Shown here in pieces: positions 1 through 64,000 of a stretch of DNA of 64,000 nt. Both the position numbers and the translations under genes were made by a program. Under the pieces are notes generated by a model. The model saw only the letters and a list, made by a program, of their open reading frames with translations, was not told where the DNA came from and did not search any database. The stretch comes from Thioalkalivibrio nitratireducens DSM 14787. GTDB lineage: Bacteria > Pseudomonadota > Gammaproteobacteria > Ectothiorhodospirales > Ectothiorhodospiraceae. Each line of letters opens with the position of its first letter. The first letter of the stretch is position 1. The stretch spans positions 868,001 to 932,000 of the forward strand of contig NC_019902.2 in assembly GCF_000321415.2 (NCBI RefSeq), read 5' to 3'.

Positions 1-143
1 GTGTTGAAAGCGGCATGGCCCTCGCTGAACAGCGGCAGCGAGGTATAGACACCCAGACCGATGGCGATCAGCGCAATCAGGAGGGTCAGGATCGGCATCC
101 CGCCACCCCGGGGAGCGTCCTGCAGTACGGCTTCGTTACTCAT
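1..143 (-). CDS. arxC: NrfD/PsrC-type membrane anchor subunit, 5' end only (arxC-like)
   Basis: Only the first 47 codons are present; the gene runs off the left edge. The start ATG lies 12 bases after the stop of the upstream FeS-subunit gene, with GAGG-like bases just before it. The visible peptide has a short polar N-terminus and one hydrophobic segment (about residues 16-36, TLLIALIAIGLGVYTSL). The position (third gene after a molybdopterin subunit and a four-cluster ferredoxin) is where a quinone-linked NrfD/PsrC-like anchor is expected, and in known arx operons this is arxC. The identification rests on gene order more than on the 47 residues. Confidence 0.55.
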   Translation of the reverse strand, partial: MSNEAVLQDAPRGGGMPILTLLIALIAIGLGVYTSLPLFSEGHAAFN

Positions 144-155
144 TTCTCATCTCCC

Positions 156-908
156 TCAGCTCTTGGTCTTGGGGGTGAAGGCCGGGATGCCGGCGCCGGC
201 GCCCAGGTAATAGACCTGCGGGCGGTTGCCGGTGTGATCGAGCAGGCGTACCCCGTGCTTGTCGCCGATCAGCCGGTTCACCTGGCTGGACGGGTTGTCC
301 AGGTCGCCGAAGAAGCGCGCCTTCGGCGGGCAGGTGCGCACGCAGGCCGGCACGTACTCCTTCAGCATCGGATCGTCCTCGTCCAGATCAGGAGTGCCTG
401 GAGGCGCCTTGCTGACCCGGTGGTAGCAGAAGGTGCATTTGGATACCACGCCGTGAGGCTGAACCCCGATGCCGCGGCGCCAGTCCTCCTCCGGGTTCTG
501 GTACGGCGGGCTCCAGAGCTGGCCACCCTCGCCGGGGAAGATCGCGCGCAGGTCGGGCTCGAGCAGCGGTTTCTCGTCGGCATAGAAACGGACGCCGTAC
601 GGGCACGCGATCATGCAGTACTTGCAGCCGATGCACTTGTTCCAGTCCACGAACACGATGCCGCCGGCGTCCATGTCCTTGTAGGTCGCCCGGGTCGGGC
701 ACACGTGCACGCAGGACGGGTTCTCGCACTGCATGCAGGGGCGCGGCAGCCACTTCATCTGGCCGCTCGGGTACTGCCCCTCGTGGTAATACAGAACGTC
801 CTGCCAGTTCTCGCCCGGCAGGGTGTTGTTCTCCATCGAACATGCGGTGGTACAGGCCTGGCAGCCCGTGCACTTGTCCAGGTCGATGACCATTCCCCAC
901 TTCGCCAT
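156..908 (-). CDS. arxB: Four-cluster ferredoxin subunit of the Arx molybdoenzyme complex
   Basis: A 250-residue electron-transfer subunit of the DmsB/PsrB/ArrB type that would carry electrons between the molybdenum subunit and the membrane anchor. It begins with a ferredoxin motif (C13, C16, C19, C23: CTGCQACTTAC) and has further groups CMQCENPSCVHVC, CIGCKYCMIAC and, in the C-terminal half, CTFCYHRV and ACVRTCPPKAR, which together can bind four FeS clusters. It has no Tat signal of its own, as usual for subunits exported together with a Tat-tagged partner. It sits 28 bases after the arxA-like gene and 12 bases before the NrfD-like gene, in one leftward operon. The family is certain; the arx assignment comes from the partners and the regulators. 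Confidence 0.8.
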   Translation of the reverse strand: MAKWGMVIDLDKCTGCQACTTACSMENNTLPGENWQDVLYYHEGQYPSGQMKWLPRPCMQCENPSCVHVCPTRATYKDMDAGGIVFVDWNKCIGCKYCMIACPYGVRFYADEKPLLEPDLRAIFPGEGGQLWSPPYQNPEEDWRRGIGVQPHGVVSKCTFCYHRVSKAPPGTPDLDEDDPMLKEYVPACVRTCPPKARFFGDLDNPSSQVNRLIGDKHGVRLLDHTGNRPQVYYLGAGAGIPAFTPKTKS

Positions 909-936
909 GATTCAGCTCCTCTCGATTCGTGCAGGG

Positions 937-3414
937 TCAGGCCCGTTCCACCGTGACCATGCCGGCGTAGTAGCTGGCAAGGCCGGAGATCGGGTCGGAG
1001 ACGTTCTCGGTGATTTCGCCGGAGTGGCCGGGCAGGCGCCCGCGGGCCCAGCGGCCCTGCGCCCAGTGGCCGTGTTCCATCGGCATCACCAGCGTGTCGG
1101 GCCGGTTCGAGGCCACGTAACGGCAGTACGCCTCGACGAATCCGAGGTTGGAGCGGATACGCACCCTGTCGCCGTTGCGGATGCCGCGGGCGCGGGCGGT
1201 CTCGGGGTGGATTTCCAGGTAGACGGTCGTCCGGCCGCCGGCGACCGGCTGCATCAGCGCGATCGCGTGCGGGATGTTGCCGCTGCGGCCCTCGGCATGC
1301 ATCGGCGTCTTCGGGGTGACGAAGTACAGATCGCCCTCGCCGGAGGAAGTGGGTTCCACCCACTGGGGCAGCCCGACGCGGCGCGCCGGAACGCCCAGCT
1401 CACGCTGGATGTAATCGGCATGGGCCTCCAGGAAGCCTGACTTGAATTCGAACTTTCCGGAAGGAGTCTTGATCAGCTTTTCCTTGACCTCCTCCGGCGT
1501 CATCTGCCGGTTGTAGCCTTCTCCGTCCCATTCGTAGAACTCGCCGCGGAACTGGCGCCAGTGGTAGGGCTTCTTGTACCAGACCCCCTTTGCCTTCCAG
1601 CTCTCGAAGTCCCGTACACCATTGTCGCCCGGGTCGTTCTCGAAGCCCTTCGCGCGGTGGCGGAGCACATTTTCCACGTTGTCGAGCGCCTTGTAGAAAT
1701 CGCCGGTCGGCCCCTTGATCCGCTTGCCGATCTCGATCAGCGTGTCGCCGAAATGCTTGGTGTCGTAGATCGGGTCGACGGCTGGGACGCGCAGCGCGGC
1801 CATCGGCCAGCCCTCGAACGGGTAGGTGGGTGAATCCTGCAGCCGTTCCAGGTAGGTGGGTTCCGGCACGATGATGTCCGCGTACATCGCCGTCTCGCCG
1901 GGAAACGGGGAGGTGTCGATGATGAACACGTCCTTCAGGGCCTCCTCCCATACCTTCGGGTCCGGCGCCGTCCAGATCGGGTTGGTGTAGAAGAACATCG
2001 CCGTGTCGAGCTTGTAGGGATCGCCCTTCAGGTGGTGTTCTGCGGTTTCCTGGATCATCGTGCCGGCCATTGGCCATTCCGCGGTGCCGGCCTTGTCGAT
2101 GCGCGGATACTTGCCGCGGATCTCCTTCGCATAGTCGTCCATGAAGTCGTCGGAATTCACCGGCAGCGGGCCGTAGGAGGGGCCCATCTGGTAATACATG
2201 CCGCCCTCGGCAAACAGACAGCCCGAAAGGGCGTTCAGCGCGTGGATCGCCATGCCGTTGTAGGTGCCGTTGGTATGCGAGGTCGGCCCCCGTTCCATGA
2301 TCGCCATTGCCGGGCGCGTGGTCCCGAACTCGCGTGCGACCGTCACGATGGTGCGTGCCGGGACGGTGGTAATGCTCTCGGCCCACTCGGGCGTGCGGTC
2401 CTTCAGTTCGTCGTTCCACCACTCCTCGATACCGCGGACCCAGCGCTCCTCGAAGCTGCCCCGGGGAATCGGCCTTCCTGCCCGGAACGCATTGCGCCCG
2501 TCGCGGAAGTCGCCAACGAACTCCTGGTCCCAAAGCCCTTCAGTCAGCATCACGTGGGCGATCGCCAGCGCCATGGCGCCATCGGTCGCGGGCTTGATGT
2601 ATACCGCCCGGTCAGAGGCGGCCATCGTCGGGTTCATCCGCACATCGACGGTCGTGACGCGCGTCTGCGGGCTTTTGGTCCGCATGTGGCCCCAGACCTG
2701 CATCAGGTAGTTGTACGGGCGGAAGGCCTCGAGGAAGGCGGCACCGAAGTTGAGGATGTAGTTGGTGTTCCGGTAGTCGTAGGAGTTATACGAGTTGTTC
2801 CCGTCGGTCGCCTGCTTGGCACGCTTGGAGCCCTCGGCGCATATGGAGGCATGGCCGATCGCGGAGTTCGGCGTGCCATAGAGCTTCCCGAAATCTCCAT
2901 AGAGGCCCGCGTCCGAGGCGCCCCAGCCGCGGCCGTAGAAATGCGCGAAGCGGAAGGACTCGCCGCGGTCGCGCAGGTCGTTCAACCGCGCCGCGATGGT
3001 GTCCAGCGCCTCGTCCCAGGAAATCGGCACGAAACCGGGATCCTCGTCCCGGCCCTTGCGCGGGTTGGTGCGCTTCATCGGCCCCTTGAACCGGTCCGGG
3101 TCATAGAGGAAATAGGTGCCCAGGTGTCCCTTTGGGCAGAGCTTGCCGTTGGCGATCGGGTTGCCGAGGTCGCCGTAGATCGCGTGCACCCGCCCGGCGG
3201 TCGTGTAGACGTCGATGCCGCAACGCGCCGGGCACTGGCCGCAGATGTTCTTGGTGACTCGGGTCTCGCCGCGCACGGGCTGGGCGTGGGCCTCCTTGAC
3301 CGGGGTCAGCCCAGGCAGGCCACCGATGCCGGCGACGGCCGCACCCGCCGCACCCGCCGCGGCACTGGTCTTCAGGAAGCGCCGCCGGTTCATCAGGGTT
3401 TCGAATAGCTTCAT
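937..3414 (-). CDS. arxA: Arsenite oxidase (ArxA-type) molybdopterin catalytic subunit
   Basis: An 825-residue DMSO-reductase-family protein with a Tat signal (RRRFLKTSAAAG, residues 10-21), a 4Fe-4S site (C58, C61, C65, C93) and the molybdopterin domains. Residues 159-165 read FYGRGWG, which I recall as the signature separating ArxA from ArrA (RGRY). The likely molybdenum ligand is C192 in GHASICAEG, with H188 and K197 at the spacing seen in ArrA/ArxA. Known ArxA enzymes oxidise arsenite to arsenate in the periplasm, often coupled to nitrate reduction or photosynthesis. GGAG lies 8 bases before the ATG. The setting (FeS protein upstream, FeS subunit and NrfD downstream, divergent X-S-R regulators, arsB nearby) supports ArxA. 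A polysulfide/thiosulfate reductase (PsrA/PhsA) is the alternative. Confidence 0.78.
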   Translation of the reverse strand: MKLFETLMNRRRFLKTSAAAGAAGAAVAGIGGLPGLTPVKEAHAQPVRGETRVTKNICGQCPARCGIDVYTTAGRVHAIYGDLGNPIANGKLCPKGHLGTYFLYDPDRFKGPMKRTNPRKGRDEDPGFVPISWDEALDTIAARLNDLRDRGESFRFAHFYGRGWGASDAGLYGDFGKLYGTPNSAIGHASICAEGSKRAKQATDGNNSYNSYDYRNTNYILNFGAAFLEAFRPYNYLMQVWGHMRTKSPQTRVTTVDVRMNPTMAASDRAVYIKPATDGAMALAIAHVMLTEGLWDQEFVGDFRDGRNAFRAGRPIPRGSFEERWVRGIEEWWNDELKDRTPEWAESITTVPARTIVTVAREFGTTRPAMAIMERGPTSHTNGTYNGMAIHALNALSGCLFAEGGMYYQMGPSYGPLPVNSDDFMDDYAKEIRGKYPRIDKAGTAEWPMAGTMIQETAEHHLKGDPYKLDTAMFFYTNPIWTAPDPKVWEEALKDVFIIDTSPFPGETAMYADIIVPEPTYLERLQDSPTYPFEGWPMAALRVPAVDPIYDTKHFGDTLIEIGKRIKGPTGDFYKALDNVENVLRHRAKGFENDPGDNGVRDFESWKAKGVWYKKPYHWRQFRGEFYEWDGEGYNRQMTPEEVKEKLIKTPSGKFEFKSGFLEAHADYIQRELGVPARRVGLPQWVEPTSSGEGDLYFVTPKTPMHAEGRSGNIPHAIALMQPVAGGRTTVYLEIHPETARARGIRNGDRVRIRSNLGFVEAYCRYVASNRPDTLVMPMEHGHWAQGRWARGRLPGHSGEITENVSDPISGLASYYAGMVTVERA

Positions 3415-3427
3415 CGCGGTTCTCTCC

Positions 3428-3487
3428 TCAACAGCCGATGGTTGTGTGGCCGGAAAGCCGTGTCGTTGTGGTGCTATCGTTTTTCAT
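3428..3487 (-). CDS. Possible 19-residue leader peptide ahead of arxA
   Basis: A short reading frame (MKNDSTTTTRLSGHTTIGC) ends 13 bases before the arxA start. It has a good ribosome site (AAGGGAAA, about 7 bases before ATG), and its stop overlaps the GGAG site that serves arxA, so translation of the two could be coupled. It lies in the gap between the arxB2-like gene and arxA. Nothing known matches it; it may be a chance frame in a 5' leader. Confidence 0.25.
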   Translation of the reverse strand: MKNDSTTTTRLSGHTTIGC

Positions 3488-3546
3488 TGATTTCCCTTGA
3501 GTGTCTTGGCGGTGCATTGCGTGGGTCCGCTTGCCCCCGGTTCGGC

Positions 3547-4743
3547 TCAGCCGTTGCGGCTGGCAAACAGGTCCGAGAAGACCGATTGCATCAGCTGCCG
3601 TGACTTCCGGCATGTGGGGCAGCTTGGCAGTGCCCCGTCGTCCTCGTCCCTCCCGTGCTGGACGAAATCGGCGCCGCACTCGGAGCAGGTCCGGGTCCCG
3701 TGTGTGATCAGGGTCCGCGGTCCGGTGGCGAAGTCGTGCGCCGTTGGCTGCCAGGCGATGGCGCCTTCCGGGCAGGCCTGGGTGCAGGCGGCACATTCGA
3801 TGCAGCGGTCCGGTTCGAAGTGGACAGACTTCCGGGAAGTGGATTCCTGAATCTCCAACGCGCCGGTGGGGCACAGGCGCACGCAGAGGCTGTGGTCCCG
3901 GCAGGTTCCCGCGATGGCCAGCGATGGACGCAGACCGGCGGGGAGGGGTCGGGTTCGCGTTTCGTCCAGTGCCCTGAGCCGGGCGATCAGGGCCAGACGT
4001 TTGCGTGGGGTGACCCGGGCGCGCCCATCCGGTGGCGGTGCATTGCCGATGCTGGCCGGAGGTATCGGTTCGTTCCCGGCATACCGGACGCGCACGCCCT
4101 CCGAAGCCAGGGCTTTCCAGAAGCCGCGCCGGCTTACGCCACTGCGGTGGAGGTCGCTTGCAGGTCCCGGGGACCGGGGTGCTGCCTGCAAGATACGGGC
4201 TTCGACTGCGATGCGGGGTTCGGGCGACGCCGATACCTCCGCGAGCAGGGCATTGGCCGTCTCCAGCGCGTCGGTTACCGGGGGGCAGGGATCGTCGCCG
4301 GCGGGGCATCCTACGCAGAGCCCGCGGTCCAGCAGTCGGACACCCGCTGGACTGCGTGCAACCAGTTGCAGCAGGGCATCCGTGCCCAGCCCGCCGAGGC
4401 AGGGTACGCGCAGGCCGCGTTCCGGTGTGCTCGCGGCGGGTACGCGGGTACAGTCGACGTACAGCGGTTCACCCGGTCGCGGCGTGGCCGGGTCCCGGTC
4501 GAAGCCGGTGATCGTGAGCGCATCGGTCGGACAGCGGGCTGCACAGCGGCCGCAGCCGACGCAGCCGTCGGCGAGTGCCCAGGTATCGGCAGCCAGAGAT
4601 AGCGCCCCCAGGAGGCACTGGTCCGCGCAGGCGTTGCAGCCGGCATGCGGAAAGCGCAGCGCCAGGCACTCCCGGGCATTCAGCCAGAGCGTGCGTTCCG
4701 GATGCAGCCGCGTGTACTGGGCTTGTCGAAGGGGGTCGGTCAT
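3547..4743 (-). CDS. arxB2: Multi-cluster ferredoxin protein at the head of the arx operon (arxB2-like)
   Basis: A 398-residue cytoplasmic FeS protein without signal peptide. It has Cys-rich ferredoxin motifs near the N-terminus (CNACADQC, CVGCGRCAARC), a pair in the second half (CRDHSLCVRLC, CIECAACTQAC) and a C-terminal rubredoxin/zinc-ribbon-like CSECGAD...CPTCRK. Arx operons begin with an extra ferredoxin-like gene (arxB', arxB2), which fits its place. The start at 4743 is preferred over the in-frame ATG at 4800 because the candidate sigma-54 promoter would start transcription near 4785. The gap of about 130 bases to arxA holds the possible leader peptide. The role, probably in maturation or electron transfer, is not known. 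Confidence 0.7.
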   Translation of the reverse strand: MTDPLRQAQYTRLHPERTLWLNARECLALRFPHAGCNACADQCLLGALSLAADTWALADGCVGCGRCAARCPTDALTITGFDRDPATPRPGEPLYVDCTRVPAASTPERGLRVPCLGGLGTDALLQLVARSPAGVRLLDRGLCVGCPAGDDPCPPVTDALETANALLAEVSASPEPRIAVEARILQAAPRSPGPASDLHRSGVSRRGFWKALASEGVRVRYAGNEPIPPASIGNAPPPDGRARVTPRKRLALIARLRALDETRTRPLPAGLRPSLAIAGTCRDHSLCVRLCPTGALEIQESTSRKSVHFEPDRCIECAACTQACPEGAIAWQPTAHDFATGPRTLITHGTRTCSECGADFVQHGRDEDDGALPSCPTCRKSRQLMQSVFSDLFASRNG

Positions 4744-4795
4744 TGGTGATCGATTCGGCTCGGGCCCCTGCGGGCTTGGGTTCGACGAAGTCAGC

Positions 4796-4811
4796 AGCAA
4801 ATGCCATGCCC
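4796..4811 (-). promoter_or_regulatory. Candidate sigma-54 (-24/-12) promoter for the arx operon
   Basis: On the minus strand the bases read GGGCATGGCATTTGCT. The invariant GG and GC are 12 bases apart, as sigma-54 requires; the -12 box TTGCT is a full match and the -24 box (consensus TGGCAC) has two mismatches. Transcription would begin near 4785, leaving a leader of about 42 bases before the start at 4743. The divergent operon encodes a sigma-54 activator with GAFTGA. Confidence 0.55.
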
Positions 4812-4899
4812 AGCATCGGTCGGATGCGTAAAACTGTCGGATTTGCAGAGGATTTTTGTAGGCTCGGGGCAGGATTTGTGGGCCGGCCCGGCACCTGCG

Positions 4900-4915
4900 G
4901 TTACCGATGGGTAAC
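4900..4915. promoter_or_regulatory. Inverted repeat, site 1 of a pair (possible ArxR enhancer site)
   Basis: GTTAC, six bases, GTAAC. It lies about 110 bases upstream of the sigma-54-like promoter and has the same architecture as the second site 45 bp away. That distance is typical of upstream activator sites for NtrC-type regulators. Confidence 0.55.
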
Positions 4916-4944
4916 GAGGCCGGGCTTGCGCTTCGAGGTCAATC

Positions 4945-4960
4945 GTTACCGCGTAGTAAC
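4945..4960. promoter_or_regulatory. Inverted repeat, site 2 of a pair (possible ArxR enhancer site)
   Basis: GTTAC, six bases, GTAAC, 45 bp from the first copy centre to centre. I recall a similar GTTnC-N6-GnAAC layout for AioR sites before arsenite oxidase genes; this is from memory and not checked. Confidence 0.55.
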
Positions 4961-5103
4961 GGTGCTGGACGACCGACCGCGGGGTTGCGCCAGGCGCCGG
5001 CTGTGGGTTCGTGTGCACGCGCGCTTCGAACCGGGGGTGACTCGGCCGTGTCCATCGTGCATGCGCTACCATGAATGGAGGTGTGCGTTTGCGGGGTGCT
5101 TCG

Positions 5104-5688
5104 ATGGGCGTGCAACAGGCGGTTTGGATGGATGCCGAGGCCTATCTGGCCTGGGAGGGTGAGCAGCAGGAGAAGCACGAGTACTTCCGCGGCGAGGTCT
5201 TCGCGATGGTCGGGGCCTCGGACGGGCATGTGACGATTACGCTCAACGTGGCGTCGGCCTTGCGCGAACACCTGCGCGGCGGGCCGTGCCGCAGCTTCAT
5301 TTCCGACATGAAGCTGCGCGTGGAGGCGGCCGACGCCTTCTTCTACCCGGACGTAATGGTGACCTGCGATGAGGCCGACCGCGCCCGGGGCCTCTACAAG
5401 GCTGCTCCAGTGCTGGTGGTGGAAGTACTCTCCCCCGGTACCGAGGCCTTCGACCGGGGGGCGAAGTTCGCCGCGTACCGGCTGCTGCCGAGCTTGCGGG
5501 AATACCTGCTGATCGACCCCATCACGGGGGCGCTGGACCTCTACCGGCGCGATCCCGAGAACCATTGGGTGCTGCACCCGCACAGTCCGCACGAGCGGGT
5601 CGAATTGCAGAGCGTTGCCCTGAGCCTGACCGGTGCGCGGATTTTCGAAGACGCCCCGCCGGGCCCTTCCAGCGATGAATCGGCGTGA
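5104..5688 (+). CDS. Uma2-family (DUF820) putative endonuclease
   Basis: A 194-residue protein of the Uma2 family, a PD-(D/E)xK-fold nuclease-like group common in cyanobacteria and some sulfur bacteria and of unknown role. Visible features are the N-terminal EAYLAWEGEQQEKHEYFRGE block, the middle FYPDVMVTCDE and the VVEVLSPGTEAFDRGAKFAAY block, which carry the D, E and K expected in the fold. An in-frame ATG at 5071 would add 11 residues; 5104 fits the family start better. Its end overlaps the arxX start by 14 bases, so it is the first gene of the sensor operon. Known arx loci that I recall have no such gene there, so it may be a later arrival. Confidence 0.8.
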   Translation: MGVQQAVWMDAEAYLAWEGEQQEKHEYFRGEVFAMVGASDGHVTITLNVASALREHLRGGPCRSFISDMKLRVEAADAFFYPDVMVTCDEADRARGLYKAAPVLVVEVLSPGTEAFDRGAKFAAYRLLPSLREYLLIDPITGALDLYRRDPENHWVLHPHSPHERVELQSVALSLTGARIFEDAPPGPSSDESA

Positions 5689-6523
5689 TGTCCTCGCAGC
5701 GGGCCTGTTGCTGCCGGCGATTCTGGGCGCGGATACAGGGCAGGAGCGGTCGACCTTCCGGATCGGGCTGACGCCGGTTTTTCTGGACGACCAGGTCGAG
5801 TTCCTGAAGCGCTGGCGTCAGTACCTGGAACGGCGGCTGGAAGCCCCGGTTCAGTTCGTGCAGCGGGCGAGTTACCGCGAGGTCACCGAACTCGTATTGC
5901 ACGGCGAACTGGACGTGGCGTGGCTGTGCGGCTATCCGTACGCGTTGAATGCCGATCGGCTGCGGCTCCTGGCCGTACCCCTGGTCGAGGGACGGCCGCT
6001 GTACCGGAGCTACATCCTCGTCTGGGACGAGGACCTCACGTCGCGGAGCCTGACCGATCTCGAAGGCCGGATCTTCGCGTTCTCGGATCCGCTGTCCAAC
6101 TCCGGCCACCTGTTCCCGCAGTACGTGCTATCGATGCTCGACCTGCGTCCCGAGGAATTCTTCCGCCGAACGTTCTTCACCTGGTCGCACCGACATGTGG
6201 TCGAGGCGGTGGCGGTGGGCCTGGCCCAGGCGGGTGCGGTCGATGGCTTCGTCTGGGAGATGCTGAACCGACTGCACCCGGAGATCACCAGGCGCACCCG
6301 CGTGATCGAACGGTCTCCCGAGTTCGCGTTTCCTCCACTGGTCACCAGCATCCACCTGGCACCGGATCGCTACGCATTGCTTGCGCGCGTGTTCCTGGGC
6401 ATGCACGCGGACGCTCAGGGCCGGGATCTGCTCACGGAACTTGGCCTCAGCGGTTTCGCGAAGGGGGATCGCAGCGACTACGACGAGATCCTGTTCATGG
6501 CCGAGGAACTCCAGCGTGCTTGA
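5675..6523 (+). CDS. arxX: Periplasmic oxyanion-sensing binding protein (PhnD-like, ArxX/AioX type)
   Basis: A 282-residue phosphonate/phosphate-binding-like protein (FRIGLTPVFLDDQVEFLKRW at the start of the mature part, later FAFSDPLSNSGHLFPQY). The N-terminus MNRRDVLAAGLLLPAILG is a Tat/Sec-like signal. AioX proteins bind arsenite through one cysteine and pass the signal to the kinase AioS; here the only cysteine is C85, in AWLCGYPY. The ATG overlaps the end of the Uma2 gene, and the stop overlaps the GTG of the kinase gene. No ABC transporter genes are nearby, so a sensing role is more likely than transport. The ligand, arsenite, is inferred. Confidence 0.75.
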   Translation: MNRRDVLAAGLLLPAILGADTGQERSTFRIGLTPVFLDDQVEFLKRWRQYLERRLEAPVQFVQRASYREVTELVLHGELDVAWLCGYPYALNADRLRLLAVPLVEGRPLYRSYILVWDEDLTSRSLTDLEGRIFAFSDPLSNSGHLFPQYVLSMLDLRPEEFFRRTFFTWSHRHVVEAVAVGLAQAGAVDGFVWEMLNRLHPEITRRTRVIERSPEFAFPPLVTSIHLAPDRYALLARVFLGMHADAQGRDLLTELGLSGFAKGDRSDYDEILFMAEELQRA

Positions 6524-7976
6524 CCTGATGCTGCGCAACCTGAGCCTGCGCTACCGCCTGCCGCTGCAGGCCTCGCTGCTGGTGCTCACCACCGCGCTCC
6601 TGCTGACCGGCGCGATCCTGCTGCGCGAATACCAGCAGGGCCGGCAGGATCTGTTCGAGACGGCCGAGAGCACCGCGCGCCTCCTCGCGGCCACCCTGGT
6701 CCAGCCGCTGCTGCACGACGACCTCTGGCGGGCGCACGCGCTGATCAACGCACCCTTCGATCCCGAGGATCCCTGGCCGCTGGCGGTGGAGTCGGTGCTG
6801 ATCCTGGACGCGGACCAGCGGGTCTATGTATCCACCGAGCCGCGGCGCTACCGGTTGGGGACCCCGGTGGGGGAGCTCGATCCGCCGTTCGCCTACCTGC
6901 GCAGCGGGGGCGGGATTCGGGACGACGAGGGCTTCCGCATCCTGACCCCCCGGGGGGCGGATCATTTCCTGTTCGAGCTGCCGGTCCATTTCGACGGCAT
7001 GATCCTGGGCAGCCTGGCTCTTGCGTACCCGCGTGCACTGCTGATCCCGCGATTCCTGAGCATTGTCACCCGTGCGGGATTGGTGCTGCTGGTGATGTTG
7101 CTGTTGCTGCTGCCGTTGACCTGGTGGTGGGGACGGCGGGTGGTGCAGCCGCTGGTGCACCTGTCGCACTGCATGAGCCAGATGCGCGAACGTCTCCCGC
7201 CGGACGAGGCCTGCGACCTGCCGAACTCCGGGGACGAGATCGGTGACCTCGGGCGGGAGTTCCGGCGGCTGCTGACGCAGTTGCGCCAGAAGCAGGCGCT
7301 GGAGGAGAGCATGCTGGCCAGCGAGCGCCTGGCCACCGTGGGGCGCATCACCGCCGGAATCGCGCACGAGATCAACAATCCGCTGGGCGGCATGCTCAAC
7401 GCGATCAGCACGCATCGCAGGCACGGCGATGTGGATCCGCTCACCGCAAGGACGCTGTCGCTGCTGGATCGGGGCCTGAACCAGATCCGGGATACGGTCG
7501 GCGCCCTGCTGGTCGAGGCCCGGGTGACCAGCCACGCGCTGGAACCGCAGGATCTCGAGGATGTGCGTACACTGGTGAGTCCCGATGCCCAGCAGCGGAA
7601 GGTGGAGATCGAATGGGACAACCGGATCGAGGGACGTCTCGACCTGCCGTCATCGCAGGTGCGCCAGATCCTGATGAACCTGTTGCTGAACGCGGTCCAG
7701 GCGAGCGATCCGGGTGCCACCGTACGCTGCAGCCTCCGACGTGAGGGGGACGGGTTGCAGATGAGCGTGGTCAATCGTGGCGACCCGATTCCCCGTGAGC
7801 AGATGGAGCGATTGTTCGAGCCTTTCGTGAGCGGTTCGCCCTCCGGTAGCGGCCTCGGGCTGTGGGTGACCTATCAGCTGGTGAGCCAGATGGACGGGCG
7901 GATCGAGGTGGAGAGCGGCGATGATCGCACCACGCGCTTCGACGTGTTCCTGCCGCCGGCGAGGGCGGCGGCATGA
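6516..7976 (+). CDS. arxS: Membrane sensor histidine kinase (ArxS type)
   Basis: A 486-residue kinase: transmembrane segment near residues 17-36, periplasmic sensor region of about 140 residues, second transmembrane segment near 184-206, HAMP-like linker, dimerisation domain with phospho-acceptor H284 in GIAHEINNPLGG, and an ATPase domain with the N-box (MNLLLNAVQAS) and a G-box (GSGLGLWVTYQL). The GTG at 6516 has GAGGAAC at good distance; an ATG at 6528 is the alternative. It overlaps both neighbours (arxX by 8 bases, arxR by 4), so the three are translated together. It probably senses ligand-bound ArxX and phosphorylates ArxR. Confidence 0.85.
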   Translation: MLDLMLRNLSLRYRLPLQASLLVLTTALLLTGAILLREYQQGRQDLFETAESTARLLAATLVQPLLHDDLWRAHALINAPFDPEDPWPLAVESVLILDADQRVYVSTEPRRYRLGTPVGELDPPFAYLRSGGGIRDDEGFRILTPRGADHFLFELPVHFDGMILGSLALAYPRALLIPRFLSIVTRAGLVLLVMLLLLLPLTWWWGRRVVQPLVHLSHCMSQMRERLPPDEACDLPNSGDEIGDLGREFRRLLTQLRQKQALEESMLASERLATVGRITAGIAHEINNPLGGMLNAISTHRRHGDVDPLTARTLSLLDRGLNQIRDTVGALLVEARVTSHALEPQDLEDVRTLVSPDAQQRKVEIEWDNRIEGRLDLPSSQVRQILMNLLLNAVQASDPGATVRCSLRREGDGLQMSVVNRGDPIPREQMERLFEPFVSGSPSGSGLGLWVTYQLVSQMDGRIEVESGDDRTTRFDVFLPPARAAA

Positions 7977-9313
7977 TGCCGGCACCACGGCTTTGCCTGA
8001 TCGAGGATGACCCGATCATGGGAGAGTCGCTCTGCGACCGCTTTGCTCTCGAGAGGCTGGAACACGACTGGTTCCGGGACATTGCCAGTGCCGGGGCCGC
8101 GCTGCGAACCCGGGAATACGCAGTGGTCGTCAGCGATATCCGCTTGCGGGACGGAACGGGCGATGCGCTGTTCGAGTCACTGCGCGCCGAGGGTGTGGCG
8201 ATGCCGCCATGGCTGTTCATCACCGCCTTTGGCGCCATCGACCGCGCGGTGGGGCTGCTCAAGCAGGGTGCGGCCGATTACATCACCAAGCCCTTCGACC
8301 TTGACGTGCTCGTCGAGCGGCTTCAGGGCTACCTGGAACCCATGGTTTCCGATGCAGCCGGGGAGCGCCTGGGCGTGTCACCGGTAATGCGCCACTTGGC
8401 CGGCCTGCTGCCACGGCTGGCGCGCCATGCGACCACGATGCTGATCACCGGCGAATCGGGCGTGGGCAAGGAAGTGGTGGCCCGGGAACTGCACCGCCTG
8501 GGCGAGGACGCCGGTGCCCCGTTCGTGGCCGTGAATTGTGGCGGACTGAGCGAGTCCCTGCTGGAAGCCGAACTGTTCGGACACGAGAAGGGCGCGTTCA
8601 CCGGGGCGCTGCAGCGCCGTCCGGGCGTCTTCGAACAGGCCCATGGCGGGACACTGTTCCTGGACGAAATCGGCGACATGCCGCTGGCGATGCAAGTCAA
8701 GCTATTGCGCGTGTTGCAGGACCGTCAGGTCACGCGTGTGGGCGGCAGCAGCAGCCGGGAGGTGGATTTCCGTCTGATTTGCGCCACGCACCGGGATCTG
8801 CGCGCCGAGGTGCAGGCGGGGCGGTTCCGTGAGGACCTGTTCTATCGCATTCACGTGATTCACCTGCGCATCCCGCCGTTGCGTGAGCGGCGCGACGACA
8901 TTCCGTGGCTGGCCCGCCGGTTTCTCGCGGAAGCGGGCGGGCGTGGCGGTGAGCCGGTCAAGCACCTATCGCCGCAGGTGGAGCAGGCACTGCTGACCCA
9001 CGAATGGCCCGGCAACGTCCGTGAACTGAAGAACGCGATCGAGCGCGCGTGCGTGCTGAGCGCCGGTGACCAGTTGATGCTCGAGGCCTTGTTCGACGAT
9101 GTCATCACCGGGCCCGTGGAGGTGGAGGGTTTTGGCAGTGCAGACCTTCACGGCTACCTGCGCGCCTGCGAGCGGGGCTACATCGAGAAGGCGTTGGCCG
9201 CAAATGAAGGCCGCATCACGATAACCGCCGAGGCCCTGGGCATCAGCCGCAAGAACCTCTGGGAACGCATGAAACGCCTGGGCATCCCGGCCCTGGAACC
9301 CGACAAGGGCTAA
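7973..9313 (+). CDS. arxR: Sigma-54-dependent response regulator (ArxR type)
   Basis: A 446-residue NtrC-family activator. The receiver domain carries the phospho-acceptor D55 (VVVSDIR) and K106 (YITKPFD). The AAA+ domain has Walker A GESGVGKE (160-167), the sigma-54 contact loop GAFTGA (207-212), Walker B FLDEIGD and an arginine-rich FREDLFYRI. The C-terminal Fis-type helix-turn-helix reads ITAEALGISRKNLWERM. It overlaps the kinase gene by ATGA. Its likely targets are the paired repeats at 4900-4960 and the sigma-54-like promoter of the divergent arx operon. Confidence 0.88.
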   Translation: MMPAPRLCLIEDDPIMGESLCDRFALERLEHDWFRDIASAGAALRTREYAVVVSDIRLRDGTGDALFESLRAEGVAMPPWLFITAFGAIDRAVGLLKQGAADYITKPFDLDVLVERLQGYLEPMVSDAAGERLGVSPVMRHLAGLLPRLARHATTMLITGESGVGKEVVARELHRLGEDAGAPFVAVNCGGLSESLLEAELFGHEKGAFTGALQRRPGVFEQAHGGTLFLDEIGDMPLAMQVKLLRVLQDRQVTRVGGSSSREVDFRLICATHRDLRAEVQAGRFREDLFYRIHVIHLRIPPLRERRDDIPWLARRFLAEAGGRGGEPVKHLSPQVEQALLTHEWPGNVRELKNAIERACVLSAGDQLMLEALFDDVITGPVEVEGFGSADLHGYLRACERGYIEKALAANEGRITITAEALGISRKNLWERMKRLGIPALEPDKG

Positions 9314-9354
9314 CCCCGCTCGGCGCGGTCCGCGCAACGGCGGTATTCGCTCCA

Positions 9355-9487
9355 TGTAGGGAGGAAGAGTCCGAAGGCTGTCATCCGCCCTTCTCACGTC
9401 AGGGTTGTTCCGACCCCTGGTTGTTCCGACCCCTGGCGCATTCCCCGGTACCGCGGCGAATGACGCTGCGTTCTTGCGCCCTCCGGG
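9355..9487. repeat. Degenerate REP-type repeat with a 16-bp tandem duplication
   Basis: The left arm (GTAGGGAGGAAGAG, then TCATCCGCC) and right arm (GAATGACGCTGCG, then CGCCCTCCGGG) match the repeat family seen better preserved at 42080 and 57889. Between the arms GGTTGTTCCGACCCCT occurs twice in tandem (9403-9418, 9419-9434). This element fills most of the gap between arxR and the sulfurtransferase gene; no terminator with a T-run is seen. Confidence 0.6.
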
Positions 9488-9578
9488 TTGCCGGATCGGG
9501 AACCAACGGCGCCTTCTGCGCAAGAACCCGGGCAGGATCGCTAGAATCCCGCCCGGGTTACCTGTTGTCTTCATCCGC

Positions 9579-10514
9579 TCAAAGGGCGTGCGCGGCGTCC
9601 CAGGGTTCGTCACCCATCACCACCGGCAGCGACAATTCGTTGCCCCAGTGGGCCCAGCCGCCGTTGTAGAGGCGTACGTCCTCGTAGCCCAGCGCCTTGA
9701 GCTGGATGTAGGCCATGGTGTTGCGGAAGCCGTCGTGGCAGTAGGCGTAGACGGTCTTGTCCTTGGGGATGTCCGCGTACATCGCGGCGACCTGGTCGAG
9801 CGGGCGCCACTTCTGACCGTCGGTGCCCTGCAGGCCCTCGACGTTGACCGCACCCGGGATGTGTCCGGCACGGACCGCGCCGTTCATCACCTCGCCGGTG
9901 TACTGGTTTTCCGGCCGGGCATCGAGCAGCACGATGTTGGGGTTGCGCAGCGAGTACACGTCGCGGTAGATGTCGGTCCACTCGATCACCAGCCCTTCGC
10001 GGGCGGGCTCCAGGGTCACGTTGCCGGGGGTGACCTCGGGGGGCTCGGTGGAGAGATCGTTGAAGGCCTCCCATTCCGTGGTGGCGCCGTCCATGATCTT
10101 CACGCGCTCCATGTCGAAGCCGTAGAGATCCAGCAGGAAGTAGATCCGCGAGGCCAGCGCGGTACGCGAGTCGTCGTAGATGACGACCAGCGAATCGTCG
10201 TTCACGCCCCAGCCGCGCAGCGTCTCCTGGAACGCCTCCATGGACGGGTAGCGCATCACCGGCACCGCGTGATTGTCGCCGAGGTCGGCGAAGCGCTGGA
10301 CCTGCCGGGCCCCCGGGATGTGGCCGACGCTGAAGTACCGGCTGGGGTAGTAGCGGACCTCGAGGAGCACCAGCGATGGGTCATCGATGTGGTCCTCGAG
10401 CCAGGTCGAGTCGACGAGGAAGCCGGGCCGGTCGGCCTTGGCGGCGGTGGCGAACAGCAGCAGGCCGGCGAGCAACGCGGCCCACTTGAATGGGGTGGTG
10501 GTTCGAAGATGCAT
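9579..10514 (-). CDS. Periplasmic tandem-rhodanese thiosulfate sulfurtransferase
   Basis: A 311-residue protein with a signal peptide (residues 1-27, cleavage after AAKA) and two rhodanese domains. The C-terminal domain has the catalytic cysteine C259 (YAYCHDGFRNT). The N-terminal domain has aspartate at the matching place (VIYDDSRT, D114) and is probably inactive, as in TST/SseA-type enzymes. It would move sulfane sulfur from thiosulfate or a similar donor to a thiophilic acceptor in the periplasm. AGAGGA precedes the ATG at 10514. It stands alone, convergent with arxR, and no obvious partner lies next to it. Confidence 0.85.
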   Translation of the reverse strand: MHLRTTTPFKWAALLAGLLLFATAAKADRPGFLVDSTWLEDHIDDPSLVLLEVRYYPSRYFSVGHIPGARQVQRFADLGDNHAVPVMRYPSMEAFQETLRGWGVNDDSLVVIYDDSRTALASRIYFLLDLYGFDMERVKIMDGATTEWEAFNDLSTEPPEVTPGNVTLEPAREGLVIEWTDIYRDVYSLRNPNIVLLDARPENQYTGEVMNGAVRAGHIPGAVNVEGLQGTDGQKWRPLDQVAAMYADIPKDKTVYAYCHDGFRNTMAYIQLKALGYEDVRLYNGGWAHWGNELSLPVVMGDEPWDAAHAL

Positions 10515-10656
10515 CGTTGCGGAATCCTCTCTTGGGTTGGTGTCGAGGCGCGCCCGCCAAAGCTGCCGGAGGGTGCGCCGCCAGGCGGCACCTCTGGCAC
10601 TCCGGGCACCGCAGTGCCGCGCGTCGGCAGGCCGGCTTCCGGAAGGGAGCACGAGT

Positions 10657-10797
10657 ATGGACGAATTCCTCGCCGATATCCTTCCCGGCAGGCAGGTCCA
10701 CATCCGGCCGGCGACTCTGGCGCACTCCAATGACGACCGGGTGGTGATGCACCCCGCCGCGCACACACCGATTCCAGGAAGCGCCGATGATGACTGA
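10657..10797 (+). CDS. Possible 46-residue protein or gene remnant upstream of the permease pseudogene
   Basis: A short frame with a plausible GGAAGGGAG ribosome site whose TGA overlaps the ATG of the following permease remnant (ATGACTGA), an arrangement typical of coupled genes. The peptide (MDEFLADILPGRQVHIRPAT at its start) matches no family I know. It could be a genuine small gene or the tail of a larger one already lost. Confidence 0.3.
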   Translation: MDEFLADILPGRQVHIRPATLAHSNDDRVVMHPAAHTPIPGSADDD

Positions 10798-11061
10798 CTC
10801 CTTCCAATGGTTCGTCGATTGGCTCGCTTACGGCGTGCTGGGCTTGTCGGCCGAGACGCGCTTCGGGACCGCACTGTGTTTCTTCGTGATGGACATCCGA
10901 AGATCTTCTTCCTGTTGGTCGTAGTGATCTACATCATGGGGTGGATGCGCGCCTTTTGTGAGTCCGGAGCAGGTACGGTGCTACGTGCGGGGCCGCTCGA
11001 AGGTGGCGGCGCGTTCCACGGCGGTAGGACTGGGTGAGGTGACCCCGTTCTGTTCCTGTTC
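10787..11061 (+). pseudogene. ArsP/UPF0718-type permease, frameshifted and truncated
   Basis: The start reads like members of the DUF318 permease family (SFQWFVDWLAYGVLGLSAET), including ArsP organoarsenical exporters. After VMDI the frame is lost; another frame continues as KIFFLLVVVIYIMGWMRAF, and a third as VSPEQVRCYVRGR and GEVTPFCSCS, the family's conserved cysteine motif. Homology then stops at the edge of a 169-bp inverted-repeat element. At least two frameshifts and loss of the last 200 or more residues make it nonfunctional. Confidence 0.7.
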
Positions 11062-11230
11062 CTGGCAGCCTGTCGGACTTGGGCTGCTGCTACTGCGCCG
11101 GTGGGAAGAGCGGTGCATTTGTCTCTGATTTCTCGTTAGAGAGAACCACCATGCGCCTCGAAATCATGAAAAAATTCCCTCGCTCTCCCACGCGGCTCGC
11201 TACGGGCAACCAAGTCCGACAGGCTGCCAG
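11062..11230. mobile_element. 169-bp MITE-like element with 21-bp perfect terminal inverted repeats
   Basis: Bases 11062-11082 (beginning CTGGCAGCCTGTCGGA) are repeated exactly, inverted, at 11210-11230. The inside is only about 127 bp and codes for nothing recognisable. The left end falls exactly where the permease homology stops after its FCSCS motif, so this looks like an insertion. The source transposase is not in the window. Confidence 0.7.
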
Positions 11231-11528
11231 TGTTCATCCCCGACTGCTCGTTCGCTCTTGAATCCGGGGCGGGAGGTTGGCGAGCGTTGCGGAATAGTCT
11301 GCTCACTCGTGCGTCCCATTACCCTAATGGCTGCATGGTAGAAGGGCCGGGACAACGCGGGCGAGTTTTGGCGTGAAGGCGCGACCGTCCGAAGGAAGGG
11401 GGCGCCCCTGGTGAGCACGGAGCGCATCGCCGCGGATCATGAGACGTGATCCGATATGGCTCCCGCCAACCGTCACCATGCGGACCCAGCAGTCGGCAAA
11501 CATCATCCGCCAAGAGAGGAAAATTCTT
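11231..11528. other. No gene found between the inverted-repeat element and the phosphatase gene
   Basis: Nothing is supported here apart from the ribosome site AAGAGAGGAAAA just before the next gene. It could include the eroded 3' part of the permease, but no convincing match was seen. Confidence 0.4.
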
Positions 11529-12131
11529 ATGAAACGTTCGTTGACGCCCCCGTTTCTCGGATCGTTGGTTGCGGCTGCAACCCTGATGTTGGCGGCGGGA
11601 GCTGTTGCTGCCGGTGAGGAAGGGGTTCTGTGGAACGCCCTCGCCGAAGGCGGCAAGGTCGTAATGATTCGGCACGCCGCGACCGAGGAGGCGAGTGCAG
11701 AGGTCTCGATGAACCTGGCCGAGGACGGTGACTGCTCGAAGGAGCAGAACCTGACGGAGGCCGGGCGTGATCAGGCAAGGGTGTTGGGGGATCGGTTCCA
11801 GGACCATGAAGTGGCCGTTGATGGGGTGCTGAGCAGCCAGTATTGCCGTGCCCGTGAGACCGGGGAGCTGGCCTTTGGGAGATACGAGGCTTGGAACGCC
11901 CTGAACCTCGCGGAAGCTCTGCCTGCGGATGACGCGGAATTCCTGATGGAGGACGTCCGCGAGCGGATGGGGGATTTCGAGGGGGATGGGAACCTCGTGA
12001 TGGTGACCCACCGGAGCAACATCAACACCATCACGTTCCGGCAGACCGAGCCGGGCGACATAGTCGTCGTCGAGCCGGACGCGTTCGGCGGATTCACGGT
12101 GCTCGGCACCATCGCCTGGGAAGTCGACTGA
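11529..12131 (+). CDS. Secreted histidine phosphatase-family protein
   Basis: A 200-residue protein with a signal peptide (residues 1-28, MKRSLTPPF...GAVAAG). The RH motif of the histidine phosphatase superfamily is present in MIRHAATEEA, and the second catalytic histidine lies in MVTHRSNI, so the active site looks intact. It acts in the periplasm on an unknown phosphorylated substrate; Ais-type lipopolysaccharide phosphatases are the nearest comparison I can offer. AAGAGAGG is placed well before the ATG. It lies alone between an eroded permease and a convergent redox gene. Confidence 0.8.
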   Translation: MKRSLTPPFLGSLVAAATLMLAAGAVAAGEEGVLWNALAEGGKVVMIRHAATEEASAEVSMNLAEDGDCSKEQNLTEAGRDQARVLGDRFQDHEVAVDGVLSSQYCRARETGELAFGRYEAWNALNLAEALPADDAEFLMEDVRERMGDFEGDGNLVMVTHRSNINTITFRQTEPGDIVVVEPDAFGGFTVLGTIAWEVD

Positions 12132-12396
12132 GCTTGTCCCCGGGAGTCGCGCCCCCACCCGGCACCGCGGATTCTTCTGCGGCCAGAACTCCCCCCACTT
12201 GTGGGCGAGGGCTGGGGAGGCGCAGTGCAGCGCCGGGTTACACTCGCCCTCATCTCCGCCCTGCGCCCTGTTGTTCCGGGCATCCCGCCCTGCGCCCTTG
12301 GAACCAGTCTTGGGCTGTTCGAAATCCGGTCCCAGCGGATTCGTCTCGCATGCGCGCGACGGGAGTCGCTTCGCTTGATGCTGGCCGGGACGTCGT
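12132..12396. other. GC-rich gap between convergent genes
   Basis: No gene, no T-run terminator. It holds C-rich direct repeats such as CCGCCCTGCGCCCT occurring twice near 12260-12300, resembling the G/C-rich dispersed repeats elsewhere in the window. Confidence 0.35.
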
Positions 12397-13692
12397 TCAG
12401 GCCGCGGCGAAGCGCCGGTGCGCCAGGATGATCATTCCTGCCAGCAATAGGGAGCCCGCGAATACCAGCAGCGTACCGCCGACGTCGTTCATCAGTTCGG
12501 GGTTCAGCGCCAGGACCAGCGCGAGGGCGACCATGATCAATCCACCGACGAGTTTCAGCACCCGTCCGTGGCTCTCTTCGAACCGGCCCATTCGCAGCGT
12601 GACGAGTGCGGCGACGAACACGACCAGCTCGATCAGCAGGTAGATCAACAGGTAAATGCCCAGGAGCAGCAGGAAGGCCAGCCCGGCGATGTTCTGGTCG
12701 GCGACGATCCCGCTCCAGACCACGGGGAAACCGGCGGTGCAGGGGAGTTCGACGAGCGCGATGCCCGCAGCCATCACGATCGTGGCCACGAGCAGGCTCA
12801 GGCCGGTCAGACGCCGGTCCATCAGGCCGCGGATACCCTTGTAGATGCCCGGTTTGTGGCTCTCGGCAATGGTGAACGAGGGGCCGGTACGGAACCAGAA
12901 GTAATCCTTGATGTTCACCAACCCGAAGGTCAGCGCGAACGCGGCCACCAGCCACTGCACCCAGGTCAGGTACAGCACATAGTTGAGCACGCTGAACACG
13001 CCCGCGATGAATGCTCCGTAAATCAGGGCTGTGGTGGTCAGGAAAGTGATGCCCACCAGCGCGATGCGCCCGCGCGATCCGGAGTGGATCACCAATCCCA
13101 GAAGCAGGGCCAGTACCCAGAGCGAACAGGGATTCAGCCCGTCGATCAAGGCGATCAGCGCCGTTGTCAGCACCACGGGCTGCACGCTGAGATTCACCGA
13201 CCCGAGCAGGGGGATGTCGAGGTTGCGCGCGGCCGGAGGAACGGCCGAGACGGGGCGCTGCTCCGGAATCGCTTCGATCGCCGCTGCCTCTGGGGCGCGC
13301 TGCGCCTCGGTTGCCACTTGCGCAATCTCGGACTGCACCGTCGCCTCGATCTCGCGGCGAATATCGGGTCCGTCGCCGATCCATGCCTTTCCGCCGAGGA
13401 AGATCGTCGGCACCGATCCGGGATCGATACCGTGAGCGAGCGCGAGGCCGATGAAGAGGCGATGATGCTCCCGCGTCCGCGAGATCTCGCGTTCGTCGAC
13501 AGTCAGTTCCGGGTAGCGCTGTTCCAGTTCGCGCAGGAAAGGCTTCTGGTTGATGCAATGTGGGCAGGTCTCGGACCAGAAGACGTACATCCGCGCCCCG
13601 GTTTCCGGGGAATCGGCCGCTGCCGTCGCGGGGAGTCCCAACAGCGAGAGCAGGGCGGCCAGCAACACGAGCACGCGTTCCACACGGCGCAT
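12397..13692 (-). CDS. Thioredoxin-fold / CcdA-like membrane fusion protein
   Basis: A 431-residue protein: signal peptide (1-26), a periplasmic thioredoxin/DsbA-like domain with redox motif CPHC (C43, C46) and VPTIF (cis-proline), a linker, then six or more membrane segments of the CcdA/DsbD type with the two membrane cysteines C189 (GLNPCSLW) and C318 (VELPCTAGFP). The two parts together could carry reducing power across the membrane and deliver it in the periplasm. The start at 13692 has AGGAG at good distance. It is divergent from the CBS gene. The physiological partner is unknown; the nearby arsenic and sulfur genes are only a hint. Confidence 0.8.
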   Translation of the reverse strand: MRRVERVLVLLAALLSLLGLPATAAADSPETGARMYVFWSETCPHCINQKPFLRELEQRYPELTVDEREISRTREHHRLFIGLALAHGIDPGSVPTIFLGGKAWIGDGPDIRREIEATVQSEIAQVATEAQRAPEAAAIEAIPEQRPVSAVPPAARNLDIPLLGSVNLSVQPVVLTTALIALIDGLNPCSLWVLALLLGLVIHSGSRGRIALVGITFLTTTALIYGAFIAGVFSVLNYVLYLTWVQWLVAAFALTFGLVNIKDYFWFRTGPSFTIAESHKPGIYKGIRGLMDRRLTGLSLLVATIVMAAGIALVELPCTAGFPVVWSGIVADQNIAGLAFLLLLGIYLLIYLLIELVVFVAALVTLRMGRFEESHGRVLKLVGGLIMVALALVLALNPELMNDVGGTLLVFAGSLLLAGMIILAHRRFAAA

Positions 13693-14036
13693 CGGCATCT
13701 CCTCGGCGGTTGCCTGCCTCATTCTGACGACCGGCGCCCTTCGGTTCCAGCGGCCAGCATCGGTTGGCGGCAGAATCGCGATCATGATCTGGGTCAACCA
13801 AAGGCCGTCGGTGGGCAACGGCGCTCGCTTGTGGTGCGGTGTGCTTACCGCAATCCTCGATTCCGGCCTTTCGATGCTCGTCGCCGTCGGATGCATCCGA
13901 TGAGCGGTAGAAGGGGGCGAGCGGTCCCTGTTTCCGGTCGGTTTGCCGGGCATCAGCCCGGACTCCTAAAATCCTGTGGGGCAGGCTCGGCACCCCGAGG
14001 CTCCCTGTGGGTATCGCCACTAGCCAGGAGAGTCCG
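13693..14036. other. Divergent intergenic region, no gene seen
   Basis: The 344 bases between the redox fusion gene and the CBS gene should carry both promoters, but I could not pick a convincing pair of boxes. The ribosome site CAGGAGAG for the CBS gene lies at the right end. Confidence 0.35.
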
Positions 14037-14519
14037 ATGCGCGTTCGCGAACTGATGACCCCCGCCCCGGTTACGGTGCCCTCCGAAATGCCGGTGGATG
14101 CGCTCGTCGACCTGCTGGTCGAACGGCGCGTCAACGGCGTTCCCGTCGTGGACGCGGACGGTGTGTTGCTGGGCATGGTGACCACCGGCGACCTGATTCA
14201 CCGGGTCGCCGACGCGCGCGTCGAGGACCGGGGGTCGTTCTGGCGCGAGTCCTTCTACAAATCCGTTTTCCGCCCCAACGGGCCGGAGCCAAACCCGGCC
14301 GAGGGCGCGACAGCGGCCGAAGTAATGAGCCGTAATCCTGCCTTTGTGGCTCCGTCCGATGACATGGCCGTCGCCGCCCGGCTGCTGATCGAGCACCGGG
14401 TGAAGTCCCTGCCGGTGCTCGACAATGGCCGCCTGGTCGGGATGATCTCGCGGCTGGACCTTCTGCGCTGCCTGCGTGCACACCCGGAATGCTGCAATCC
14501 GTTCCTACGCCACGACTGA
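14037..14519 (+). CDS. CBS-domain pair protein
   Basis: A 160-residue cytoplasmic protein of two CBS repeats (MTPAPVTVPSEMPVDAL with GVPVVDADGVLLGMV, and MSRNPAFVAPSDDM with SLPVLDNGRLVGMIS) split by an insert of about 35 residues. Such stand-alone pairs usually bind adenosine nucleotides and regulate a partner. AGGAGA lies before the ATG at 14037, preferred over a start ten codons earlier. It is 54 bases upstream of arsB in the same direction and may be cotranscribed with it; a regulatory link to ArsB is speculative. The C-terminus ends with the Cys pair HPECCNPF. Confidence 0.85.
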   Translation: MRVRELMTPAPVTVPSEMPVDALVDLLVERRVNGVPVVDADGVLLGMVTTGDLIHRVADARVEDRGSFWRESFYKSVFRPNGPEPNPAEGATAAEVMSRNPAFVAPSDDMAVAARLLIEHRVKSLPVLDNGRLVGMISRLDLLRCLRAHPECCNPFLRHD

Positions 14520-14573
14520 CTGCATCGACCATCGCACTTCTCGCTCCCTCCACCTCCCGCCGAAGGATCCGCC

Positions 14574-15866
<1,293 letters not shown>

Positions 15867-15935
15867 CGTTCATGACGCAGGGGCCAGCGGCGGCCAGGAA
15901 AGCGCCCCGGTGTCCGGTGTAGAGAGGCTGTGAAG

Positions 15936-16034
15936 CGTAGGGCGGAAGAGGCCAAAGCCGTTTGGCGCCGCGGTGGTCGTGGGCACAGGGGGGCTGGTGA
16001 TGCCTTTCGGGGGATGCCCTGCGCTCTTCCGCCC
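15936..16034. repeat. REP-type repeat replacing the 5' part of arsD
   Basis: The left arm CGTAGGGCGGAAGAGGCC and right arm GCGCTCTTCCGCCC match the family. The right arm runs directly into the sequence that still resembles ArsD. Confidence 0.6.
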
Positions 16035-16035
16035 G

Positions 16036-16328
16036 GCAAGTCTGCCGCGCGTTCGACGTGGCCGGGGCCGCGCGCAGCGGCCTGCGAATCGATCGAATCA
16101 ATCTCGCAGCCGATGGCCTCCGTGGAGAACGAGGTCGTGCGCCGGATCCTGGAGCGTTCGGGTGAGGAGGCACTTCCGGTAGTGCTGGTCGATGGATGGC
16201 TGGCGCTGACCGGCCGCTACCCGACCCGAAGCGAACTCGCGCGCTGGGCAGGACTGCCACAGCCGGCGCGGGAGTTCAGGATCACTCCGGCTGCCTCGTG
16301 TTGCGGTGGCGAGGAAAGGGGCACCTGA
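16036..16328 (+). pseudogene. arsD: Decayed arsD (arsenic metallochaperone)
   Basis: The last 75 codons clearly match the ArsD C-terminal half: QPMASVENEVV, LPVVLVDGWLALTGRYPTRS, ELARWAGLP and the terminal CCGG, in the frame ending at 16328. The N-terminal half with the CC and CxxC-type cysteines is missing; only scattered similarity remains in another frame (RIDRINLA) and a REP repeat occupies the rest. No intact start exists. It follows arsB by 170 bases, the order of an arsBD-like remnant. Confidence 0.7.
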
Positions 16329-16576
16329 TTATCACGAAACCTCCGCAGCGAGTGCGACGCCGTGCGGCATCGGTCGTCATTGCGAGCGTAGCGCGGCACT
16401 CATGCGCGCAGCGCATTGAACAGCCGAAGGCTGGCCCGCAGGGTGAGCGCAGCGAATAATCCAGGCGGCGCGGGGAGGACTAACGCCGTTTGGATCGCCA
16501 CGTTGCTTCGCTCCTCGCGATGACGGTGGTTTCGATGACGGCCCGTTCCAATTTGCGGAGCTTCCCTGATAATCAG
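16326..16576. mobile_element. About 251-bp MITE-like repeat (family 2), complete copy
   Basis: Both ends carry TGATTATCA followed by AACCTCCGCA or AAGCTCCGCA, facing inward. The body contains GTCATTGCGAGCGTAGCG and GATCGCCACGTTGCTTCG with CGCGATGACGG. Partial copies occur at 22722, 61493 and 61766. Confidence 0.65.
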
Positions 16577-16703
16577 GAAGGGGCAAGGCATGAACGCACC
16601 CCAGCCCGGCTTCCTCGCCGACCCGCCGCGTTTCCTGAGCAGTCTCGGGCAATGAGCTGAGGGCCTCGCGACGGGTCGGTGCCGGGCGTCTCCGCGCGGC
16701 AGG

Positions 16704-17043
16704 TGCCGGGGCAAACGGGAGGAATACCTGCGAAGTCAGCAGCTGTACTCTAGACTGATCTCGAGTTTCGACCGCTTCGACGCGGTGCGACTCGATCTGG
16801 ATGCCGAGACACCGGTGGTCGCGCCAGCGGGAATCCGCACCACCGCGCGCGATTGGGGACGGGAACTGGACATCCACTGGGCCCCGACGCTCCTGTTCTT
16901 TGACGAGATATGGTGAGCAGATCATCCGCATCGAAGCGGTCGTGGGGCTGCACCGCCTGAGCACGACCATGGACTACGCCCCGATCCGGGCCTACGAGGA
17001 GTTCCCGACCAATCGGCGCTGGCGTGCGGGTAACGTGGAATAG
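16704..17043 (+). pseudogene. Thioredoxin-like (SoxW/TlpA-type) gene, frameshifted remnant
   Basis: One frame reads REEYLRSQQLYSRLISSFD, FDAVRLDLDAETPVV, and ends LLFFDEIW at a stop; another frame picks up at once with YGEQIIRIEAVVGLHRLST and RAYEEFPTNRRW. Together they match the C-terminal two thirds of thioredoxin-like proteins of the SoxW group, with a one-base shift near 16914. The CxxC end is missing: only one cysteine remains at the start. A nonfunctional relic. Confidence 0.65.
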
Positions 17044-17202
17044 GTCCTCGTTGACGGATTGAACGACACCCCGTCGGACGCCGTGTCCGACGGGCGCGGC
17101 GCGCGTTCGTCTCGCCGTACCGGTTGGGTGTTCGCCGGGCGAGCCGGGGGGGGTCACCCCGCGGTTCGAGTGCCCGAACAGCGAATGCGGCGGCGGGCGC
17201 CC

Positions 17203-17646
17203 TCAGGCGTGTTGCGCCATCCCAGTTCCCTGGTCGACGCGCCGCGCCAGCGGGTAGAGTTCCTCGCACTCGGCCTGGATGCGCCGGGAGACCAGCCGGA
17301 AGATGTCCTCGGCCTCGGAGGTGAAGCGCTCGTGGTTGTCGATATGCAGCCCGCGACGGCACCAATGGCCGACAAAATCGTTGAACAGCTTCTTGATTTC
17401 CTTCTCGCCCTCGAGGAAGCGACGGGCCGTGTTGTTGACCGCGACGTCCTGGTGAGTCAGCAATTCGCCATAGATCTGGGTGTTGTTGCGCTCGAAGTGT
17501 TCCTGCACGCGCGCGACGTAACGGTCGAGCAGGCTGCTTGCGATTGCGGTATCGCAGAGTTCGCGCTCCCGGATCAGGTGTGCCAGCACCTTGGTGAGTT
17601 CGGCAATCTCGTGATTCTGGCGGTTCAGCGTGTCCATCGAAAGCAT
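17203..17646 (-). CDS. Hemerythrin-like HHE-domain protein
   Basis: A 147-residue all-helical cytoplasmic protein with histidine/glutamate patterns of the HHE family: NHEIAELTKVLAHLI, VQEHFERNNTQIYGELLTHQD, GHWCRRGLHIDNHERF. Such proteins bind a di-iron centre and act in oxygen or nitric-oxide sensing, storage or repair. GGAGGAC precedes the ATG at 17646; an ATG three codons later is possible. It is not in an operon. The exact ligand set was not worked out. Confidence 0.75.
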   Translation of the reverse strand: MLSMDTLNRQNHEIAELTKVLAHLIRERELCDTAIASSLLDRYVARVQEHFERNNTQIYGELLTHQDVAVNNTARRFLEGEKEIKKLFNDFVGHWCRRGLHIDNHERFTSEAEDIFRLVSRRIQAECEELYPLARRVDQGTGMAQHA

Positions 17647-17822
17647 CGTGCAAGTCCTCCATCGGTGGTCAAATCGCGGGAACGCCGTGTACCTGTCGGC
17701 CTCTGACGGGCCTTTGTCACGTCGTTTCGCGGCTACGGGTTCCCCTGTTGTCCAGGGTGCGGGCCGGGATCTCCCGGGATCCGGGGTAGTGGCATAGGTG
17801 CAGCGGCGGGCGTGGCGGGGCT

Positions 17823-18302
17823 TCACCCCGGAAGGCCGATGACTTCATCGCGAAATGATGTCCCCCAAAATGCGCCGTGCCGTTCACCCTGGGTGCGTCC
17901 ATTCGGGCGCCCGCAACCCGCAGCCGGGATGTTCCCCTTATGGGAAGGTAGCACATGGCCACGGCGATAACCCGCGCGGCCTGGCGCGGGTTCGGCTGGA
18001 ATATCGCCTCGGTGGCCCCCGCCCGCGCTGAGAGCCACGCCCTTGTCGTGCTGCGCCAGCCGGTCGTGCCGTTCGCGCCCCGCACCCAGCGGGGCCATGA
18101 CCTCGACTTCCATCCCGTTGCGGCGGAACTTGCGGACCACCTCGTCGGTTGCCGCCACCGCTGAACTGTCCCAGGGCGAGACGGGGCGCAGATCCAGCAC
18201 CACGTGATGCACCGGCTCGCGGTAGTCGAAGCTGTCGATGAACTTGTCGACCGCAACGAAGAGGAGCTGCCCACTGACGGTGTAGGTACGGGTCCGGTAT
18301 AG
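17823..18302 (-). pseudogene. SulP-family permease, STAS-domain remnant
   Basis: The minus strand encodes the end of a SulP anion permease: TRTYTVSGQLLFVAVDKFID, HHVVLDLRPVSPWDSSAVAA, VVRKFRRNGMEVEV, LAQHDKGVALSAG. The frame is closed by a stop just upstream (near 18303), with no start and no membrane domain, and the normal C-terminus is replaced by unrelated sequence. It abuts modE. SulP proteins move sulfate, bicarbonate or molybdate, so a lost anion permease beside molybdate genes is notable. Confidence 0.65.
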
Positions 18303-18318
18303 TCACTTGAACATAACG
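18295..18318 (+). promoter_or_regulatory. ModE-box-like operator upstream of modE
   Basis: CGGTATAGT, six bases, AACATAACG. This keeps the layout of the ModE consensus (CGnTATATA-N6-TATATAACG): CG.TATA on the left and ATAACG on the right match. It ends 22 bases before the modE GTG, so autoregulation by molybdate-bound ModE is likely. Confidence 0.6.
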
Positions 18319-18340
18319 AGCTGGGTCGGGGAGCCGCATC

Positions 18341-19156
18341 GTGAGACCGGACGTCGACGGCCGATTCTGGCTGAACATTGAGGGCAAGGGTTTCCTTGGC
18401 CTCGGGCGCATCGAACTGCTGGAGCAGATCGGCGCCACGGGCTCGATCTCGGCCGCTGCCCGGAAGATGGGCATGAGCTACAAGACCGCCTGGGATGCGA
18501 TCGACGCGATGAACAACCTCGCGGACGAGCCCCTGCTGATCCGGCAGGTCGGCGGCCGGCACGGCGGTGGCACGCGGCTGACGGAGTACGGAAAACGGGT
18601 GACTCGCCAGTACCGGGCCGCGGAACACGAGTACCAGCGCTTCATCGACGTGATGCGCGAGCAACTGGCACACCTGGGCCTGAAGGAGCCTCCGGACGGC
18701 TGGAGCTTCATCAGGAGAATGGCCATGCGTACATCGGCACGAAACCAGTTCCAGGGCAAGGTGGCCCGCTTCACCGAGGGGGCGGTCAACGACGTGATCA
18801 CCGTCGACATTGGGGGTGGGATCGAGATTTCCTCGGTGGTCACGCACGAGGCGGCGCAGTCCCTGGACTTGCTGCGGGAGGGGCGCGAGGTGCAGGCGTT
18901 GATCAAGGCCTCGTTCGTGATTCTGTGCGAGGACGTCGAAGGGATGCGCTTCAGCGCCCGCAACCGTCTCTGTGGAATTGTGAGCCGGGTCCAGCCCGGT
19001 GCGGTGAATGCGGAGGTGAAGCTCGATCTCTCCGCCGGCAGGACGCTCACGTCCATCGTGACCATGGACGCCGTGAATGAGGGCTGGCTGAAAGAGGGCG
19101 GCCGGGTCTGTGCCCTGATCAAAGCCCCCCACGTGGTTCTCGCCGTCTCGGATTGA
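18341..19156 (+). CDS. modE: Molybdate-responsive transcription regulator ModE
   Basis: A 271-residue regulator: N-terminal winged helix (GRIELLEQIGATGSISAAAR, MSYKTAWDAIDAMN, GGRHGGGTRLTEYG) and two C-terminal Mop domains (SARNQFQGKVARFTEGAVND and SARNRLCGIVSRVQPGAVNA), each with an IKA segment for molybdate binding. With molybdate bound it represses modABC and activates molybdoenzyme genes in known systems. The start is GTG with GGGGAG before it. It precedes modA in the same direction; the window's three molybdoenzymes give a clear reason for tight control. Confidence 0.93.
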   Translation: MRPDVDGRFWLNIEGKGFLGLGRIELLEQIGATGSISAAARKMGMSYKTAWDAIDAMNNLADEPLLIRQVGGRHGGGTRLTEYGKRVTRQYRAAEHEYQRFIDVMREQLAHLGLKEPPDGWSFIRRMAMRTSARNQFQGKVARFTEGAVNDVITVDIGGGIEISSVVTHEAAQSLDLLREGREVQALIKASFVILCEDVEGMRFSARNRLCGIVSRVQPGAVNAEVKLDLSAGRTLTSIVTMDAVNEGWLKEGGRVCALIKAPHVVLAVSD

Positions 19157-19242
19157 TCCCATACAGAGCAAGCGACACGTGTCCGTAGGCTGGTGCGATA
19201 ACTCCCTAACCACCGAACTGCTGCCAAACCGAGGAGTGAGCG

Positions 19243-20016
19243 ATGAAAAACCCGTTCTTGCTTGTTCTCGCCACCGTCGCGATCGTCTTCGCGAGCGCGG
19301 CCCATGCGGAGAGGTTCACCATCGCGGCGGCGTCGGATTTGCGTTTCGCGCTGGACGACATCGCGGAGCTCTACCGCCAGCAGCATCCGGATCACGAGTT
19401 CAACGTCATTTACGGTTCGTCCGGGAAGATGACGACCCAGATCATGAACGGTGCCCCTTACGATGTGTTCTTCTCAGCGGACATCGCGTTCCCCGAACGT
19501 CTGAAGGAGGCCGGCCTCACGGCCACTGAACCCGAGGTCTATGCCATCGGCCGGATCGTGATCTGGAGCAATACGCTCGATGCGTCCGAACTCCGGCTCG
19601 AGGATCTTCCGACCGATCCCAGGATCCGCCGCGTCGCGATCGCGCAGCCGTCGCACGCGCCCTATGGCCTGCGTGCGCAGGAGGCGATGGAATCGGTCGA
19701 GGTGTGGGAAGCCGTGCAGCCGCGGCTGGTCTTCGGCGAGAACATCGCCCATACCGCTCAGATGGTCGAATCCGGGGCCGCCAACGTCGGGATCATCGCG
19801 CTCTCGCTGGCCAGGTTTCCGTCGCTGGCCATGCACCCCTACTACCTGATCGACGACGGGCTGCACAATCCGTTGAGCCAGGCCTACATCGTCACCAGGC
19901 GCGCGAAGGAGAACGACGCCGCGAAGAGCTTCGCCCGCTACATGGAGATCGACGAAGCCCACGAGATCATGGAACGCTACGGTTTCGTGATGCCCGGCAG
20001 CGACAGTGACGGGTAG
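19243..20016 (+). CDS. modA: Molybdate ABC transporter, periplasmic binding protein ModA
   Basis: A 257-residue protein with signal peptide (1-22, cleavage after AHA) and the ModA pattern: AAASDLRFALDDIAELY, VIYGSSGKMTTQIMNGAPYD, FFSADIAFP, ending with EIMERYGF. It delivers molybdate or tungstate to ModBC. AGGAGTGAGCG precedes the ATG. The TAG stop is formed by the GTAGGGCGG edge of a REP repeat that separates it from modB, so the last residues (GSDSDG) may differ from the ancestral end. Confidence 0.92.
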   Translation: MKNPFLLVLATVAIVFASAAHAERFTIAAASDLRFALDDIAELYRQQHPDHEFNVIYGSSGKMTTQIMNGAPYDVFFSADIAFPERLKEAGLTATEPEVYAIGRIVIWSNTLDASELRLEDLPTDPRIRRVAIAQPSHAPYGLRAQEAMESVEVWEAVQPRLVFGENIAHTAQMVESGAANVGIIALSLARFPSLAMHPYYLIDDGLHNPLSQAYIVTRRAKENDAAKSFARYMEIDEAHEIMERYGFVMPGSDSDG

Positions 20017-20128
20017 GGCGGACGGGCGAAGCGTCATCCACCATGCGGCCTCCATCGTCACCACCACACCCAGGGGCTATCCCGGGCGCCCTTCGGCGGA
20101 TGACGGCCTTCGGCCTTTTCCGCCCTAC
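20013..20128. repeat. REP-type repeat between modA and modB
   Basis: GTAGGGCGG at the left and GGCGGATGACGGCC with TTTTCCGCCCTAC at the right. It fills the whole modA-modB gap and supplies the modA stop codon. Confidence 0.7.
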
Positions 20129-20151
20129 GCTTCGGGGCAGAGGGTAACGGT

Positions 20152-20838
20152 ATGTTGGGACTCGGACCGGCCGACTGGCAGGCGATTGAGCTGACGTTCA
20201 AGCTCTGCCTGTACACTACGATCATCCTGCTGATCATTGCCACCCCGATCGCCTGGTGGCTGGCGAGCGGGCGCTCGGTCGTGCGGGTGGCGGTGCAGGC
20301 CGTCGTCGCCCTGCCGCTCGTCTTGCCCCCGACCGTGCTCGGCTTCTACCTGCTGATCGTGCTCGGTCCGCGGGGGTTTGTCGGGGGAGCGCTCGAGTCC
20401 ATCGGCCTGCATCACCTCGCATTCACCTTCGAAGGCATCCTGGTGGCTTCGGTGCTGTACTCGATGCCTTTCGCGGTGCAGCCGCTGACCGAGGCCTTCA
20501 AGAATCTCGGGCCGCGCCCGGTCGAGGTCGCGAGCAGCCTCGGCGCCGGCGTGTGGGACCGTTTCTTCACCGTGATCCTGCCACTGACCCGCGGCGGTTT
20601 CGTGGTCGCCGCCACTCTGACCTTCGCCCACACGGTCGGCGAGTTCGGCGTGATCCTGATGCTCGGAGGCAGCATTCCAGGGGAGACCAAGGTTCTGTCG
20701 GTGCTGATTTACGATCACGCCGAGGCGATGAACTATGAGGCCGCGCACCGCCTGTCGGCAATTCTGCTGGCGTTCGCCTTCTTCACGCTGTTCGTCGTTT
20801 ACACGATCACGCGCCGCTTCGAGGTGGCGAAGGTATGA
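20152..20838 (+). CDS. modB: Molybdate ABC transporter permease ModB
   Basis: A 228-residue inner-membrane permease with about five transmembrane segments. LPLVLPPTVLGFYLL and the cytoplasmic loop EVASSLGAGVWDRFFTVILP (EAA-type motif that contacts the ATPase) are typical of ModB. It overlaps modC by ATGA, so the two are translated together. It is separated from modA by a REP repeat that may lower or differentially stabilise expression. Confidence 0.93.
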   Translation: MLGLGPADWQAIELTFKLCLYTTIILLIIATPIAWWLASGRSVVRVAVQAVVALPLVLPPTVLGFYLLIVLGPRGFVGGALESIGLHHLAFTFEGILVASVLYSMPFAVQPLTEAFKNLGPRPVEVASSLGAGVWDRFFTVILPLTRGGFVVAATLTFAHTVGEFGVILMLGGSIPGETKVLSVLIYDHAEAMNYEAAHRLSAILLAFAFFTLFVVYTITRRFEVAKV

Positions 20839-21905
20839 CGCTGTCGGTGCGGGTGCGTCTGGATCGAGGCAGCTTCACGCTTGATGTCGACATCAATCTG
20901 CCCCTCGAGGGTGTTACCTCCCTGTTCGGGCGTTCCGGCTGCGGGAAGACGACGCTGCTGCGCATCATTGCGGGGCTGGAGAAGGTGCGCGGTGCCGAGG
21001 TCCGCTTTGGCCAGCGGGTCTGGCAGCAGGGGCGGCAGTTCATGCCGCTGCACAGGCGTCGTATCGGGCTGGTGTTCCAGGAGCACAGCCTGCTCCAGCA
21101 CCTGTCCGTGCGCGGCAACTTGCTGTACGGCTACAACCGCACGCCGCGGGAAGCCCGGCGGCTGCAGCTGCGTGAGGCCACCGACATGCTCGGCATCGAC
21201 GATCTGCTCGACCGCCCGATCGACCAGCTCTCCGGCGGCCAGCGCCAGCGCGTTTCGCTCGGCCGGGCGCTGCTGACCAGTCCGCAACTCCTGTTGCTGG
21301 ACGAGCCGATGGCAGCACTGGACACCCAGACCAAGCGCGAGATCATGCCTTTCCTGTCGCGTATGGCGAGCGAGGCCGGCGTCCCGATCATGCTGGTCAC
21401 CCACGCGCCGGACGAGGTCGAGCGCCTCGCCGACCGTGTGGTCTTCATGCGCGACGGCCAGGTCGAATGCAGCGAGCCGTTGCGCCAGGCGCTCGCCCGC
21501 CCCGATTCGCCGCTGTTCGCTGAAGAGGGAGCGGTATCAGTGCTGGAAGGCCCGCTCGGCCCGGTAAACGAACACGGGCTGCGGCCGTTCGGAGCTGAGA
21601 CGGCTCGGCTGTGGCTTCCGAACGGTGGGGCGGAACCCGCGGGCCAGGCCATCCGGGTGCGAATCCTGGCCCGCGACGTCAGCCTGGCGCTGGATGACCC
21701 GCGGCGGATCAGCATCCAGAATCACCTGAAGGTGCGCGTAGAGCGGATCGATACGCCCCGTGCGGGCCGCTGTGTGGTGGCCACCCGCACCGCGGACCGT
21801 CAGTTACTGCTGGCCGAGGTCACACCCTGGGCCGTGGACCAACTCGCCCTGGAACCTGGCGCGGACGTCTACGCGCTGATCAAGTCGGTGGCTTTGGTGA
21901 ACTGA
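20835..21905 (+). CDS. modC: Molybdate ABC transporter ATP-binding protein ModC
   Basis: A 356-residue ATPase with Walker A FGRSGCGKTT (31-40), Q-loop LVFQEHSLLQHL, signature LSGGQRQRVSLGRALL, Walker B LLLLDEPMAALD and H-loop LVTHAPDE. After about residue 290 a Mop domain (SIQNHLKVRVERIDTPRAG, YALIKSVALV) would bind molybdate and allow feedback control of uptake. The overlap with modB and the normal length indicate an intact operon. Confidence 0.94.
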   Translation: MTLSVRVRLDRGSFTLDVDINLPLEGVTSLFGRSGCGKTTLLRIIAGLEKVRGAEVRFGQRVWQQGRQFMPLHRRRIGLVFQEHSLLQHLSVRGNLLYGYNRTPREARRLQLREATDMLGIDDLLDRPIDQLSGGQRQRVSLGRALLTSPQLLLLDEPMAALDTQTKREIMPFLSRMASEAGVPIMLVTHAPDEVERLADRVVFMRDGQVECSEPLRQALARPDSPLFAEEGAVSVLEGPLGPVNEHGLRPFGAETARLWLPNGGAEPAGQAIRVRILARDVSLALDDPRRISIQNHLKVRVERIDTPRAGRCVVATRTADRQLLLAEVTPWAVDQLALEPGADVYALIKSVALVN

Positions 21906-21967
21906 TGCCAGGAACGGTGCCATGACGTCAGAGACGCCACGAGACAGTTGCTGCGCGGCGTCATTCC

Positions 21968-22291
21968 CTACAATGGATTGGCAGACGCGGGGCGTGGGCT
22001 GGATAGGCTCGAGGCTGAGTGTTCGTCCCCGCTGCGCACCGCCTGTTCGATCGACTCGCGGACCGCGATCTTCTCGATGGGGTCCATTTCGTCGCGCATT
22101 TCCCAGAGGTCGGTCTTCTGCTCCTGGATGTCGCGGGCGTAGTGCTGCAGGCGGGTGTTCGCGACCTGCAGCGAGCGCTGCAGGCGACGGGTGACCTCGG
22201 CCAGACGCGCTTCTTCTTCGCGCTGTGCCGGGGTTGGATGGTGTGTGATTTCAGATATGACAGGGCCGGTCGGGCTTTCGGGCGCGTAACC
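21968..22291 (-). pseudogene. Coiled-coil protein fragment without a start codon
   Basis: A frame of 107 codons open from a TAA at 22292-22294 to a TAG at 21968. It encodes charged helical sequence (QREEEARLAEVTRRLQRSLQ, DIQEQKTDLWEMRDEMDPIE) that looks like real coding sequence but has no ATG, GTG or TTG at a useful place. Probably the 3' part of a gene whose start was lost; the family is unknown. Confidence 0.4.
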
Positions 22292-22306
22292 TTACCGGCG
22301 CAGATG

Positions 22307-22720
22307 TCACCATGCCAACACGGAGGCCAATACCGCATAGGCCGCCAGCAACAGGGCGGCCGCCTCCATCGACCACTGGAAGTCCAGCAGCACGCCGACC
22401 GTGACGGGTGCCGCGGCCGTTGCGAAGTTCATCGCGGCCTGCGCCACCGCACGAATTGCTCCGAGATGTGTGGTGCCGTAGAGCTCGGTCCAGATCACCC
22501 CCATCAGCGTATTCGCAACACTTATGCCGAGGCCCGCCAGGCCAAGTTCGATCGGCGCGAGCCAGAGCCCTTCCTGGTTCAGGGCCAGAAGCGCCAGGAA
22601 CAGGGGAGCGAGGTGCCAACGCCGCAAGCGGTGCGCACCGAAGCGATCCACCAGCCGGCCGGCGCAGAATAGGGATACCAGATGGGTCGCGGCGAAGGCG
22701 ATGAAGCTGGAGGCCAGTTA
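22307..22720 (-). pseudogene. Major-facilitator transporter, C-terminal third only
   Basis: The frame reads LASSFIAFAATHLVSLFCAG, GRLVDRFGAHRLRRW (the family's loop motif), LGLAGLGISVANTLMGVIWT and several membrane helices, i.e. the last four or five transmembrane segments of an MFS protein. It begins abruptly where a fragment of the family-2 repeat starts (22722), with no start codon at the join. A deletion or insertion through the repeat has removed the first half or more. Confidence 0.65.
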
Positions 22721-22721
22721 T

Positions 22722-22762
22722 GGATCGCCGTGTCCCGCCACGCTGTGCTCCGCGCGATGACG
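22722..22762. repeat. Fragment of the family-2 MITE-like repeat
   Basis: GGATCGCCGTGTCC... to CGCGCGATGACGG matches the right half of the copy at 16326-16576. It marks the break in the MFS gene. Confidence 0.5.
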
Positions 22763-22790
22763 GATGAAACAGCACTTTCCGCATGGGCGG

Positions 22791-23249
22791 CTAGCAGCGC
22801 AGGTCGGTGCCGCGCACAGAACAGGGCTTTACCTCGCCGCCTGCCGCGATCCACGACGTGATGCCCCTCGAGACGTTGTATACTTGCTGGTAGCCGGCCT
22901 GTTCCATCAGCAGCCGGGCCAGCGCATCGGTGCGGTTGCCGGTGCGGCAGATCAGCACCACCGGCTGTTGCGGATCGGTGAGTTGGCCGAACAGAGCGGG
23001 GAACTCGCGAGTCAGGTGCCCCCGTTCGTCGAACGCGGTGACCAGGTAGCTGCCCTCGATCACGCCGGTTTCGCGCCACTCGTCCGGGCGGCGGATGTCG
23101 ATGATCATCGCGCCGTCCCGGACCTTCTGTTCCAGTGCGGCGTTGTTCAGACGCTCGTACGGGGGATCCGGCAGCAGCGCGATCACGAGCCAAATGGCCG
23201 CGGGCAAGATCAAGAGTCCCAGCAGGGTGATGGTAAGCTTCGTCTTCAT
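22791..23249 (-). CDS. Membrane-anchored rhodanese-like protein
   Basis: A 152-residue protein: one N-terminal membrane segment (residues 7-26), then a single rhodanese domain facing the periplasm with catalytic C101 in VVLICRTGNRT and the first-loop IIDIRRPDEW. It may move sulfane sulfur at the membrane. The ATG overlaps the stop of the upstream frame (ATGA), so the two are translated together. With the tandem sulfurtransferase at 9579 this is the second periplasmic rhodanese in the window. Confidence 0.8.
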   Translation of the reverse strand: MKTKLTITLLGLLILPAAIWLVIALLPDPPYERLNNAALEQKVRDGAMIIDIRRPDEWRETGVIEGSYLVTAFDERGHLTREFPALFGQLTDPQQPVVLICRTGNRTDALARLLMEQAGYQQVYNVSRGITSWIAAGGEVKPCSVRGTDLRC

Positions 23250-23602
23250 CGGCGAAATGGTCGCACCAATGGTATTCGTGCCCGTAATGTCCCCGATGGG
23301 TCTGAGACTGTGGGGGGCGCATCGTGCTTGCCTCGCGATCGCTGCGCGCTGAAAACCGGCCGCAGGTAGTCAACTGCGTCGTCAGTTGCTCGACTACTCT
23401 CGGGCGCAGGAGGCCCCGAAGGCGTCTGGTCGGCCGGGAGCGCTTCGGGCTGCAGCAGGTAGTTCTCGATCGGGCGGTCGGCAAGGTAGGCCGAAAGGGC
23501 ATTGGCGAGGGTCAGATCGTTCGTTTCTGCAGTGGTCCCGAACTGCGGTGCGAGCACTGCGGCGGTCAGCAGCGCGGTTCGAGCGGGTGCGGATACGTTC
23601 AT
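23246..23602 (-). CDS. Hypothetical exported protein coupled to the rhodanese gene
   Basis: 118 residues starting MNVSAPARTALLTAAVLAPQ, which could be a signal peptide, followed by a short helical part (LTLANALSAYLADRPIENYL) and a proline- and arginine-rich tail. No family was recognised. Support for it being real is the ATGA overlap with the following rhodanese gene. The ribosome site is weak, and the tail may be noncoding in origin. Confidence 0.4.
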   Translation of the reverse strand: MNVSAPARTALLTAAVLAPQFGTTAETNDLTLANALSAYLADRPIENYLLQPEALPADQTPSGPPAPESSRATDDAVDYLRPVFSAQRSRGKHDAPPTVSDPSGTLRARIPLVRPFRR

Positions 23603-23725
23603 CGCCCGAGTATCCCGTGGGATGCGATCGATGACAATGGCGGCACACACCGCAAACCCCTCTCCCGGAACGGGGGCTGGGGAGGGGGAAGTGCATTGCC
23701 TGGCTGCGGGTGCACTCACCCTCAC

Positions 23726-23763
23726 CCCCGGCCCCTCTCCCGCTTGCGGGAGAGGGGCCGGGG
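23726..23763. terminator. Strong hairpin, 18-bp arms, downstream of arrC
   Basis: A perfect inverted repeat with a TT loop (arms end CTCCCGC/GCGGGAG), 25 bases after the arrC stop. There is no T-run, so it is more likely a barrier to RNA decay or a member of the CCCCTCTCCC dispersed repeat class (a weaker copy lies at about 23655-23690) than a simple intrinsic terminator. Confidence 0.5.
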
Positions 23764-23787
23764 AAGGGAGGGGGCAGGGGACGCAGG

Positions 23788-24837
23788 TCAGTTCGTGGCC
23801 TGGTTCCGGTCATTCATCAGGAACTGTTCGCCGAGTTTGATCAGCGCGGCGGCGACGGCGATACCCAGCACGAGGATCAGGATCTCCGGCAGGTTCGGCC
23901 GATAGGACTGGACCGCGCCGTACCAGTCAGCGGTCGGCCCCAGCGACACGAGCTGCCCGGTGATGATGAAGCTGTATTGCACCCAGAGCACGGCCACGAT
24001 GGCCAGCAGCGCGAGCAGACGCGGGGCGAGATGCAGCAGCGCGGCCGCGATAATGAAGGGCGCCAGCATCGAGATGCTCGCCCAACCGAGCATTCCGGCA
24101 ACGGTGCTGTGTGCCTCGTAGGCCACGCGTATCAGCAACAGCGCCGCGAGCAGCAGCGCGGTCTGCCGGAAGATGCGCCCGACAGTCTCGGTCAGCGTGC
24201 TTTGCGGGCGCAGCAGCACGATCGCGGCCGTGCCGCTGACCAGCGCCGAGACCAGCGTGACCACCGACAGGAAGGCCCCGTGGTAGTCCGGACGCCCGAT
24301 CACGGTGCCGAACACCGCGCCGATAGTGATCGCCGCGGCGGCAGCGATGAGCAGCGTGCCCCAGGCCAGCGGCAGGTCGAACACCCCATGGCGCCCTTTC
24401 AGGTCCATCACCAGCTTCACGAACAGCAATACCAGTTCGATGGAATACAGCGTGCCCATCCACCAGATCGGCGAACTCGGGTTCGGCGACAGCAGGATCC
24501 AGACCATGTTCAGCAGCGAGCCCAGTTCCGTGGCCAGCGCGGTGAAGCCTCCGACCAGCATCCCGATGGCCAAGATCAGCAGGGCCCGCGTATGCCGCGT
24601 GATGGCCTCATCGTCCATGATCAGCCCGTAGGCCAGCACCAGCGAGACCCCGGTACTCATCAACGCGAGGAAGATGTAGGTGATCAGCGGTAGTGTCCAG
24701 ACCAATGCGCTGTTGGTTGCGAACAGGTGGCCAAAGAACATCTCGTACAGCCCTACAGCACCGCCCGCTACCAGTCCAACGGCGATCAGGGTCCAGGTGG
24801 GTGTGAGAAAATCTTTCACACTGACGTTGGAGTTCAT
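23788..24837 (-). CDS. arrC: NrfD/PsrC-type quinone-interacting membrane subunit (ArrC-like)
   Basis: A 349-residue protein with about nine or ten transmembrane helices and the NrfD pattern (TPTWTLIAVGLVAGGAVGLY, GVSLVLAYGLIMDD, ALATELGSLLNMVWILLSP). It anchors the molybdenum and FeS subunits in the membrane and exchanges electrons with the quinone pool. It starts 3 bases after the FeS subunit gene, so the three form one operon. Some ArrA systems use a CymA cytochrome instead; the NrfD form (arrABC) is the other known arrangement. Confidence 0.75.
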   Translation of the reverse strand: MNSNVSVKDFLTPTWTLIAVGLVAGGAVGLYEMFFGHLFATNSALVWTLPLITYIFLALMSTGVSLVLAYGLIMDDEAITRHTRALLILAIGMLVGGFTALATELGSLLNMVWILLSPNPSSPIWWMGTLYSIELVLLFVKLVMDLKGRHGVFDLPLAWGTLLIAAAAAITIGAVFGTVIGRPDYHGAFLSVVTLVSALVSGTAAIVLLRPQSTLTETVGRIFRQTALLLAALLLIRVAYEAHSTVAGMLGWASISMLAPFIIAAALLHLAPRLLALLAIVAVLWVQYSFIITGQLVSLGPTADWYGAVQSYRPNLPEILILVLGIAVAAALIKLGEQFLMNDRNQATN

Positions 24838-24840
24838 GGA

Positions 24841-25581
24841 TCACGCTCCTTGATTCTCGCCGGCGGGGCGAGCGGGTTCGAAACGGCGCTGTGGCTTGTA
24901 GTCACGGATGTAAATCACCCGTGGCCGGGTGCCCAGTTCTTCACGCAGCCCCCTGCCTCCGTGTTTCGCAACCAGCTTGCTTACCTCGCTGTTCGGATCG
25001 TCGATGTCCCCGAACTGCCGTGCACCCGAGGGGCAGGCGTCGACACAGGCCGGGGCCAGACCCTTCGCCAGCCGGTGGTCGCAGAACGTGCATTTCTCCA
25101 CCGTGCCGGCCGGACGGACAACCGGGTAGGTCGTTCCGCGCTCCGGGTTGCCGTGCGGAGAGCCTTCGCCTCCGACTTCCTCGACCATCTCCCGGGGAGA
25201 GAAGCACCCCTCGGCCAGACGGTCTCTCTCGGCCCAGTCCTTGTGCGGCCTTTCCCAGTTGAAGCTGATCACGCCGTACGGGCAGTTGACGATGCAGGCC
25301 TTGCAGCCGATGCACTTCTTCGGGTCGTGCAGCGTCAGGCCGGTGTCTCGGTTCTTGTACATCGCCTGGGTCGGGCAAGCCTTCACGCAGGGCGCGTTGT
25401 CGCAGTGGTTGCACATCGTCGAGATGTATTCGTAGCGCACGGCAGGGAACTTCCCGCTGGTGCGGGTGATCTTGTCGCACCAGTTGAAGCCGACCGGCGT
25501 GTTGTTTTCGATCTTGCACGCGATGGTGCAAGCGGCGCAGCCGACGCAGAGCTGCTGGTCAATCACCATTCCATATCCCAT
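24841..25581 (-). CDS. arrB: Four-cluster ferredoxin subunit (ArrB-like)
   Basis: 246 residues, starting MGYGMVIDQQLCVGCAACTI. It carries four groups of cysteines (CVGCAACTIAC, CNHCDNAPCVKAC, CIGCKACIVNC, CTFCDHR with ACVDACPSGA). Several stretches look close to ArrB of arsenate-respiring Shewanella as I remember it: KIENNTP, NPERGTTYPVVRP, EKCTFCDHRLAKGL and the GTRPRVIYIRDY end. It passes electrons between the membrane subunit and the catalytic subunit. The start at 25581 lies 30 bases after the catalytic gene's stop. Confidence 0.78.
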   Translation of the reverse strand: MGYGMVIDQQLCVGCAACTIACKIENNTPVGFNWCDKITRTSGKFPAVRYEYISTMCNHCDNAPCVKACPTQAMYKNRDTGLTLHDPKKCIGCKACIVNCPYGVISFNWERPHKDWAERDRLAEGCFSPREMVEEVGGEGSPHGNPERGTTYPVVRPAGTVEKCTFCDHRLAKGLAPACVDACPSGARQFGDIDDPNSEVSKLVAKHGGRGLREELGTRPRVIYIRDYKPQRRFEPARPAGENQGA

Positions 25582-25610
25582 GACTGAACTCTCCTGGCAA
25601 TTTTCGGCTG

Positions 25611-28286
25611 TCAGACCTTCTCGACACGAACGCCAATCTGGCCGGAAAACACCGAGGATCCGGACAGGCGGTCGAAGTCGCGTGGGATCAGTTCGTTGTT
25701 GTTGTTGCCGCCGATCGCCGAGTGCCCAAAGTCCGTGGACACATGCCGACCATAGGCCCAGTGGCCCATGCCAAAGGCCTTGACCACGCAACCGGGGCGT
25801 GCGCCCTCCCAGACGCTCGCGGTGCAGGTGATGCTGCCCGAGACCGAGGTCAGGCGGACCGTGTCGCCGGTCTGGATGCCCAGGCGTTCCGCATCGACCG
25901 GATTGATCTTGGCGGCATCGCCGAATTTCAGGTCGCCCGGCTCGACATCGCGCTCGCCGGTATACCAGTAGTGGTTGCAGCCGCGACCTTCGCGGTTGAG
26001 CTTGTGCTTGTGGTCGACGAACAGCATCGGGAACTCGTCCTCGCTGCCGTGCCGGAACGGATGTTCGTAATGTGGAATGAATGCCAGTTCGCCGCGCGCC
26101 TCGTAGTTGCATGTGGCGAGCACATGCTCGATGTCGGTGTTGTGCCGGTCGGCGTGCGACTGCAGCGCTTCCTTCAGAGTCTCGGAGTAGAACTCGAAGT
26201 TGCCCGTCTTCGTGCCCATGTTGCCCCAGCGCGACTGGAACGGATAATGGTCGCTGGTCCACATGCCCACCTTCAGGAATTCGTCCCAGCTGTTGAACTT
26301 CGTACCACCGACGGTGGACTTGAAATCCCAGAAGGGCTTGGTCATCATCTTGACCATGATCAGGCCCAGTTCGTCGCCGTTGCTGGGATGCGCTCCCGTC
26401 TCCGGGTCGATGAACTCGTTTTTCAGATACTCCAAGGGCGCGCTGAAGCCCTTGCGATCCAGTGCTTCGGCGAGCAGCCAGGGAATCTCGGACTCGTCCT
26501 GGCGGATGTCGCCGACCTTGACCATCGGTTGCTGGATGCCGACGACGCCGTAGCCGTTGCCGGAGTTGGCTACCACGTTCCAGCGCTCGAACATGCTGTG
26601 CGACGCCGGCAGGATGATGTCGGCAAACATCGACTGTTCGGCGAGGTTGAGCGTGGAGTGGACCTGGAAGGGCACCTTCTTCATCGCCTCTTCCCACTCC
26701 TGGGCATGCGGCTGTGCATAGACGAAGTTGTTCCAGCTCGCGTAGAGGATCTCGATGCCGTAGGGGTCTTCCTCGAGGATCGAGTTGGCCGGCTGGGAGC
26801 TGATCACGCCACCGCCGGAGCGGCCGCGGGCCAGCGCCGGAAACTCCAGGCGACCGCGCCGGTCGATCATCTCCATCGCGAGCCCGGCCTTGGCCAGATC
26901 ATCACGATACGCGGCACCATCCGGCAGCGACGCCGTCGGGCGCGAACTGAAGCGCATGCTGCCACCCTCGTTTTCGGCCGCTCCAAGCAGGCCGGCCAGG
27001 GCGTGCCCGCACATCGAGCTGTACGCGCCACGGGTGTTCATGTGCATCCCGCGCGAGAGCCAGATACCCACGTTCGGAGCCGCCGCCCCAAGGTCACGGG
27101 CGACTCGTACGATCTGTTCGACCGGAAGGTCGGTGATTTCGGCCGCCCACTCCGGGGTTCGGTCCTTGAGTTCCAGGTTCCACCACTGCACCAGACCGTG
27201 AGTGTAGAGCTCGTTAAAGGTGGGAACGGCGGTCGGTCTCGAAGCTGCGGGTTCTGCAGTCACGCCCTCCGCCGAGTCTCCTTCGTTGACCTGGGTCGCT
27301 TCGGGCTCCGCGGCGGCGGCTTCCTCGGGCTCGATCATGGTTTCCAGGTCCACCGTCTGGCCCGCGACAAAGCGGTTCTGCCCGTCGAAGAAGTCACCGA
27401 CAAAGGGCTTGTGCCAAAGGCCCTCGACCAGGATCACGTGCGCCAGTGCCAGCGCCAGCGCTGAGTCCGTTCCGGGCTTGAGTGGCAACCATTCGTCGGC
27501 CTTCTGCGCGCTGGAGGAGAAGCGCGGGTCGACGATCGCCACCTTCGCCTGATCGAGCATGTTGCCCCATTCACGCGTCGCGAAGGAGACCTGGCGGTTG
27601 GCGGCGATCGGGTCGGCGCCGAAGCAGAGTTGGTAGCGGCTGTTCTTGATGTCGTACTGGCGGTAGCCGAAGTTGCCTTCCATGAAATAGGGACCGAACT
27701 TGTCGGCCTCGGCGCAGATGGCCGAGTGGGTGATGGCGTTCGGCGAGCCGATGATCCGCGTGATGTTGGCCAGCATCACGCCGCTCATGAATCCATAGCG
27801 GCCGCGGGTGGTCATGTATTTGTGTGGTTCGCCCTTGCGCCGCAGTTCTATCAGCTTCTCGGCGAAAGTGTCCATCGCCTCTTCCCAGGTGATGCGCACG
27901 AAGCCCGGATCCTCCCCGCGGCCCTTCTTCGAATTGGTCCGTTTCATCGGGTAGCGCACCCGGTCGGGGTCGTAAAGTTCGGTAAGCGCCATGCTCTGGC
28001 GCACGCAGCCGGATTTGCCGGTGATCTTGGAGTGCTGGTTGCCGCGCACGTGGAATACGCGGCCGTCCTGCACGTAGGCTTCCTTCATGCACCAGGTGGT
28101 GCAGCCCTGGCAGACGGTCGGGACCCACTTGCCGGAACCCGGGACCGCGTCCGCGGCGTGGGCAAGCCCGGCCCGCACCAGGCCCTGTGTGATCGGGTTG
28201 AGTTGAAATACCGTTGCGACACCCAGCGCACCGGTTCCTGCCAGGAAGGCGCGGCGGCTGACTGGATTCTCGAAGAACGATGGCAT
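25611..28286 (-). CDS. arrA: ArrA-type molybdopterin catalytic subunit (putative respiratory arsenate reductase)
   Basis: 891 residues from the ATG at 28286. Tat signal SRRAFLAGTGALG (10-22), 4Fe-4S site C59, C62, C66, C94, and molybdopterin domains. R163-Y164 (RGRYG), H187, S188, C191 (THSAICAEADKF), K196 and Y208 sit at the spacings of the ArrA active site that I recall, shifted by two residues. ArrA reduces arsenate to arsenite in the periplasm. A glutamate/alanine-rich insert near 345-385 (EEAAAAEPEATQ) is unusual. A selenate or polysulfide reductase of the same clade is the main alternative, and direction of catalysis cannot be read from sequence. An in-frame ATG 13 codons upstream is less likely because GAGG precedes 28286. 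Confidence 0.7.
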   Translation of the reverse strand: MPSFFENPVSRRAFLAGTGALGVATVFQLNPITQGLVRAGLAHAADAVPGSGKWVPTVCQGCTTWCMKEAYVQDGRVFHVRGNQHSKITGKSGCVRQSMALTELYDPDRVRYPMKRTNSKKGRGEDPGFVRITWEEAMDTFAEKLIELRRKGEPHKYMTTRGRYGFMSGVMLANITRIIGSPNAITHSAICAEADKFGPYFMEGNFGYRQYDIKNSRYQLCFGADPIAANRQVSFATREWGNMLDQAKVAIVDPRFSSSAQKADEWLPLKPGTDSALALALAHVILVEGLWHKPFVGDFFDGQNRFVAGQTVDLETMIEPEEAAAAEPEATQVNEGDSAEGVTAEPAASRPTAVPTFNELYTHGLVQWWNLELKDRTPEWAAEITDLPVEQIVRVARDLGAAAPNVGIWLSRGMHMNTRGAYSSMCGHALAGLLGAAENEGGSMRFSSRPTASLPDGAAYRDDLAKAGLAMEMIDRRGRLEFPALARGRSGGGVISSQPANSILEEDPYGIEILYASWNNFVYAQPHAQEWEEAMKKVPFQVHSTLNLAEQSMFADIILPASHSMFERWNVVANSGNGYGVVGIQQPMVKVGDIRQDESEIPWLLAEALDRKGFSAPLEYLKNEFIDPETGAHPSNGDELGLIMVKMMTKPFWDFKSTVGGTKFNSWDEFLKVGMWTSDHYPFQSRWGNMGTKTGNFEFYSETLKEALQSHADRHNTDIEHVLATCNYEARGELAFIPHYEHPFRHGSEDEFPMLFVDHKHKLNREGRGCNHYWYTGERDVEPGDLKFGDAAKINPVDAERLGIQTGDTVRLTSVSGSITCTASVWEGARPGCVVKAFGMGHWAYGRHVSTDFGHSAIGGNNNNELIPRDFDRLSGSSVFSGQIGVRVEKV

Positions 28287-28351
28287 GCGCGTGATCCTCG
28301 CTTCTGCGTCGATGGACCCCCGCATTGCGCGCTTTCGTAAGGGGTCGTTTC

Positions 28352-28365
28352 TTGATCCAGGTCAA
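28352..28365. promoter_or_regulatory. FNR/Anr-like site upstream of arrA
   Basis: TTGATCCAGGTCAA, nine of ten matches to TTGAT-N4-ATCAA, 66 bases upstream of the arrA start. Confidence 0.5.
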
Positions 28366-28402
28366 TAGGAGGCACTAGCCGGATCGAAATACGCCGAAAG
28401 CT

Positions 28403-28416
28403 GTGATCCAGATCAA
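28403..28416. promoter_or_regulatory. Second FNR/Anr-like site upstream of arrA
   Basis: GTGATCCAGATCAA, nine of ten matches, 51 bp from the first site centre to centre and with the same CCAG spacer. Two such sites suggest anaerobic control of the operon. Confidence 0.5.
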
Positions 28417-28467
28417 TGCACTGGTAAGTGAATCGAAAAAATAGGAAGATGAAAATATTATTGTCGC

Positions 28468-28494
28468 CTTCCATTCGATAGGATCGAATGGAAG
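28468..28494. promoter_or_regulatory. 27-bp perfect palindrome, 12-bp arms, upstream of the FNR-like sites
   Basis: CTTCCATTCGAT, AGG, then the exact inverted arm. There is AT-rich DNA between it and the FNR-like sites. It could be an operator for a large dimeric regulator or a hairpin at the end of the fdhE-side region. No T-run follows on either strand. Confidence 0.45.
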
Positions 28495-28806
28495 TGTCTT
28501 CGTCTGCCTTCCACCTGCGGCATGCGCGTCGGTGCGCCCTCGGGCCGCCAGCGTTCCAGCGACGCCCTTCACCGGTAGCGTCCATCCCGCGGCGTGCAAT
28601 GACGAATTCGGTCCCAGGATGGCCCAGGATGGCCCCGGTGTGAGTTGCGTGCGTGACCCGGGATTCGGTAGGTAAGGCATGCGGGAAGTTCGGTGCCTAC
28701 GAAGCACGGCGAGGCGCGCCGGAGCACCTGCAGGGATAGCCAACCCATTTCAAACCGGCCCAACGCAGCGCCGGCGTGTCGGGCGATGTATTTCCAGCAT
28801 GGTCCA

Positions 28807-29757
28807 CTAGCTGGCGTTGGCGGATTCCTCGCCGGGAATGAAGAACAGGCTCGGCCCACTGCGCAGGTGGCCTTCCTCTGCCAGCAACAGATCCAGCCCG
28901 AGACTCGCGAGATCGTCGGCGACCGCGTCAACTTCGAAGTCCTTTTCCATGTAGAAGATCTTCAGGTAGCTGTGGCACTCGTGGCAGGTCTCGGCCTTGA
29001 TCGCTCCCTTGTCGCCTTCCAGACCGAGGTATTCCAGTCCGGTGGTCGCGTCACAGTTGGAGCACTTCACCCGCACCAGGTGCCATTCGCTCTCGCAGAG
29101 GGAGCAGTGCAGGTAGCGCAGACCCTGCTGCGTGCCGCCGATCTGCACGACGCTCGCGACCGGGGCACTGCCGCAGAGCGGACAATGGCCCGCGTGGGGT
29201 TCCGGGTCGGACCGGATGACGCCGAAGTCCTCCACGGGCAGGGCCGTGGCCAGATGTGTCCAGTAGACCTGCAGTGCCGCCGCGATCAACGGCGTCCGTG
29301 CAGGATCGGCCATCGCCAGATTCCCTTCGAGCACTTGCCGCGCGACGGTGCCCAACTCCGCGCGGTCCATGCCGCGCAGTGTGTCGATCGCGGCCCGAGT
29401 CGGCGCTGGCGCAGCGGTTTCGACGTCGGCCAGGATCCCGGTCAGCACTTCATGCCAGACCGGTTCCAGCCGCGATGACCATGCGCTGAAAACCGGTTCG
29501 CCGCGCCGGCGCTGCTCGGCCAGCGACAGCTCCGGGGGCAGCGACACGCTGGCGGCGTCCAGCTGATCCAGCGCGTTCTGCTGTGCCCGTGCGACCGAGG
29601 CCACGAACATCAGGAACGGCTCCAGCGGGTGATCGCTCGCCAGCTGGAGGAGGCGGTCGGCCCGTCGCCGGAAGACGTGTTTCCGGTCGGCGGGCCGCAC
29701 GAAAGGCGCTTCCTGCGCCGGTGGGCGGATCTCGCCCGGTTGAATGACTGCACTCAC
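28807..29757 (-). CDS. fdhE: Formate dehydrogenase accessory protein FdhE
   Basis: 316 residues, starting at a GTG that overlaps the fdnI stop (GTGA). The C-terminal half has the FdhE zinc/rubredoxin-like cysteine pairs (CPLCGS, CSLCESEW, CSNCDATTG, CHECHSYLKIFY) and the phrase QQGLRYLHCSLCESEWHLVR typical of the family. FdhE is needed for maturation of respiratory formate dehydrogenases. Coupling to fdnI and place at the operon end support this. Confidence 0.9.
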   Translation of the reverse strand: MSAVIQPGEIRPPAQEAPFVRPADRKHVFRRRADRLLQLASDHPLEPFLMFVASVARAQQNALDQLDAASVSLPPELSLAEQRRRGEPVFSAWSSRLEPVWHEVLTGILADVETAAPAPTRAAIDTLRGMDRAELGTVARQVLEGNLAMADPARTPLIAAALQVYWTHLATALPVEDFGVIRSDPEPHAGHCPLCGSAPVASVVQIGGTQQGLRYLHCSLCESEWHLVRVKCSNCDATTGLEYLGLEGDKGAIKAETCHECHSYLKIFYMEKDFEVDAVADDLASLGLDLLLAEEGHLRSGPSLFFIPGEESANAS

Positions 29758-30392
29758 TTTTTCTGCCCCGAGGTCATTTCTTCGTACCACAGCGGATGGT
29801 GCTTGCGCGCCCATGTCTCGGTGACCGTGCCGCGCAGCATCGCCCGTGTGGATCCCTTGATCCAGAAGATCGCGGAGTAGATATGCACGATCATGCCGAG
29901 CAGCAGCACCACGGCACTGATCACGTGGATCACCGCCGCGGCGCGGACCACCCCGATCGGGAACAGCGGGGCGAACCAGGGCTGCCACAAGGCGATGCCG
30001 GTCAGCAGCAACAGGATCATCGTCACCACCAGGGTCCAGAACAACAGCTTCTGGCCCGGGTTGTACTTGCCGATCGGTGGCAGGTTCTCCTCGCGGTTCT
30101 TCATCACGTCGCCGAGCCGCCCCAACCACTTGAAGTCGTTGCCGGTCAGCAGGTTGTGCTTCCAGTACTTGACCATTGCAATGAAGAAGAACACGAACAT
30201 GGCCACGCCCAGCAGCGGGTGCAGAACCCGGGCCCACTCGCCGCCGCCGAAGAACGCCGACAGCCAGTACAGCGACGGGTGGAAGAATGCCATTCCGGAC
30301 ATCGCGACGAGAATGAAGCTCAGGGCCAGCAGCCCGTGGTTCACCCGGTCACTAGAGGTGTAGCGCTGGATCAGTTTGGGTTTGGCGCTCAT
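29754..30392 (-). CDS. fdnI: Formate dehydrogenase gamma subunit, cytochrome b556
   Basis: 212 residues with four membrane helices and histidines suited to two b hemes (SDRVNHGLLALSFILVAMSG, RVLHPLLGVAMFVFF, IHVISAVVLLLGMIVHIYSA). It takes electrons from the FeS subunit to quinone. GLY/HP motifs follow FdnI/FdoI. It begins 3 bases after fdnH and its stop overlaps fdhE. Confidence 0.9.
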   Translation of the reverse strand: MSAKPKLIQRYTSSDRVNHGLLALSFILVAMSGMAFFHPSLYWLSAFFGGGEWARVLHPLLGVAMFVFFFIAMVKYWKHNLLTGNDFKWLGRLGDVMKNREENLPPIGKYNPGQKLLFWTLVVTMILLLLTGIALWQPWFAPLFPIGVVRAAAVIHVISAVVLLLGMIVHIYSAIFWIKGSTRAMLRGTVTETWARKHHPLWYEEMTSGQKK

Positions 30393-30395
30393 GGC

Positions 30396-31307
30396 TCAAT
30401 CCTCCTTGTCCGTGGCGGCCGCCGACCGGGTCTTGTCGTCTTCGTCCTCGTCTTCCTCCGCGTCGTTCGGGCCCACGGCGAAGTAGTGTACGAAGGCCCC
30501 GAGGCTCGCGATGCCCAGCAGCGCCAGGCTGAACGGCTTGGCCAGTCCCTTCCAGAAATCGACCGCCGCGCTGATTTTCGGATCCTTCGGCAGTCCCTGG
30601 TAAAGCTCCGGCTGATCGGCGTGCTGCAGCACGTACATCACGTGGGTGCCGCCCACGCCCTGCGGGTCGTACAGCCCGGCCTGGTCGTAGCCGCGGGAAT
30701 TCAGATCCGCGATGCGGCCGTCGGCATGTTTCTTCATGTCCTCCTTGGAGCCGAAGGTGATGCACCCCGTCGGACAGACCTTGACGCAGGCCGGCTCCAT
30801 GCCCACCGCGACGCGGTCGGAGCATAGGGTGCACTTGTAGGCCCGGTTGTCCTTCGGCGAGATCCGCGGGATGTCGAACGGACAGCCCGCGATGCAGTAT
30901 CCGCAGCCGATGCAGTGCTCGGAAACGAAGTCGACGATTCCGTTCGCGTACTGCACGATCGCGCCGGGGGCCGGGCAAGCCTTCAGGCAGCCCGGGTCGG
31001 CGCAGTGCATGCAGCCGTCCTTGCGGATCAGCCACTCGAACTCGTATTCCTCGGGCTCGACCTCCGCGAAGCGCATCAGCGTCCAGGTGCTCGGGGTCAG
31101 GTCCAGCGGGTTGTCGTAGACACCGACGTTGGTGCCGATTTCCTCGCGCAGGTCGTTCCATTCCGCACACGCGACCTGGCACGCCTTGCAGCCGATGCAC
31201 TTGGAAATGTCGATTAGCTTGGCGACCTCGACCTCCTCCCGGATACTGGGAGGGGTCCGGTTCGTGGCGGAGCGTGCGGTGATATCAAGCGATTGCAGTG
31301 ATGACAT
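30396..31307 (-). CDS. fdnH: Formate dehydrogenase beta (FeS) subunit
   Basis: 303 residues. The N-terminal segment ([13 protein letters not shown]) and [20 protein letters not shown] match FdnH/FdoH, followed by [31 protein letters not shown] and [20 protein letters not shown] for four 4Fe-4S clusters. One membrane helix near 245-265 anchors it. The C-terminus is an acidic tail ([12 protein letters not shown]). GGAGG precedes the ATG. It sits 11 bases after fdnG. Confidence 0.93.
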
Positions 31308-31318
31308 GGCGCACCTCC

Positions 31319-34300
31319 TCAGGCTTTCTCGATGTCGACCAGGAACGCCTTGAATTCGGGCGTCTGCGAATTGGCGTCACCCACGTAGGGGGTCAGCACG
31401 TTGGCCAGGTAGCCCCTGTTCGTCAGCCCCGCGAAGCCCCAGTGGATCGGGATTCCCACGGTATGGACGACCTTGCCGTCGACATTGAGTGGCTTGATGC
31501 GTTTGGTCACCACGCAGGTGGCGGTGATCTCGCCGCGGTTGGACATCACCACCACGTCGTCGCCGCTGCGGATCCCCTTCTCCTGCGCCAGGGCTTCGCC
31601 GATCTCGACGAACTGGGACGGCTGGGTGACGGCGGCGGACTGCGCGTGCTTGGTCCAGAAGTGGAAGTGCTCGGTGAGCCGGTAGGTGGTCGCCGCATAC
31701 GGGAACTCGTCGGCGTCGCCGAAACTCGCCCAGTCCTGCGCGAAGACCCGTGCCGCCGGATTGTTCGTCGCCTTCAGGTTGTCGCGGTGCAGCGGGTTGT
31801 ACCCGAGCGGGGACTCGAACGGCTCGTAGTGCTCGGGGAACGGTCCCTCGTTCATGCCGGCGAACAGGCGCGCCGTGCCCTCCGGCGTCATGATGAACGG
31901 CATCACCTCTTCTTCGGGTGCCGCGTTCGGGCGCATATCCGGGATGTCCGGCCCGCTCCAGCGCTGGCCGTCCCAGGCCACCGGCGCACGCCGCGGATCC
32001 CAGGGCCTGCCGTCCATGTCGCACGACGCGCGGTTGTACAGGATCCGGCGGTTGGCCGGCCAGGCGAAGCCCCACTCGGGGTACACGCCGAGGCCCGACG
32101 GGTCTGCGGTGCTGCGCCTTGCGGCCATGTTGCCCGTCGCGGTCCATGCGCCGCTGTACAGCCAGTTGCCGCAGGCGGTGCTGCCGTCATCGCGCAACTG
32201 CGCGAACCCGGCCACCTGTTGTCCGGCCGGGATCGTGATGCGTCCATCGGCATCGCGGACGTCCGCGACCGCCTTTCCGGAGATCTCGCGCAGGAGTTCG
32301 CCGGAATCGGGCACCTCCGGGTTGTTGTACGGCCAGGAGACGTTCAGGATCGGGTCCGGGAATGCGCCGCCTTCCGCCTGGTACATTTCGCGGATCTTCA
32401 GGAACAGGCGCGCGATGATCTCGCGGTCCGGCTTGGCTTCGCCGGGCGGGTTCGCGCCCTTCTCCTTCCAGATGATGACTCGGCCCGAGTTGGTGAAGGT
32501 GCCGTCTTCTTCCGCGAAAAGCCCGGAGGGCAGGCGGAACACCTCGGTCTGGATCTGGCTGGGATCGACGTCGTTGTAGCTGCCGAAGTTGCGCCAGAAC
32601 TCGGAGGTCTCGGTGACCAGCGGGTCGATGATCACCAAGTACTTCAGCTTCGAAAGCGCCTGGGTCATTTTCGCCTTGTGCGAGACCGCCGCGACCGGGT
32701 TGAACCCCTGGCAGATGAACCCGTTCATTTGGTCGGTGTGCATCAGCTCGAACATCTGCATCACGTCGTACGGCCGGTCGATCTTCGGCAGGTAGTCGTA
32801 GGCGAAGTCGTTGTCCGCGCTGGCCGCGTCGCCGTACCAGGCCTTCATCAGGCTCACGTGATACTTCGGGTAGTGCTGCCACCAGCTGATCTGATCGGGA
32901 CGGATCGGCTTCAGGGCCTTCAGCTCCATGTATTCGCCAAAGTCCTGGTGCTGGTCGTTCGGCAGGTTCAGGTAGCCCGGCAGATTGGTCGTGACCAGGT
33001 TCATGTCGGTGATGCCCTGCACGTTCGCATGGCCGCGCAGCGCGTTCACGCCTCCGCCCGGCATGCCGATGTTGCCCAGCAGCAGCTGGATCATCGCCAT
33101 GGTGCGGATGTTCTGCGAGCCCTTGGAATGCTGCGTCCAGCCAAGTGCGTACAGAATGGTCATTACCTTGTCGGGCGCGGAATGCTCGGCGATCGCTTCG
33201 CAGATGTGCAGGAAGCGGTCTTCCGGGGTGCCGGTGATCCGGCTGACGAGTTCAGGCGTGTAACGCGAGAAGTGCGTTTTCATCAGCTGGAACACGCAGC
33301 GCGGGTGACGCAGGCTGTAATCGACGCGCGCAAAGCCATCGTCGCGCATCTCGTACCCCCAGCTTGCCCGGTCGTAGCGCCGGTCGTCCTCGTCGTAGCC
33401 GGAGAACAGTCCGTCTTCGAACTGGTACTCGTCCTTCACGATGAACGGTGCGTTGGTATAGTGGCGCACGTACTCGTGCTGGATCTTGTCGTTCGTCAGC
33501 AGATAGTTGATCACGCCGGCAAGAAACGCGATGTCGGTGCCGACGCGGATCGGAGCGTAGTAGTCCGAAACCGCGGCGGAGCGGGTGAAGCGCGGATCGA
33601 CCACGATCAGTTTCGCACCACGGTTGGCCTTCGCCTCCGTAACCCACTTGAAGCCGCAGGGGTGCGCCTCGGCGGCGTTGCCGCCCATCACGATGATCAG
33701 GTCGGCGTTCTTGATGTCGACCCAGTGGTTCGTCATTGCGCCACGTCCGAAAGTCGGGGCCAGACTGGCCACCGTCGGAGCGTGTCAAATGCGAGCCTGG
33801 GTATCGACGGTCACCATCCCGTAGCTGCGCGCGGTCTTTGCGGTCAGGTAGCCGGCCTCGTTGCTGGCGGCGGAGCTGGCCAGCAGGCCGGTGGTGTTCC
33901 AGCGGTTGACCAGTTCACCGTTGTCGTTGCGGGAGACGAAGTTCGCGTCGCGGTCTTCCTTCATCCGCTTCGCGATGCGCGTGAGCGCCTCGTCCCAGGA
34001 AATCCGCGTCCATTCGTTCGAACCTGGTTCGCGCACTTCCGGGTACAGCACCCGGTTCGGGCTCTTGATCATGTCGATCAGGCCGGCACCCTTCGGGCAT
34101 AGCGTGCCGCGGTTCACCGGGTTGTCCGGGTCGCCCTCGATATGGATCAGCGCCGGGTGGGCGTTCTTCGCGCCGCTTCCCAGGCTGTACATGATCACCC
34201 CGCAGCTCACCGAGCAGTAGGGACAGGTGCTGCGGGCCTCGGTCGTGCGCGCCAGCTTGAAGCTGCGCACCGAGGCCTGCAGTTCCGTGGGCGAGAAGCC

Positions 34301-34372
34301 CAGCGCGACGAGGGTGGAGCTGCCCATCCCCGCCGCGCATATCTTCAAGAACGTTCGTCGTGTGACTTGCAT
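31319..34372 (-). CDS. fdnG: Selenocysteine formate dehydrogenase, catalytic alpha subunit
   Basis: One gene of 1018 codons read through an in-frame UGA at 33785-33787 (codon 196), the position of selenocysteine in E. coli FdnG/FdoG; the context [20 protein letters not shown] is the family's. Without recoding it would break into 195- and about 820-residue pieces. Tat signal [11 protein letters not shown] (5-15), 4Fe-4S site C50, C53, C57, C92. The enzyme oxidises formate in the periplasm and, with fdnH and fdnI, feeds electrons to quinone. A SECIS-like hairpin follows the UGA. selA, selB and the Sec tRNA are not in the window. Confidence 0.94.
33755..33774 (-). promoter_or_regulatory. SECIS-like hairpin in fdnG
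   Basis: Eleven bases after the UGA the mRNA can fold as CGG, bulged U, GGCC, loop AGUCU, GGCC, CCG. A bulged U and a GU in a short apical loop are the bacterial SelB-binding features, as in E. coli fdnG and fdhF. Confidence 0.75.
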
Positions 34373-34707
34373 CGACTCCTCCTCCTCGCAACTCGGTGCG
34401 GCGGGGCTTGTGCCCTCATTGTGGTCGGCCGGACCGGCGGCTCGCCGGTGGAACCGGCCCGCGGTTCGTTACAGGGCAGAGCGGCGACGGTTCGGAGAAA
34501 CCCCCGCCGCTGCCGCGAAAACCCCGTAAGTCAGGAGTATAGGAGGTGGCTGGAGGTTTTCCAGAGAGGAGTGCTTGCCTCGGTGGCTGGCAGACGAAAC
34601 GAATCGGCCGTCCTCCGGGCGCCGCGTAGGCAGACTGCGAAACGACGTGGGCGCGCCGGCACCGGCCATGCCTCGGGGCTGGACGAATCCCTCAGCCAGC
34701 GAGCGAT
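34373..34707. other. Upstream region of the fdn operon, no gene
   Basis: A weak sigma-70-like -10 box TATACT is present on the minus strand near 34540, without a good -35. No FNR or ModE site was recognised. The right part reaches the end of the LpxH-like gene. Confidence 0.3.
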
Positions 34708-35562
34708 TCAGGGCCGCTGCGTGACTGGATCCGGAAGCGCGCCGAGCCAGGCCAGTTCGGGGGGCAGTGGCGGCAGTTGCGAGTCGCAAGCGGTCTGCAC
34801 CGTGTCGCTGGCGTCCAGCCGGACGTGGTCCGACCAGTGCACCAGGTGCAGGAACCCGCCGTGGTCTTCGATCAGCGCGGTACAGTGCTCCACCCAGTCG
34901 CCGGTATTGCAGTACAGCACGCCGTCGCGGGAATGGATCCCGGCCTTGTGGATGTGGCCGACGATGTGGCCGTCGAATCCCCGGTCGCGCGCGACGCGCG
35001 ACGCGGCCGCCTCGAAGCGGCCGATGTAGTCGCGGGCTCGCCCGACGCGGGTCTTGGCCCAGGCCGACAGCGACCAGTACGGAAGTCGCAGCAGCCGTCG
35101 GAATCGGTCGACCCAGCGGCCGAGCCGCAGCAGCACCTGGTACCCGAGGTCGCCCATCAGATGCTGGAGCCGGCTGTGACGGACCTCGGCATCGAACTGG
35201 TCTCCGTGGCTGACCAGGAACCGGCGCCCGTCGGCCGTTCGGTGTTCGAGATCGCGCAGGATGCGCACCCCGCGGATTTCGCTGCCGACCAGGCTGCGCA
35301 GGGCCTCGTCGTGGTTGCCGGGAATGTAGACGACGTCGATGCCCCGGTCCGCCAGTGCCAGCACGTGTTCGAGGACTGCTGCTTGAGCCGTCGTCCAGAA
35401 CACCCGCCGGCGCATCGCCCAAAGATCGAAGATGTCGCCGACCAGCACCAGCCGCTCGCAGTCGAGGCGCTGCAGGAAGTCCAGAAGGTAGTCGGCGCGG
35501 CAGTCGCGGGTGCCGAGATGAACGTCCGACACGAAGGCGGTACGGCAGTCGAGTGAGCGCAT
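34708..35562 (-). CDS. UDP-2,3-diacylglucosamine hydrolase-like metallophosphoesterase (LpxH-like)
   Basis: 284 residues with all calcineurin-like metal motifs: VSDVHLGTRD (DxH), LVGDIFDLW (GDxxD), PGNHDEAL (GNHD), SHGDQFD and VGHIHKAG (GHxH). The FDLW and GNHD context resembles LpxH-type enzymes that make lipid X in lipid A synthesis, but the protein is about 40 residues longer than classic LpxH, and related enzymes act on other substrates. It is next to a truncated glycosyltransferase frame and close to olsB, a lipid gene, which fits an envelope role. Confidence 0.75.
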   Translation of the reverse strand: MRSLDCRTAFVSDVHLGTRDCRADYLLDFLQRLDCERLVLVGDIFDLWAMRRRVFWTTAQAAVLEHVLALADRGIDVVYIPGNHDEALRSLVGSEIRGVRILRDLEHRTADGRRFLVSHGDQFDAEVRHSRLQHLMGDLGYQVLLRLGRWVDRFRRLLRLPYWSLSAWAKTRVGRARDYIGRFEAAASRVARDRGFDGHIVGHIHKAGIHSRDGVLYCNTGDWVEHCTALIEDHGGFLHLVHWSDHVRLDASDTVQTACDSQLPPLPPELAWLGALPDPVTQRP

Positions 35563-35608
35563 CGCGCGGCTCCGTCAGTCCAGACCGCGCTAGCGTCGTT
35601 CGGGCGCG

Positions 35609-35800
35609 TTACCGGGGCATGGCGTGCGGTTGAACCTTTTCTGAACCGGGCTCGGTCTCGCGCTCCGTGCCGGGATACGCCGGTGCGATCAGGTCGACCT
35701 CGTGCCCCATCGACCGGAGGTCGCGCCGGAATGTCTGGATCGACGTGGACACGCCATTGATCCTGGGAAAATACACATCCGACAGCATCAGGACACGCAT
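35609..35800 (-). pseudogene. Glycosyltransferase N-terminal stub
   Basis: 63 codons reading MRVLMLSDVYFPRINGVSTS, IQTFRRDLRSMGHEVDLIAP and then stopping. This is the first Rossmann strand-loop of a GT4 glycosyltransferase; the remaining 300 residues are absent, and the next gene follows at once. Probably a remnant left by deletion, since a complete GT4 gene lies at 39420-40628. Confidence 0.55.
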
Positions 35801-35993
35801 GGGTTTCCATCGGCGCAGGGCAGGGGGCGAGGATCGACAACACCCCTGACCGGAGGCATTCCGATCCGGGCCGGGTTTACAGGGTATCGTGAAACCGGCC
35901 GCGCTGCCCGCCATCCGCGCAGGCGCGCGCGGCACGAACCCGATCTGGATCGTGACCGGCCTGCGCTGCCGATGCGGGTCGATCCGGTCGGTG

Positions 35994-36824
35994 TCAGCTG
36001 AACGGCACCGGTCCTCGCAGGAAGTGTCGGCGGTACCGGTCGGGCACCCGGCGCACGTCGAGCAGGATGAACACATCGGCGACGCCGAAGTCCGGGTCGT
36101 GGCAGGCCTCGCCGCAAACCCACGCGCCGAGGCGCAGGTACGCCTTCAACAATGGCGGAGGATCTGCCGGCGTACCGGCGCGCCATTGCAGCTGCGGGAC
36201 CGGATGCCGCGGTACCACCCGGTACTCGGGCGGCCCCAGGTGTTTCTCGTAGAGTTGGTGCAGCAGAGCGTGGACCGACGGATCGTTCTGTGGCAGCGGG
36301 ATGCTGGCGCAGCCCATCATGAAGTCGAATCGATGGGCGGTCATGAAACCGGCGAGCCCGGTCCAGAGTGCGTTGATCGCCCGGCCCGTACGGTAATCGG
36401 CGTGCACGCAGGTTCGCCCGACCTCCATCACGCGGCCGGGCAGTTCGTTCATCCTGCCCAGCGCGAACTCGTCTTGCGAATAGAAGCCGCCGGCTGCCGG
36501 GGCATCGTCGGAGTTGAGGATGCGCGTACTGGCGACCACCTCGTCCGTGCTTGCGTCGCGGACCAGCAGGTGCTGGCAGAAATCGTCGTAGCGGTCACGG
36601 TCGATGCCTTGATCCGCGCTGGCCAATCGGGCGCCCATCTCCTGCGCGAACACGCTGAAGCGCAATTGCTGGGACGCCAGCACGTCGGCCGGTGTCGCGG
36701 CGATCTCTGCTACCAGCAGCGGCTGGCGGGGAGCCGGGGTCCGGGAACCGTATTCGGCCAGGTGCGGCATGCGCATGCCCTTGGGGGTGAATGAACCCCA
36801 GAGTGTGCCGAACGCTTGTGACAA
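35994..36824 (-). CDS. olsB: Ornithine N-acyltransferase-like protein OlsB
   Basis: 276 residues of the GNAT-like OlsB/hemolysin-type acyltransferase family: LRFSVFAQEMGAR, DDFCQHLLVRD, GRVMEVGRTCVHADYRTG and FMMGCASIPLP are family landmarks. OlsB transfers 3-hydroxyacyl chains to ornithine to start ornithine lipid synthesis; no olsA-like gene is seen beside it. ATGs at 36824 and 36773 are both possible; the region before residue 30 is poorly conserved. It is divergent from the pyruvate-kinase-like gene. Confidence 0.78.
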   Translation of the reverse strand: MSQAFGTLWGSFTPKGMRMPHLAEYGSRTPAPRQPLLVAEIAATPADVLASQQLRFSVFAQEMGARLASADQGIDRDRYDDFCQHLLVRDASTDEVVASTRILNSDDAPAAGGFYSQDEFALGRMNELPGRVMEVGRTCVHADYRTGRAINALWTGLAGFMTAHRFDFMMGCASIPLPQNDPSVHALLHQLYEKHLGPPEYRVVPRHPVPQLQWRAGTPADPPPLLKAYLRLGAWVCGEACHDPDFGVADVFILLDVRRVPDRYRRHFLRGPVPFS

Positions 36825-36858
36825 GGGGTTGATCGTTGCGTGAACGCCCGATGAAGCA

Positions 36859-36888
36859 GCTCTCGAGGAATGGGCTCTCGAGGAATGG
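36859..36888. repeat. 15-bp tandem duplication between olsB and the kinase-like gene
   Basis: GCTCTCGAGGAATGG occurs twice in a row. A recent short duplication in the divergent promoter region. Confidence 0.7.
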
Positions 36889-36944
36889 GCGCCACCCGCG
36901 TGCCGTCATCGCGGCGTCATGGAGCGCTGGTATAAGCCCGGGCC

Positions 36945-38954
36945 ATGACGAATCTTGACCAGCCTGGCGTCGACGGTGAGTACCGCGCGCTCCTCGAGGA
37001 AATGCACGCGCTGCGCCAGCAGGTCGTCGATGGCGCAGCCACGCGCCTGCAGGAACTCGCTGCGCGGAAAGAAAGCGGAGACTTCCCGGCAAGCGCGTGC
37101 AACCTCGCGCAGTATCTCGCAATGCGCTGCCGGGACCTGCGCCCGCTACAATTGCGCCTGGCGCGGAAGGGGCTGTCATCGCTTGGTCGCGTCGAAGCGC
37201 ATGTGCTGGCCAGTATCGACGAGGTGATCCGCGTGCTCTCGGGCCTTTGCGCCGAGCCGGAGCCGATGCTCGAGCCGCCGCCCGCACCGGGTTTCGATGC
37301 CGGTAACGAATTGCTTGCGTTGAACACACGGACCCTGTTCGGTCTGCCCAGGCCTGGGCGGACGGCGCGCGTGATGGTGACCATGCCCACCGCGGCCGCA
37401 TCGGACGGGGAGCTGGTTCGTGCGCTGCTCGAGTCGGGTATGGACTGCGCCCGCATCAACTGTGCGCACGACAGCCCGGCGGTCTGGCGGCGCATGATCG
37501 ACAATATCCGCCAGGCGCAGCGGGTCGTCGGTCGCGACTGCCGCGTGGTCATGGACCTTGCGGGGCACAAGGTCCGTACCGGTCCGCTGGCCGACGAGCC
37601 CGCGGCAACGCAACTGCGCCCGCAGCGCGACGCGTTTTCCGGTGGGCGCAAGCCGGTCGCGGTCAGGCTGGCGCCCGAGTCGGCGACCGCGGTGGAACCG
37701 CCGGCCAGCGGCCAGCCGCCGACGATGACCGTCGACCCTCGGGTGCTGGCGATGCTCTCGCCGGGGGATCGGCTGTCGTTCAGCGACCTTCGAGGCAAGA
37801 CCCGCAAACTGATCGTCGAACGTGAACTGGACGACTCGACCTGGCTCGCGCGCTGTCCCAGGCGCGCGGTGATCGGCCCCGGAACCTCGATGCGCCTGAT
37901 GCGCAGGGCGAACGGCCGTTGGGCGCCCGTTGATGCCGAACCGGTGTACCTGGGTGGGCACCGGACCCGGCCGATGCGGATCGTGTTGCAGCTCGGCGAC
38001 GCACTGAACCTGACCAGGCCCGAACTGCCCGGTCGGCCCGCGCGCCTCGACGCCGACGGGCGGGTCGTCGAGCCGGCGCGGATCGGCGTGACGGCCGCGA
38101 GCGTGCTCAAATGCCTGTCGCCCGGTCAGGCCGTCTGGATCGACGATGGCAAGCTCGGCGCCGTGGTGGTCGAATCGGATTCACGGTCGGCGTTGCTGAA
38201 GGTCACCCACGCGCCACCGGAAGGGTTTCGCCTGAAGGCCGACAAGGGCATCAACTTTCCCGGTGCGCAGTTGCAGCTGGGGCCTTTGAGCGAAAAGGAT
38301 CTCACGGACCTCGATTTCGTGGTGAGCCATGGGGATCTGGTGGGATTCTCGTTCGTGCAAACCGCCTCCGATATGCGCGCCCTGATGGAGGAACTCAAAC
38401 GCAGGAGCGCCGGCGACCTCGGCATCGTCGCCAAGATCGAAACAGAACGAGCGCTGCGTCACCTGCCGGATATCATGCTCAGTGCCATCGGCAGGCATCC
38501 GCTGGCGATCATGATCGCGCGTGGCGACCTCGCGGTGGAGATCGGGGGCGAGCGCCTCGCCGAGATCCAGGAGGAACTGCTGTGGATGGCCGAGGCCGGC
38601 CACGTCCCTGTCGTCTGGGCCACTCAGGTGCTCGAGAGCCTTGCGAAGACGGGTTCGGCATCCCGTCCGGAGTTGAGCGACGCCGCGATGTCGGTGCGCG
38701 CCGAATGCGTGATGCTGAACAAGGGACCGTTTATCGTCACCGCGCTGCGTGTGCTCGACGACATCCTGCGCCGGATGCAGGATCACCAGCAGAAGAAGAT
38801 GCCGCAGCTGCGTGCGCTCCAGCTCGCCGCCGGAGGGGCTGGAATTAAGGGTGCCGGCGTGTCGGCTCAGCTGGCCAGTGCGGCGAAGAGCAGCACCGAG
38901 AGCGACGCCACCGCTGCACCGATCACGGCGCCGGCGAGCACATCGCTGGGGTAG
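36945..38954 (+). CDS. Pyruvate-kinase-like protein with N-terminal extension and no C-terminal domain
   Basis: 669 residues. About 130 helical residues precede the kinase part. The barrel begins ARVMVTMPTAAASDGELVRA, with ARINCAHD (ARLNFSHG in classical enzymes) and DLAGHKVRTG (DLxGPKIRTG); a long B-domain-like insert follows; then GFSFVQTASDM, IVAKIETERAL, MIARGDLAVEIGGE and the ATQVLES...SRPELSDAA block. GAD.VMLS.ETA is replaced by AECVMLNKGP, and the allosteric C-terminal domain is missing. So catalysis is plausible but altered. The last 88 bases overlap the convergent PAP2 gene, and the end (SSTESDATAAP) is low complexity. Confidence 0.75.
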   Translation: MTNLDQPGVDGEYRALLEEMHALRQQVVDGAATRLQELAARKESGDFPASACNLAQYLAMRCRDLRPLQLRLARKGLSSLGRVEAHVLASIDEVIRVLSGLCAEPEPMLEPPPAPGFDAGNELLALNTRTLFGLPRPGRTARVMVTMPTAAASDGELVRALLESGMDCARINCAHDSPAVWRRMIDNIRQAQRVVGRDCRVVMDLAGHKVRTGPLADEPAATQLRPQRDAFSGGRKPVAVRLAPESATAVEPPASGQPPTMTVDPRVLAMLSPGDRLSFSDLRGKTRKLIVERELDDSTWLARCPRRAVIGPGTSMRLMRRANGRWAPVDAEPVYLGGHRTRPMRIVLQLGDALNLTRPELPGRPARLDADGRVVEPARIGVTAASVLKCLSPGQAVWIDDGKLGAVVVESDSRSALLKVTHAPPEGFRLKADKGINFPGAQLQLGPLSEKDLTDLDFVVSHGDLVGFSFVQTASDMRALMEELKRRSAGDLGIVAKIETERALRHLPDIMLSAIGRHPLAIMIARGDLAVEIGGERLAEIQEELLWMAEAGHVPVVWATQVLESLAKTGSASRPELSDAAMSVRAECVMLNKGPFIVTALRVLDDILRRMQDHQQKKMPQLRALQLAAGGAGIKGAGVSAQLASAAKSSTESDATAAPITAPASTSLG

Positions 38955-39427
38955 TGCAGCCCGAGCACCGGCCTCGATGCGGCCACCAATACGGTGAACG
39001 GCACCACGATCCAGAACCATTCCGGGTAGTGGCTCAGCAGCACGATGGAGAACGCGACCGCGTGCAGCGTATGGCCCGAGGGGAAACTGTACTCGTCCAA
39101 GGGTGGCACCCGGCGGACGATGCGGTCGCTGACTATGAACGGCCGGGAGCGGCTGGTGTTGGCCTTGAGCCACTTGTAGATCTGCAGCGAGACCAGCCCG
39201 GTCAGCGCCATGTGCACGCTGGCGGTCCACGCACCGAATCCGTGGACCAGCGGCAGCGCCAGCATCAGCGTGTACCAGAACACGCCGTCGCCGAGGCGGC
39301 TGAACAGTGCGAAGAAGCGGCCGATGGCCTCGCGCCGGTTGGCGCGGTTCAGCCACTGGCACAGTGTCAGGTCCAGCGCGCGCATGCGTGCCAGCGTGGG
39401 AGACGGCGTGAGCGGGCGTTCAATCAT
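38867..39427 (-). CDS. PAP2-family membrane phosphatase
   Basis: 186 residues, six membrane helices, with the three phosphatase motifs intact: K88-x6-R95-P96 (KANTSRSRP), P116-SGH (FPSGHTLHA) and S151-R-x5-H158-x3-D162 (SRPVLGLHYPSD). Such enzymes dephosphorylate lipid phosphates such as undecaprenyl diphosphate or phosphatidic acid. The ATG overlaps the end of the glycosyltransferase gene by 8 bases, so they form a pair, possibly acting on a shared lipid pathway. Confidence 0.87.
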   Translation of the reverse strand: MIERPLTPSPTLARMRALDLTLCQWLNRANRREAIGRFFALFSRLGDGVFWYTLMLALPLVHGFGAWTASVHMALTGLVSLQIYKWLKANTSRSRPFIVSDRIVRRVPPLDEYSFPSGHTLHAVAFSIVLLSHYPEWFWIVVPFTVLVAASRPVLGLHYPSDVLAGAVIGAAVASLSVLLFAALAS

Positions 39428-40628
39428 CCGGATTCTCCGTGGCGCGTCGCAGCAGCGCCTCGTAGCGGATACAGACCTGCGACCAGTCGATCTCCAGCGC
39501 GGTGCCGCGGCCCGCTGCGGCGAGCCGGCGCGTTTCCCGCCGATCGGCGGCCAGGTCGGCGACGGCCTGGATGAAGCCCGGATCGTCCGTGGTCGGGAGC
39601 GACCGGCCGTTCCGGCCGTCCGCCAGGTGTTCGCGCGCCGCGGCATAGTCGAACGCGACGACCGCCAGGCCGCTGGCCATGGCCTCGAGCGTCACGTTGC
39701 CGAAGGTCTCGCTGCGGCTCGGAAAAACGAAAATGTCAGCCGAGGCGTAGTGTTCGGCCAGGTCGGTTCCGGTCCGCATCCCGGCGAACAGAACCTCCGG
39801 GTGCGCTCGCGCCAGGGCGGCCCGCGCGGGCCCGTCGCCGACGACCACCATACGGGTGCCAGGGACGCCCTCGCGGGCCGCGTCGAACGCGCGCAGCGCA
39901 AGCGGCAGGTTCTTTTCCGGCGCGATGCGGCTGACCATCAGCAACACCGGATCCTCCGGCCCGGCGCCCCAGGATCGCCGCAGTTCGTCGCGCCGCCGCG
40001 ACGGGCTGAAACGCTCGGTGTCGATTCCCCGGGACAGCACGTCCAGTTGCCGGAAACCGCGGCGTTCGAGATCGTCGGCCAGCGCCCGCGTCGGCACCAG
40101 GGTCAGGCGGGTTCGATTGTGCAGTCCGCGCAGATAGCTCAGTGCCGGTCGCTGGAACAGGCCGAGCCCGTAATGGGTCGCGTACTGGTGAAAGTTGGTG
40201 TGGAAATCGCTCACCACCGGAATGCCGAGGGCCGTGGCGGCGCGTACCGCCGACCAGCCCAGGGGACCCTCGGTGATCATGTGTACGACATCCGGGCGGT
40301 CGTTGCGCCAGAGCGCCTTCAGTCGGCCCACCGACGGCGTGCCCATCCGCAGGCCGTGATAGCGGGGCACCGGCACCCCGGGCATCAGCACGGTCTCGAC
40401 CCCGGGAATCTGGAGGCCCGCGTCCGTCCCACGCTGGCGTACCCGCACCAGGGTCACGTCATGGCGCCCGCCAAGCCAGGCGACGAGCCGGTGGATGGTC
40501 ATGGCGACGCCGTTGACCTCGGGCGGCCAGGTTTCGGTGACCACACAGACCCGCAGGCGAGGCCCGGTGGCGTCGGCTGCGAGGTCGCGCGCGGGGCGGG
40601 GCTTGAGAAGTGCTGAGTTCATACCCAT
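39420..40628 (-). CDS. GT4-family glycosyltransferase
   Basis: 402 residues with the two-domain GT-B fold: ETWPPEVNGVAMTIHRLV near the N-terminus, DFHTNFHQY (the mannosyltransferase-like region), VSRIAPEKNLPLALRAF starting the nucleotide-sugar domain, and the ExE motif SRSETFGNVTLEAMASGLAVV. It resembles lipid-linked mannosyl/glucosyl transferases such as MgtA-like enzymes. It overlaps the PAP2 gene by 8 bases. A likely role is in glycolipid synthesis; donor and acceptor are not readable. Confidence 0.85.
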   Translation of the reverse strand: MGMNSALLKPRPARDLAADATGPRLRVCVVTETWPPEVNGVAMTIHRLVAWLGGRHDVTLVRVRQRGTDAGLQIPGVETVLMPGVPVPRYHGLRMGTPSVGRLKALWRNDRPDVVHMITEGPLGWSAVRAATALGIPVVSDFHTNFHQYATHYGLGLFQRPALSYLRGLHNRTRLTLVPTRALADDLERRGFRQLDVLSRGIDTERFSPSRRRDELRRSWGAGPEDPVLLMVSRIAPEKNLPLALRAFDAAREGVPGTRMVVVGDGPARAALARAHPEVLFAGMRTGTDLAEHYASADIFVFPSRSETFGNVTLEAMASGLAVVAFDYAAAREHLADGRNGRSLPTTDDPGFIQAVADLAADRRETRRLAAAGRGTALEIDWSQVCIRYEALLRRATENPDD

Positions 40629-40838
40629 GCACCATGCGCCCCGATGCTGTCAGGCTTATGACCGGGCGATGACGAATCGGTGACAGCGACGACACGATCT
40701 GCCGCGCTGGCCCCGGTTTGGGAGCAGCGGGGCGCGCGGACGCGGTGTTCGCGGCCGATCCGACCGGGGCATGGGGGGGAACGCGGTGGTACAATGCCGC
40801 GCTTCCTCGCGGCGTCGGATTCGATCAAGGACAGCTTC

Positions 40839-41324
40839 ATGCACAACATCAAGACTCTCGAAGGGCGGTTTACCGCCGCCGGCGAGGCCCGCTACGGCCT
40901 GGTGCTGGCCCGCTTCAACAGCCTGATCGTCGAGCGCCTGCTCGAGGGCGCGGTCGATACGCTGCGGCGCAACGGCGTGGCCGACGCGCAGATGACGATC
41001 GTTCGCGTGCCGGGGGCCTACGAATTGCCGCTCGCGGCGCAGGCGATGGCGCGTTCCGGCGAGTTCGACGCGGTGGTCGCGCTCGGCTGCGTGATCCGTG
41101 GCGCGACGCCGCATTTCGACTACGTCGCGGGCGAGGCGGCGAAGGGTCTGGCGATGGTTTCGCTGGCCGAGAACCTTCCCGTCAGTTTCGGCGTATTGAC
41201 CACGGACTCGATCGAACAGGCGATCGAGCGCGCTGGCACCAAGGCCGGCAACAAGGGAGTCGACGCGGCGCTGGGGGCGATCGAGATGGTCAGCCTGATG
41301 GCCCAGCTGCGGCCCGCGGATTGA
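40839..41324 (+). CDS. ribH: 6,7-dimethyl-8-ribityllumazine synthase
   Basis: 161 residues with [50 protein letters not shown] and [23 protein letters not shown], the lumazine synthase landmarks including the catalytic histidine in the HFDYV segment. It makes the riboflavin precursor from a pyrimidine and butanone phosphate. The usual ribD-ribE-ribBA genes are not upstream; a divergent glycosyltransferase lies 210 bases away. nusB and thiL follow, the common order. Confidence 0.95.
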
Positions 41325-41480
41325 TTGGAAGCGAGCGCCGGGGGATGCCCCGGGGGCAGCCGGCCGGCCGCAGGCGACGGGGTGCCGGTTGGGCGCCCGC
41401 AATTGCCGGCCGCCGACCCCTGGTCGGTCACCGGTGCCGGATTGAATCAGCAGATTGAACCAGCAGGAAGTGGTATTCCC

Positions 41481-41963
41481 TTGAGTCGACACGATCACCA
41501 GCGGCAGATCCACGCCCGCCGGGCAGCCCGGCGGCGCGCGATGCAGGCGCTGTACTCCTGGCAGCTGACGCAGGACGATCCCAGAAATATCCTGGCCGAG
41601 TTCCGCGAGGACGAGGAACACGCGCGCGCCGATGCGGAATACTTCCGCGAAATCCTGATGGGTGTCACGTCTCGGGCCGCCGAGTTCGACCGGCTGCTCG
41701 CGCCAGCGCTTGGTGGCCGGCCGCTGGCGCAGCTCGACCCGATCGAGCACGCACTGCTGTGGCTCGGTGCCTGGGAGTTGTCGGATCGGCTCGATGTGCC
41801 GTATCGCGTGGTAATCAACGAGGCGGTCGATCTGGCGAAGAAGTTCGGTGCGGAGCAGTCCCACCGGTTCGTGAACGGGGTGCTCGATGCACTGTCCCGC
41901 GATCTTCGATGTGCCGAGCGCGCCGCCAGGCCGGCGCCGCGCGGCAAGCCCCGTGGCTCCTGA
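41481..41963 (+). CDS. nusB: Transcription antitermination factor NusB
   Basis: 160 residues, from a TTG with AGGAAG upstream. HARRAARRRAMQALYSWQLT (RNA-binding arginine-rich start), PYRVVINEAVDLAKKFGAEQ and SHRFVNGVLDAL match NusB. It binds boxA RNA with NusE in rRNA antitermination. The frame is open further back to 41325 but that part (GGCPGGSRPAAGD) does not look like NusB, so the start was placed at 41481. Confidence 0.92.
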   Translation: MSRHDHQRQIHARRAARRRAMQALYSWQLTQDDPRNILAEFREDEEHARADAEYFREILMGVTSRAAEFDRLLAPALGGRPLAQLDPIEHALLWLGAWELSDRLDVPYRVVINEAVDLAKKFGAEQSHRFVNGVLDALSRDLRCAERAARPAPRGKPRGS

Positions 41964-42079
41964 ATGCCGCGCGATGCAGGCATCCCGTCGATGCGCATGC
42001 CGTGCCGCCCGGCGAGCCGCGGACGCGGTGCGCTGCGTACTGTCATGGCGTGGGCGGCCACCCGCGACGATGAAAGAGG

Positions 42080-42193
42080 CGTAGGGCGGAAGAGGCCGAA
42101 GGCCGTCATCCGCCAGCCGGCGCCCGGGGTACCGCGGGCGCCTGGGCACTGCGAACGCCGTGTGGCGGATGACGCTGCGCTCTTCCGCCCTAC
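42080..42193. repeat. REP-type repeat, well-preserved copy
   Basis: Left arm CGTAGGGCGGAAGAGGCC with CGTCATCCGCC, right arm GGCGGATGACGCTGCGCTC with TTCCGCCCTAC; the arms are inverted to each other. TACGGGTC is then tandemly repeated, and similarity to other copies continues to TTCTTTCACGT at 42240. This fills the nusB-thiL gap. Confidence 0.8.
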
Positions 42194-42259
42194 GGGTCTA
42201 CGGGTCTACGGGTCGCCCGGGACGGGACCCGGGTTCTTTCACGTGAACGCTACCGTGCC

Positions 42260-43246
42260 ATGTCTGAACGCCTGCTCTCCGAGTTCGAACTGATCCACCG
42301 GTTCTTCACCGGGCGTGATCGCGGGCCGGGGATTGCCCTCGGCGTCGGCGACGACTGTTCGCTGCTGGCACCGCGGCGGGGGCAGGAGCTTGCTGTCAGC
42401 GTCGATACCATGGTCTGCGGTACTCATTTCTTCGAAGACCAGCCGGCTGCCGCGGTCGGGCACAAGGCGCTTGCCGCCGCGCTGAGCGATCTCGCGGCGA
42501 TGGGCGCGGAGCCGCTGGGGGCCCTGCTGGCCCTGACGCTGCCCAGGGTGGATACCGACTGGTTGCAGGAGTTTGCGGCGGGCTGGGGGGCACTTGCCGA
42601 ACAGTTGCGCGTGCCGCTGATCGGGGGGGATACCACGCGGGGGCCGCTGGCGATCAGCGTCACAGTGCTGGGGCAGGTGCCGGCCGGCGCGGCGCTACGG
42701 CGCACCGGTGCCCAGCCCGGCAACCTGGTCGTCGTCAGCGGATCCTTGGGAGGAGCCTTTGCCGGCCTGCAATTGGAGCAGCAGCGGCGTGCTGCAAGGC
42801 GGGAGCCGCCCGCGGTTGAGGATTCCCGCTGCAAGCGCTTCTTCCGGCCCGAACCGCGGCTGGCGCTGGGGCGAACGCTGCGCGGGCGCACGCGCACCGC
42901 TATCGACCTCTCGGACGGCCTGCTGGCCGATCTGGGCCACGTGTGCACGGCTTCGGGCTGCGGCGCACGCCTGAGCGCAGATGATTTGCCGCGGGATCCA
43001 CTGCTGGCCGACTGGCCGTCGGGGCCGTCCCTGGCCGCGGCGTTGTCCGGTGGCGACGACTACGAACTGCTGTTCGCTTGGCCGGCGCGGCAGCGGGGCG
43101 AACTGCGACCGCTCGCGGCCGCGCTGCAACTGCCGCTGACGGTGATCGGGGAGTTCGTCGAGGGCGGGGGTATCCAGGTGCTGGACGCGTCGGGAACCCC
43201 GATTCCGCTCGCGCAACGGGGGTTCGACCACTTTCGTCCGGACTGA
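42260..43246 (+). CDS. thiL: Thiamine-monophosphate kinase ThiL
   Basis: 328 residues with the metal and nucleotide motifs of ThiL/PurM-type kinases: GVGDDCSLL near the N-terminus, VDTMVCGTHF, KALAAALSDLAAMGAEP, GGDTTRGP, DLSDGLLADLGH and SGGDDYELLF. It makes thiamine diphosphate from the monophosphate. It is usually followed by pgpA; here a REP repeat and an IS element intervene. The ATG has no clear ribosome site. Confidence 0.94.
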   Translation: MSERLLSEFELIHRFFTGRDRGPGIALGVGDDCSLLAPRRGQELAVSVDTMVCGTHFFEDQPAAAVGHKALAAALSDLAAMGAEPLGALLALTLPRVDTDWLQEFAAGWGALAEQLRVPLIGGDTTRGPLAISVTVLGQVPAGAALRRTGAQPGNLVVVSGSLGGAFAGLQLEQQRRAARREPPAVEDSRCKRFFRPEPRLALGRTLRGRTRTAIDLSDGLLADLGHVCTASGCGARLSADDLPRDPLLADWPSGPSLAAALSGGDDYELLFAWPARQRGELRPLAAALQLPLTVIGEFVEGGGIQVLDASGTPIPLAQRGFDHFRPD

Positions 43247-43391
43247 AGCTCTGGACCGTTCGCATGCAGTCCGTCCCGGTCGCCGGGGAGACCGATGCGC
43301 CGTTCGGCCCAGGCGGGATGCGCACGCGCAGCGGCTGTCGTCCGGCACTGACTCTCATGGCGCGGGTGGCCATCCCTGAGGATGAAAGAGG

Positions 43392-43490
43392 CGTAGGGCG
43401 GAAAAGGCCGAAGGCCGTCATCCGCCGGCCGGCGTCGGGGTTGCCGCAGGCGCCGGGGAGGTGCGAACGCCGAGTGGCGGATGACGCTGC
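43392..43490. repeat. REP-type repeat, left part, cut by the IS element
   Basis: CGTAGGGCGGAAAAGGCC through GGCGGATGACGCTGC; the rest of the repeat resumes at 45373 after the IS element. Confidence 0.75.
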
Positions 43491-45372
43491 GAGACTGTGA
43501 AAGTATTCGCCCCGAGTCTCGGGTTCGGGGGTGGGGGCTTGGTAGAATTGGCGCACGCTGTGATGCCCCCCCCCACGTGCATGGGGCGATTGAGGAAAGC
43601 CGATGCTGAGCGAGCCTGAGTCTGCACCACCGGAAGCGTTGACCCTGTGGCCGTCCCCGGAGGACGGTGGACCCCCGGCGGCGGCCGGTCCGGAGCCGCG
43701 CCCGCCGTTGCCCCGGTCGCGGCGGTACAAGGAAGGGCCGTCGGGAGAGCAGCCGCTGCTGCTGCCGGCGTGCGTGGACGACTACGTGGCGGCGAACCAT
43801 CCGGTGCGGGCGATCGCGGCCTACGTGGAGATGCTGGACCTGGAGCGGTTGGGCTTTCGGCATGCCGGGGGTGCGCTCACGGTGGGGCAGCCGGCGTACG
43901 CGCCCGGCGATCTGCTGAAGTTGTATCTCTATGGCTATCAGGAGCGGGTGCATTCCAGCCGGCGTCTGGAGGCCGAGTGCCGCCGCAACCTCGAGGTGAT
44001 GTGGTTGCTGAACGGGCTGCGCCCAAACTATCACACGATCGCTGATTTCGTAAGAACAACGCCGCGGCACTGAAGGCGGCGAACCGGGAGTTTGTGCTGC
44101 TGTGCCGGGAGCTGGGGCTGATCAGCGGGACCCGGGTGGGGGTGGACGGGAGCTTCTTCCACGGCAATGCGAGTGCCGCCAGCGTCAAGACCAAGAAGCA
44201 GTTGGAAGCGGAGCTGGCCGCACTGGAACAGGACATCGACGGCTACTTGGCAGCGCTGGAGCGAGGGACGCCGACGCAGCGGCGGCCGAAGCGACAACGG
44301 TCAGCGCGCAGCAGCTTGCGGATCTGCAGGCGCGCGCGCAGCGCCGGCGAGAGCAACTCGAGGAGTTGGCCCGGACCGGCGAGACCCAGATCTCGCGGAC
44401 CGATCCGGACGCCCGGCGCCTGAGCAAGAACGGGCAGAAAGTGACCGGCTACAACGTGCAGAGCGTGGTCGATGACCAGCACCACCTGATCCTGACCCAC
44501 GAGGTCACCAACGCCGGAAACGACCTGGGCCAACTGGTGCCGATGGCGGAACAGGCCCGGCAGATGCTGCTCGATGGGCAGACCACGGAAGCCGCACAGC
44601 CGCTCGAGGTGTTGGCGGATGCCGGTTATTTCACCGAGTCCGACATCGCGGCCTGCGCGTCGCGGGGCATCGTGCCGTATGTGCCGGTTCCGGAGAAGAC
44701 CGGTGCGGCCGAGCGGGCCGGCCGTCTGAGCGCCCGGGAGTTTGTCTACGACGCCGAGCAGGACCGGTACCGCTGTCCGGGTGGGGAAGCCCTGCATCCG
44801 TACGGCCAGCCGGATACCCGTAACGGCGTGAACTACCGGCGCTATCGCAGCCGCGCGTCGGTCTGCCAGTCCTGTCCTCTGAAGGCGCAGTGCCTGCCGC
44901 CGGCCGGCAAGCGTCGGGAGATTCTCCGCTCCGAGCACGCCGAGGCGGTGGAGCGGCATCGGGAACGGATGGCGGCGGCGCCGCAGGTGATGCGCCAGCG
45001 CGCGGCGCTCTGCGAACACCCGTTCGGAACCCTGAAGCGCTGGCTGGGGTGGGACCACTTCCTGGTACGGGGGTTTGACAAGGTGCGCGGTGAGATGGCG
45101 ATGATCGTGCACAGTTACAACTTCCGCCGCGTGCTCAGCATCCTGGGGTTGCGGCCTTCATCGCCTACTGCCAGGCGCGGGGCGTTGCGCGCGGCTTTCT
45201 TGCGGCTTGGTACGGGCTCCTCGAGCGCCTCTGCCAGCCGTTCTGGGGTCGCGATGACCCGTGGCCCATGGCCGGGACCGTTAGCGGCTCGCACCGTCCA
45301 CGCGCGGCTCCGTTCGTCCCAGTGCGTTTCACGCCTGCTCCCTAGCATCGGTGCCCATTCTTTCACGGTCTC
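43491..45372 (+). mobile_element. IS1182-type insertion sequence, 1882 bp, inserted into a REP repeat
   Basis: Imperfect terminal inverted repeats: GAGACTGTGAAAGTATTCGC at the left, and at the right, read inward, GAGACCGTGAAAGAATGGGC. It is flanked by TGC on both sides (last bases of the left flank, first bases of the right flank), which can be read as a 3-bp target duplication. The intact repeat is restored if the element and one TGC are removed. It contains one frameshifted transposase gene. Confidence 0.8.
43603..45345 (+). pseudogene. IS1182-family transposase, three frameshifts
   Basis: First frame: LLKLYLYGYQERVHSSRRLE, LEVMWLLNGLRPNYHTIADF (DUF772-type N-terminus). Near 44050 the frame changes: LLCRELGLISGTRVGVDGSF (first catalytic D). 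Near 44280 it changes again: RLSKNGQKVTGYNVQSVVDD, EVLADAGYFTESD (second D), EHPFGTLKRWLGWDHFLVRG (E). Near 45150 it changes a third time (FIAYCQARGVARGFLAAWYG) to end at 45345. All parts of a normal protein of about 560 residues are present, so the breaks are recent; as it stands it cannot make a transposase unless frameshifting occurs. Confidence 0.8.
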
Positions 45373-45390
45373 TGCGCTATTCCGCCCTAC
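45373..45390. repeat. REP-type repeat, right part after the IS element
   Basis: TGCGCTATTCCGCCCTAC completes the repeat begun at 43392. Similarity to the 42 kb copy continues to about 45425 (GGATTCTTTCACGTT). Confidence 0.7.
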
Positions 45391-45483
45391 GGGCCACCCG
45401 GGGCGCGACGCGGATTCTTTCACGTTATGCTCGGCTTCGGCGCGGGCAGGCGTTTTCTGGCCCGGTGTTCGGCCGCGGCGGGC

Positions 45484-45512
45484 TTAACGCCTGCATTGGG
45501 GTAGGGTATAAA
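45484..45512 (+). promoter_or_regulatory. Sigma-70-like promoter of pgpA
   Basis: TTAACG, 17 bases, TATAAA; start of pgpA is 30 bases after the -10 box. It would free pgpA from the disrupted thiL transcript. Confidence 0.5.
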
Positions 45513-45541
45513 GCCCGGCACGCCAACTGCCGGAGCTGCCG

Positions 45542-46039
45542 ATGCCCCGACCGCCCCATCCGCCCGCATCCCTGGTGTTCCGGGATCCGGTACACTTGCT
45601 CGCGTTCGGCTTCGGGAGCGGGCTCGCGCGCTGGGCGCCCGGCACGTTCGGGTCGGCGGCGGCGCTGGTGTTGTATTTTGCCATCATCGGGCTTCCGGAC
45701 TGGGCCTATCTGGGTGTGGTGGCACTGGTCACGGTGTCCGGGTTCTGGATCTGCGGGGAGAGTGCCCGGCGGTTGGGAGTACACGATCACCCCGGCATCG
45801 TCTGGGACGAATGGGCCGGCATGCTGATCACGCTGGCGTTCGCCCCTGCCGGGCTCGTCTGGGTGCTGGTCGGGTTCCTGCTGTTCCGGTTCTTCGACAT
45901 CGTGAAGCCGTTCCCGGCGCGCTACTTCGACCGGCACTGGCACAGCGGCGTCGGGATCGTAATGGACGACGTCGTCGCGGCGATCTACGCCTGGCTGGTG
46001 CTGCAGGCGCTCGCCTGGGCGGTGATGACGTACCTTTAA
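45542..46039 (+). CDS. pgpA: Phosphatidylglycerophosphatase A
   Basis: 165 residues, four membrane helices, with the PgpA landmarks FGFGSGLARWAPGTFGSAAA, HDHPGIVWDEWAGMLIT and FRFFDIVKPFPARYFDR, HSGVGIVMDDVVAAIYA, including the acidic residues for metal. It removes the phosphate from phosphatidylglycerophosphate. The start has GGAGCTG just before ATG. It normally follows thiL directly. Confidence 0.92.
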   Translation: MPRPPHPPASLVFRDPVHLLAFGFGSGLARWAPGTFGSAAALVLYFAIIGLPDWAYLGVVALVTVSGFWICGESARRLGVHDHPGIVWDEWAGMLITLAFAPAGLVWVLVGFLLFRFFDIVKPFPARYFDRHWHSGVGIVMDDVVAAIYAWLVLQALAWAVMTYL

Positions 46040-46556
46040 CCTGAAGGTCGCGACCATGCCCGGGCCCCTCGTGGGAGCGTGCCTTGCACGCGAACGCGCC
46101 GCAGGCGCGCCCCTGGCGCTGGCGGCCACCCCAACGCCGTTTCGCGAGCGAGGCTCGTTCGCACACGGTGGATTCCAGCGTAGCGGCCACCCCAAGCGCC
46201 AACGCACCGCCGAAGCACTCTGGTCGATTGCCTTTCATCATCGGGGGTGGCCGCCCGCGCCCTGGAGTTTGCGCGGCGACCGTGAGCGGGGTGGGCCGTA
46301 TGCGTGCCCCTCGGCCTTTTCCCCGCGGGAGGGTAAGGGGCTTGCTCGCTCCCCCGCTTGCGGGCCACGGCCCGGGGTGAGTGCACCGCGGCGGTTCGTT
46401 AGGGGCGCTACCGGTGCGTTGCTGCGCTGGCGCGATGCCGCTGGCCGCGATCGGGTCGACCACGGTTGTCCGGCCCGAAACGGTCGATTTCGGGGTCAAA
46501 GTGTTGCGCATGAGAGACAAACACCCCCTCGGTGTCACTTTTTTATCAGAAAAGGG
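46040..46556. repeat. Gap with extragenic palindromes of a second type, no gene
   Basis: Near 46070-46170 lie GTGGGAGCGTGCCTTGCACG and TTTCGCGAGCGAGGCTCGTT, hairpins like the GGGAGCG..TTGC..CGCGAA repeats common in gammaproteobacteria. Further right come C-rich segments similar to those at 23.7 kb. A small hairpin ACACC...GGTGT followed by TTTTTT (46520-46545) could end transcription arriving from the left. Confidence 0.5.
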
Positions 46557-46585
46557 TTGAAATGCGACACCGTAGCGTATATAAA
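46557..46585 (+). promoter_or_regulatory. Strong sigma-70 promoter of the porin gene
   Basis: TTGAAA, 17 bases, TATAAA, each one base from consensus, in AT-rich DNA that stands out from its surroundings. The leader to the ATG at 46671 is about 80 bases. Confidence 0.75.
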
Positions 46586-46670
46586 ACACCTGTCATTCAC
46601 GGAATGGCATTGAGCGATACCCGCTAACCGTGTTTCAAACCTGTTTTCAACTGTCCTGGGAGACAACGTC

Positions 46671-47624
46671 ATGAACAAGAAACTTCTCGCTGTTGCCGTC
46701 GCCGCCTTCGTGGCTGCTCCGGCCATCGCCACCGCCGACACCACCCTGTTCGGCCAGGTCAAGTACGAAGTCGGTGCCATCGAGGATGGAAACGATCGCA
46801 ACCTGGTCCACTCGACCGAAGGCACGCGTCTTGGCGTGCGGGGTGCCGAGGATCTCGGTGGCGGCATGCAGGGTATCTTCCGCCTCCAGGGTAATTTCGG
46901 TGGAAAGAACACCTCGTTCGCGAACCAGAACTATTCCATGAACGAAGAGGCCTGGGTGGGCCTGCAGGGTGACTTCGGCCGCGTGCTGCTTGGCCGTAGC
47001 GACAGCGCCATGAAGCTGGCGTCCCTGCCGTTCCGGGCCTTCACCGATACGCTGGCCGACCTGAACAACCGTCCGTTCAGCTGGGGGCGTGCCGAGGGCG
47101 TGCACTACACCACGCCGAGCTTCAACGGCCTGACCGTTTCCGCCACGGTCGAGCCCATGGGCGTTAAGGCCAAGTCCTACTACGCGCTGAACGCGATCTA
47201 CAAGCAGGGTCCGATCTTTGTGTCTGCCGCAGTGGAAGATGCGAACAGCCTCGGTCTCTTCCAGGGCGGCGGCAAGCAGATCGTTCCGGGCAACACCAAC
47301 TGGCAGATCGGTGGCAGCTACGACTTCGGCGCCGGTACCGTTGGCCTGCTGTACCAGGATATCGACGACATCGCCGATGTCGTGACCCTGCCGGTGACCT
47401 TCAAGGTGACCCCGCAGGTGTCGCTGCGTGCCGCGGTGCAGTACCGCGATTTCGACAACGGGCCTGTCGATGACCTGACGAACTTCGCCGTTGGCGCCAG
47501 CTACCACTTCAGCAACCGCACCGAGGTGTTCGCTAACGTCTGGTATGACGACGAGGTGAGCAGCACCTTCGGTGGTGCCGAAGAAGAAACCCAGCTGGGT
47601 ATCGGCCTGCGTCACAGCTTCTAA
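46671..47624 (+). CDS. Gram-negative general porin
   Basis: 317 residues: signal peptide MNKKLLAVAVAAFVAAPAIA (1-20), then a beta-barrel of alternating residues (TTLFGQVKYEVGA, GTRLGVRGAEDLGGGMQGIF, EEAWVGLQGDFGRVLLGRSD) and the terminal phenylalanine (IGLRHSF) required for outer-membrane assembly. The pattern is that of the Neisseria/Burkholderia-type porin family. A strong promoter, a good ribosome site (CTGGGAGACAAC) and an excellent terminator suggest high expression. Confidence 0.92.
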   Translation: MNKKLLAVAVAAFVAAPAIATADTTLFGQVKYEVGAIEDGNDRNLVHSTEGTRLGVRGAEDLGGGMQGIFRLQGNFGGKNTSFANQNYSMNEEAWVGLQGDFGRVLLGRSDSAMKLASLPFRAFTDTLADLNNRPFSWGRAEGVHYTTPSFNGLTVSATVEPMGVKAKSYYALNAIYKQGPIFVSAAVEDANSLGLFQGGGKQIVPGNTNWQIGGSYDFGAGTVGLLYQDIDDIADVVTLPVTFKVTPQVSLRAAVQYRDFDNGPVDDLTNFAVGASYHFSNRTEVFANVWYDDEVSSTFGGAEEETQLGIGLRHSF

Positions 47625-47648
47625 GCGGCCATTGCTGCTGCAGCGCTG

Positions 47649-47679
47649 GGGTGCCCTTCGGGGCACCCTTTTTTTTTTT
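47649..47679 (+). terminator. Rho-independent terminator of the porin gene
   Basis: GGGTGCCC, TTCG loop, GGGCACCC, then eleven T. It lies 25 bases after the porin stop. Confidence 0.95.
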
Positions 47680-48011
47680 AGGGGGCGGCGGCAATAGGAA
47701 CGGGAGGCGCGGTTCCTTCGTTCGGTTTCCGGAGTGCCCGCTTCGATCGCACTGGCGGCATTCGATATCCTGATTCGCGCGGATATTCCGCAAGCCGGCG
47801 GGAAGTGTGCTGCCAGCCGAAGACAGCGGATCCGGGCCCGCGCACCGGGTCTGCGAGGTCTATCCCGTGCGGTGGGGCGAGTGGTCGCCCCGCAGGCCAG
47901 CCGATTGCGAGACCCTGGATACTCGATGGGATCCCGAATCGGCAGGGTGTCAGGCCCGTGGTTCAGGGGCCGCTGGCCTGCAGGTGTTCATCGGCGGGGT
48001 AAATGGTGCGC
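47680..48011. other. Gap between porin terminator and first repeat-protein gene
   Basis: No gene, promoter or repeat could be supported in these 332 bases; all frames are short or have arginine/proline-rich noncoding composition. Confidence 0.4.
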
Positions 48012-48329
48012 CTACCGGTCGAATGACGGGTGATCGCCCGCACCGGGGATCGGCTGACCGCGGTCGTAGTAATCGCCCGTGGGTTCGCCAGCCTCCTGTT
48101 CCCCGGTCATCCCCGGGTGGTCATCGGCGCCGGGAATCGGCTGATCCTTCCGGTAGTACGGCTCGTCGGGCTTGCCGCGGCTGGGCATGGATCCGCTATG
48201 TGCCGGGTGGTCGTCCGCTCCGGGGACAGGCTGCCCGGGCTGGTAGTACGTATCCGCACTGGCCGTCTGGGCGAAGGCCATCGCGGGAAACAGCAGTGCG
48301 CCAAGTGCGAATGTCTTCAGATGTTTCAT
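48012..48329 (-). CDS. Small secreted PGADDHP-repeat protein A
   Basis: 105 residues: signal peptide MKHLKTFALGALLFPAMAFA, then three units of about 28 residues: DTYYQPGQPVPGADDHP, DEPYYRKDQPIPGADDHP and TGDYYDRGQPIPGAGDHP. The core YY-x3-QP-[IV]-PGA-x-DHP is conserved with variable GKP-type linkers. AAGGAGAT is ideally placed before the ATG. No known family was recognised. The conserved D-H pairs and tyrosines might bind metal or a surface. A paralogue lies 500 bases away in the same direction. Confidence 0.75.
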   Translation of the reverse strand: MKHLKTFALGALLFPAMAFAQTASADTYYQPGQPVPGADDHPAHSGSMPSRGKPDEPYYRKDQPIPGADDHPGMTGEQEAGEPTGDYYDRGQPIPGAGDHPSFDR

Positions 48330-48831
48330 CGGGATCTCCTTGAGCCGTGCGTTATGGTCGTCTTGTATGGTGGTTTCTCCCCGGTCTGTCATGGGGATGG
48401 TCAGGCCCTCTCGGCTAGGTGCGGCGAACAAGCGGTTGCCATGCTGCTTTCGTACTCTCTCGACTCTTTCGCCGTGTCGATGGCTGGATGTCGCCGAAAC
48501 GGCCGCTCATCGTGGCCTTGACCGATTGTCGCTACTACTTGGCCTGTACGGCCTGTACGTTTCATGATGAGCTTGGTGACAGTAGGCCATACCCGACCAC
48601 AGAAGACCCTACGCAAGAACACGTAGGCAAGGGCAGCGGGTTGCGAACGCGGGTGCCCGTGCAAGCCGCCCGCTTCGGGGGGCGGGTACCACGAACGTTG
48701 GAGGACCGGAAGTTGCCGCACTGACCATCAGCCGCACGTGAGCGGCCTGTCGACCGTACTTGGGGGCTCCTGTCGTGGCCGGTAGCCACCGGCCGCCCGG
48801 TGGGTCGGGGCGGCCGGGGCACACGCACGGC
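48330..48831. other. Gap between the two repeat-protein genes, no gene
   Basis: Apart from a short direct repeat TACAGGCCGTACAGGCC (minus strand, near 48555) nothing was identified. Each of the two genes has its own ribosome site and probably its own promoter. Confidence 0.35.
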
Positions 48832-49152
48832 TCACATGCGCGTCCTGCCGAGCGGAGCGTGATCGCCCGCACCCGGGATCGGTTGGTCCTTCGTGTAGTA
48901 CGGCTGGTCCGGCTTCCCGGCGCTGGGGACCGTCCCGGTCATTCCGGGATGATCGTCAGCCCCGGGTACGGGCTGGTTCTTCTGGTAGTAGGCCTGAACC
49001 GGCTTGCCACCCGAAGTCACGATCCCTGCGAGTCCCGGGTGGTCGGTGGCACCCGGAATCGGCAGGCCGTTGGCCCCGTGTGTGGACCACTGCGCTGCGG
49101 CCATCGCAGGCATCAACAGTGCGGCGAGTGCAACGATCTTGAGGTGTTTCAT
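48832..49152 (-). CDS. Small secreted PGADDHP-repeat protein B
   Basis: 106 residues, with signal peptide MKHLKIVALAALLMPAMAAA and three units: a diverged GLPIPGATDHPG, then AYYQKNQPVPGADDHPG and PYYTKDQPIPGAGDH. Linkers read GLAGIVTSGGKP and GMTGTVPSAGKP. Signal peptide and repeats are clearly paralogous to protein A. GGAGATGACC precedes the ATG at 49152. Function unknown; secretion by Sec is likely. Confidence 0.75.
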   Translation of the reverse strand: MKHLKIVALAALLMPAMAAAQWSTHGANGLPIPGATDHPGLAGIVTSGGKPVQAYYQKNQPVPGADDHPGMTGTVPSAGKPDQPYYTKDQPIPGAGDHAPLGRTRM

Positions 49153-49842
49153 GGTCATCTCCATCGAGTCGGCTGTGGGTCTTGCGGGCTGGCCGGATCT
49201 GTTGCATCCGGTCAGCTGTGCTTCCGTCCATCTACGATGAACTTGAATACAATTGAACCATCTGCAGACCGGAATGACCCTCCGTAAGATTTGCTAGGGG
49301 AAAACCGAACCCTATGAAACATATATGTGTTTTCTTATTCCGAGCGGATTTCCGGTCGGCTGGATGATGATGGATGGCGAGGCGCGCGCCCGAGGTCGGA
49401 GTTCGATCCCAGCGGGCGTACTCGTCGCGCGGCGGGGTATTCGGGAGGTGGGACAGCGGATCGGTAGCCAGGCCCATATCGGCGGCACCCGGTGCCCGCG
49501 ACGCTCCGGCACCCGCCGCCACCCGCCGCCACCCAGGCGCCGAATGGCGGATGTCGGCCTTCGGCTTCTTCCAGCCTTGTGTATCTGCCAATGTCCCGTA
49601 GGTTGTGCCACCGGCACAACGTCGTGGGCGTTGGCGGTGGTTCGGGGTCTGGGGCTGTGGTTGCGTCGGTCGTTGTGCCTTCTGCGTCGGCACAACCTGC
49701 GCGGCTTGACCGATCACGGAGTACCTACGCTTCTTTCATGGCTGGGGCTGCTCATGCCCTGGCAGTTCGCCGCGATCGACAGCCTGTGATGGATCCGGTG
49801 CCCGTGGCGAGCACCGGATCCCCCGTCGCGGGTGTGAGTCTT
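49153..49842. other. 690-bp gap with REP fragment and a set of inverted 8-mers
   Basis: A REP-like fragment (GGCGGATGTCGGCCTTCGG) lies at about 49545-49570 with ACCCGCCGCC repeated in tandem before it. GTTGTGCC and its inverse GGCACAAC occur at 49602, 49613, 49672 and 49689. No gene is supported; frames here have no family match. Confidence 0.5.
49602..49696. repeat. Two nearby inverted repeats built of GTTGTGCC / GGCACAAC
   Basis: Pair 1: 49602-49609 and 49613-49620 (3-base spacer). Pair 2: 49672-49679 and 49689-49696 (9-base spacer). All four 8-mers are exact. Operator pair or mobile-element ends are both possible. Confidence 0.6.
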
Positions 49843-50904
49843 TCAGAGCACCGCCACCACGTCCGGATAGTACCCAGCCCAGGCGAACCAGTTGGCCTGA
49901 AAGCCGTTCACCGGCTCGGTTCCGTCGATTGCACCGCTGGCAATCCGGTCCGGGAACCCGCCCGACAATGCCGGCGTCCGTGACATGCGTCCACGATAGA
50001 TATAGCCGGTATCGAGGGCGGAGTCGTAGAGCGCGGTGAAGTCTTCGCCGTGCGCGTTGACTTCGAGTCGTCCTTCGGTCCGCAGCCGGTCCAGGCTGAA
50101 CGCCACCGCGCGGTCGGACATCCGGGCGCCGACGAAGATCGCCTTGGGCGGTGCGCGGTCATCGCTGTTGATCGGCGTGAACATCGGCGGTTCGTGCTCG
50201 GCGTAGTAGCCGGAGACCGGGTTGTAGCTGCCGTAGGGGTCTCGGTTGTAGTCGCGTCCCCACTGGGTCGGCTGGGCCATGACCCGCGTCTCCGGATGCA
50301 GTGCACGCCATTGCCCCCAGGTGGTCCAGACGACCGGACGCTCGACCAGTGCGCGACCATGGTGCTCGCCTTTGACCGCGATTCCGAACATCTGGGGAAA
50401 GTACGACAGGGTTTGGTTGTCGTAGATCGTGAGGTTGCTGTTCACCAACTTGCCCGACACTGCGAATACCTCGGTACCTCGTTCGATGCACAGGATATCC
50501 GCCACCATCGGGCAGTAGGTGATCGCGACCGGCAATCCCGCGACCGTGTCGTTCACGACCTCGTGCCAGACCATGATCCGCTGCGGGTACGCCCGGGCAT
50601 CGCCGGCGTGGACGAAACCGAAGACGATGTCGTCATCGTCGAGCCACGCGCTGCCCGTGCTGGCGCTGATGAACTCGGGGTTTTCGATTCGCGGGATTGC
50701 GTCGCGAGCCACCCCGGCTTCCCGGAGGTCGCCCGCATAGACATCCAGCGCCAGCGGCGCATGGCGCTGTCCCGCAAGCACCGGAAAACGCGGTGCCGGA
50801 CCGTTGCCGGTCACCATAGGACCGGAACACCCGATCAGGGCCATGCCGCCGAGGCCGACGACGCCGCGCAGAACCGAACGACGCGAAACGGGTCGATTCA
50901 ACAT
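49843..50904 (-). CDS. DUF3179-domain exported protein
   Basis: 353 residues. The N-terminus SRRSVLRGVVGLGGMALIGC combines a twin arginine with a lipobox-like LIGC, so it may be a Tat-exported lipoprotein. The body follows DUF3179: VHAGDARAYPQRIMVWHEVV, YCPMVADILCIERG and QWGRDYNRDPYGSY. The family has no established function. AAGGAGG precedes the ATG at 50904. The two cysteines in the YCPM...LC segment are the conserved ones. Confidence 0.85.
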   Translation of the reverse strand: MLNRPVSRRSVLRGVVGLGGMALIGCSGPMVTGNGPAPRFPVLAGQRHAPLALDVYAGDLREAGVARDAIPRIENPEFISASTGSAWLDDDDIVFGFVHAGDARAYPQRIMVWHEVVNDTVAGLPVAITYCPMVADILCIERGTEVFAVSGKLVNSNLTIYDNQTLSYFPQMFGIAVKGEHHGRALVERPVVWTTWGQWRALHPETRVMAQPTQWGRDYNRDPYGSYNPVSGYYAEHEPPMFTPINSDDRAPPKAIFVGARMSDRAVAFSLDRLRTEGRLEVNAHGEDFTALYDSALDTGYIYRGRMSRTPALSGGFPDRIASGAIDGTEPVNGFQANWFAWAGYYPDVVAVL

Positions 50905-51253
50905 TGTTGCCTCCTTACATCCAGGGTTGGGCGGTCTTCCCACGTCTGCGTGCCCGGGGTTCAGGACGTCCGTTCCTCCCGGGTTGGGTCCGGGTGCCCC
51001 GTTCCGGCTGGCGGGTAGATTTCGCGGTGAGCTGAACACGACTAAAGCAGTTCAGCCGCCACAAGGCACTACGCACGAATGCGTACGTGAAAACCGCAGC
51101 CCGGAATCCGCGCCAACGGGGCAACGGCTCGTATCATCTGCTACCCAGGTTCACGTGAACGAAGCGGCTGATCCCGATTGGGGCGGCTTGGAGGGAGGAT
51201 GAGAGCGCAGTGCCATCCGTTGGCTGCTAGGGGTGGGCGGTCGGGTCGAGGGA
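50905..51253. other. Upstream region of the DUF3179 gene, no gene
   Basis: Contains a small palindrome TTCACGTGAA (near 51150) and an inverted repeat TACGCACGAATGCGTA (near 51070). No convincing promoter boxes were identified. Confidence 0.35.
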
Positions 51254-51430
51254 TCAGGTGACCCGATGTCGAGCCGGGTCGCGCCCTGACACAGGGCACG
51301 CCCTGCCGAAGGCCTGGCCCGCGGCATGCGGGCTGGGCAGCACGATCAGCCCATCCACGGCGGGCTGCGCCTGAACGGACCCGCTCAGCCCGAGGGTGGC
51401 GAACGCCAGCGCGATCATTCGCTGGAACAT
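51254..51430 (-). pseudogene. DUF302-like secreted protein, truncated after the N-terminus
   Basis: 58 codons: signal peptide MFQRMIALAFATLGLSGSVQ and then DGLIVLPSPHAAG, which resembles the start of DUF302 proteins (DGL...VPS.HD). The rest (CPVSGRDPARHRVT) is unrelated and the domain is missing. AGGGAGAA precedes the ATG, so it may still be translated. It could also be a small secreted peptide in its own right. Confidence 0.4.
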
Positions 51431-51502
51431 GGTGTTCTCCCTTGCGTGGCGTGGCGTGGCGTGGCTGGTCTGGAACCATGGTGACGGGGACATGCCCTGC
51501 GT

Positions 51503-52531
51503 TCATCGGCGTGAAATCGCCGCAGCCTTGGCCAGGATTCTTTGGTCTGCGGACGGCGCCAGCCGTTTAGCTTCTTCTCGAATGTGCGGAGGCCCCCGGC
51601 GGATGCGCTGCCGATACGACTGGGCGGCGGGAGACCCTGCGGGCCACACCCGGTCGAAGCGCCGAAGGAAGGTTTCGCGATCCCATGGAAGTGCCAGCGC
51701 CGACACGGTGATGCTGCCGAAATCGCGGGCATAGAGTACCTCCGAGCCTGCGGGCAGCGTGGGTGGGCGGCGCGCAATGCGGGTGATCACGATCCGGTGG
51801 TCGCCAGTGAAATTGGGCATTCCCGCCGCACCGTTGTTGAACACCGCGCGCGATCCCGGGAAAGCCTGGGCAAAGCATCGGCAGGTGTGGCTGCTGGCCA
51901 GCACATCGACGTCGGCCTCGTCGAACCAGGTCTCCAGAGTCGCCGAAAGACTTCCCGGGGGTGGCATCGCCGCGAGCTCGAGCCCCCAGCCAGCGATGTT
52001 GTCCGGGTCGCCGTGCACCACGCCGACTCGCAGCGGCCCGACTTCGACGCGCAACTGCCGCGGAAGAGGACGCAGCACGGATACATCGAGCGAGTGATCG
52101 TGCACCAGTCGCTGCAGCCGGGCCATGATCGCATCGGAGCGGCTCACGGTGTCCTCCGGGACCGAGCGCGGATAGTTGCAACCGCAGCCGGCCCCGGGCT
52201 GCGGGTCGGCAAGCTCCATCTCGACGTTGCCGAGGCAGGGGCGGTGGACGAGCACCCGGCGTTGTATCTCGGCAAACCACTCGGGCGAGGCATCGAACCA
52301 GTGGAAGTCGCCGTTGAAGCACAGCAGGGGTGCCGGTCCGCCCGCCGCGGTCTCGCGTGCGGCGAGTTCCTCGATCGCATCCAGCGCCTCGAGGTTTCCG
52401 TAGAGCCCGCCGATGATGTAGGCGACTTCCGCGCGTTGCGGCTCCAGCCGGGCGAGGTCGCGGGCCCGGGTACGGTAGCCGGTGGTGCAGGACCGGGCGC
52501 GCAGCGCGAGGGGTCCCGGCACCGGGTTCAC
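51503..52531 (-). CDS. Metallophosphoesterase-like protein with altered first motif
   Basis: 342 residues from a GTG overlapping the symporter stop (GTGA). The order of motifs follows Ser/Thr-phosphatase-like calcineurin proteins: IIGGLYGNLEALDAI, CFNGDFHWFDAS, CLGNVEME, GVVHGDPDNIAGWG and ASSHTCRCF. However the first motif, normally D-x-H-G-N, reads G-G-L-Y-G-N, so two metal ligands are gone. It may be a noncatalytic or specialised member. Coupling to a sodium:solute symporter gene suggests a linked task. Confidence 0.65.
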   Translation of the reverse strand: MNPVPGPLALRARSCTTGYRTRARDLARLEPQRAEVAYIIGGLYGNLEALDAIEELAARETAAGGPAPLLCFNGDFHWFDASPEWFAEIQRRVLVHRPCLGNVEMELADPQPGAGCGCNYPRSVPEDTVSRSDAIMARLQRLVHDHSLDVSVLRPLPRQLRVEVGPLRVGVVHGDPDNIAGWGLELAAMPPPGSLSATLETWFDEADVDVLASSHTCRCFAQAFPGSRAVFNNGAAGMPNFTGDHRIVITRIARRPPTLPAGSEVLYARDFGSITVSALALPWDRETFLRRFDRVWPAGSPAAQSYRQRIRRGPPHIREEAKRLAPSADQRILAKAAAISRR

Positions 52532-53922
52532 ACGGGCCTCCGGGCCGGTCCCCGATCGCCCAACGCGAACGCCGTCAAGCCGACGGTCAGCGCCACCAGG
52601 TTGAGCAGCAGCAGCTTGCTGTAATCGTGGCCGATCCCAGTCAGCGCTTCGATCCAGGCGACGTGTCCGGAACTCTCCAGGAAATACAGCACGGCCCCGG
52701 TCAAGGAGGCCGCGACCGCGGCCACGAGTGCCGCCGGAGCCACCTCGCGATCGAACGCGATGCTCCAGACGATCACCGGGGTCAGGAACAGCGCGGCCGT
52801 GCCGCTGACCGCGACCGCTGCGAACAGATCCTGGGTGCCGAAGAACACCATCAGCAGGCCCGCCGCGGCGAACAGGGCCATCGCGACGCGGCCGTGGGTG
52901 CTGGAACGCCGGCCCAGGTTCATGTCGATCACCGTGAGCTTCGCCGTGCTGGCGAAGGTCGAGTCCATCGTGGACGCGGCGGAAACCACCAGCGCGATGC
53001 CGAGTAGCAGTGCCGCGGGCTGGCCCAGGAGGCGGGTCAGCGTGTCGAGGAACTCCTCGGTGCCGGAGCGGTGCAGGCCGGTGAATACCCCAAGCAGGCC
53101 GAAGGCGAGGATCAGCAGCGCGGAGATCCAGAACGCGTGAACGAAGCTGCGGCGGGTGGTGGCGCGGTCCGCGAGGAAGCCCCGGTCCATCATCACCGGA
53201 TCGTGCAGCGGGTAGCTCGGAACCTGGATCAGCGCGACCAACAGCAGGATCCAGCCCGGGCTGACCAGTTCCGGACTGCTCGCCAGGATGGCACCCGGGG
53301 CGAACTCGGGAACCAGCAGCATCATGGCAAACAACACGATCAGCAGCGCCGTCAGGATCCCGAACTGCAGCACGTCGGTACGCAGCGAAGCGTGCAGCCC
53401 GCCCAGCATCGAGTAGCCCAGCGTTACGCCCGCGACGGCCAGGATCGCCACGGTATACGCGAGGCTGCCGGTGGCCCCGAACACGATCCCGACAACGAGC
53501 AGGTTCGCGAAGACCTCGGAAACCAGCCGTACGCCGACCAGCAAGTTGAAGCTGCCGGTGCCGATGCGGCCGAAGCGCTGGTGCAGGAAACCCTGGATGT
53601 TCCGGGCACCGCGCTCGAAACGCAGCCGGTCGACGATCCAGGCTCCGGTCAGGAACGAGAGGTAGTAGGCCGTATAGGCGAGGGCCCCGGCAATGCCGAA
53701 GAAATACCCGAGGATCGCCGCGTTCAGCAGCGAACGGGCGAAGATCCAGGTCGTGACCTGGGAAAAGGTCAGCGTCCAGACGCCGGGTGCCACGCCTGCA
53801 GGACTGGTCCCGAAAAAGAAGCCCTCGGCGGTGCGCGCGCGCGGTGCGAGCATGAAGCTGGCAACCGCCAGCGCCACCAGCGTGCCGGTTAGCAGTGCGA
53901 ACGAGACATCGGGCATGGGCAT
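52528..53922 (-). CDS. Sodium:solute symporter family protein
   Basis: 464 residues with about 13 membrane helices in the SSS pattern: FFFGTSPAGVAPGVWTLTFS, GYFFGIAGALAYTAYYLSFL, GYSMLGGLHASLRTDVLQFG and STMDSTFASTAKLTVIDM (sodium-site region). It would take up an organic solute with sodium. GGAGATCC precedes the ATG at 53922. In haloalkaliphiles sodium-driven uptake is the norm. It is followed by the coupled metallophosphoesterase-like gene. Confidence 0.85.
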   Translation of the reverse strand: MPMPDVSFALLTGTLVALAVASFMLAPRARTAEGFFFGTSPAGVAPGVWTLTFSQVTTWIFARSLLNAAILGYFFGIAGALAYTAYYLSFLTGAWIVDRLRFERGARNIQGFLHQRFGRIGTGSFNLLVGVRLVSEVFANLLVVGIVFGATGSLAYTVAILAVAGVTLGYSMLGGLHASLRTDVLQFGILTALLIVLFAMMLLVPEFAPGAILASSPELVSPGWILLLVALIQVPSYPLHDPVMMDRGFLADRATTRRSFVHAFWISALLILAFGLLGVFTGLHRSGTEEFLDTLTRLLGQPAALLLGIALVVSAASTMDSTFASTAKLTVIDMNLGRRSSTHGRVAMALFAAAGLLMVFFGTQDLFAAVAVSGTAALFLTPVIVWSIAFDREVAPAALVAAVAASLTGAVLYFLESSGHVAWIEALTGIGHDYSKLLLLNLVALTVGLTAFALGDRGPARRPV

Positions 53923-54477
53923 CGGATCTCCAATCCAGGATTGCGCACGCTGCGCGCCCGTTGGCGATGCGCGCCGCCATATCGAAGTGCCCCGTGAAGC
54001 GGTGTCTTCCAGAACACGCGGTGTCGTGGGCCTCGTCTGCGCAGAATAGCCGCAACCGCGGTCCCGTTGGGTACGTAATGTTACGAACCCCGGCCGCGGC
54101 AGCTGTACGGGACCGAACGCTCGGTGATCGTACTGCAATCGAAGGTGTGAACGTGAACGAACCCACTGCCCGGGATTGGGCCGGTCGGTAGAACGGACGA
54201 TCAGCGTTGCGCCGCAACCGACGGATCAATGGTCACTGGCGTGTGCGGGAGATCTCGCGGACCCGCCCGGTCGCGCACACCTCGTGGTAACCCGTATGTT
54301 CCGGCGGGATCGGGGTCCCTATCCTGCATGGTTCATAAGGCGCTTTCGGGCACGACACTGTCGGGTCCCGGTGCTTGCCGATTACGGGTCCTCCGGGCGC
54401 AGGGCCCACTGGGCGACCCGAGCGTTCCGTGGCATCGATGGGAACGCGGCGCAGAATCGACGGACTGGAGGGTCGGT
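53923..54477. other. Divergent intergenic region, no gene
   Basis: 555 bases separating the symporter and the glutamate-synthase-like gene. It has one small palindrome CGTAATGTTACG (54074-54085). Open frames crossing it lack family similarity. Confidence 0.4.
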
Positions 54478-56151
54478 GTGTACATCGGATTCCTGGTGTT
54501 TGCCGGAACCTCGCTGCTGCTTCTTGCGGTGGGGTGGTGGTTCTGGCCGCCGGTGGCCTGGGCCGCGGTCCTGATCGTGCCGTTGCTGGCACTGGGAACG
54601 TACGACGTGCTCCAGACGCGCCACTCGATCCGGCGCAACTTCCCGTTACTGGGGCGCGCCCGCTGGCTGATGGAGACGCTGCGCCCGTTCATGCGCCAGT
54701 ACTTTGTCGAGTCCGACACCGACGGTGTTCCGATCAACCGCATGTTCCGCAGCATTGTCTATCAGCGGGCCAAGGGGGAACTGGAGACGGTGCCGTTCGG
54801 CACCCGGGTGGATGTCTATCGTCACGGCTACGAATGGATCGGCCACTCGGTAGCGGCGATTCGCGCCTCCGACGTGCTGGACCTGCGGGTCGACGTCGGC
54901 GGGCCGGACTGCCGCCAGCCGTATCGGGCCAGCATTTTCAACATCTCGGCGCTGAGCTTCGGCGCGCTGAGTCCGAACGCCATCCTGGCCCTGAACCACG
55001 GCGCGGCCCTCGGTGGATTTGCGCAGAACACCGGCGAGGGCGGGCTCGCACCTTGCCTTCTGGAGCACGGCGGCGATCTGGTGTGGCAGATCGGCACCGG
55101 CTATTTCGGCTGCCGGGACGCGCGCGGCCGCTTCTCCGGCGAGCTGTTCGAGGAAAAGGCGGCGTGGCCCGCGGTGCGCATGATCGAGATCAAGCTCTCG
55201 CAGGGTGCCAAGCCGGGGCATGGCGGCATCCTGCCGGCGGAGAAGAACACCCCGGAGATCGCCGCGATCCGGGGCGTGGAACCCGGCACCGTGGTGGAAT
55301 CGCCGCCCGCGCACAGCGTGTTCGACTCGCTGCTCGGGCTCCTCGAATTCGTCGCCCGGCTGCGCGAGCTTTCCGGTGGCAAGCCCGTCGGGTTCAAACT
55401 GGCGGTCGGGCGCAAGAGCGAGTTCGTCGCGATCTGCAAGGCCATGGTCGCGTCGGGAATCGTGCCCGATTTCATCACCGTCGACGGCGGGGAGGGCGGT
55501 ACCGGGGCCGCACCGCTCGAGTACGCGAACTCGGTGGGCATGCCGCTGCGCGAGGCACTGGCCTTCGTCGACGATTGCCTGACCGGTTTCGACCTGCGCT
55601 CCTCGATCCGGGTGATCGCGTCCGGCAAGATCCTGACCGGCTTTCACCTGGTAAAAAATCTCGCGGTCGGGGCCGACCTGTGCAGCAGCGCGCGCGGCAT
55701 GATGTTCGCCCTCGGCTGCGTGCACTCACTCATCTGCAACACCAACCGCTGTCCGTCCGGTGTCGCGACGCAGGATCCGCGGCTGTACCGGGGCCTGGTC
55801 GTCGCCGACAAGGCACAGCGCGTGGCGCAGTTCCAGGCCAAGACGGTGCACGCCACCGCGGAGTTGATCGCGTCCGCGGGCCTGTTTCATACCTCGGAGC
55901 TCAACCGCACCCATATCTACCGGCGCGTGACGCAGTCGGAAATCCGGCGCTACGACCGGATCTACCCGTACCTGACGGCCGGGGTGCTGCGCGACCCGGC
56001 GAAGGCGCCGGAGGCGTTCGCCGTGCATCTGGAAGAAGCCGACCCGGAACGTTTCATGCCGCGCCATTGCCTGACCCGGAGCGAGGATCCCCGCGGGGAT
56101 CCGCACCTCCCGTGCACGATGCGGCAATACGACAGGGTAAGCCACTTATGA
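54478..56151 (+). CDS. Membrane-anchored FMN glutamate-synthase-like protein
   Basis: 557 residues from a GTG with GGAGG upstream. Two N-terminal membrane helices (YIGFLVFAGTSLLLLAVGWW and the segment after WPPVAWAAVL) precede the FMN-binding TIM barrel of glutamate synthase: NISALSFGALSPNAILALNH, GEGGLAPCLLEHGGDLVWQI, VDGGEGGTGAAP and CNTNRCPSGVATQDP (FeS cysteines). It lacks the glutaminase domain, so it is not a normal GltB; such stand-alone forms are redox enzymes of unknown substrate. It overlaps the acetolactate synthase gene (ATGA). Confidence 0.82.
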   Translation: MYIGFLVFAGTSLLLLAVGWWFWPPVAWAAVLIVPLLALGTYDVLQTRHSIRRNFPLLGRARWLMETLRPFMRQYFVESDTDGVPINRMFRSIVYQRAKGELETVPFGTRVDVYRHGYEWIGHSVAAIRASDVLDLRVDVGGPDCRQPYRASIFNISALSFGALSPNAILALNHGAALGGFAQNTGEGGLAPCLLEHGGDLVWQIGTGYFGCRDARGRFSGELFEEKAAWPAVRMIEIKLSQGAKPGHGGILPAEKNTPEIAAIRGVEPGTVVESPPAHSVFDSLLGLLEFVARLRELSGGKPVGFKLAVGRKSEFVAICKAMVASGIVPDFITVDGGEGGTGAAPLEYANSVGMPLREALAFVDDCLTGFDLRSSIRVIASGKILTGFHLVKNLAVGADLCSSARGMMFALGCVHSLICNTNRCPSGVATQDPRLYRGLVVADKAQRVAQFQAKTVHATAELIASAGLFHTSELNRTHIYRRVTQSEIRRYDRIYPYLTAGVLRDPAKAPEAFAVHLEEADPERFMPRHCLTRSEDPRGDPHLPCTMRQYDRVSHL

Positions 56152-57830
56152 AGGCATCGGATCTGTTCGTGAAGGCCCTGGAATCCGAGGGTGTCGAGTA
56201 CGTTTTCGGGATTCCCGGGGAGGAGAACCTGGACCTGCTCGAATCGCTGCGGGCCTCGTCGATACGGCTGGTTCTGACCCGGCACGAGCAGGCGGCCGGC
56301 TTCATGGCGGCCACCTACGGGCGGCTGACCGGGAGGACCGGAGTCTGCCTGGCCACGCTCGGACCCGGGGCCACCAACCTCGTGACTGCCGCCGCCTACG
56401 CGCAGCTCGGGGGGATGCCGGTGCTGATGATCACTGGCCAGAAGCCGATCAAGGTGAGCAAGCAGGGCGAGTTTCAGATCCTCGATGTAGTCGACATGAT
56501 GCACCCGATCAGCAAGTACACCCGCCAGATCAGCAGCGGTGCCAACATTCCCGCTCGGGTGCGTGAGGCTTTCCGCCGGGCCGAGGACGAGCGGCCCGGG
56601 GCGGTTCACCTGGAACTGCCGGAGGATATCGCCCGCGAGGAGACGGACGCGCCGGTGATCCCACGCAGCCGCTTCGAGGCCCCCTGGGCCAGCGACGGCT
56701 CGATCGCGGCGGCGGTGGAAATGATCGAAGCGGCACGGCAGCCGCTGCTGCTGATCGGCGCCGGTGCGAACCGGCGCCAGACCTGCCGCGCGCTCCCGGC
56801 GTTTGTCGAAGCCACCGGCATCCCGTTCTTCAGCACGCAGATGGGCAAGGGCGTGGTCGATGAGCGCCACCCGCTGTTTCTGGGCAATGCCGCGCTCTCC
56901 GGCGACGATTTCCTGCACCGCGCGGTCGAGGCCGCCGACCTAATCATCAACGTCGGTCACGATGTGGTGGAAAAGCCCCCGTTCATCATGGGCCGCCCGG
57001 AAAATGCCCCGCCACACGTCGAGGAGGCCGCCCGGGCCGGGACGGCGCGGGTGATCCACGTGAACTACGTGACGGCCGCGATCGACGCGGTGTATCACCC
57101 GCATCAGGGTGTGATCGGCGACATCGCGCGCAGTGTCGAGCGCCTGACCGAAGCCGTCAGGCCGCAGCCGCACTGGGATTTCTCGCGGTTCATGGAAGTG
57201 CGGCGGCACCTCGACGTTCACACGCGCGAGGGCATGGACGATGCGCGTTTCCCCGTCTATCCGCAGCGGCTGGTGGCCGACGTCCGCGCGGCGCTGCCCG
57301 ACGACGGGATCGTCGCGCTGGACAACGGGATCTACAAGATCTGGTTCGCCCGCAACTACCGCGCACGGCAGCCGAACACGGTGCTGCTGGATAACGCGCT
57401 CGCGTCGATGGGCGCGGGGCTGCCTTCGGCAATGGCCGCGAAGATGGTGTATCCGGACCATCCTGTGATCGCCGTCTGCGGCGACGGCGGCTTCATGATG
57501 AACTCGCAGGAACTCGAGACCGCGGTGCGCCTGGGGCTGAACCTGGTGGTGCTGGTGCTGCGCGACGACGCCTACGGAATGATCCGCTGGAAGCAGGCCG
57601 CGATGGGCTTCGACGATTACGGCCTGACCTACGGGAACCCCGATTTCGTGCGCTACGCAGAGGCGTACGGAGCGTACGGCCATCGAGTCGAGTCCGCGGA
57701 TGCGCTGCGGCCACTCATCGCTTTCTGCCTCGCGGCGCCCGGGCTGCACGTGATCGATGTGCCGGTCGATTACAGCGACAACGACCGCATTCTGAACCAG
57801 GAGATCAAGGCCCGGAGCCGCGCGATCTGA
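56148..57830 (+). CDS. Acetolactate synthase / TPP-dependent enzyme (AlsS-like)
   Basis: 560 residues of the TPP family: IPGEENLDLLESL, RHEQAAGFMAATYGRLTGR (catalytic glutamate), GPGATNLVTAAA, FKxx-type middle domain, and the TPP motif GDGGFMMNSQELETAVRLGL. The phrase KVSKQGEFQILDVVDMMHP and the DDAYGMIRWKQ stretch are typical of AlsS catabolic acetolactate synthases. It joins two pyruvates. ATGA overlap with the upstream gene indicates shared translation; aldehyde dehydrogenase and invertase genes follow beyond a repeat. Confidence 0.85.
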   Translation: MKASDLFVKALESEGVEYVFGIPGEENLDLLESLRASSIRLVLTRHEQAAGFMAATYGRLTGRTGVCLATLGPGATNLVTAAAYAQLGGMPVLMITGQKPIKVSKQGEFQILDVVDMMHPISKYTRQISSGANIPARVREAFRRAEDERPGAVHLELPEDIAREETDAPVIPRSRFEAPWASDGSIAAAVEMIEAARQPLLLIGAGANRRQTCRALPAFVEATGIPFFSTQMGKGVVDERHPLFLGNAALSGDDFLHRAVEAADLIINVGHDVVEKPPFIMGRPENAPPHVEEAARAGTARVIHVNYVTAAIDAVYHPHQGVIGDIARSVERLTEAVRPQPHWDFSRFMEVRRHLDVHTREGMDDARFPVYPQRLVADVRAALPDDGIVALDNGIYKIWFARNYRARQPNTVLLDNALASMGAGLPSAMAAKMVYPDHPVIAVCGDGGFMMNSQELETAVRLGLNLVVLVLRDDAYGMIRWKQAAMGFDDYGLTYGNPDFVRYAEAYGAYGHRVESADALRPLIAFCLAAPGLHVIDVPVDYSDNDRILNQEIKARSRAI

Positions 57831-57888
57831 GGTTCCTGTATCGCTCCCAACGGTCATGGCGCGAGCGGCCTACCGACCATGAAAAACG

Positions 57889-57969
57889 CGTAGGGCGGAA
57901 GAGGCCGAAGGCCGTTATCCACCAGCCGGCGCCGCGGCAGTGCAAACGCCGAACGGCGGATGACGCTGC
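57889..57969. repeat. REP-type repeat, left part, cut by a 171-bp element
   Basis: CGTAGGGCGGAAGAGGCC ... GGCGGATGACGCTGC, ending at exactly the same base as the IS-interrupted copy at 43490. The right part (TGCGCTCTTCCGTGC) resumes at 58141. Confidence 0.75.
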
Positions 57970-58140
57970 GAGGCTGTGCAAGTATTCCGCAAGAATCGGC
58001 TTGTGCGAACAAACACCCTATCTGGACCGCCAAGACAGTCGGCGCTTGGCGCAACGCAACCCACGGGGGCCGCGAATTGTCGCTCGGGAGTGTGCTTCGA
58101 TTCCACCGAGCAAAGGCGGCCGGAACACTTGCACAGCCTC
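57970..58140. mobile_element. 171-bp MITE-like element inserted into a REP repeat
   Basis: Ends: GAGGCTGTGCAAGTATTCCG at the left and, read inward from the right, GAGGCTGTGCAAGTGTTCCG (19 of 20). These ends resemble those of the IS1182-type element (GAGACTGTGAAAGTATTC). TGC lies on both sides. The element encodes nothing recognisable and probably depends on a transposase in trans. Confidence 0.75.
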
Positions 58141-58218
58141 TGCGCTCTTCCGTGCTATTCATTGCCCGCTCCACAAGTGTGGTTGTTTTACAGTAACGCA
58201 GGCCTGATGGAGGTGCCC

Positions 58219-59646
58219 ATGCCCGAGCTCTTCGAATCCCTGATTGCTGGCGAACACGAGCGCGCCGGCCGTCTGACGGTGTTCGCGCCGTTCGACCGGA
58301 TGCCGATCGCCGAGGTGGAGACGGTTGGCGAGGCTGGGGTCGGGCAGGCGCTGGACACGGCGTACCGGCTGTTCAGAGACCGCCGCGGCTGGCTTCCGGT
58401 GCATCGCCGGATCGAGATCCTGGAGCGTACCGCGCAGATCCTGCACGAGCGCGCGGAAGCACTGGCGCTGGAGGCGGCCCGAGAGGGAGGCAAGCCGCTG
58501 ATCGATTCACGGGTCGAGGTGGCCCGGTCGATCGACAGCATCCGCCTGTGCGTGGAGTGCCTGCGCACCGACGGCGGCGAGGTGGTGCCGATGGATATCA
58601 ACACAGCCTCCGCCGGCAGGCACGCCTTTACCATGCCCGAGCCCATCGGCGTGGTGGTGGCCGTGAGCGCATTCAACCACCCGCTGAACCTGATCGCGCA
58701 CCAGGTCGGTCCGGCCGTGGCCGCCGGATGCCCGGTGATTGCGAAGCCCGCGGAGGATACGCCCCTGTCGTGCTTCCGCTTCGTGGGGATTCTGCGCGAG
58801 GCCGGGTTGCCGGAAGAATGGTGCCAGGCGTTGATGACCCGCGATCTCGACGTGGCGATGCGCCTGGTGACCGATCCACGGGTCGGTTTCCTGAGCTTCA
58901 TCGGCAGCGCGAAGGTCGGCTGGAAGCTGCGCTCGATGCTGGCGCCGGGTACGCGCTGTGCATTGGAGCACGGCGGTGCTGCGCCGGTGATCGTTGTCGC
59001 CGACGCGGATCTCGATGCCGCCATCCCCAGGCTCGCGAAAGGCGGGTTCTACCACGCCGGCCAGGTCTGCGTGTCGGTGCAGCGCATCTTCGCCGACCGC
59101 GCAATCGCCGGCGAGTTCGCGGCGCGCCTGGCCGATGCGGCGGACCGGCTGCGGATCGGCGACCCGACGCTTCCGGATACGGAGGTGGGTCCGCTGATCC
59201 GCGAGGCCGATGTACAGCGGGTCGAGGACTGGGTGCGCGAGGCCGAGGCCGGTGGTGCGCGGGTGCTCGCGGGCGGCGAGGCGCGGTCGAACAGCACCTA
59301 TGCCTGCACCGTGCTCGAGGATCCGGCCCCGGATGCCAGGGTCAGCACCGACGAGGTCTTCGGCCCGGTGGTTTGCGTCTACCCGTTCGATGATCTCGAC
59401 GCTGCGGCGGCCCGGGCCAACGGGCTGCGCTGGGCGTTCCAAGCGGCGGTGTTTACCCGCGACATGGCCACCGCGATGCAGGCCGCCCATGGCCTGGACG
59501 CCTCGGCGGTGATGGTCAATGACCACACCGCCTTCCGCGTCGACTGGATGCCCTTCGCCGGGCTGCGCGAGTCCGGCCTTGGTGTCGGCGGCATTCCCCA
59601 CACGCTGCGGGACATGCAGGTACGCAAGCTGATCGTGATCCAGTGA
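58219..59646 (+). CDS. NAD(P)-dependent aldehyde dehydrogenase
   Basis: 475 residues with the aldehyde dehydrogenase fold: EPIGVVVAVSAFNHPLNLIA (cofactor-binding, catalytic N), LSFIGSAKVGWKL, the glutamate in ALEHGGAAPVIVV, and nucleophile cysteine in FYHAGQVCVSVQRI; STDEVFGPVVCVYPF follows. GGAGGTGCCC precedes the ATG at 58219, preferred over 58207. The sequence resembles broad glyceraldehyde/lactaldehyde-type members; the substrate is unknown. It follows the acetolactate synthase gene after a repeat of 390 bases. Confidence 0.87.
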   Translation: MPELFESLIAGEHERAGRLTVFAPFDRMPIAEVETVGEAGVGQALDTAYRLFRDRRGWLPVHRRIEILERTAQILHERAEALALEAAREGGKPLIDSRVEVARSIDSIRLCVECLRTDGGEVVPMDINTASAGRHAFTMPEPIGVVVAVSAFNHPLNLIAHQVGPAVAAGCPVIAKPAEDTPLSCFRFVGILREAGLPEEWCQALMTRDLDVAMRLVTDPRVGFLSFIGSAKVGWKLRSMLAPGTRCALEHGGAAPVIVVADADLDAAIPRLAKGGFYHAGQVCVSVQRIFADRAIAGEFAARLADAADRLRIGDPTLPDTEVGPLIREADVQRVEDWVREAEAGGARVLAGGEARSNSTYACTVLEDPAPDARVSTDEVFGPVVCVYPFDDLDAAAARANGLRWAFQAAVFTRDMATAMQAAHGLDASAVMVNDHTAFRVDWMPFAGLRESGLGVGGIPHTLRDMQVRKLIVIQ

Positions 59647-59724
59647 CCGGGATGAGGCTCCATGAGCTCCCGGGTTTGGTAGTCTTGGCGGCGTCGTTAT
59701 CAGCGCGATCAGAGGGGGGCAGCA

Positions 59725-61110
59725 ATGAACGAGTCGGTCAGGGACAGTGCGTGGAAGCTGCTAGACGCGTCGGTAGTGCGCCTGGACGGCGGGCCGGTGG
59801 GTACCGTCGCCGCGCGCGACACCATCGTGCAGGAGGTCAACTACGACCAGGTGTTTACCCGGGATTTCGCGGTCTCCGCCTATGCCTACCTGCTCGCGGG
59901 GAAGCCTGAGATCGTCGCCAGCTTCCTGCTGCAAATGGTCCGCCTGCAGCAGACCGAGCGCCAGTTCGACTGTTTCCAGCCGGGCGAAGGCCTGATGCCG
60001 GCCAGCTTCAAGGTGGTCGCGGGCGAGAAGGGGGAACAGGTGGTGGCCGATTTCGGCGAACAGGCCATTGCCCGGGTACCGCCGGTCGATTCCGGCCTGT
60101 GGTGGCTGATGATCCTGCACGCCTACGTGAACAGCACCGACGACGCGGCGCTGGCGCGGCGCGACGAGGTGCAGCGCGCGATCCGCGGGGTGCTGGACCT
60201 GTGCCTGACCGCCCGTTTCGACATGTTTCCGACCATGCTGGTGCCGGACGGATCGTTCATGATCGACCGCCGGATGGGTGTCTACGGCTATCCGATCGAC
60301 GTGCAGGCGCTGTTTTACTCGGCGCTGACGGCGGCCGAGGCCCTGCTGGCCGACGTGGAGGAGAACGCCCATTACATCGACGCGGTGCGCAAGCGGCGAG
60401 GTCATCTTGCCTACCACATCCGCACCTATTACTGGCTGGATCTCGACCAGGTCAATCGCATCTACCGCTACGGGGTCGAGGAATACGGCGAGCGCGCGGT
60501 GAACAAGTTCAACATCTACCCCGAGACCATTCCGCACTGGCTGATGGACTGGCTGCCGGAAACCGGTGGCTACTTCGCGGGAAACCTGGGGCCCGGGCGA
60601 ATGGACTACCGCTATTTCGCGCAGGGGAATCTGTTGGCCGTCGCGAGCGGCCTGGCGTCGGACGCACAGTCCGTGGCGTTCATGCAACTGCTGCGTGCAC
60701 GGCGCGACGACCTCGTGGGGGATGTGCCGCTGAAACTCGCATATCCGGCGCTGGACGGTAGCGACTGGGTGGCGCTGACCGGCATGGATCCGAAAAACCG
60801 CGCCTGGTCCTACCACAACGGTGGCAACTGGCCGGTGCTGCTGTGGCTGTTGGCCGCGGCCTGTGCCCGCACCGGCGACGCAGATCTGATCGAATCCGCG
60901 CTCGAGTCCGCCGAATCCCGGCTCGTCCGGGACGAGTGGGCTGAGTACTACGATGGCCGCAGTGGTCGCCTGGTCGGACGGCAGGCGCGCCGGCACCAGA
61001 CCTGGACGATCGCGGGGTACCTCGTTGCGCGGCAGCTGGCGCAGGATCCCGCGTGTCTCGGACGCCTCGGCTTCGGAGGCGAGGCCACGGTGTCTGCATG
61101 CACCGGTTGA
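59725..61110 (+). CDS. GH100 alkaline/neutral invertase
   Basis: 461 residues of the GH100 family, cytoplasmic: NYDQVFTRDFAVSAYAYLLA (catalytic aspartate), GRVPPVDSGLWW-like stretch (ARVPPVDSGLWWLMILHAYV), DRRMGVYGYPIDVQALFYSA, and RAWSYHNGGNWPVLLWLLAA. The family hydrolyses sucrose without phosphate. In salt-adapted bacteria sucrose serves as a compatible solute, so it could recycle it. No sucrose synthesis genes are in the window. GAGGGGGG precedes ATG. Length is normal for bacterial members. Confidence 0.85.
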   Translation: MNESVRDSAWKLLDASVVRLDGGPVGTVAARDTIVQEVNYDQVFTRDFAVSAYAYLLAGKPEIVASFLLQMVRLQQTERQFDCFQPGEGLMPASFKVVAGEKGEQVVADFGEQAIARVPPVDSGLWWLMILHAYVNSTDDAALARRDEVQRAIRGVLDLCLTARFDMFPTMLVPDGSFMIDRRMGVYGYPIDVQALFYSALTAAEALLADVEENAHYIDAVRKRRGHLAYHIRTYYWLDLDQVNRIYRYGVEEYGERAVNKFNIYPETIPHWLMDWLPETGGYFAGNLGPGRMDYRYFAQGNLLAVASGLASDAQSVAFMQLLRARRDDLVGDVPLKLAYPALDGSDWVALTGMDPKNRAWSYHNGGNWPVLLWLLAAACARTGDADLIESALESAESRLVRDEWAEYYDGRSGRLVGRQARRHQTWTIAGYLVARQLAQDPACLGRLGFGGEATVSACTG

Positions 61111-61243
61111 CGCATCATCCGCGCAGAAGGGATGGAACTCACCCCTGGTCGGGTAACAGTGCGGCGTTACCGCCACCTCGCTTCCTTGTTGGTACGCCAT
61201 CGGGGGAGCGGCGGGTGCAGCGGGCAGCCGTTTCTGGTTCCGT

Positions 61244-61474
61244 TCAGTCCGGGTTGAAGCTCTCGGGCGGGCGCTGGAAGAAATACGAGATCAGCGTGGT
61301 CCCCGCAGTGGTCGCCCAGAGAAACAGGAAGGTGACGGAGTAATAGCCCAGCGTCGTCAGCGCGGGTCCACCGCTCTGCGCGAGCTGCGCGGGACTCAGG
61401 AACAGGAAAACGATGGTGGTTGCCACCGCCGACATCACGAAGGAAGGCCACAGCACGGAAACCCATTTCTGCAT
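61244..61474 (-). CDS. Small membrane protein with two helices
   Basis: 76 residues, starting MQKWVSVLWPSFVMSAVATT: two hydrophobic segments (about 8-28 and 42-65) linked by SPAQLAQSGGPA. No function known; the sequence has the composition of a real small inner-membrane protein. It is bounded by a family-2 repeat on the upstream side. The longer frame reaching to 61639 comes from that repeat. Confidence 0.6.
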   Translation of the reverse strand: MQKWVSVLWPSFVMSAVATTIVFLFLSPAQLAQSGGPALTTLGYYSVTFLFLWATTAGTTLISYFFQRPPESFNPD

Positions 61475-61492
61475 CGTTGATACCCTTGTTTC

Positions 61493-61560
61493 CTGATTGT
61501 CAGGGAAGCTCCGCAGCGAGCTAAACGCTGCTTCACGGCGGTTGTCATTGCGGGCGAAGC
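61493..61560. repeat. Family-2 MITE-like repeat, end fragment
   Basis: CTGATTGTCAGGGAAGCTCCG with GCAGCGAG and later GTTGTCATTGCGGGCGAAG matches the end of the copy at 16326-16576. Confidence 0.55.
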
Positions 61561-61765
61561 TCCGGACGCATGCACTCAGCGCACCCGACAGCCCAAGGTC
61601 GAGTGTAGCGAGAAGTCCAAGAGACGTCAGGAGGATCAACTGTCGTGCCTCTTGAGATGCATGCTAGCACGGTGCAGTGAAATCAGCAATTTACCAACGC
61701 GCCTACGTACCGCGCCGCCGTCGCGTTTCTGCGTGAACGCCTGCCCCAGGCCGGGGATGGGAGGC

Positions 61766-61949
61766 CGATTATCACGGAACCTCTGCAGCGAGCACGACAG
61801 CGCTCCGTCTCGGTGGTCATCGCGAGCGTAGCGTGGCACTCATGGGCGTAGCGCATTGAACAGCCGCAGGTGCGCACACCCTGTGTGCCCACCGAATCAT
61901 CCATCTGGCGTCGGGAGGACTCACGCCGTTTGGATCGCCACGTCCTGCC
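61766..61949. repeat. Family-2 MITE-like repeat, 3'-truncated copy
   Basis: CGATTATCACGGAACCTCTG, TCATCGCGAGCGTAGCG, GTAGCGCATTGAACAGCCG and GTTTGGATCGCCACGTC follow the copy at 16326 almost base for base, but the right terminal repeat is absent. Confidence 0.65.
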
Positions 61950-62042
61950 ACACTCGTACCATCAGCAACCCGACTACGCGAACCAGGTGCCAGTATCTTC
62001 CCCGAAGGCCCGGTGACGGCGCCCGAAAGGCGGATCCTGGGC

Positions 62043-62945
62043 TTACTCGGAGTCCCGCTCCCGTACAAGCGCGGGCGGTGCGGCGCGCGAGGATACACTG
62101 AGCGCGGTCACCGTGACGAGGATGAGAGCCATCCCGACCGTTTGAACGAAAGCCAGGCTTTCATGGAGCAGCGCGACACCGAACAGCGTTGCTGTGACGG
62201 GTTCGATCATGGCCACGATGGAGGCCACGGCCGGCGCCGTATGCCTGAGCCCGTTGATGTAGAAAGCGAACGACAAGCCCGCTCCGAACACGCCAAGCGC
62301 TGCGAACAGCGGCCAGTCCGGTGTGCTGAGTGCGGCCACCATCTGTGTGTTATCCCCGGGCAACATCAGCAGGATGACGAGCACCCCGAAGGCAATCGAA
62401 AGCACCGCCTGCGGACTGCCGTGCGAACCGGCGTACTTGAAGCCGAAGATGAACACCGCGTAGGACAGTCCGGCCAGCAGGCCCGCCCCGGCGCCAATGA
62501 GAGTGACGCCGCCCGCGTCGGTATCGTAGATCTGGGTGAGCAGCACAATGCCGACCATCACCACCGCAATCGCCACCAGCTTGAGCGCGGTGGGGGTTTC
62601 CAGCTTCAGGGCGAAGGATACGAGGTAGACAAACACCGGGGCGCAGTACATCAGCGTCGCCGCCACCGCCACGCTGCCGTGCGCGATGCTCACGAAATAG
62701 AACGCGAAGTTGCCCGCTACCCCCAGACCGGCCACGGCCGACCAGATCCACAGCCGACCACTCGCCAGCCCGCTACCGCGCGGCTGCCAGGCGAGCCAGG
62801 CAAGCACGAACAGGAGGCCGATTGCGCCCCGGTAGAACGACACCACGAACGCGTCCCAGCCGTCGGCCATCAGGATGCCGCCGATCCCGCCTGACAACCC
62901 CCAGAAGAACGCCGCCAGCACCACGAATCCCACACCCAAGCCCAT
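62043..62945 (-). CDS. EamA-family (DMT) transporter
   Basis: 300 residues, ten membrane helices in two EamA repeats: VGFVVLAAFFWGLSGGIGGI (first), SIAHGSVAVAATLMYCAPVF, then the second unit GAGAGLLAGLSYAVFIFGFK, GLRHTAPAVASIVAMIEPVT. The family exports metabolites such as amino acids or purines. The start at 62945 fits the family; an extension to 63113 is weak in sequence. It is divergent from the RibD-like remnant. Confidence 0.85.
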   Translation of the reverse strand: MGLGVGFVVLAAFFWGLSGGIGGILMADGWDAFVVSFYRGAIGLLFVLAWLAWQPRGSGLASGRLWIWSAVAGLGVAGNFAFYFVSIAHGSVAVAATLMYCAPVFVYLVSFALKLETPTALKLVAIAVVMVGIVLLTQIYDTDAGGVTLIGAGAGLLAGLSYAVFIFGFKYAGSHGSPQAVLSIAFGVLVILLMLPGDNTQMVAALSTPDWPLFAALGVFGAGLSFAFYINGLRHTAPAVASIVAMIEPVTATLFGVALLHESLAFVQTVGMALILVTVTALSVSSRAAPPALVRERDSE

Positions 62946-63133
62946 CAATGGCTTCCCATTTCGCTGTATGTCGCCACTTGCGGCGACTTGATTGATAATC
63001 AGGACGCTGTTTCGGGTGCAGCAACCAATGCTCGGTGCATCCCGGAAGCCCGCGAGTGCCACCGGTTTCCCGAAGCACGAAACTTTGGGTCGGGCGCCGT
63101 GCGGTTTTACCACGGCGTCTGAGATTCCCCGCG

Positions 63134-63520
63134 ATGAAGACGATCTACTATACCGCGAGCAGCCTCGACGGCTTTCTGGCGACCGAAGACGACTCGCTTG
63201 CCTGGCTCTTCGCGCTCGGAGCTTCGCTCGACGGCGAACAAGGCGGCGATTCGGGTTACGCCACGTTCATCGCCGGCATCAATGGAAGCCGCGGAGGTGA
63301 GCCATCGAATGGAGCCGCTATGCGTATCTCCCGGCGACCGGGCTTTGTCCAACCAATGGGGCAGACCATGGTTCGTTCCGCTCTCGCGAACCAACTGCCT
63401 TGGCACGGCCCGCCACGACGGACGATGAATGAAGCGCAGGAAAAGAGGCCGTCGGCAGTCAACCGCTGTTCGCAGGCCGGGCTTGCCGTGAGAGCAGGGG
63501 GTGGCACCAGCACCGTGTGA
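63134..63520 (+). pseudogene. RibD C-terminal/dihydrofolate-reductase-like gene, truncated
   Basis: The first 50 codons read MKTIYYTASSLDGFLATEDD, SLAWLFALG, YATFIAGIN, the usual start of RibD_C-type reductases. From about 63285 the frame continues in unrelated sequence (RGGEPSNGAAMRISRRP) to a stop at 63520, so the remaining 130 residues of the domain are missing. A deletion or insertion near 63285 is likely. Confidence 0.65.
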
Positions 63521-63904
63521 CGCATTCCGGCGCGCGCTTCGCCGTACAGTTCGCCCGAGCCGGGTGCCCGTGCTTGTTTCGCCCGAACCTGGTTCGCTCG
63601 GCGACGCGTCTCCCGATAGCGACCCTTGCCGCACGAGCCAGTCGAGGAAGGCTGCGGAGCCTTCGCTCTCCGAGCGAGCGCTTCTTGGTGTCGCACGTCC
63701 GACCGTCGAACCTCTTGAGAAACAAACGTGCCCACGGTGTAAAATCAATCATTTGCGAACAAGGCAACATCGTCAGGGCCCAGCGTACATGCTGGCACGA
63801 ACGCGGCCAAGTCTGTGTAAGTTGTCGTCAACGATCTAGACTAGTATTCGAAATCAAGCGCAGCGAACGGTTGGGGCGGCGCTGCCCGCCCGGGGCCTTC
63901 GGCT
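63521..63904. other. Intergenic region, no gene; possible promoter
   Basis: Holds TTGAGA, 17 bases, TGTAAA (about 63714-63742), which could drive the gene at 63905, in locally AT-richer DNA. Repeated short motifs (CGAGC..GAGCG) occur near 63660-63690. Nothing else is supported. Confidence 0.35.
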
Positions 63905-64000
63905 ATGACGAGCACTACAGCGCACTTCAAGCGGCCGACGGAGAATGCCTTCACCCGTGATGAGCGCCAACGGGTGACGCTGCTGTTCAACGGTCTCACG
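63905..64000 (+). CDS. CDS running off the right edge (possible BadF/CoA-activase-type protein)
   Basis: Thirty-two codons from ATG (MTSTTAHFKRPTENAFTRDE, then RQRVTLLFNGLT). The stretch FKRP.E..FTR..R..VT.LF.GLT resembles a conserved linker in 2-hydroxyacyl-CoA dehydratase activase-type proteins as I remember them, but the evidence is short and the true start may differ; the ribosome site is poor. Confidence 0.4.
   Translation, partial: MTSTTAHFKRPTENAFTRDERQRVTLLFNGLT

Follow-up and report, generated by a model that had tools for sequence, protein, structure and literature searches.

An arsenite oxidation locus of Thioalkalivibrio nitratireducens predicted to be controlled by ArxXSR via a candidate palindromic ArxR box

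The DNA analysed here, referred to as the window, comprises 64,000 nt (positions 868,001–932,000 of NC_019902.2) from the soda-lake bacterium Thioalkalivibrio nitratireducens DSM 14787 (GCF_000321415.2), and very probably contains most of an arxB2-A-B-C-D operon that, under the control of divergent arxXSR, serves the oxidation of arsenite with transfer of electrons to quinone. The first-pass annotation had read positions 1–9313 as arxB2ABC with arxXSR, and this reading is supported by the ArxA clade, by the arxD gene that we find and by an AioX-like ArxX. We also consider it likely from sequence comparison that a usually paired palindromic enhancer, GTTAC-N6-GTAAC, is the ArxR site – a stricter version of the AioR box that tracks ArxR across classes of Proteobacteria and has a one-operon regulon here – and that ArxC has been replaced separately from ArxA, which would make the catalytic and quinone modules of Arx interchangeable.

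Drawing on homologues and general knowledge, we propose that periplasmic arsenite binds ArxX, which would signal via the kinase ArxS to ArxR. Phosphorylated ArxR would bind both GTTAC-N6-GTAAC boxes and open sigma-54 RNA polymerase at the -24/-12 element before arxB2, thereby inducing the operon. ArxD, perhaps together with ArxB2, would load the cofactor into ArxA, Tat would export ArxA together with ArxB, and ArxC would be the membrane anchor. The predicted direction of the reaction is oxidation of arsenite by ArxA, with electrons passing via ArxB and ArxC to quinone and from there serving nitrate or oxygen respiration.

Gene content and layout of the locus

The minus strand carries, as had been claimed and as ORFs and Pfam confirm, a Tat-signal molybdoenzyme with FYGRGWG, two FeS proteins and the start of an NrfD protein. 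The molybdoenzyme is the molybdopterin catalytic subunit ArxA (937..3414; 825 aa, MNRRRFLK); the FeS proteins are the electron-transfer subunit ArxB (156..908; 250 aa, 4Fe-4S domains) and the polyferredoxin ArxB2 (3547..4743; Pfam Fer4 domains in two stretches). The NrfD-type membrane subunit gene arxC contributes its first 143 nt to the window (1..143); the full gene (L010:16974-18143, genome 866974-868143) encodes 389 aa and matches Pfam NrfD at 79.2 bits. The arxB2 ORF spans 3547-4800, and we took the ATG at 4743 as the start because translation from the TTG at 4800 would begin within the promoter element; by eye, ArxB2 has no signal peptide. The arxD gene, which the annotation had suggested looking for past the left edge, is indeed present there (ORFs and Pfam). 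Past arxD lie a CxxCH-motif gene and an FKBP gene, both found in other loci too.

The plus strand holds the PhnD-like sensor, kinase and sigma-54 activator, again matching the earlier description by ORFs and Pfam families: arxX (5678..6523; Phosphonate-bd, PhnD-like), coding for a predicted periplasmic arsenite-binding sensor protein, the histidine kinase gene arxS (6528..7976; HisKA and HATPase) and the response regulator gene arxR (7973..9313; Response_reg, Sigma54_activat and HTH_8). The starts of arxX and arxS lie inside longer ORFs. A gene for a putative Uma2-family (PF05685) endonuclease (5071..5688, plus strand; Pfam 130.7 bits), absent from the annotation, sits between the proposed ArxR boxes and arxX and overlaps the arxX start; there were no Uma2 matches in 44 related loci, some of which stop short of this region.

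The order arxA-arxB-arxC is found in 41/44 related loci (in L017, L043 and L049 the contig stops short of arxC), and divergent arxXSR lies upstream of arxB2 in 27/44 by our own table count. This recurrence argues that the layout is not due to chance.

Promoter-like element and proposed ArxR boxes

A sigma-54 -24/-12-like element, GGGCATGGCATTTGCT, precedes arxB2 on the minus strand (4796..4811), scoring 16.8 of 18.3 (p 0.004, 500 shuffles) with weights of our own, built from the sigma-54 consensus. Upstream of it are two exact matches to the palindrome, given without strand: proposed ArxR box 1, GTTACCGATGGGTAAC (4900..4915), and box 2, GTTACCGCGTAGTAAC (4945..4960). These are the only two exact copies of GTTAC-N6-GTAAC in the 4,002,350-bp genome, which also contains an RpoN gene (478.5 bits). 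We regard the box as the probable DNA switch by which the arsenite sensor controls the arx genes.

We compared 31 loci that have ArxR (identity of 50% or more, counting the window) to 10 that lack it, using the same sets for element and box. A sigma-54-like element scoring at least 15 was found before arxB2 in 29/31 loci with ArxR versus 2/10 without (and in 5/217 control stretches inside arxA), and GTTAC-N6-GTAAC was found at most 600 nt before arxB2 in 27/31 versus 2/10, counts that are not independent since the loci are related to one another. When loci are grouped by k-mer clusters of the upstream DNA, a rough control for kinship, the box is found in 23/27 clusters with ArxR and 2/10 without. 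It occurs 48 times in the 24.4 kb of DNA lying upstream of arxB2 and 12 times in 807 kb of other sequence (10 of these 12 inside arxB2), and 19/42 loci have two exact boxes. Individual loci depart from the pattern: L036, which encodes ArxR and shows a perfect sigma-54 match ahead of arxA, has no box; L047, L051 and L052 have upstream boxes only with one mismatch; L037 has boxes with a sigma-54 score of just 13.1; and L038 (ArxR 36%) lacks a good sigma-54 element although boxes are present. Boxes and element are both present in L011, but on a 9,956-bp contig without arxXSR. One-mismatch boxes in the genome were rejected as ArxR sites and taken as chance occurrences, as the pattern yields 25 sites (2 exact, 23 one-mismatch) versus 33 for a reversed control pattern; three of the 23 lie in the aprAB and sat region (L107), where neither the genes nor the sigma-54 scan give a link.

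It seems improbable to us that the locus, though of arx descent, is idle, with arsenite oxidation, if any, taking place elsewhere, for instance by a SoeABC-like enzyme. The genome does encode a cytoplasmic-looking molybdoenzyme (L107:11485-14349, 4-7 kb from aprAB and sat; no family above cut-off) that we refer to as 'SoeA'-like, and the Uma2 gene blocks the usual position of the arxX promoter. Arsenite oxidation in a strain lacking known oxidases was described, and a SoeABC-like enzyme proposed, in Ahn 2019 (PMC6620896). However, the arx and arxXSR reading frames are all open, and the two boxes as well as the sigma-54-like element are in place. Furthermore, the only gene with clear upregulation by arsenite in Tv. 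jannaschii was arxB2 (PMC6620896); as arxB2 is the first gene, this points to a live promoter there and, weakly, to activity of the rest of the operon.

ArxA, its sensor and the ancestry of the subunits

In a 67-row quick tree, the 50 XGRGWG rows (window included) form one side of a branch with a value of 100, and the 17 rows opposite include PsrA and ArrA from the PDB, PhsA-like rows and the ArrA encoded in the window. The tree placement that the annotation had put forward as a check thus separates ArxA from both ArrA and PsrA/PhsA, contrary to the firm PsrA/PhsA grouping that it had listed as refuting its reading. The window ArxA belongs to a 24-row set (value 100 in the same quick tree) with Nitrincola lacisaponensis and Thioalkalivibrio ALMg11 and AKL19, all named in Ospino 2019 (PMC6549141), and its nearest ArxA in the tree is that of L011 (85%). 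Arx enzymes are defined by XGRGWG replacing (R/K)GRY (PMC6549141); the window motif, FYGRGWG, conforms to this, and XGRGWG is present in 43/43 relatives' ArxA rows of the tree. TAT_signal (23.3 bits, cut-off 22.7), Molybdop_Fe4S4 (44.4 bits, cut-off 22.7) and the molybdopterin oxidoreductase family are all above cut-off in Pfam. The NCBIfam results for the window ArxA contain no ArxA model, and it is therefore assigned to Arx by tree, motif and context; searching the class with the NCBIfam models for ArrA and PhsA (369 and 229 genomes) gave nothing above the cut-offs, hence the use of PDB sequences as the named ArrA and PsrA anchors. Homologues suggest that arsenite is the electron donor: disruption of arxA abolishes arsenite oxidation in Azoarcus CIB, and in Azoarcus CIB, MLHE-1 and PHS-1 arsenite induces arxA when oxygen is absent (PMC6683785).

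The best solved match of ArxX is AioX (E 1.6e-59), followed by ArrX. All seven AioX arsenite-pocket residues (Tyr88, Cys106, Tyr131, Ser161, Ser163, His192 and Asp210; pocket and numbering from PMC5908839) are present in the window ArxX, and Cys106 is kept in 33/33 ArxX rows (window included). The A. ehrlichii ArxX binds arsenite with a Kd of 311 nM (PMC5908839). The window ArxR is 50-67% identical to ArxR of 30 relatives.

Could ArxA in the cell be mainly an arsenate reductase, or reversible? ArrA is its closest solved enzyme (6cz7, E 5.5e-106; NCBIfam ArrA 418 of 1600 bits), and ArxA is bifunctional in vitro, working in both directions (PMC7533571). We nonetheless hold this to be very unlikely: the adjoining sensor carries the AioX/ArxX loop residues Val56/Phe57, which are absent from ArrX, and the same genome encodes a distinct ArrA bearing RGRY (25611-28325), which is part of an arrABC copy at 23788-28325 of the window and is placed in a clade separate from ArxA. 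A polysulfide/thiosulfate oxidoreductase of the Psr/Phs type would consist of the same types of subunit (A, 4Fe-4S B, NrfD C), and it would account for the 280-bit PhsA match, but this reading is rejected as exceedingly unlikely, given the PhsA cut-off of 694, the position of the PsrA and PhsA-like rows outside the ArxA side of the branch and the arsenite-type sensor next door.

The putative arsenite oxidation operon looks mosaic, since ArxC differs in ancestry from ArxA in tree comparison. The window ArxB is 90% identical to that of L011, and ArxB2 is 27-39% identical to its relatives. For ArxB, the AU test does not distinguish between ancestries (p 0.317), nor do the ArxR tests (p 0.171 and 0.078); and for ArxD, kinship with L014 is rejected (p 0.0019) and with the L011+L012 group not quite (p 0.063), all p values being weakened by the choice of test groups after the identities were known. 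These tests leave ArxC alone as clearly discordant.

The 28 kb that hold arx also contain arrABC together with genes for an ArsB pump and for molybdate transport. No AioA-type large subunit was found in the genome (best match 130.8 bits, cut-off 359.05). A multi-haem family search for nitrite reductase gave no match, as did its controls; a nitrite reductase was found by another family profile.

Comparison with known systems

We take DSM 14787 and ALEN2 to be one strain. The arx locus of Tv. nitratireducens is already known: Ospino 2019 (PMC6549141) includes DSM 14787 in its trees of ArxAB and ArxD, and ArxA and ArrA of ALEN2 were listed in Ahn 2019 (PMC6620896). The locus itself does not extend the list of arx strains; what is gained comes from the comparison across relatives: in the literature searched we did not find the GTTAC-N6-GTAAC palindrome, the separate ancestry of ArxC or the arrangement of arx, arrABC, ArsB and molybdate transport within 28 kb. 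ArxXSR control of arx is described as not yet shown in two 2019 papers (PMC6549141, PMC6683785); a defined box with a sigma-54-like element makes it open to binding and reporter tests, and the box is a means of seeking ArxR targets in other genomes. As a single cultured strain has both arx and arr inside 28 kb, single deletions could separate arsenic oxidation from reduction.

The arx locus of the window resembles the arxB2ABCD-arxXSR loci of Alkalilimnicola ehrlichii MLHE-1 and relatives in gene set, divergent layout, XGRGWG and ArxX pocket, and differs in the Uma2 gene before arxX, in the ancestry of ArxC and in having the CxxCH-motif and FKBP genes after arxD. A putative RpoN promoter and an ArxR site upstream of arx were proposed for A. 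ehrlichii by Badilla 2018 (PMC5908839), the same idea as ours; their 14-nt site has only one gtaac half, whereas the palindrome and its link to ArxR across loci come from the present comparison. The nearest enzyme family is the respiratory arsenate reductase ArrABC, which carries RGRY rather than XGRGWG and forms a separate clade. Finally, AioXSR/AioR of Agrobacterium and Rhizobium NT-26 likewise combine a periplasmic arsenite sensor, a kinase and a sigma-54 activator, although they control a different oxidase, aioBA. The arx boxes share the 16-bp geometry of the AioR consensus GTT-N10-AAC and its footprint GTTCGGATTTCCGAAC (PMC5335332), but are stricter in that the inner letters are fixed as well (GTTAC-N6-GTAAC).

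The arx locus and its neighbourhood

The genome of Thioalkalivibrio nitratireducens DSM 14787 is complete, a single contig of 4,002,350 bp, in which the window covers positions 868001-932000. By ORF scan and family profiles, arxB2 (window 3547-4743), arxA (937-3414), arxB (156-908) and the start of arxC (up to 143) lie on the reverse strand, and arxX (5678-6523), arxS (6528-7976) and arxR (7973-9313) on the forward strand; the full arxC gene occupies 16974-18143 of L010, the left-flank stretch. The first-pass annotation had suggested looking for arxD past the left edge, and the gene is present there (L010:15532-16515; Pfam Nitrate_red_del, 65.3 bits). The stretch separating arxC from arxD contains a 7-base tandem repeat, TGCCCCG, in roughly 20 copies (L010:16752-16889). 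After arxD, the reverse strand carries a CxxCH gene and an FKBP gene (L010:14483-15527). The former encodes a protein of 181 aa that contains a single CxxCH and matches nothing in Pfam or NCBIfam; we read it as a cytochrome c with a signal-like start and a membrane anchor. Of the 39 loci with arxD, 31 show 1.5 kb or more beyond it (the other 8 offered too little room and were excluded); among these 31, a similar CxxCH gene follows in 11 and an FKBP gene in 11; the two genes are possibly unnamed members of the arx operon.

On the forward strand, a Uma2 gene recognised by its family profile (5071-5688) sits between the GTTAC-N6-GTAAC boxes and arxX, overlaps the latter and could by now head the sensor operon; Uma2 had no match among the 44 related arx loci of other genomes, some of which end short of the region. 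As judged by a solved-structure search, ArxX is closest to AioX, the sensor of the Aio system (E 1.6e-59), followed by ArrX (6.1e-41). Anchoring the AioX numbering at Cys106 placed the remaining six pocket letters in agreement with the available text of Badilla 2018, thus verifying the numbering. ArxX retains all seven pocket residues, and it has both Val56 and Phe57 of the loop, whereas ArrX is without them.

Further arsenic genes lie nearby. An ArsB arsenite efflux pump is encoded on the forward strand (14574-15866; 669 bits, cut-off 457). Next to it are encoded a CBS-domain protein (14007-14519) and a membrane protein of 518 aa that matches glutaredoxin weakly, under the Pfam cut-off. A ModE-like gene and modABC, the latter above cut-offs, occupy 18341-21905. 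Family profiles place arrABC on the reverse strand (23788-28325), arrA being about 22 kb from arxA: ArrA, with the RGRY motif (25611-28325; 1125 of 1600 bits), and ArrB (24841-25581; 338 of 450 bits) both score below their NCBIfam cut-offs, and the NrfD subunit is at 23788-24837. In a 67-row tree, this ArrA clusters with the PDB ArrA and same-genus ArrAs (best 93%). Its residues 331-365, about 35 in all, are unaligned to the PDB ArrA. Formate dehydrogenase-N, with an in-frame TGA, follows at 31319-34372 (TIGR01553, above cut-off). To the left of the window are selA, selB and selD, all above cut-offs, and a transporter similar to the putative selenate type, its binding protein scoring 196 of 250 bits against TIGR04553. 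Together with formate dehydrogenase-N, these genes flank the arsenic genes (L010:3410-12429 and window 30396-34372).

ArxA placement and discordance of ArxC

The reading of the molybdoenzyme as ArxA is borne out by a quick placement tree of 67 rows, in which all 50 rows with the XGRGWG motif (the window, 43 of its 44 relatives and six further rows; L054, with only the arxA end present, was excluded) form one side of a branch (100*). The other side holds 17 rows, namely ArrA, PsrA/PhsA-like proteins and three molybdoenzyme paralogues from the same genome; these three are on long branches, and the internal order of the 17 is unsafe. The window's ArxA shares a starred four-member set with L011 and two Azoarcus loci (L012, L043), the nearest being L011, an Ectothiorhodospiraceae MAG (85% identity), and stands apart from the ArxAs of the Thioalkalivibrio-labelled L014, L023, L024, L026, L045 and L047.

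ArxC has a different kinship. In a careful tree of 42 rows it is sister to that of L014 (96/97; 62% identity); its identity to ArxC of L011, L012 and L054 is 44%, the three being 81-90% identical to one another. Forcing it with these three was rejected (AU p 0.00016), as was placing the window's ArxA with L014 (p 0.0003). For ArxD, L014 was rejected (p 0.0019) and L011 plus L012 not quite (p 0.063), and for ArxB and ArxR the same tests decide neither way; the groups in all these tests were picked after the identities were known. The simplest reading of these sequence comparisons would be that arxC alone has been exchanged; hidden paralogy is a possible source of the discordance. The available text of Ospino 2019 notes ArxD discordance for this strain, and its two main-text mentions of arxC report none for ArxC.

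A sigma-54-like element and a dyad box before arxB2

A -24/-12-like element begins 68 nt upstream of the arxB2 ATG and scores 16.8 of 18.3, with sigma-54 weights that we set from the consensus; the genome encodes RpoN, as detected by profile search. Counting the window, 41 loci offer 330 nt or more of upstream sequence; among them, scores of at least 15 occur in 29 of the 31 with ArxR (at least 50% identity) vs 2 of the 10 without (Fisher p 1.9e-5), and in 5 of 217 control stretches within arxA. Limiting the comparison to contigs long enough to show absence of ArxR gives 29/31 vs 0/3 (p 0.0017). In L036, where arxB2 is located apart and the box is absent, a perfect sigma-54 match stands directly before arxA (at 8370); L037 and L038 have boxes and a poor element.

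A dyad search of the 220 nt upstream of the element recovered GTTAC-N6-GTAAC, a proposed ArxR site, in 26 of 29 regions, and in at most 2 over 30 rounds of shuffling. The whole genome holds two exact boxes, both upstream of arxB2, and zero sites for the reversed control pattern. In a survey of the 42 rows with arxB2 (L019 with only 8 nt upstream), 29 had one or more exact boxes in the 600 nt before the gene, namely L011, L038 and 27 of the 31 rows that have ArxR. Two exact boxes occur in 19 rows, with start-to-start spacings of 41-45 nt (15 rows), 33-34 nt (three) and 90 nt (one); L047, L051 and L052 have one-mismatch boxes only. Exact boxes number 48 in the 24.4 kb upstream of arxB2 vs 12 in 807 kb elsewhere, ten of the 12 falling inside arxB2. 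Since the loci are related, these counts are not independent trials; grouped by shared 9-mers, the box is present in 23 of 27 clusters with ArxR vs 2 of 10 without. A third exact box lies in the arxB2 coding region, at about +584 to +596, in L032-L035, L037 and L040 (Aromatoleum/Azoarcus group), and further exact boxes lie inside arxB2 of L011, L042, L051 and L052. Of two second XSR sets, that at L042:16513-20492 carries an exact box upstream; for that at L051:15996-19536, GTT-N10-AAC is absent from the 864 nt examined.

The strain and the box in print

The genome's octaheme nitrite reductase (L055:877-2622, elsewhere in the genome) matches PDB 2zo5 with zero differences in a 525-residue alignment; the second structure match, 2ot4, is the Tv. 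nitratireducens enzyme according to the available text of PMC5433712. In the accessible portion of Ahn 2019 (PMC6620896), Tv. nitratireducens ALEN2 alone among 76 Thioalkalivibrio strains has ArxA and ArrA together, and DSM 14787 appears in the ArxAB and ArxD trees in the part of Ospino 2019 (PMC6549141) available. Both name Tv. nitratireducens with ArxA, and therefore the arx finding is already published.

Control by ArxXSR is stated as not demonstrated in the available passages of PMC6549141 and PMC6683785. We found no description of a GTTAC-N6-GTAAC box for arx in search listings of open-licence papers or in the accessible passages of Badilla 2018, PMC5335332, PMC6011840 and PMC7533571. Badilla 2018 had already proposed a promoter for RpoN and a site for ArxR upstream of arx in A. 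ehrlichii; that site differs from the box in being 14 nt long with a single gtaac half. For AioR, regulator of the Aio system, the available text of PMC5335332 gives the consensus GTT-N10-AAC together with a footprint.
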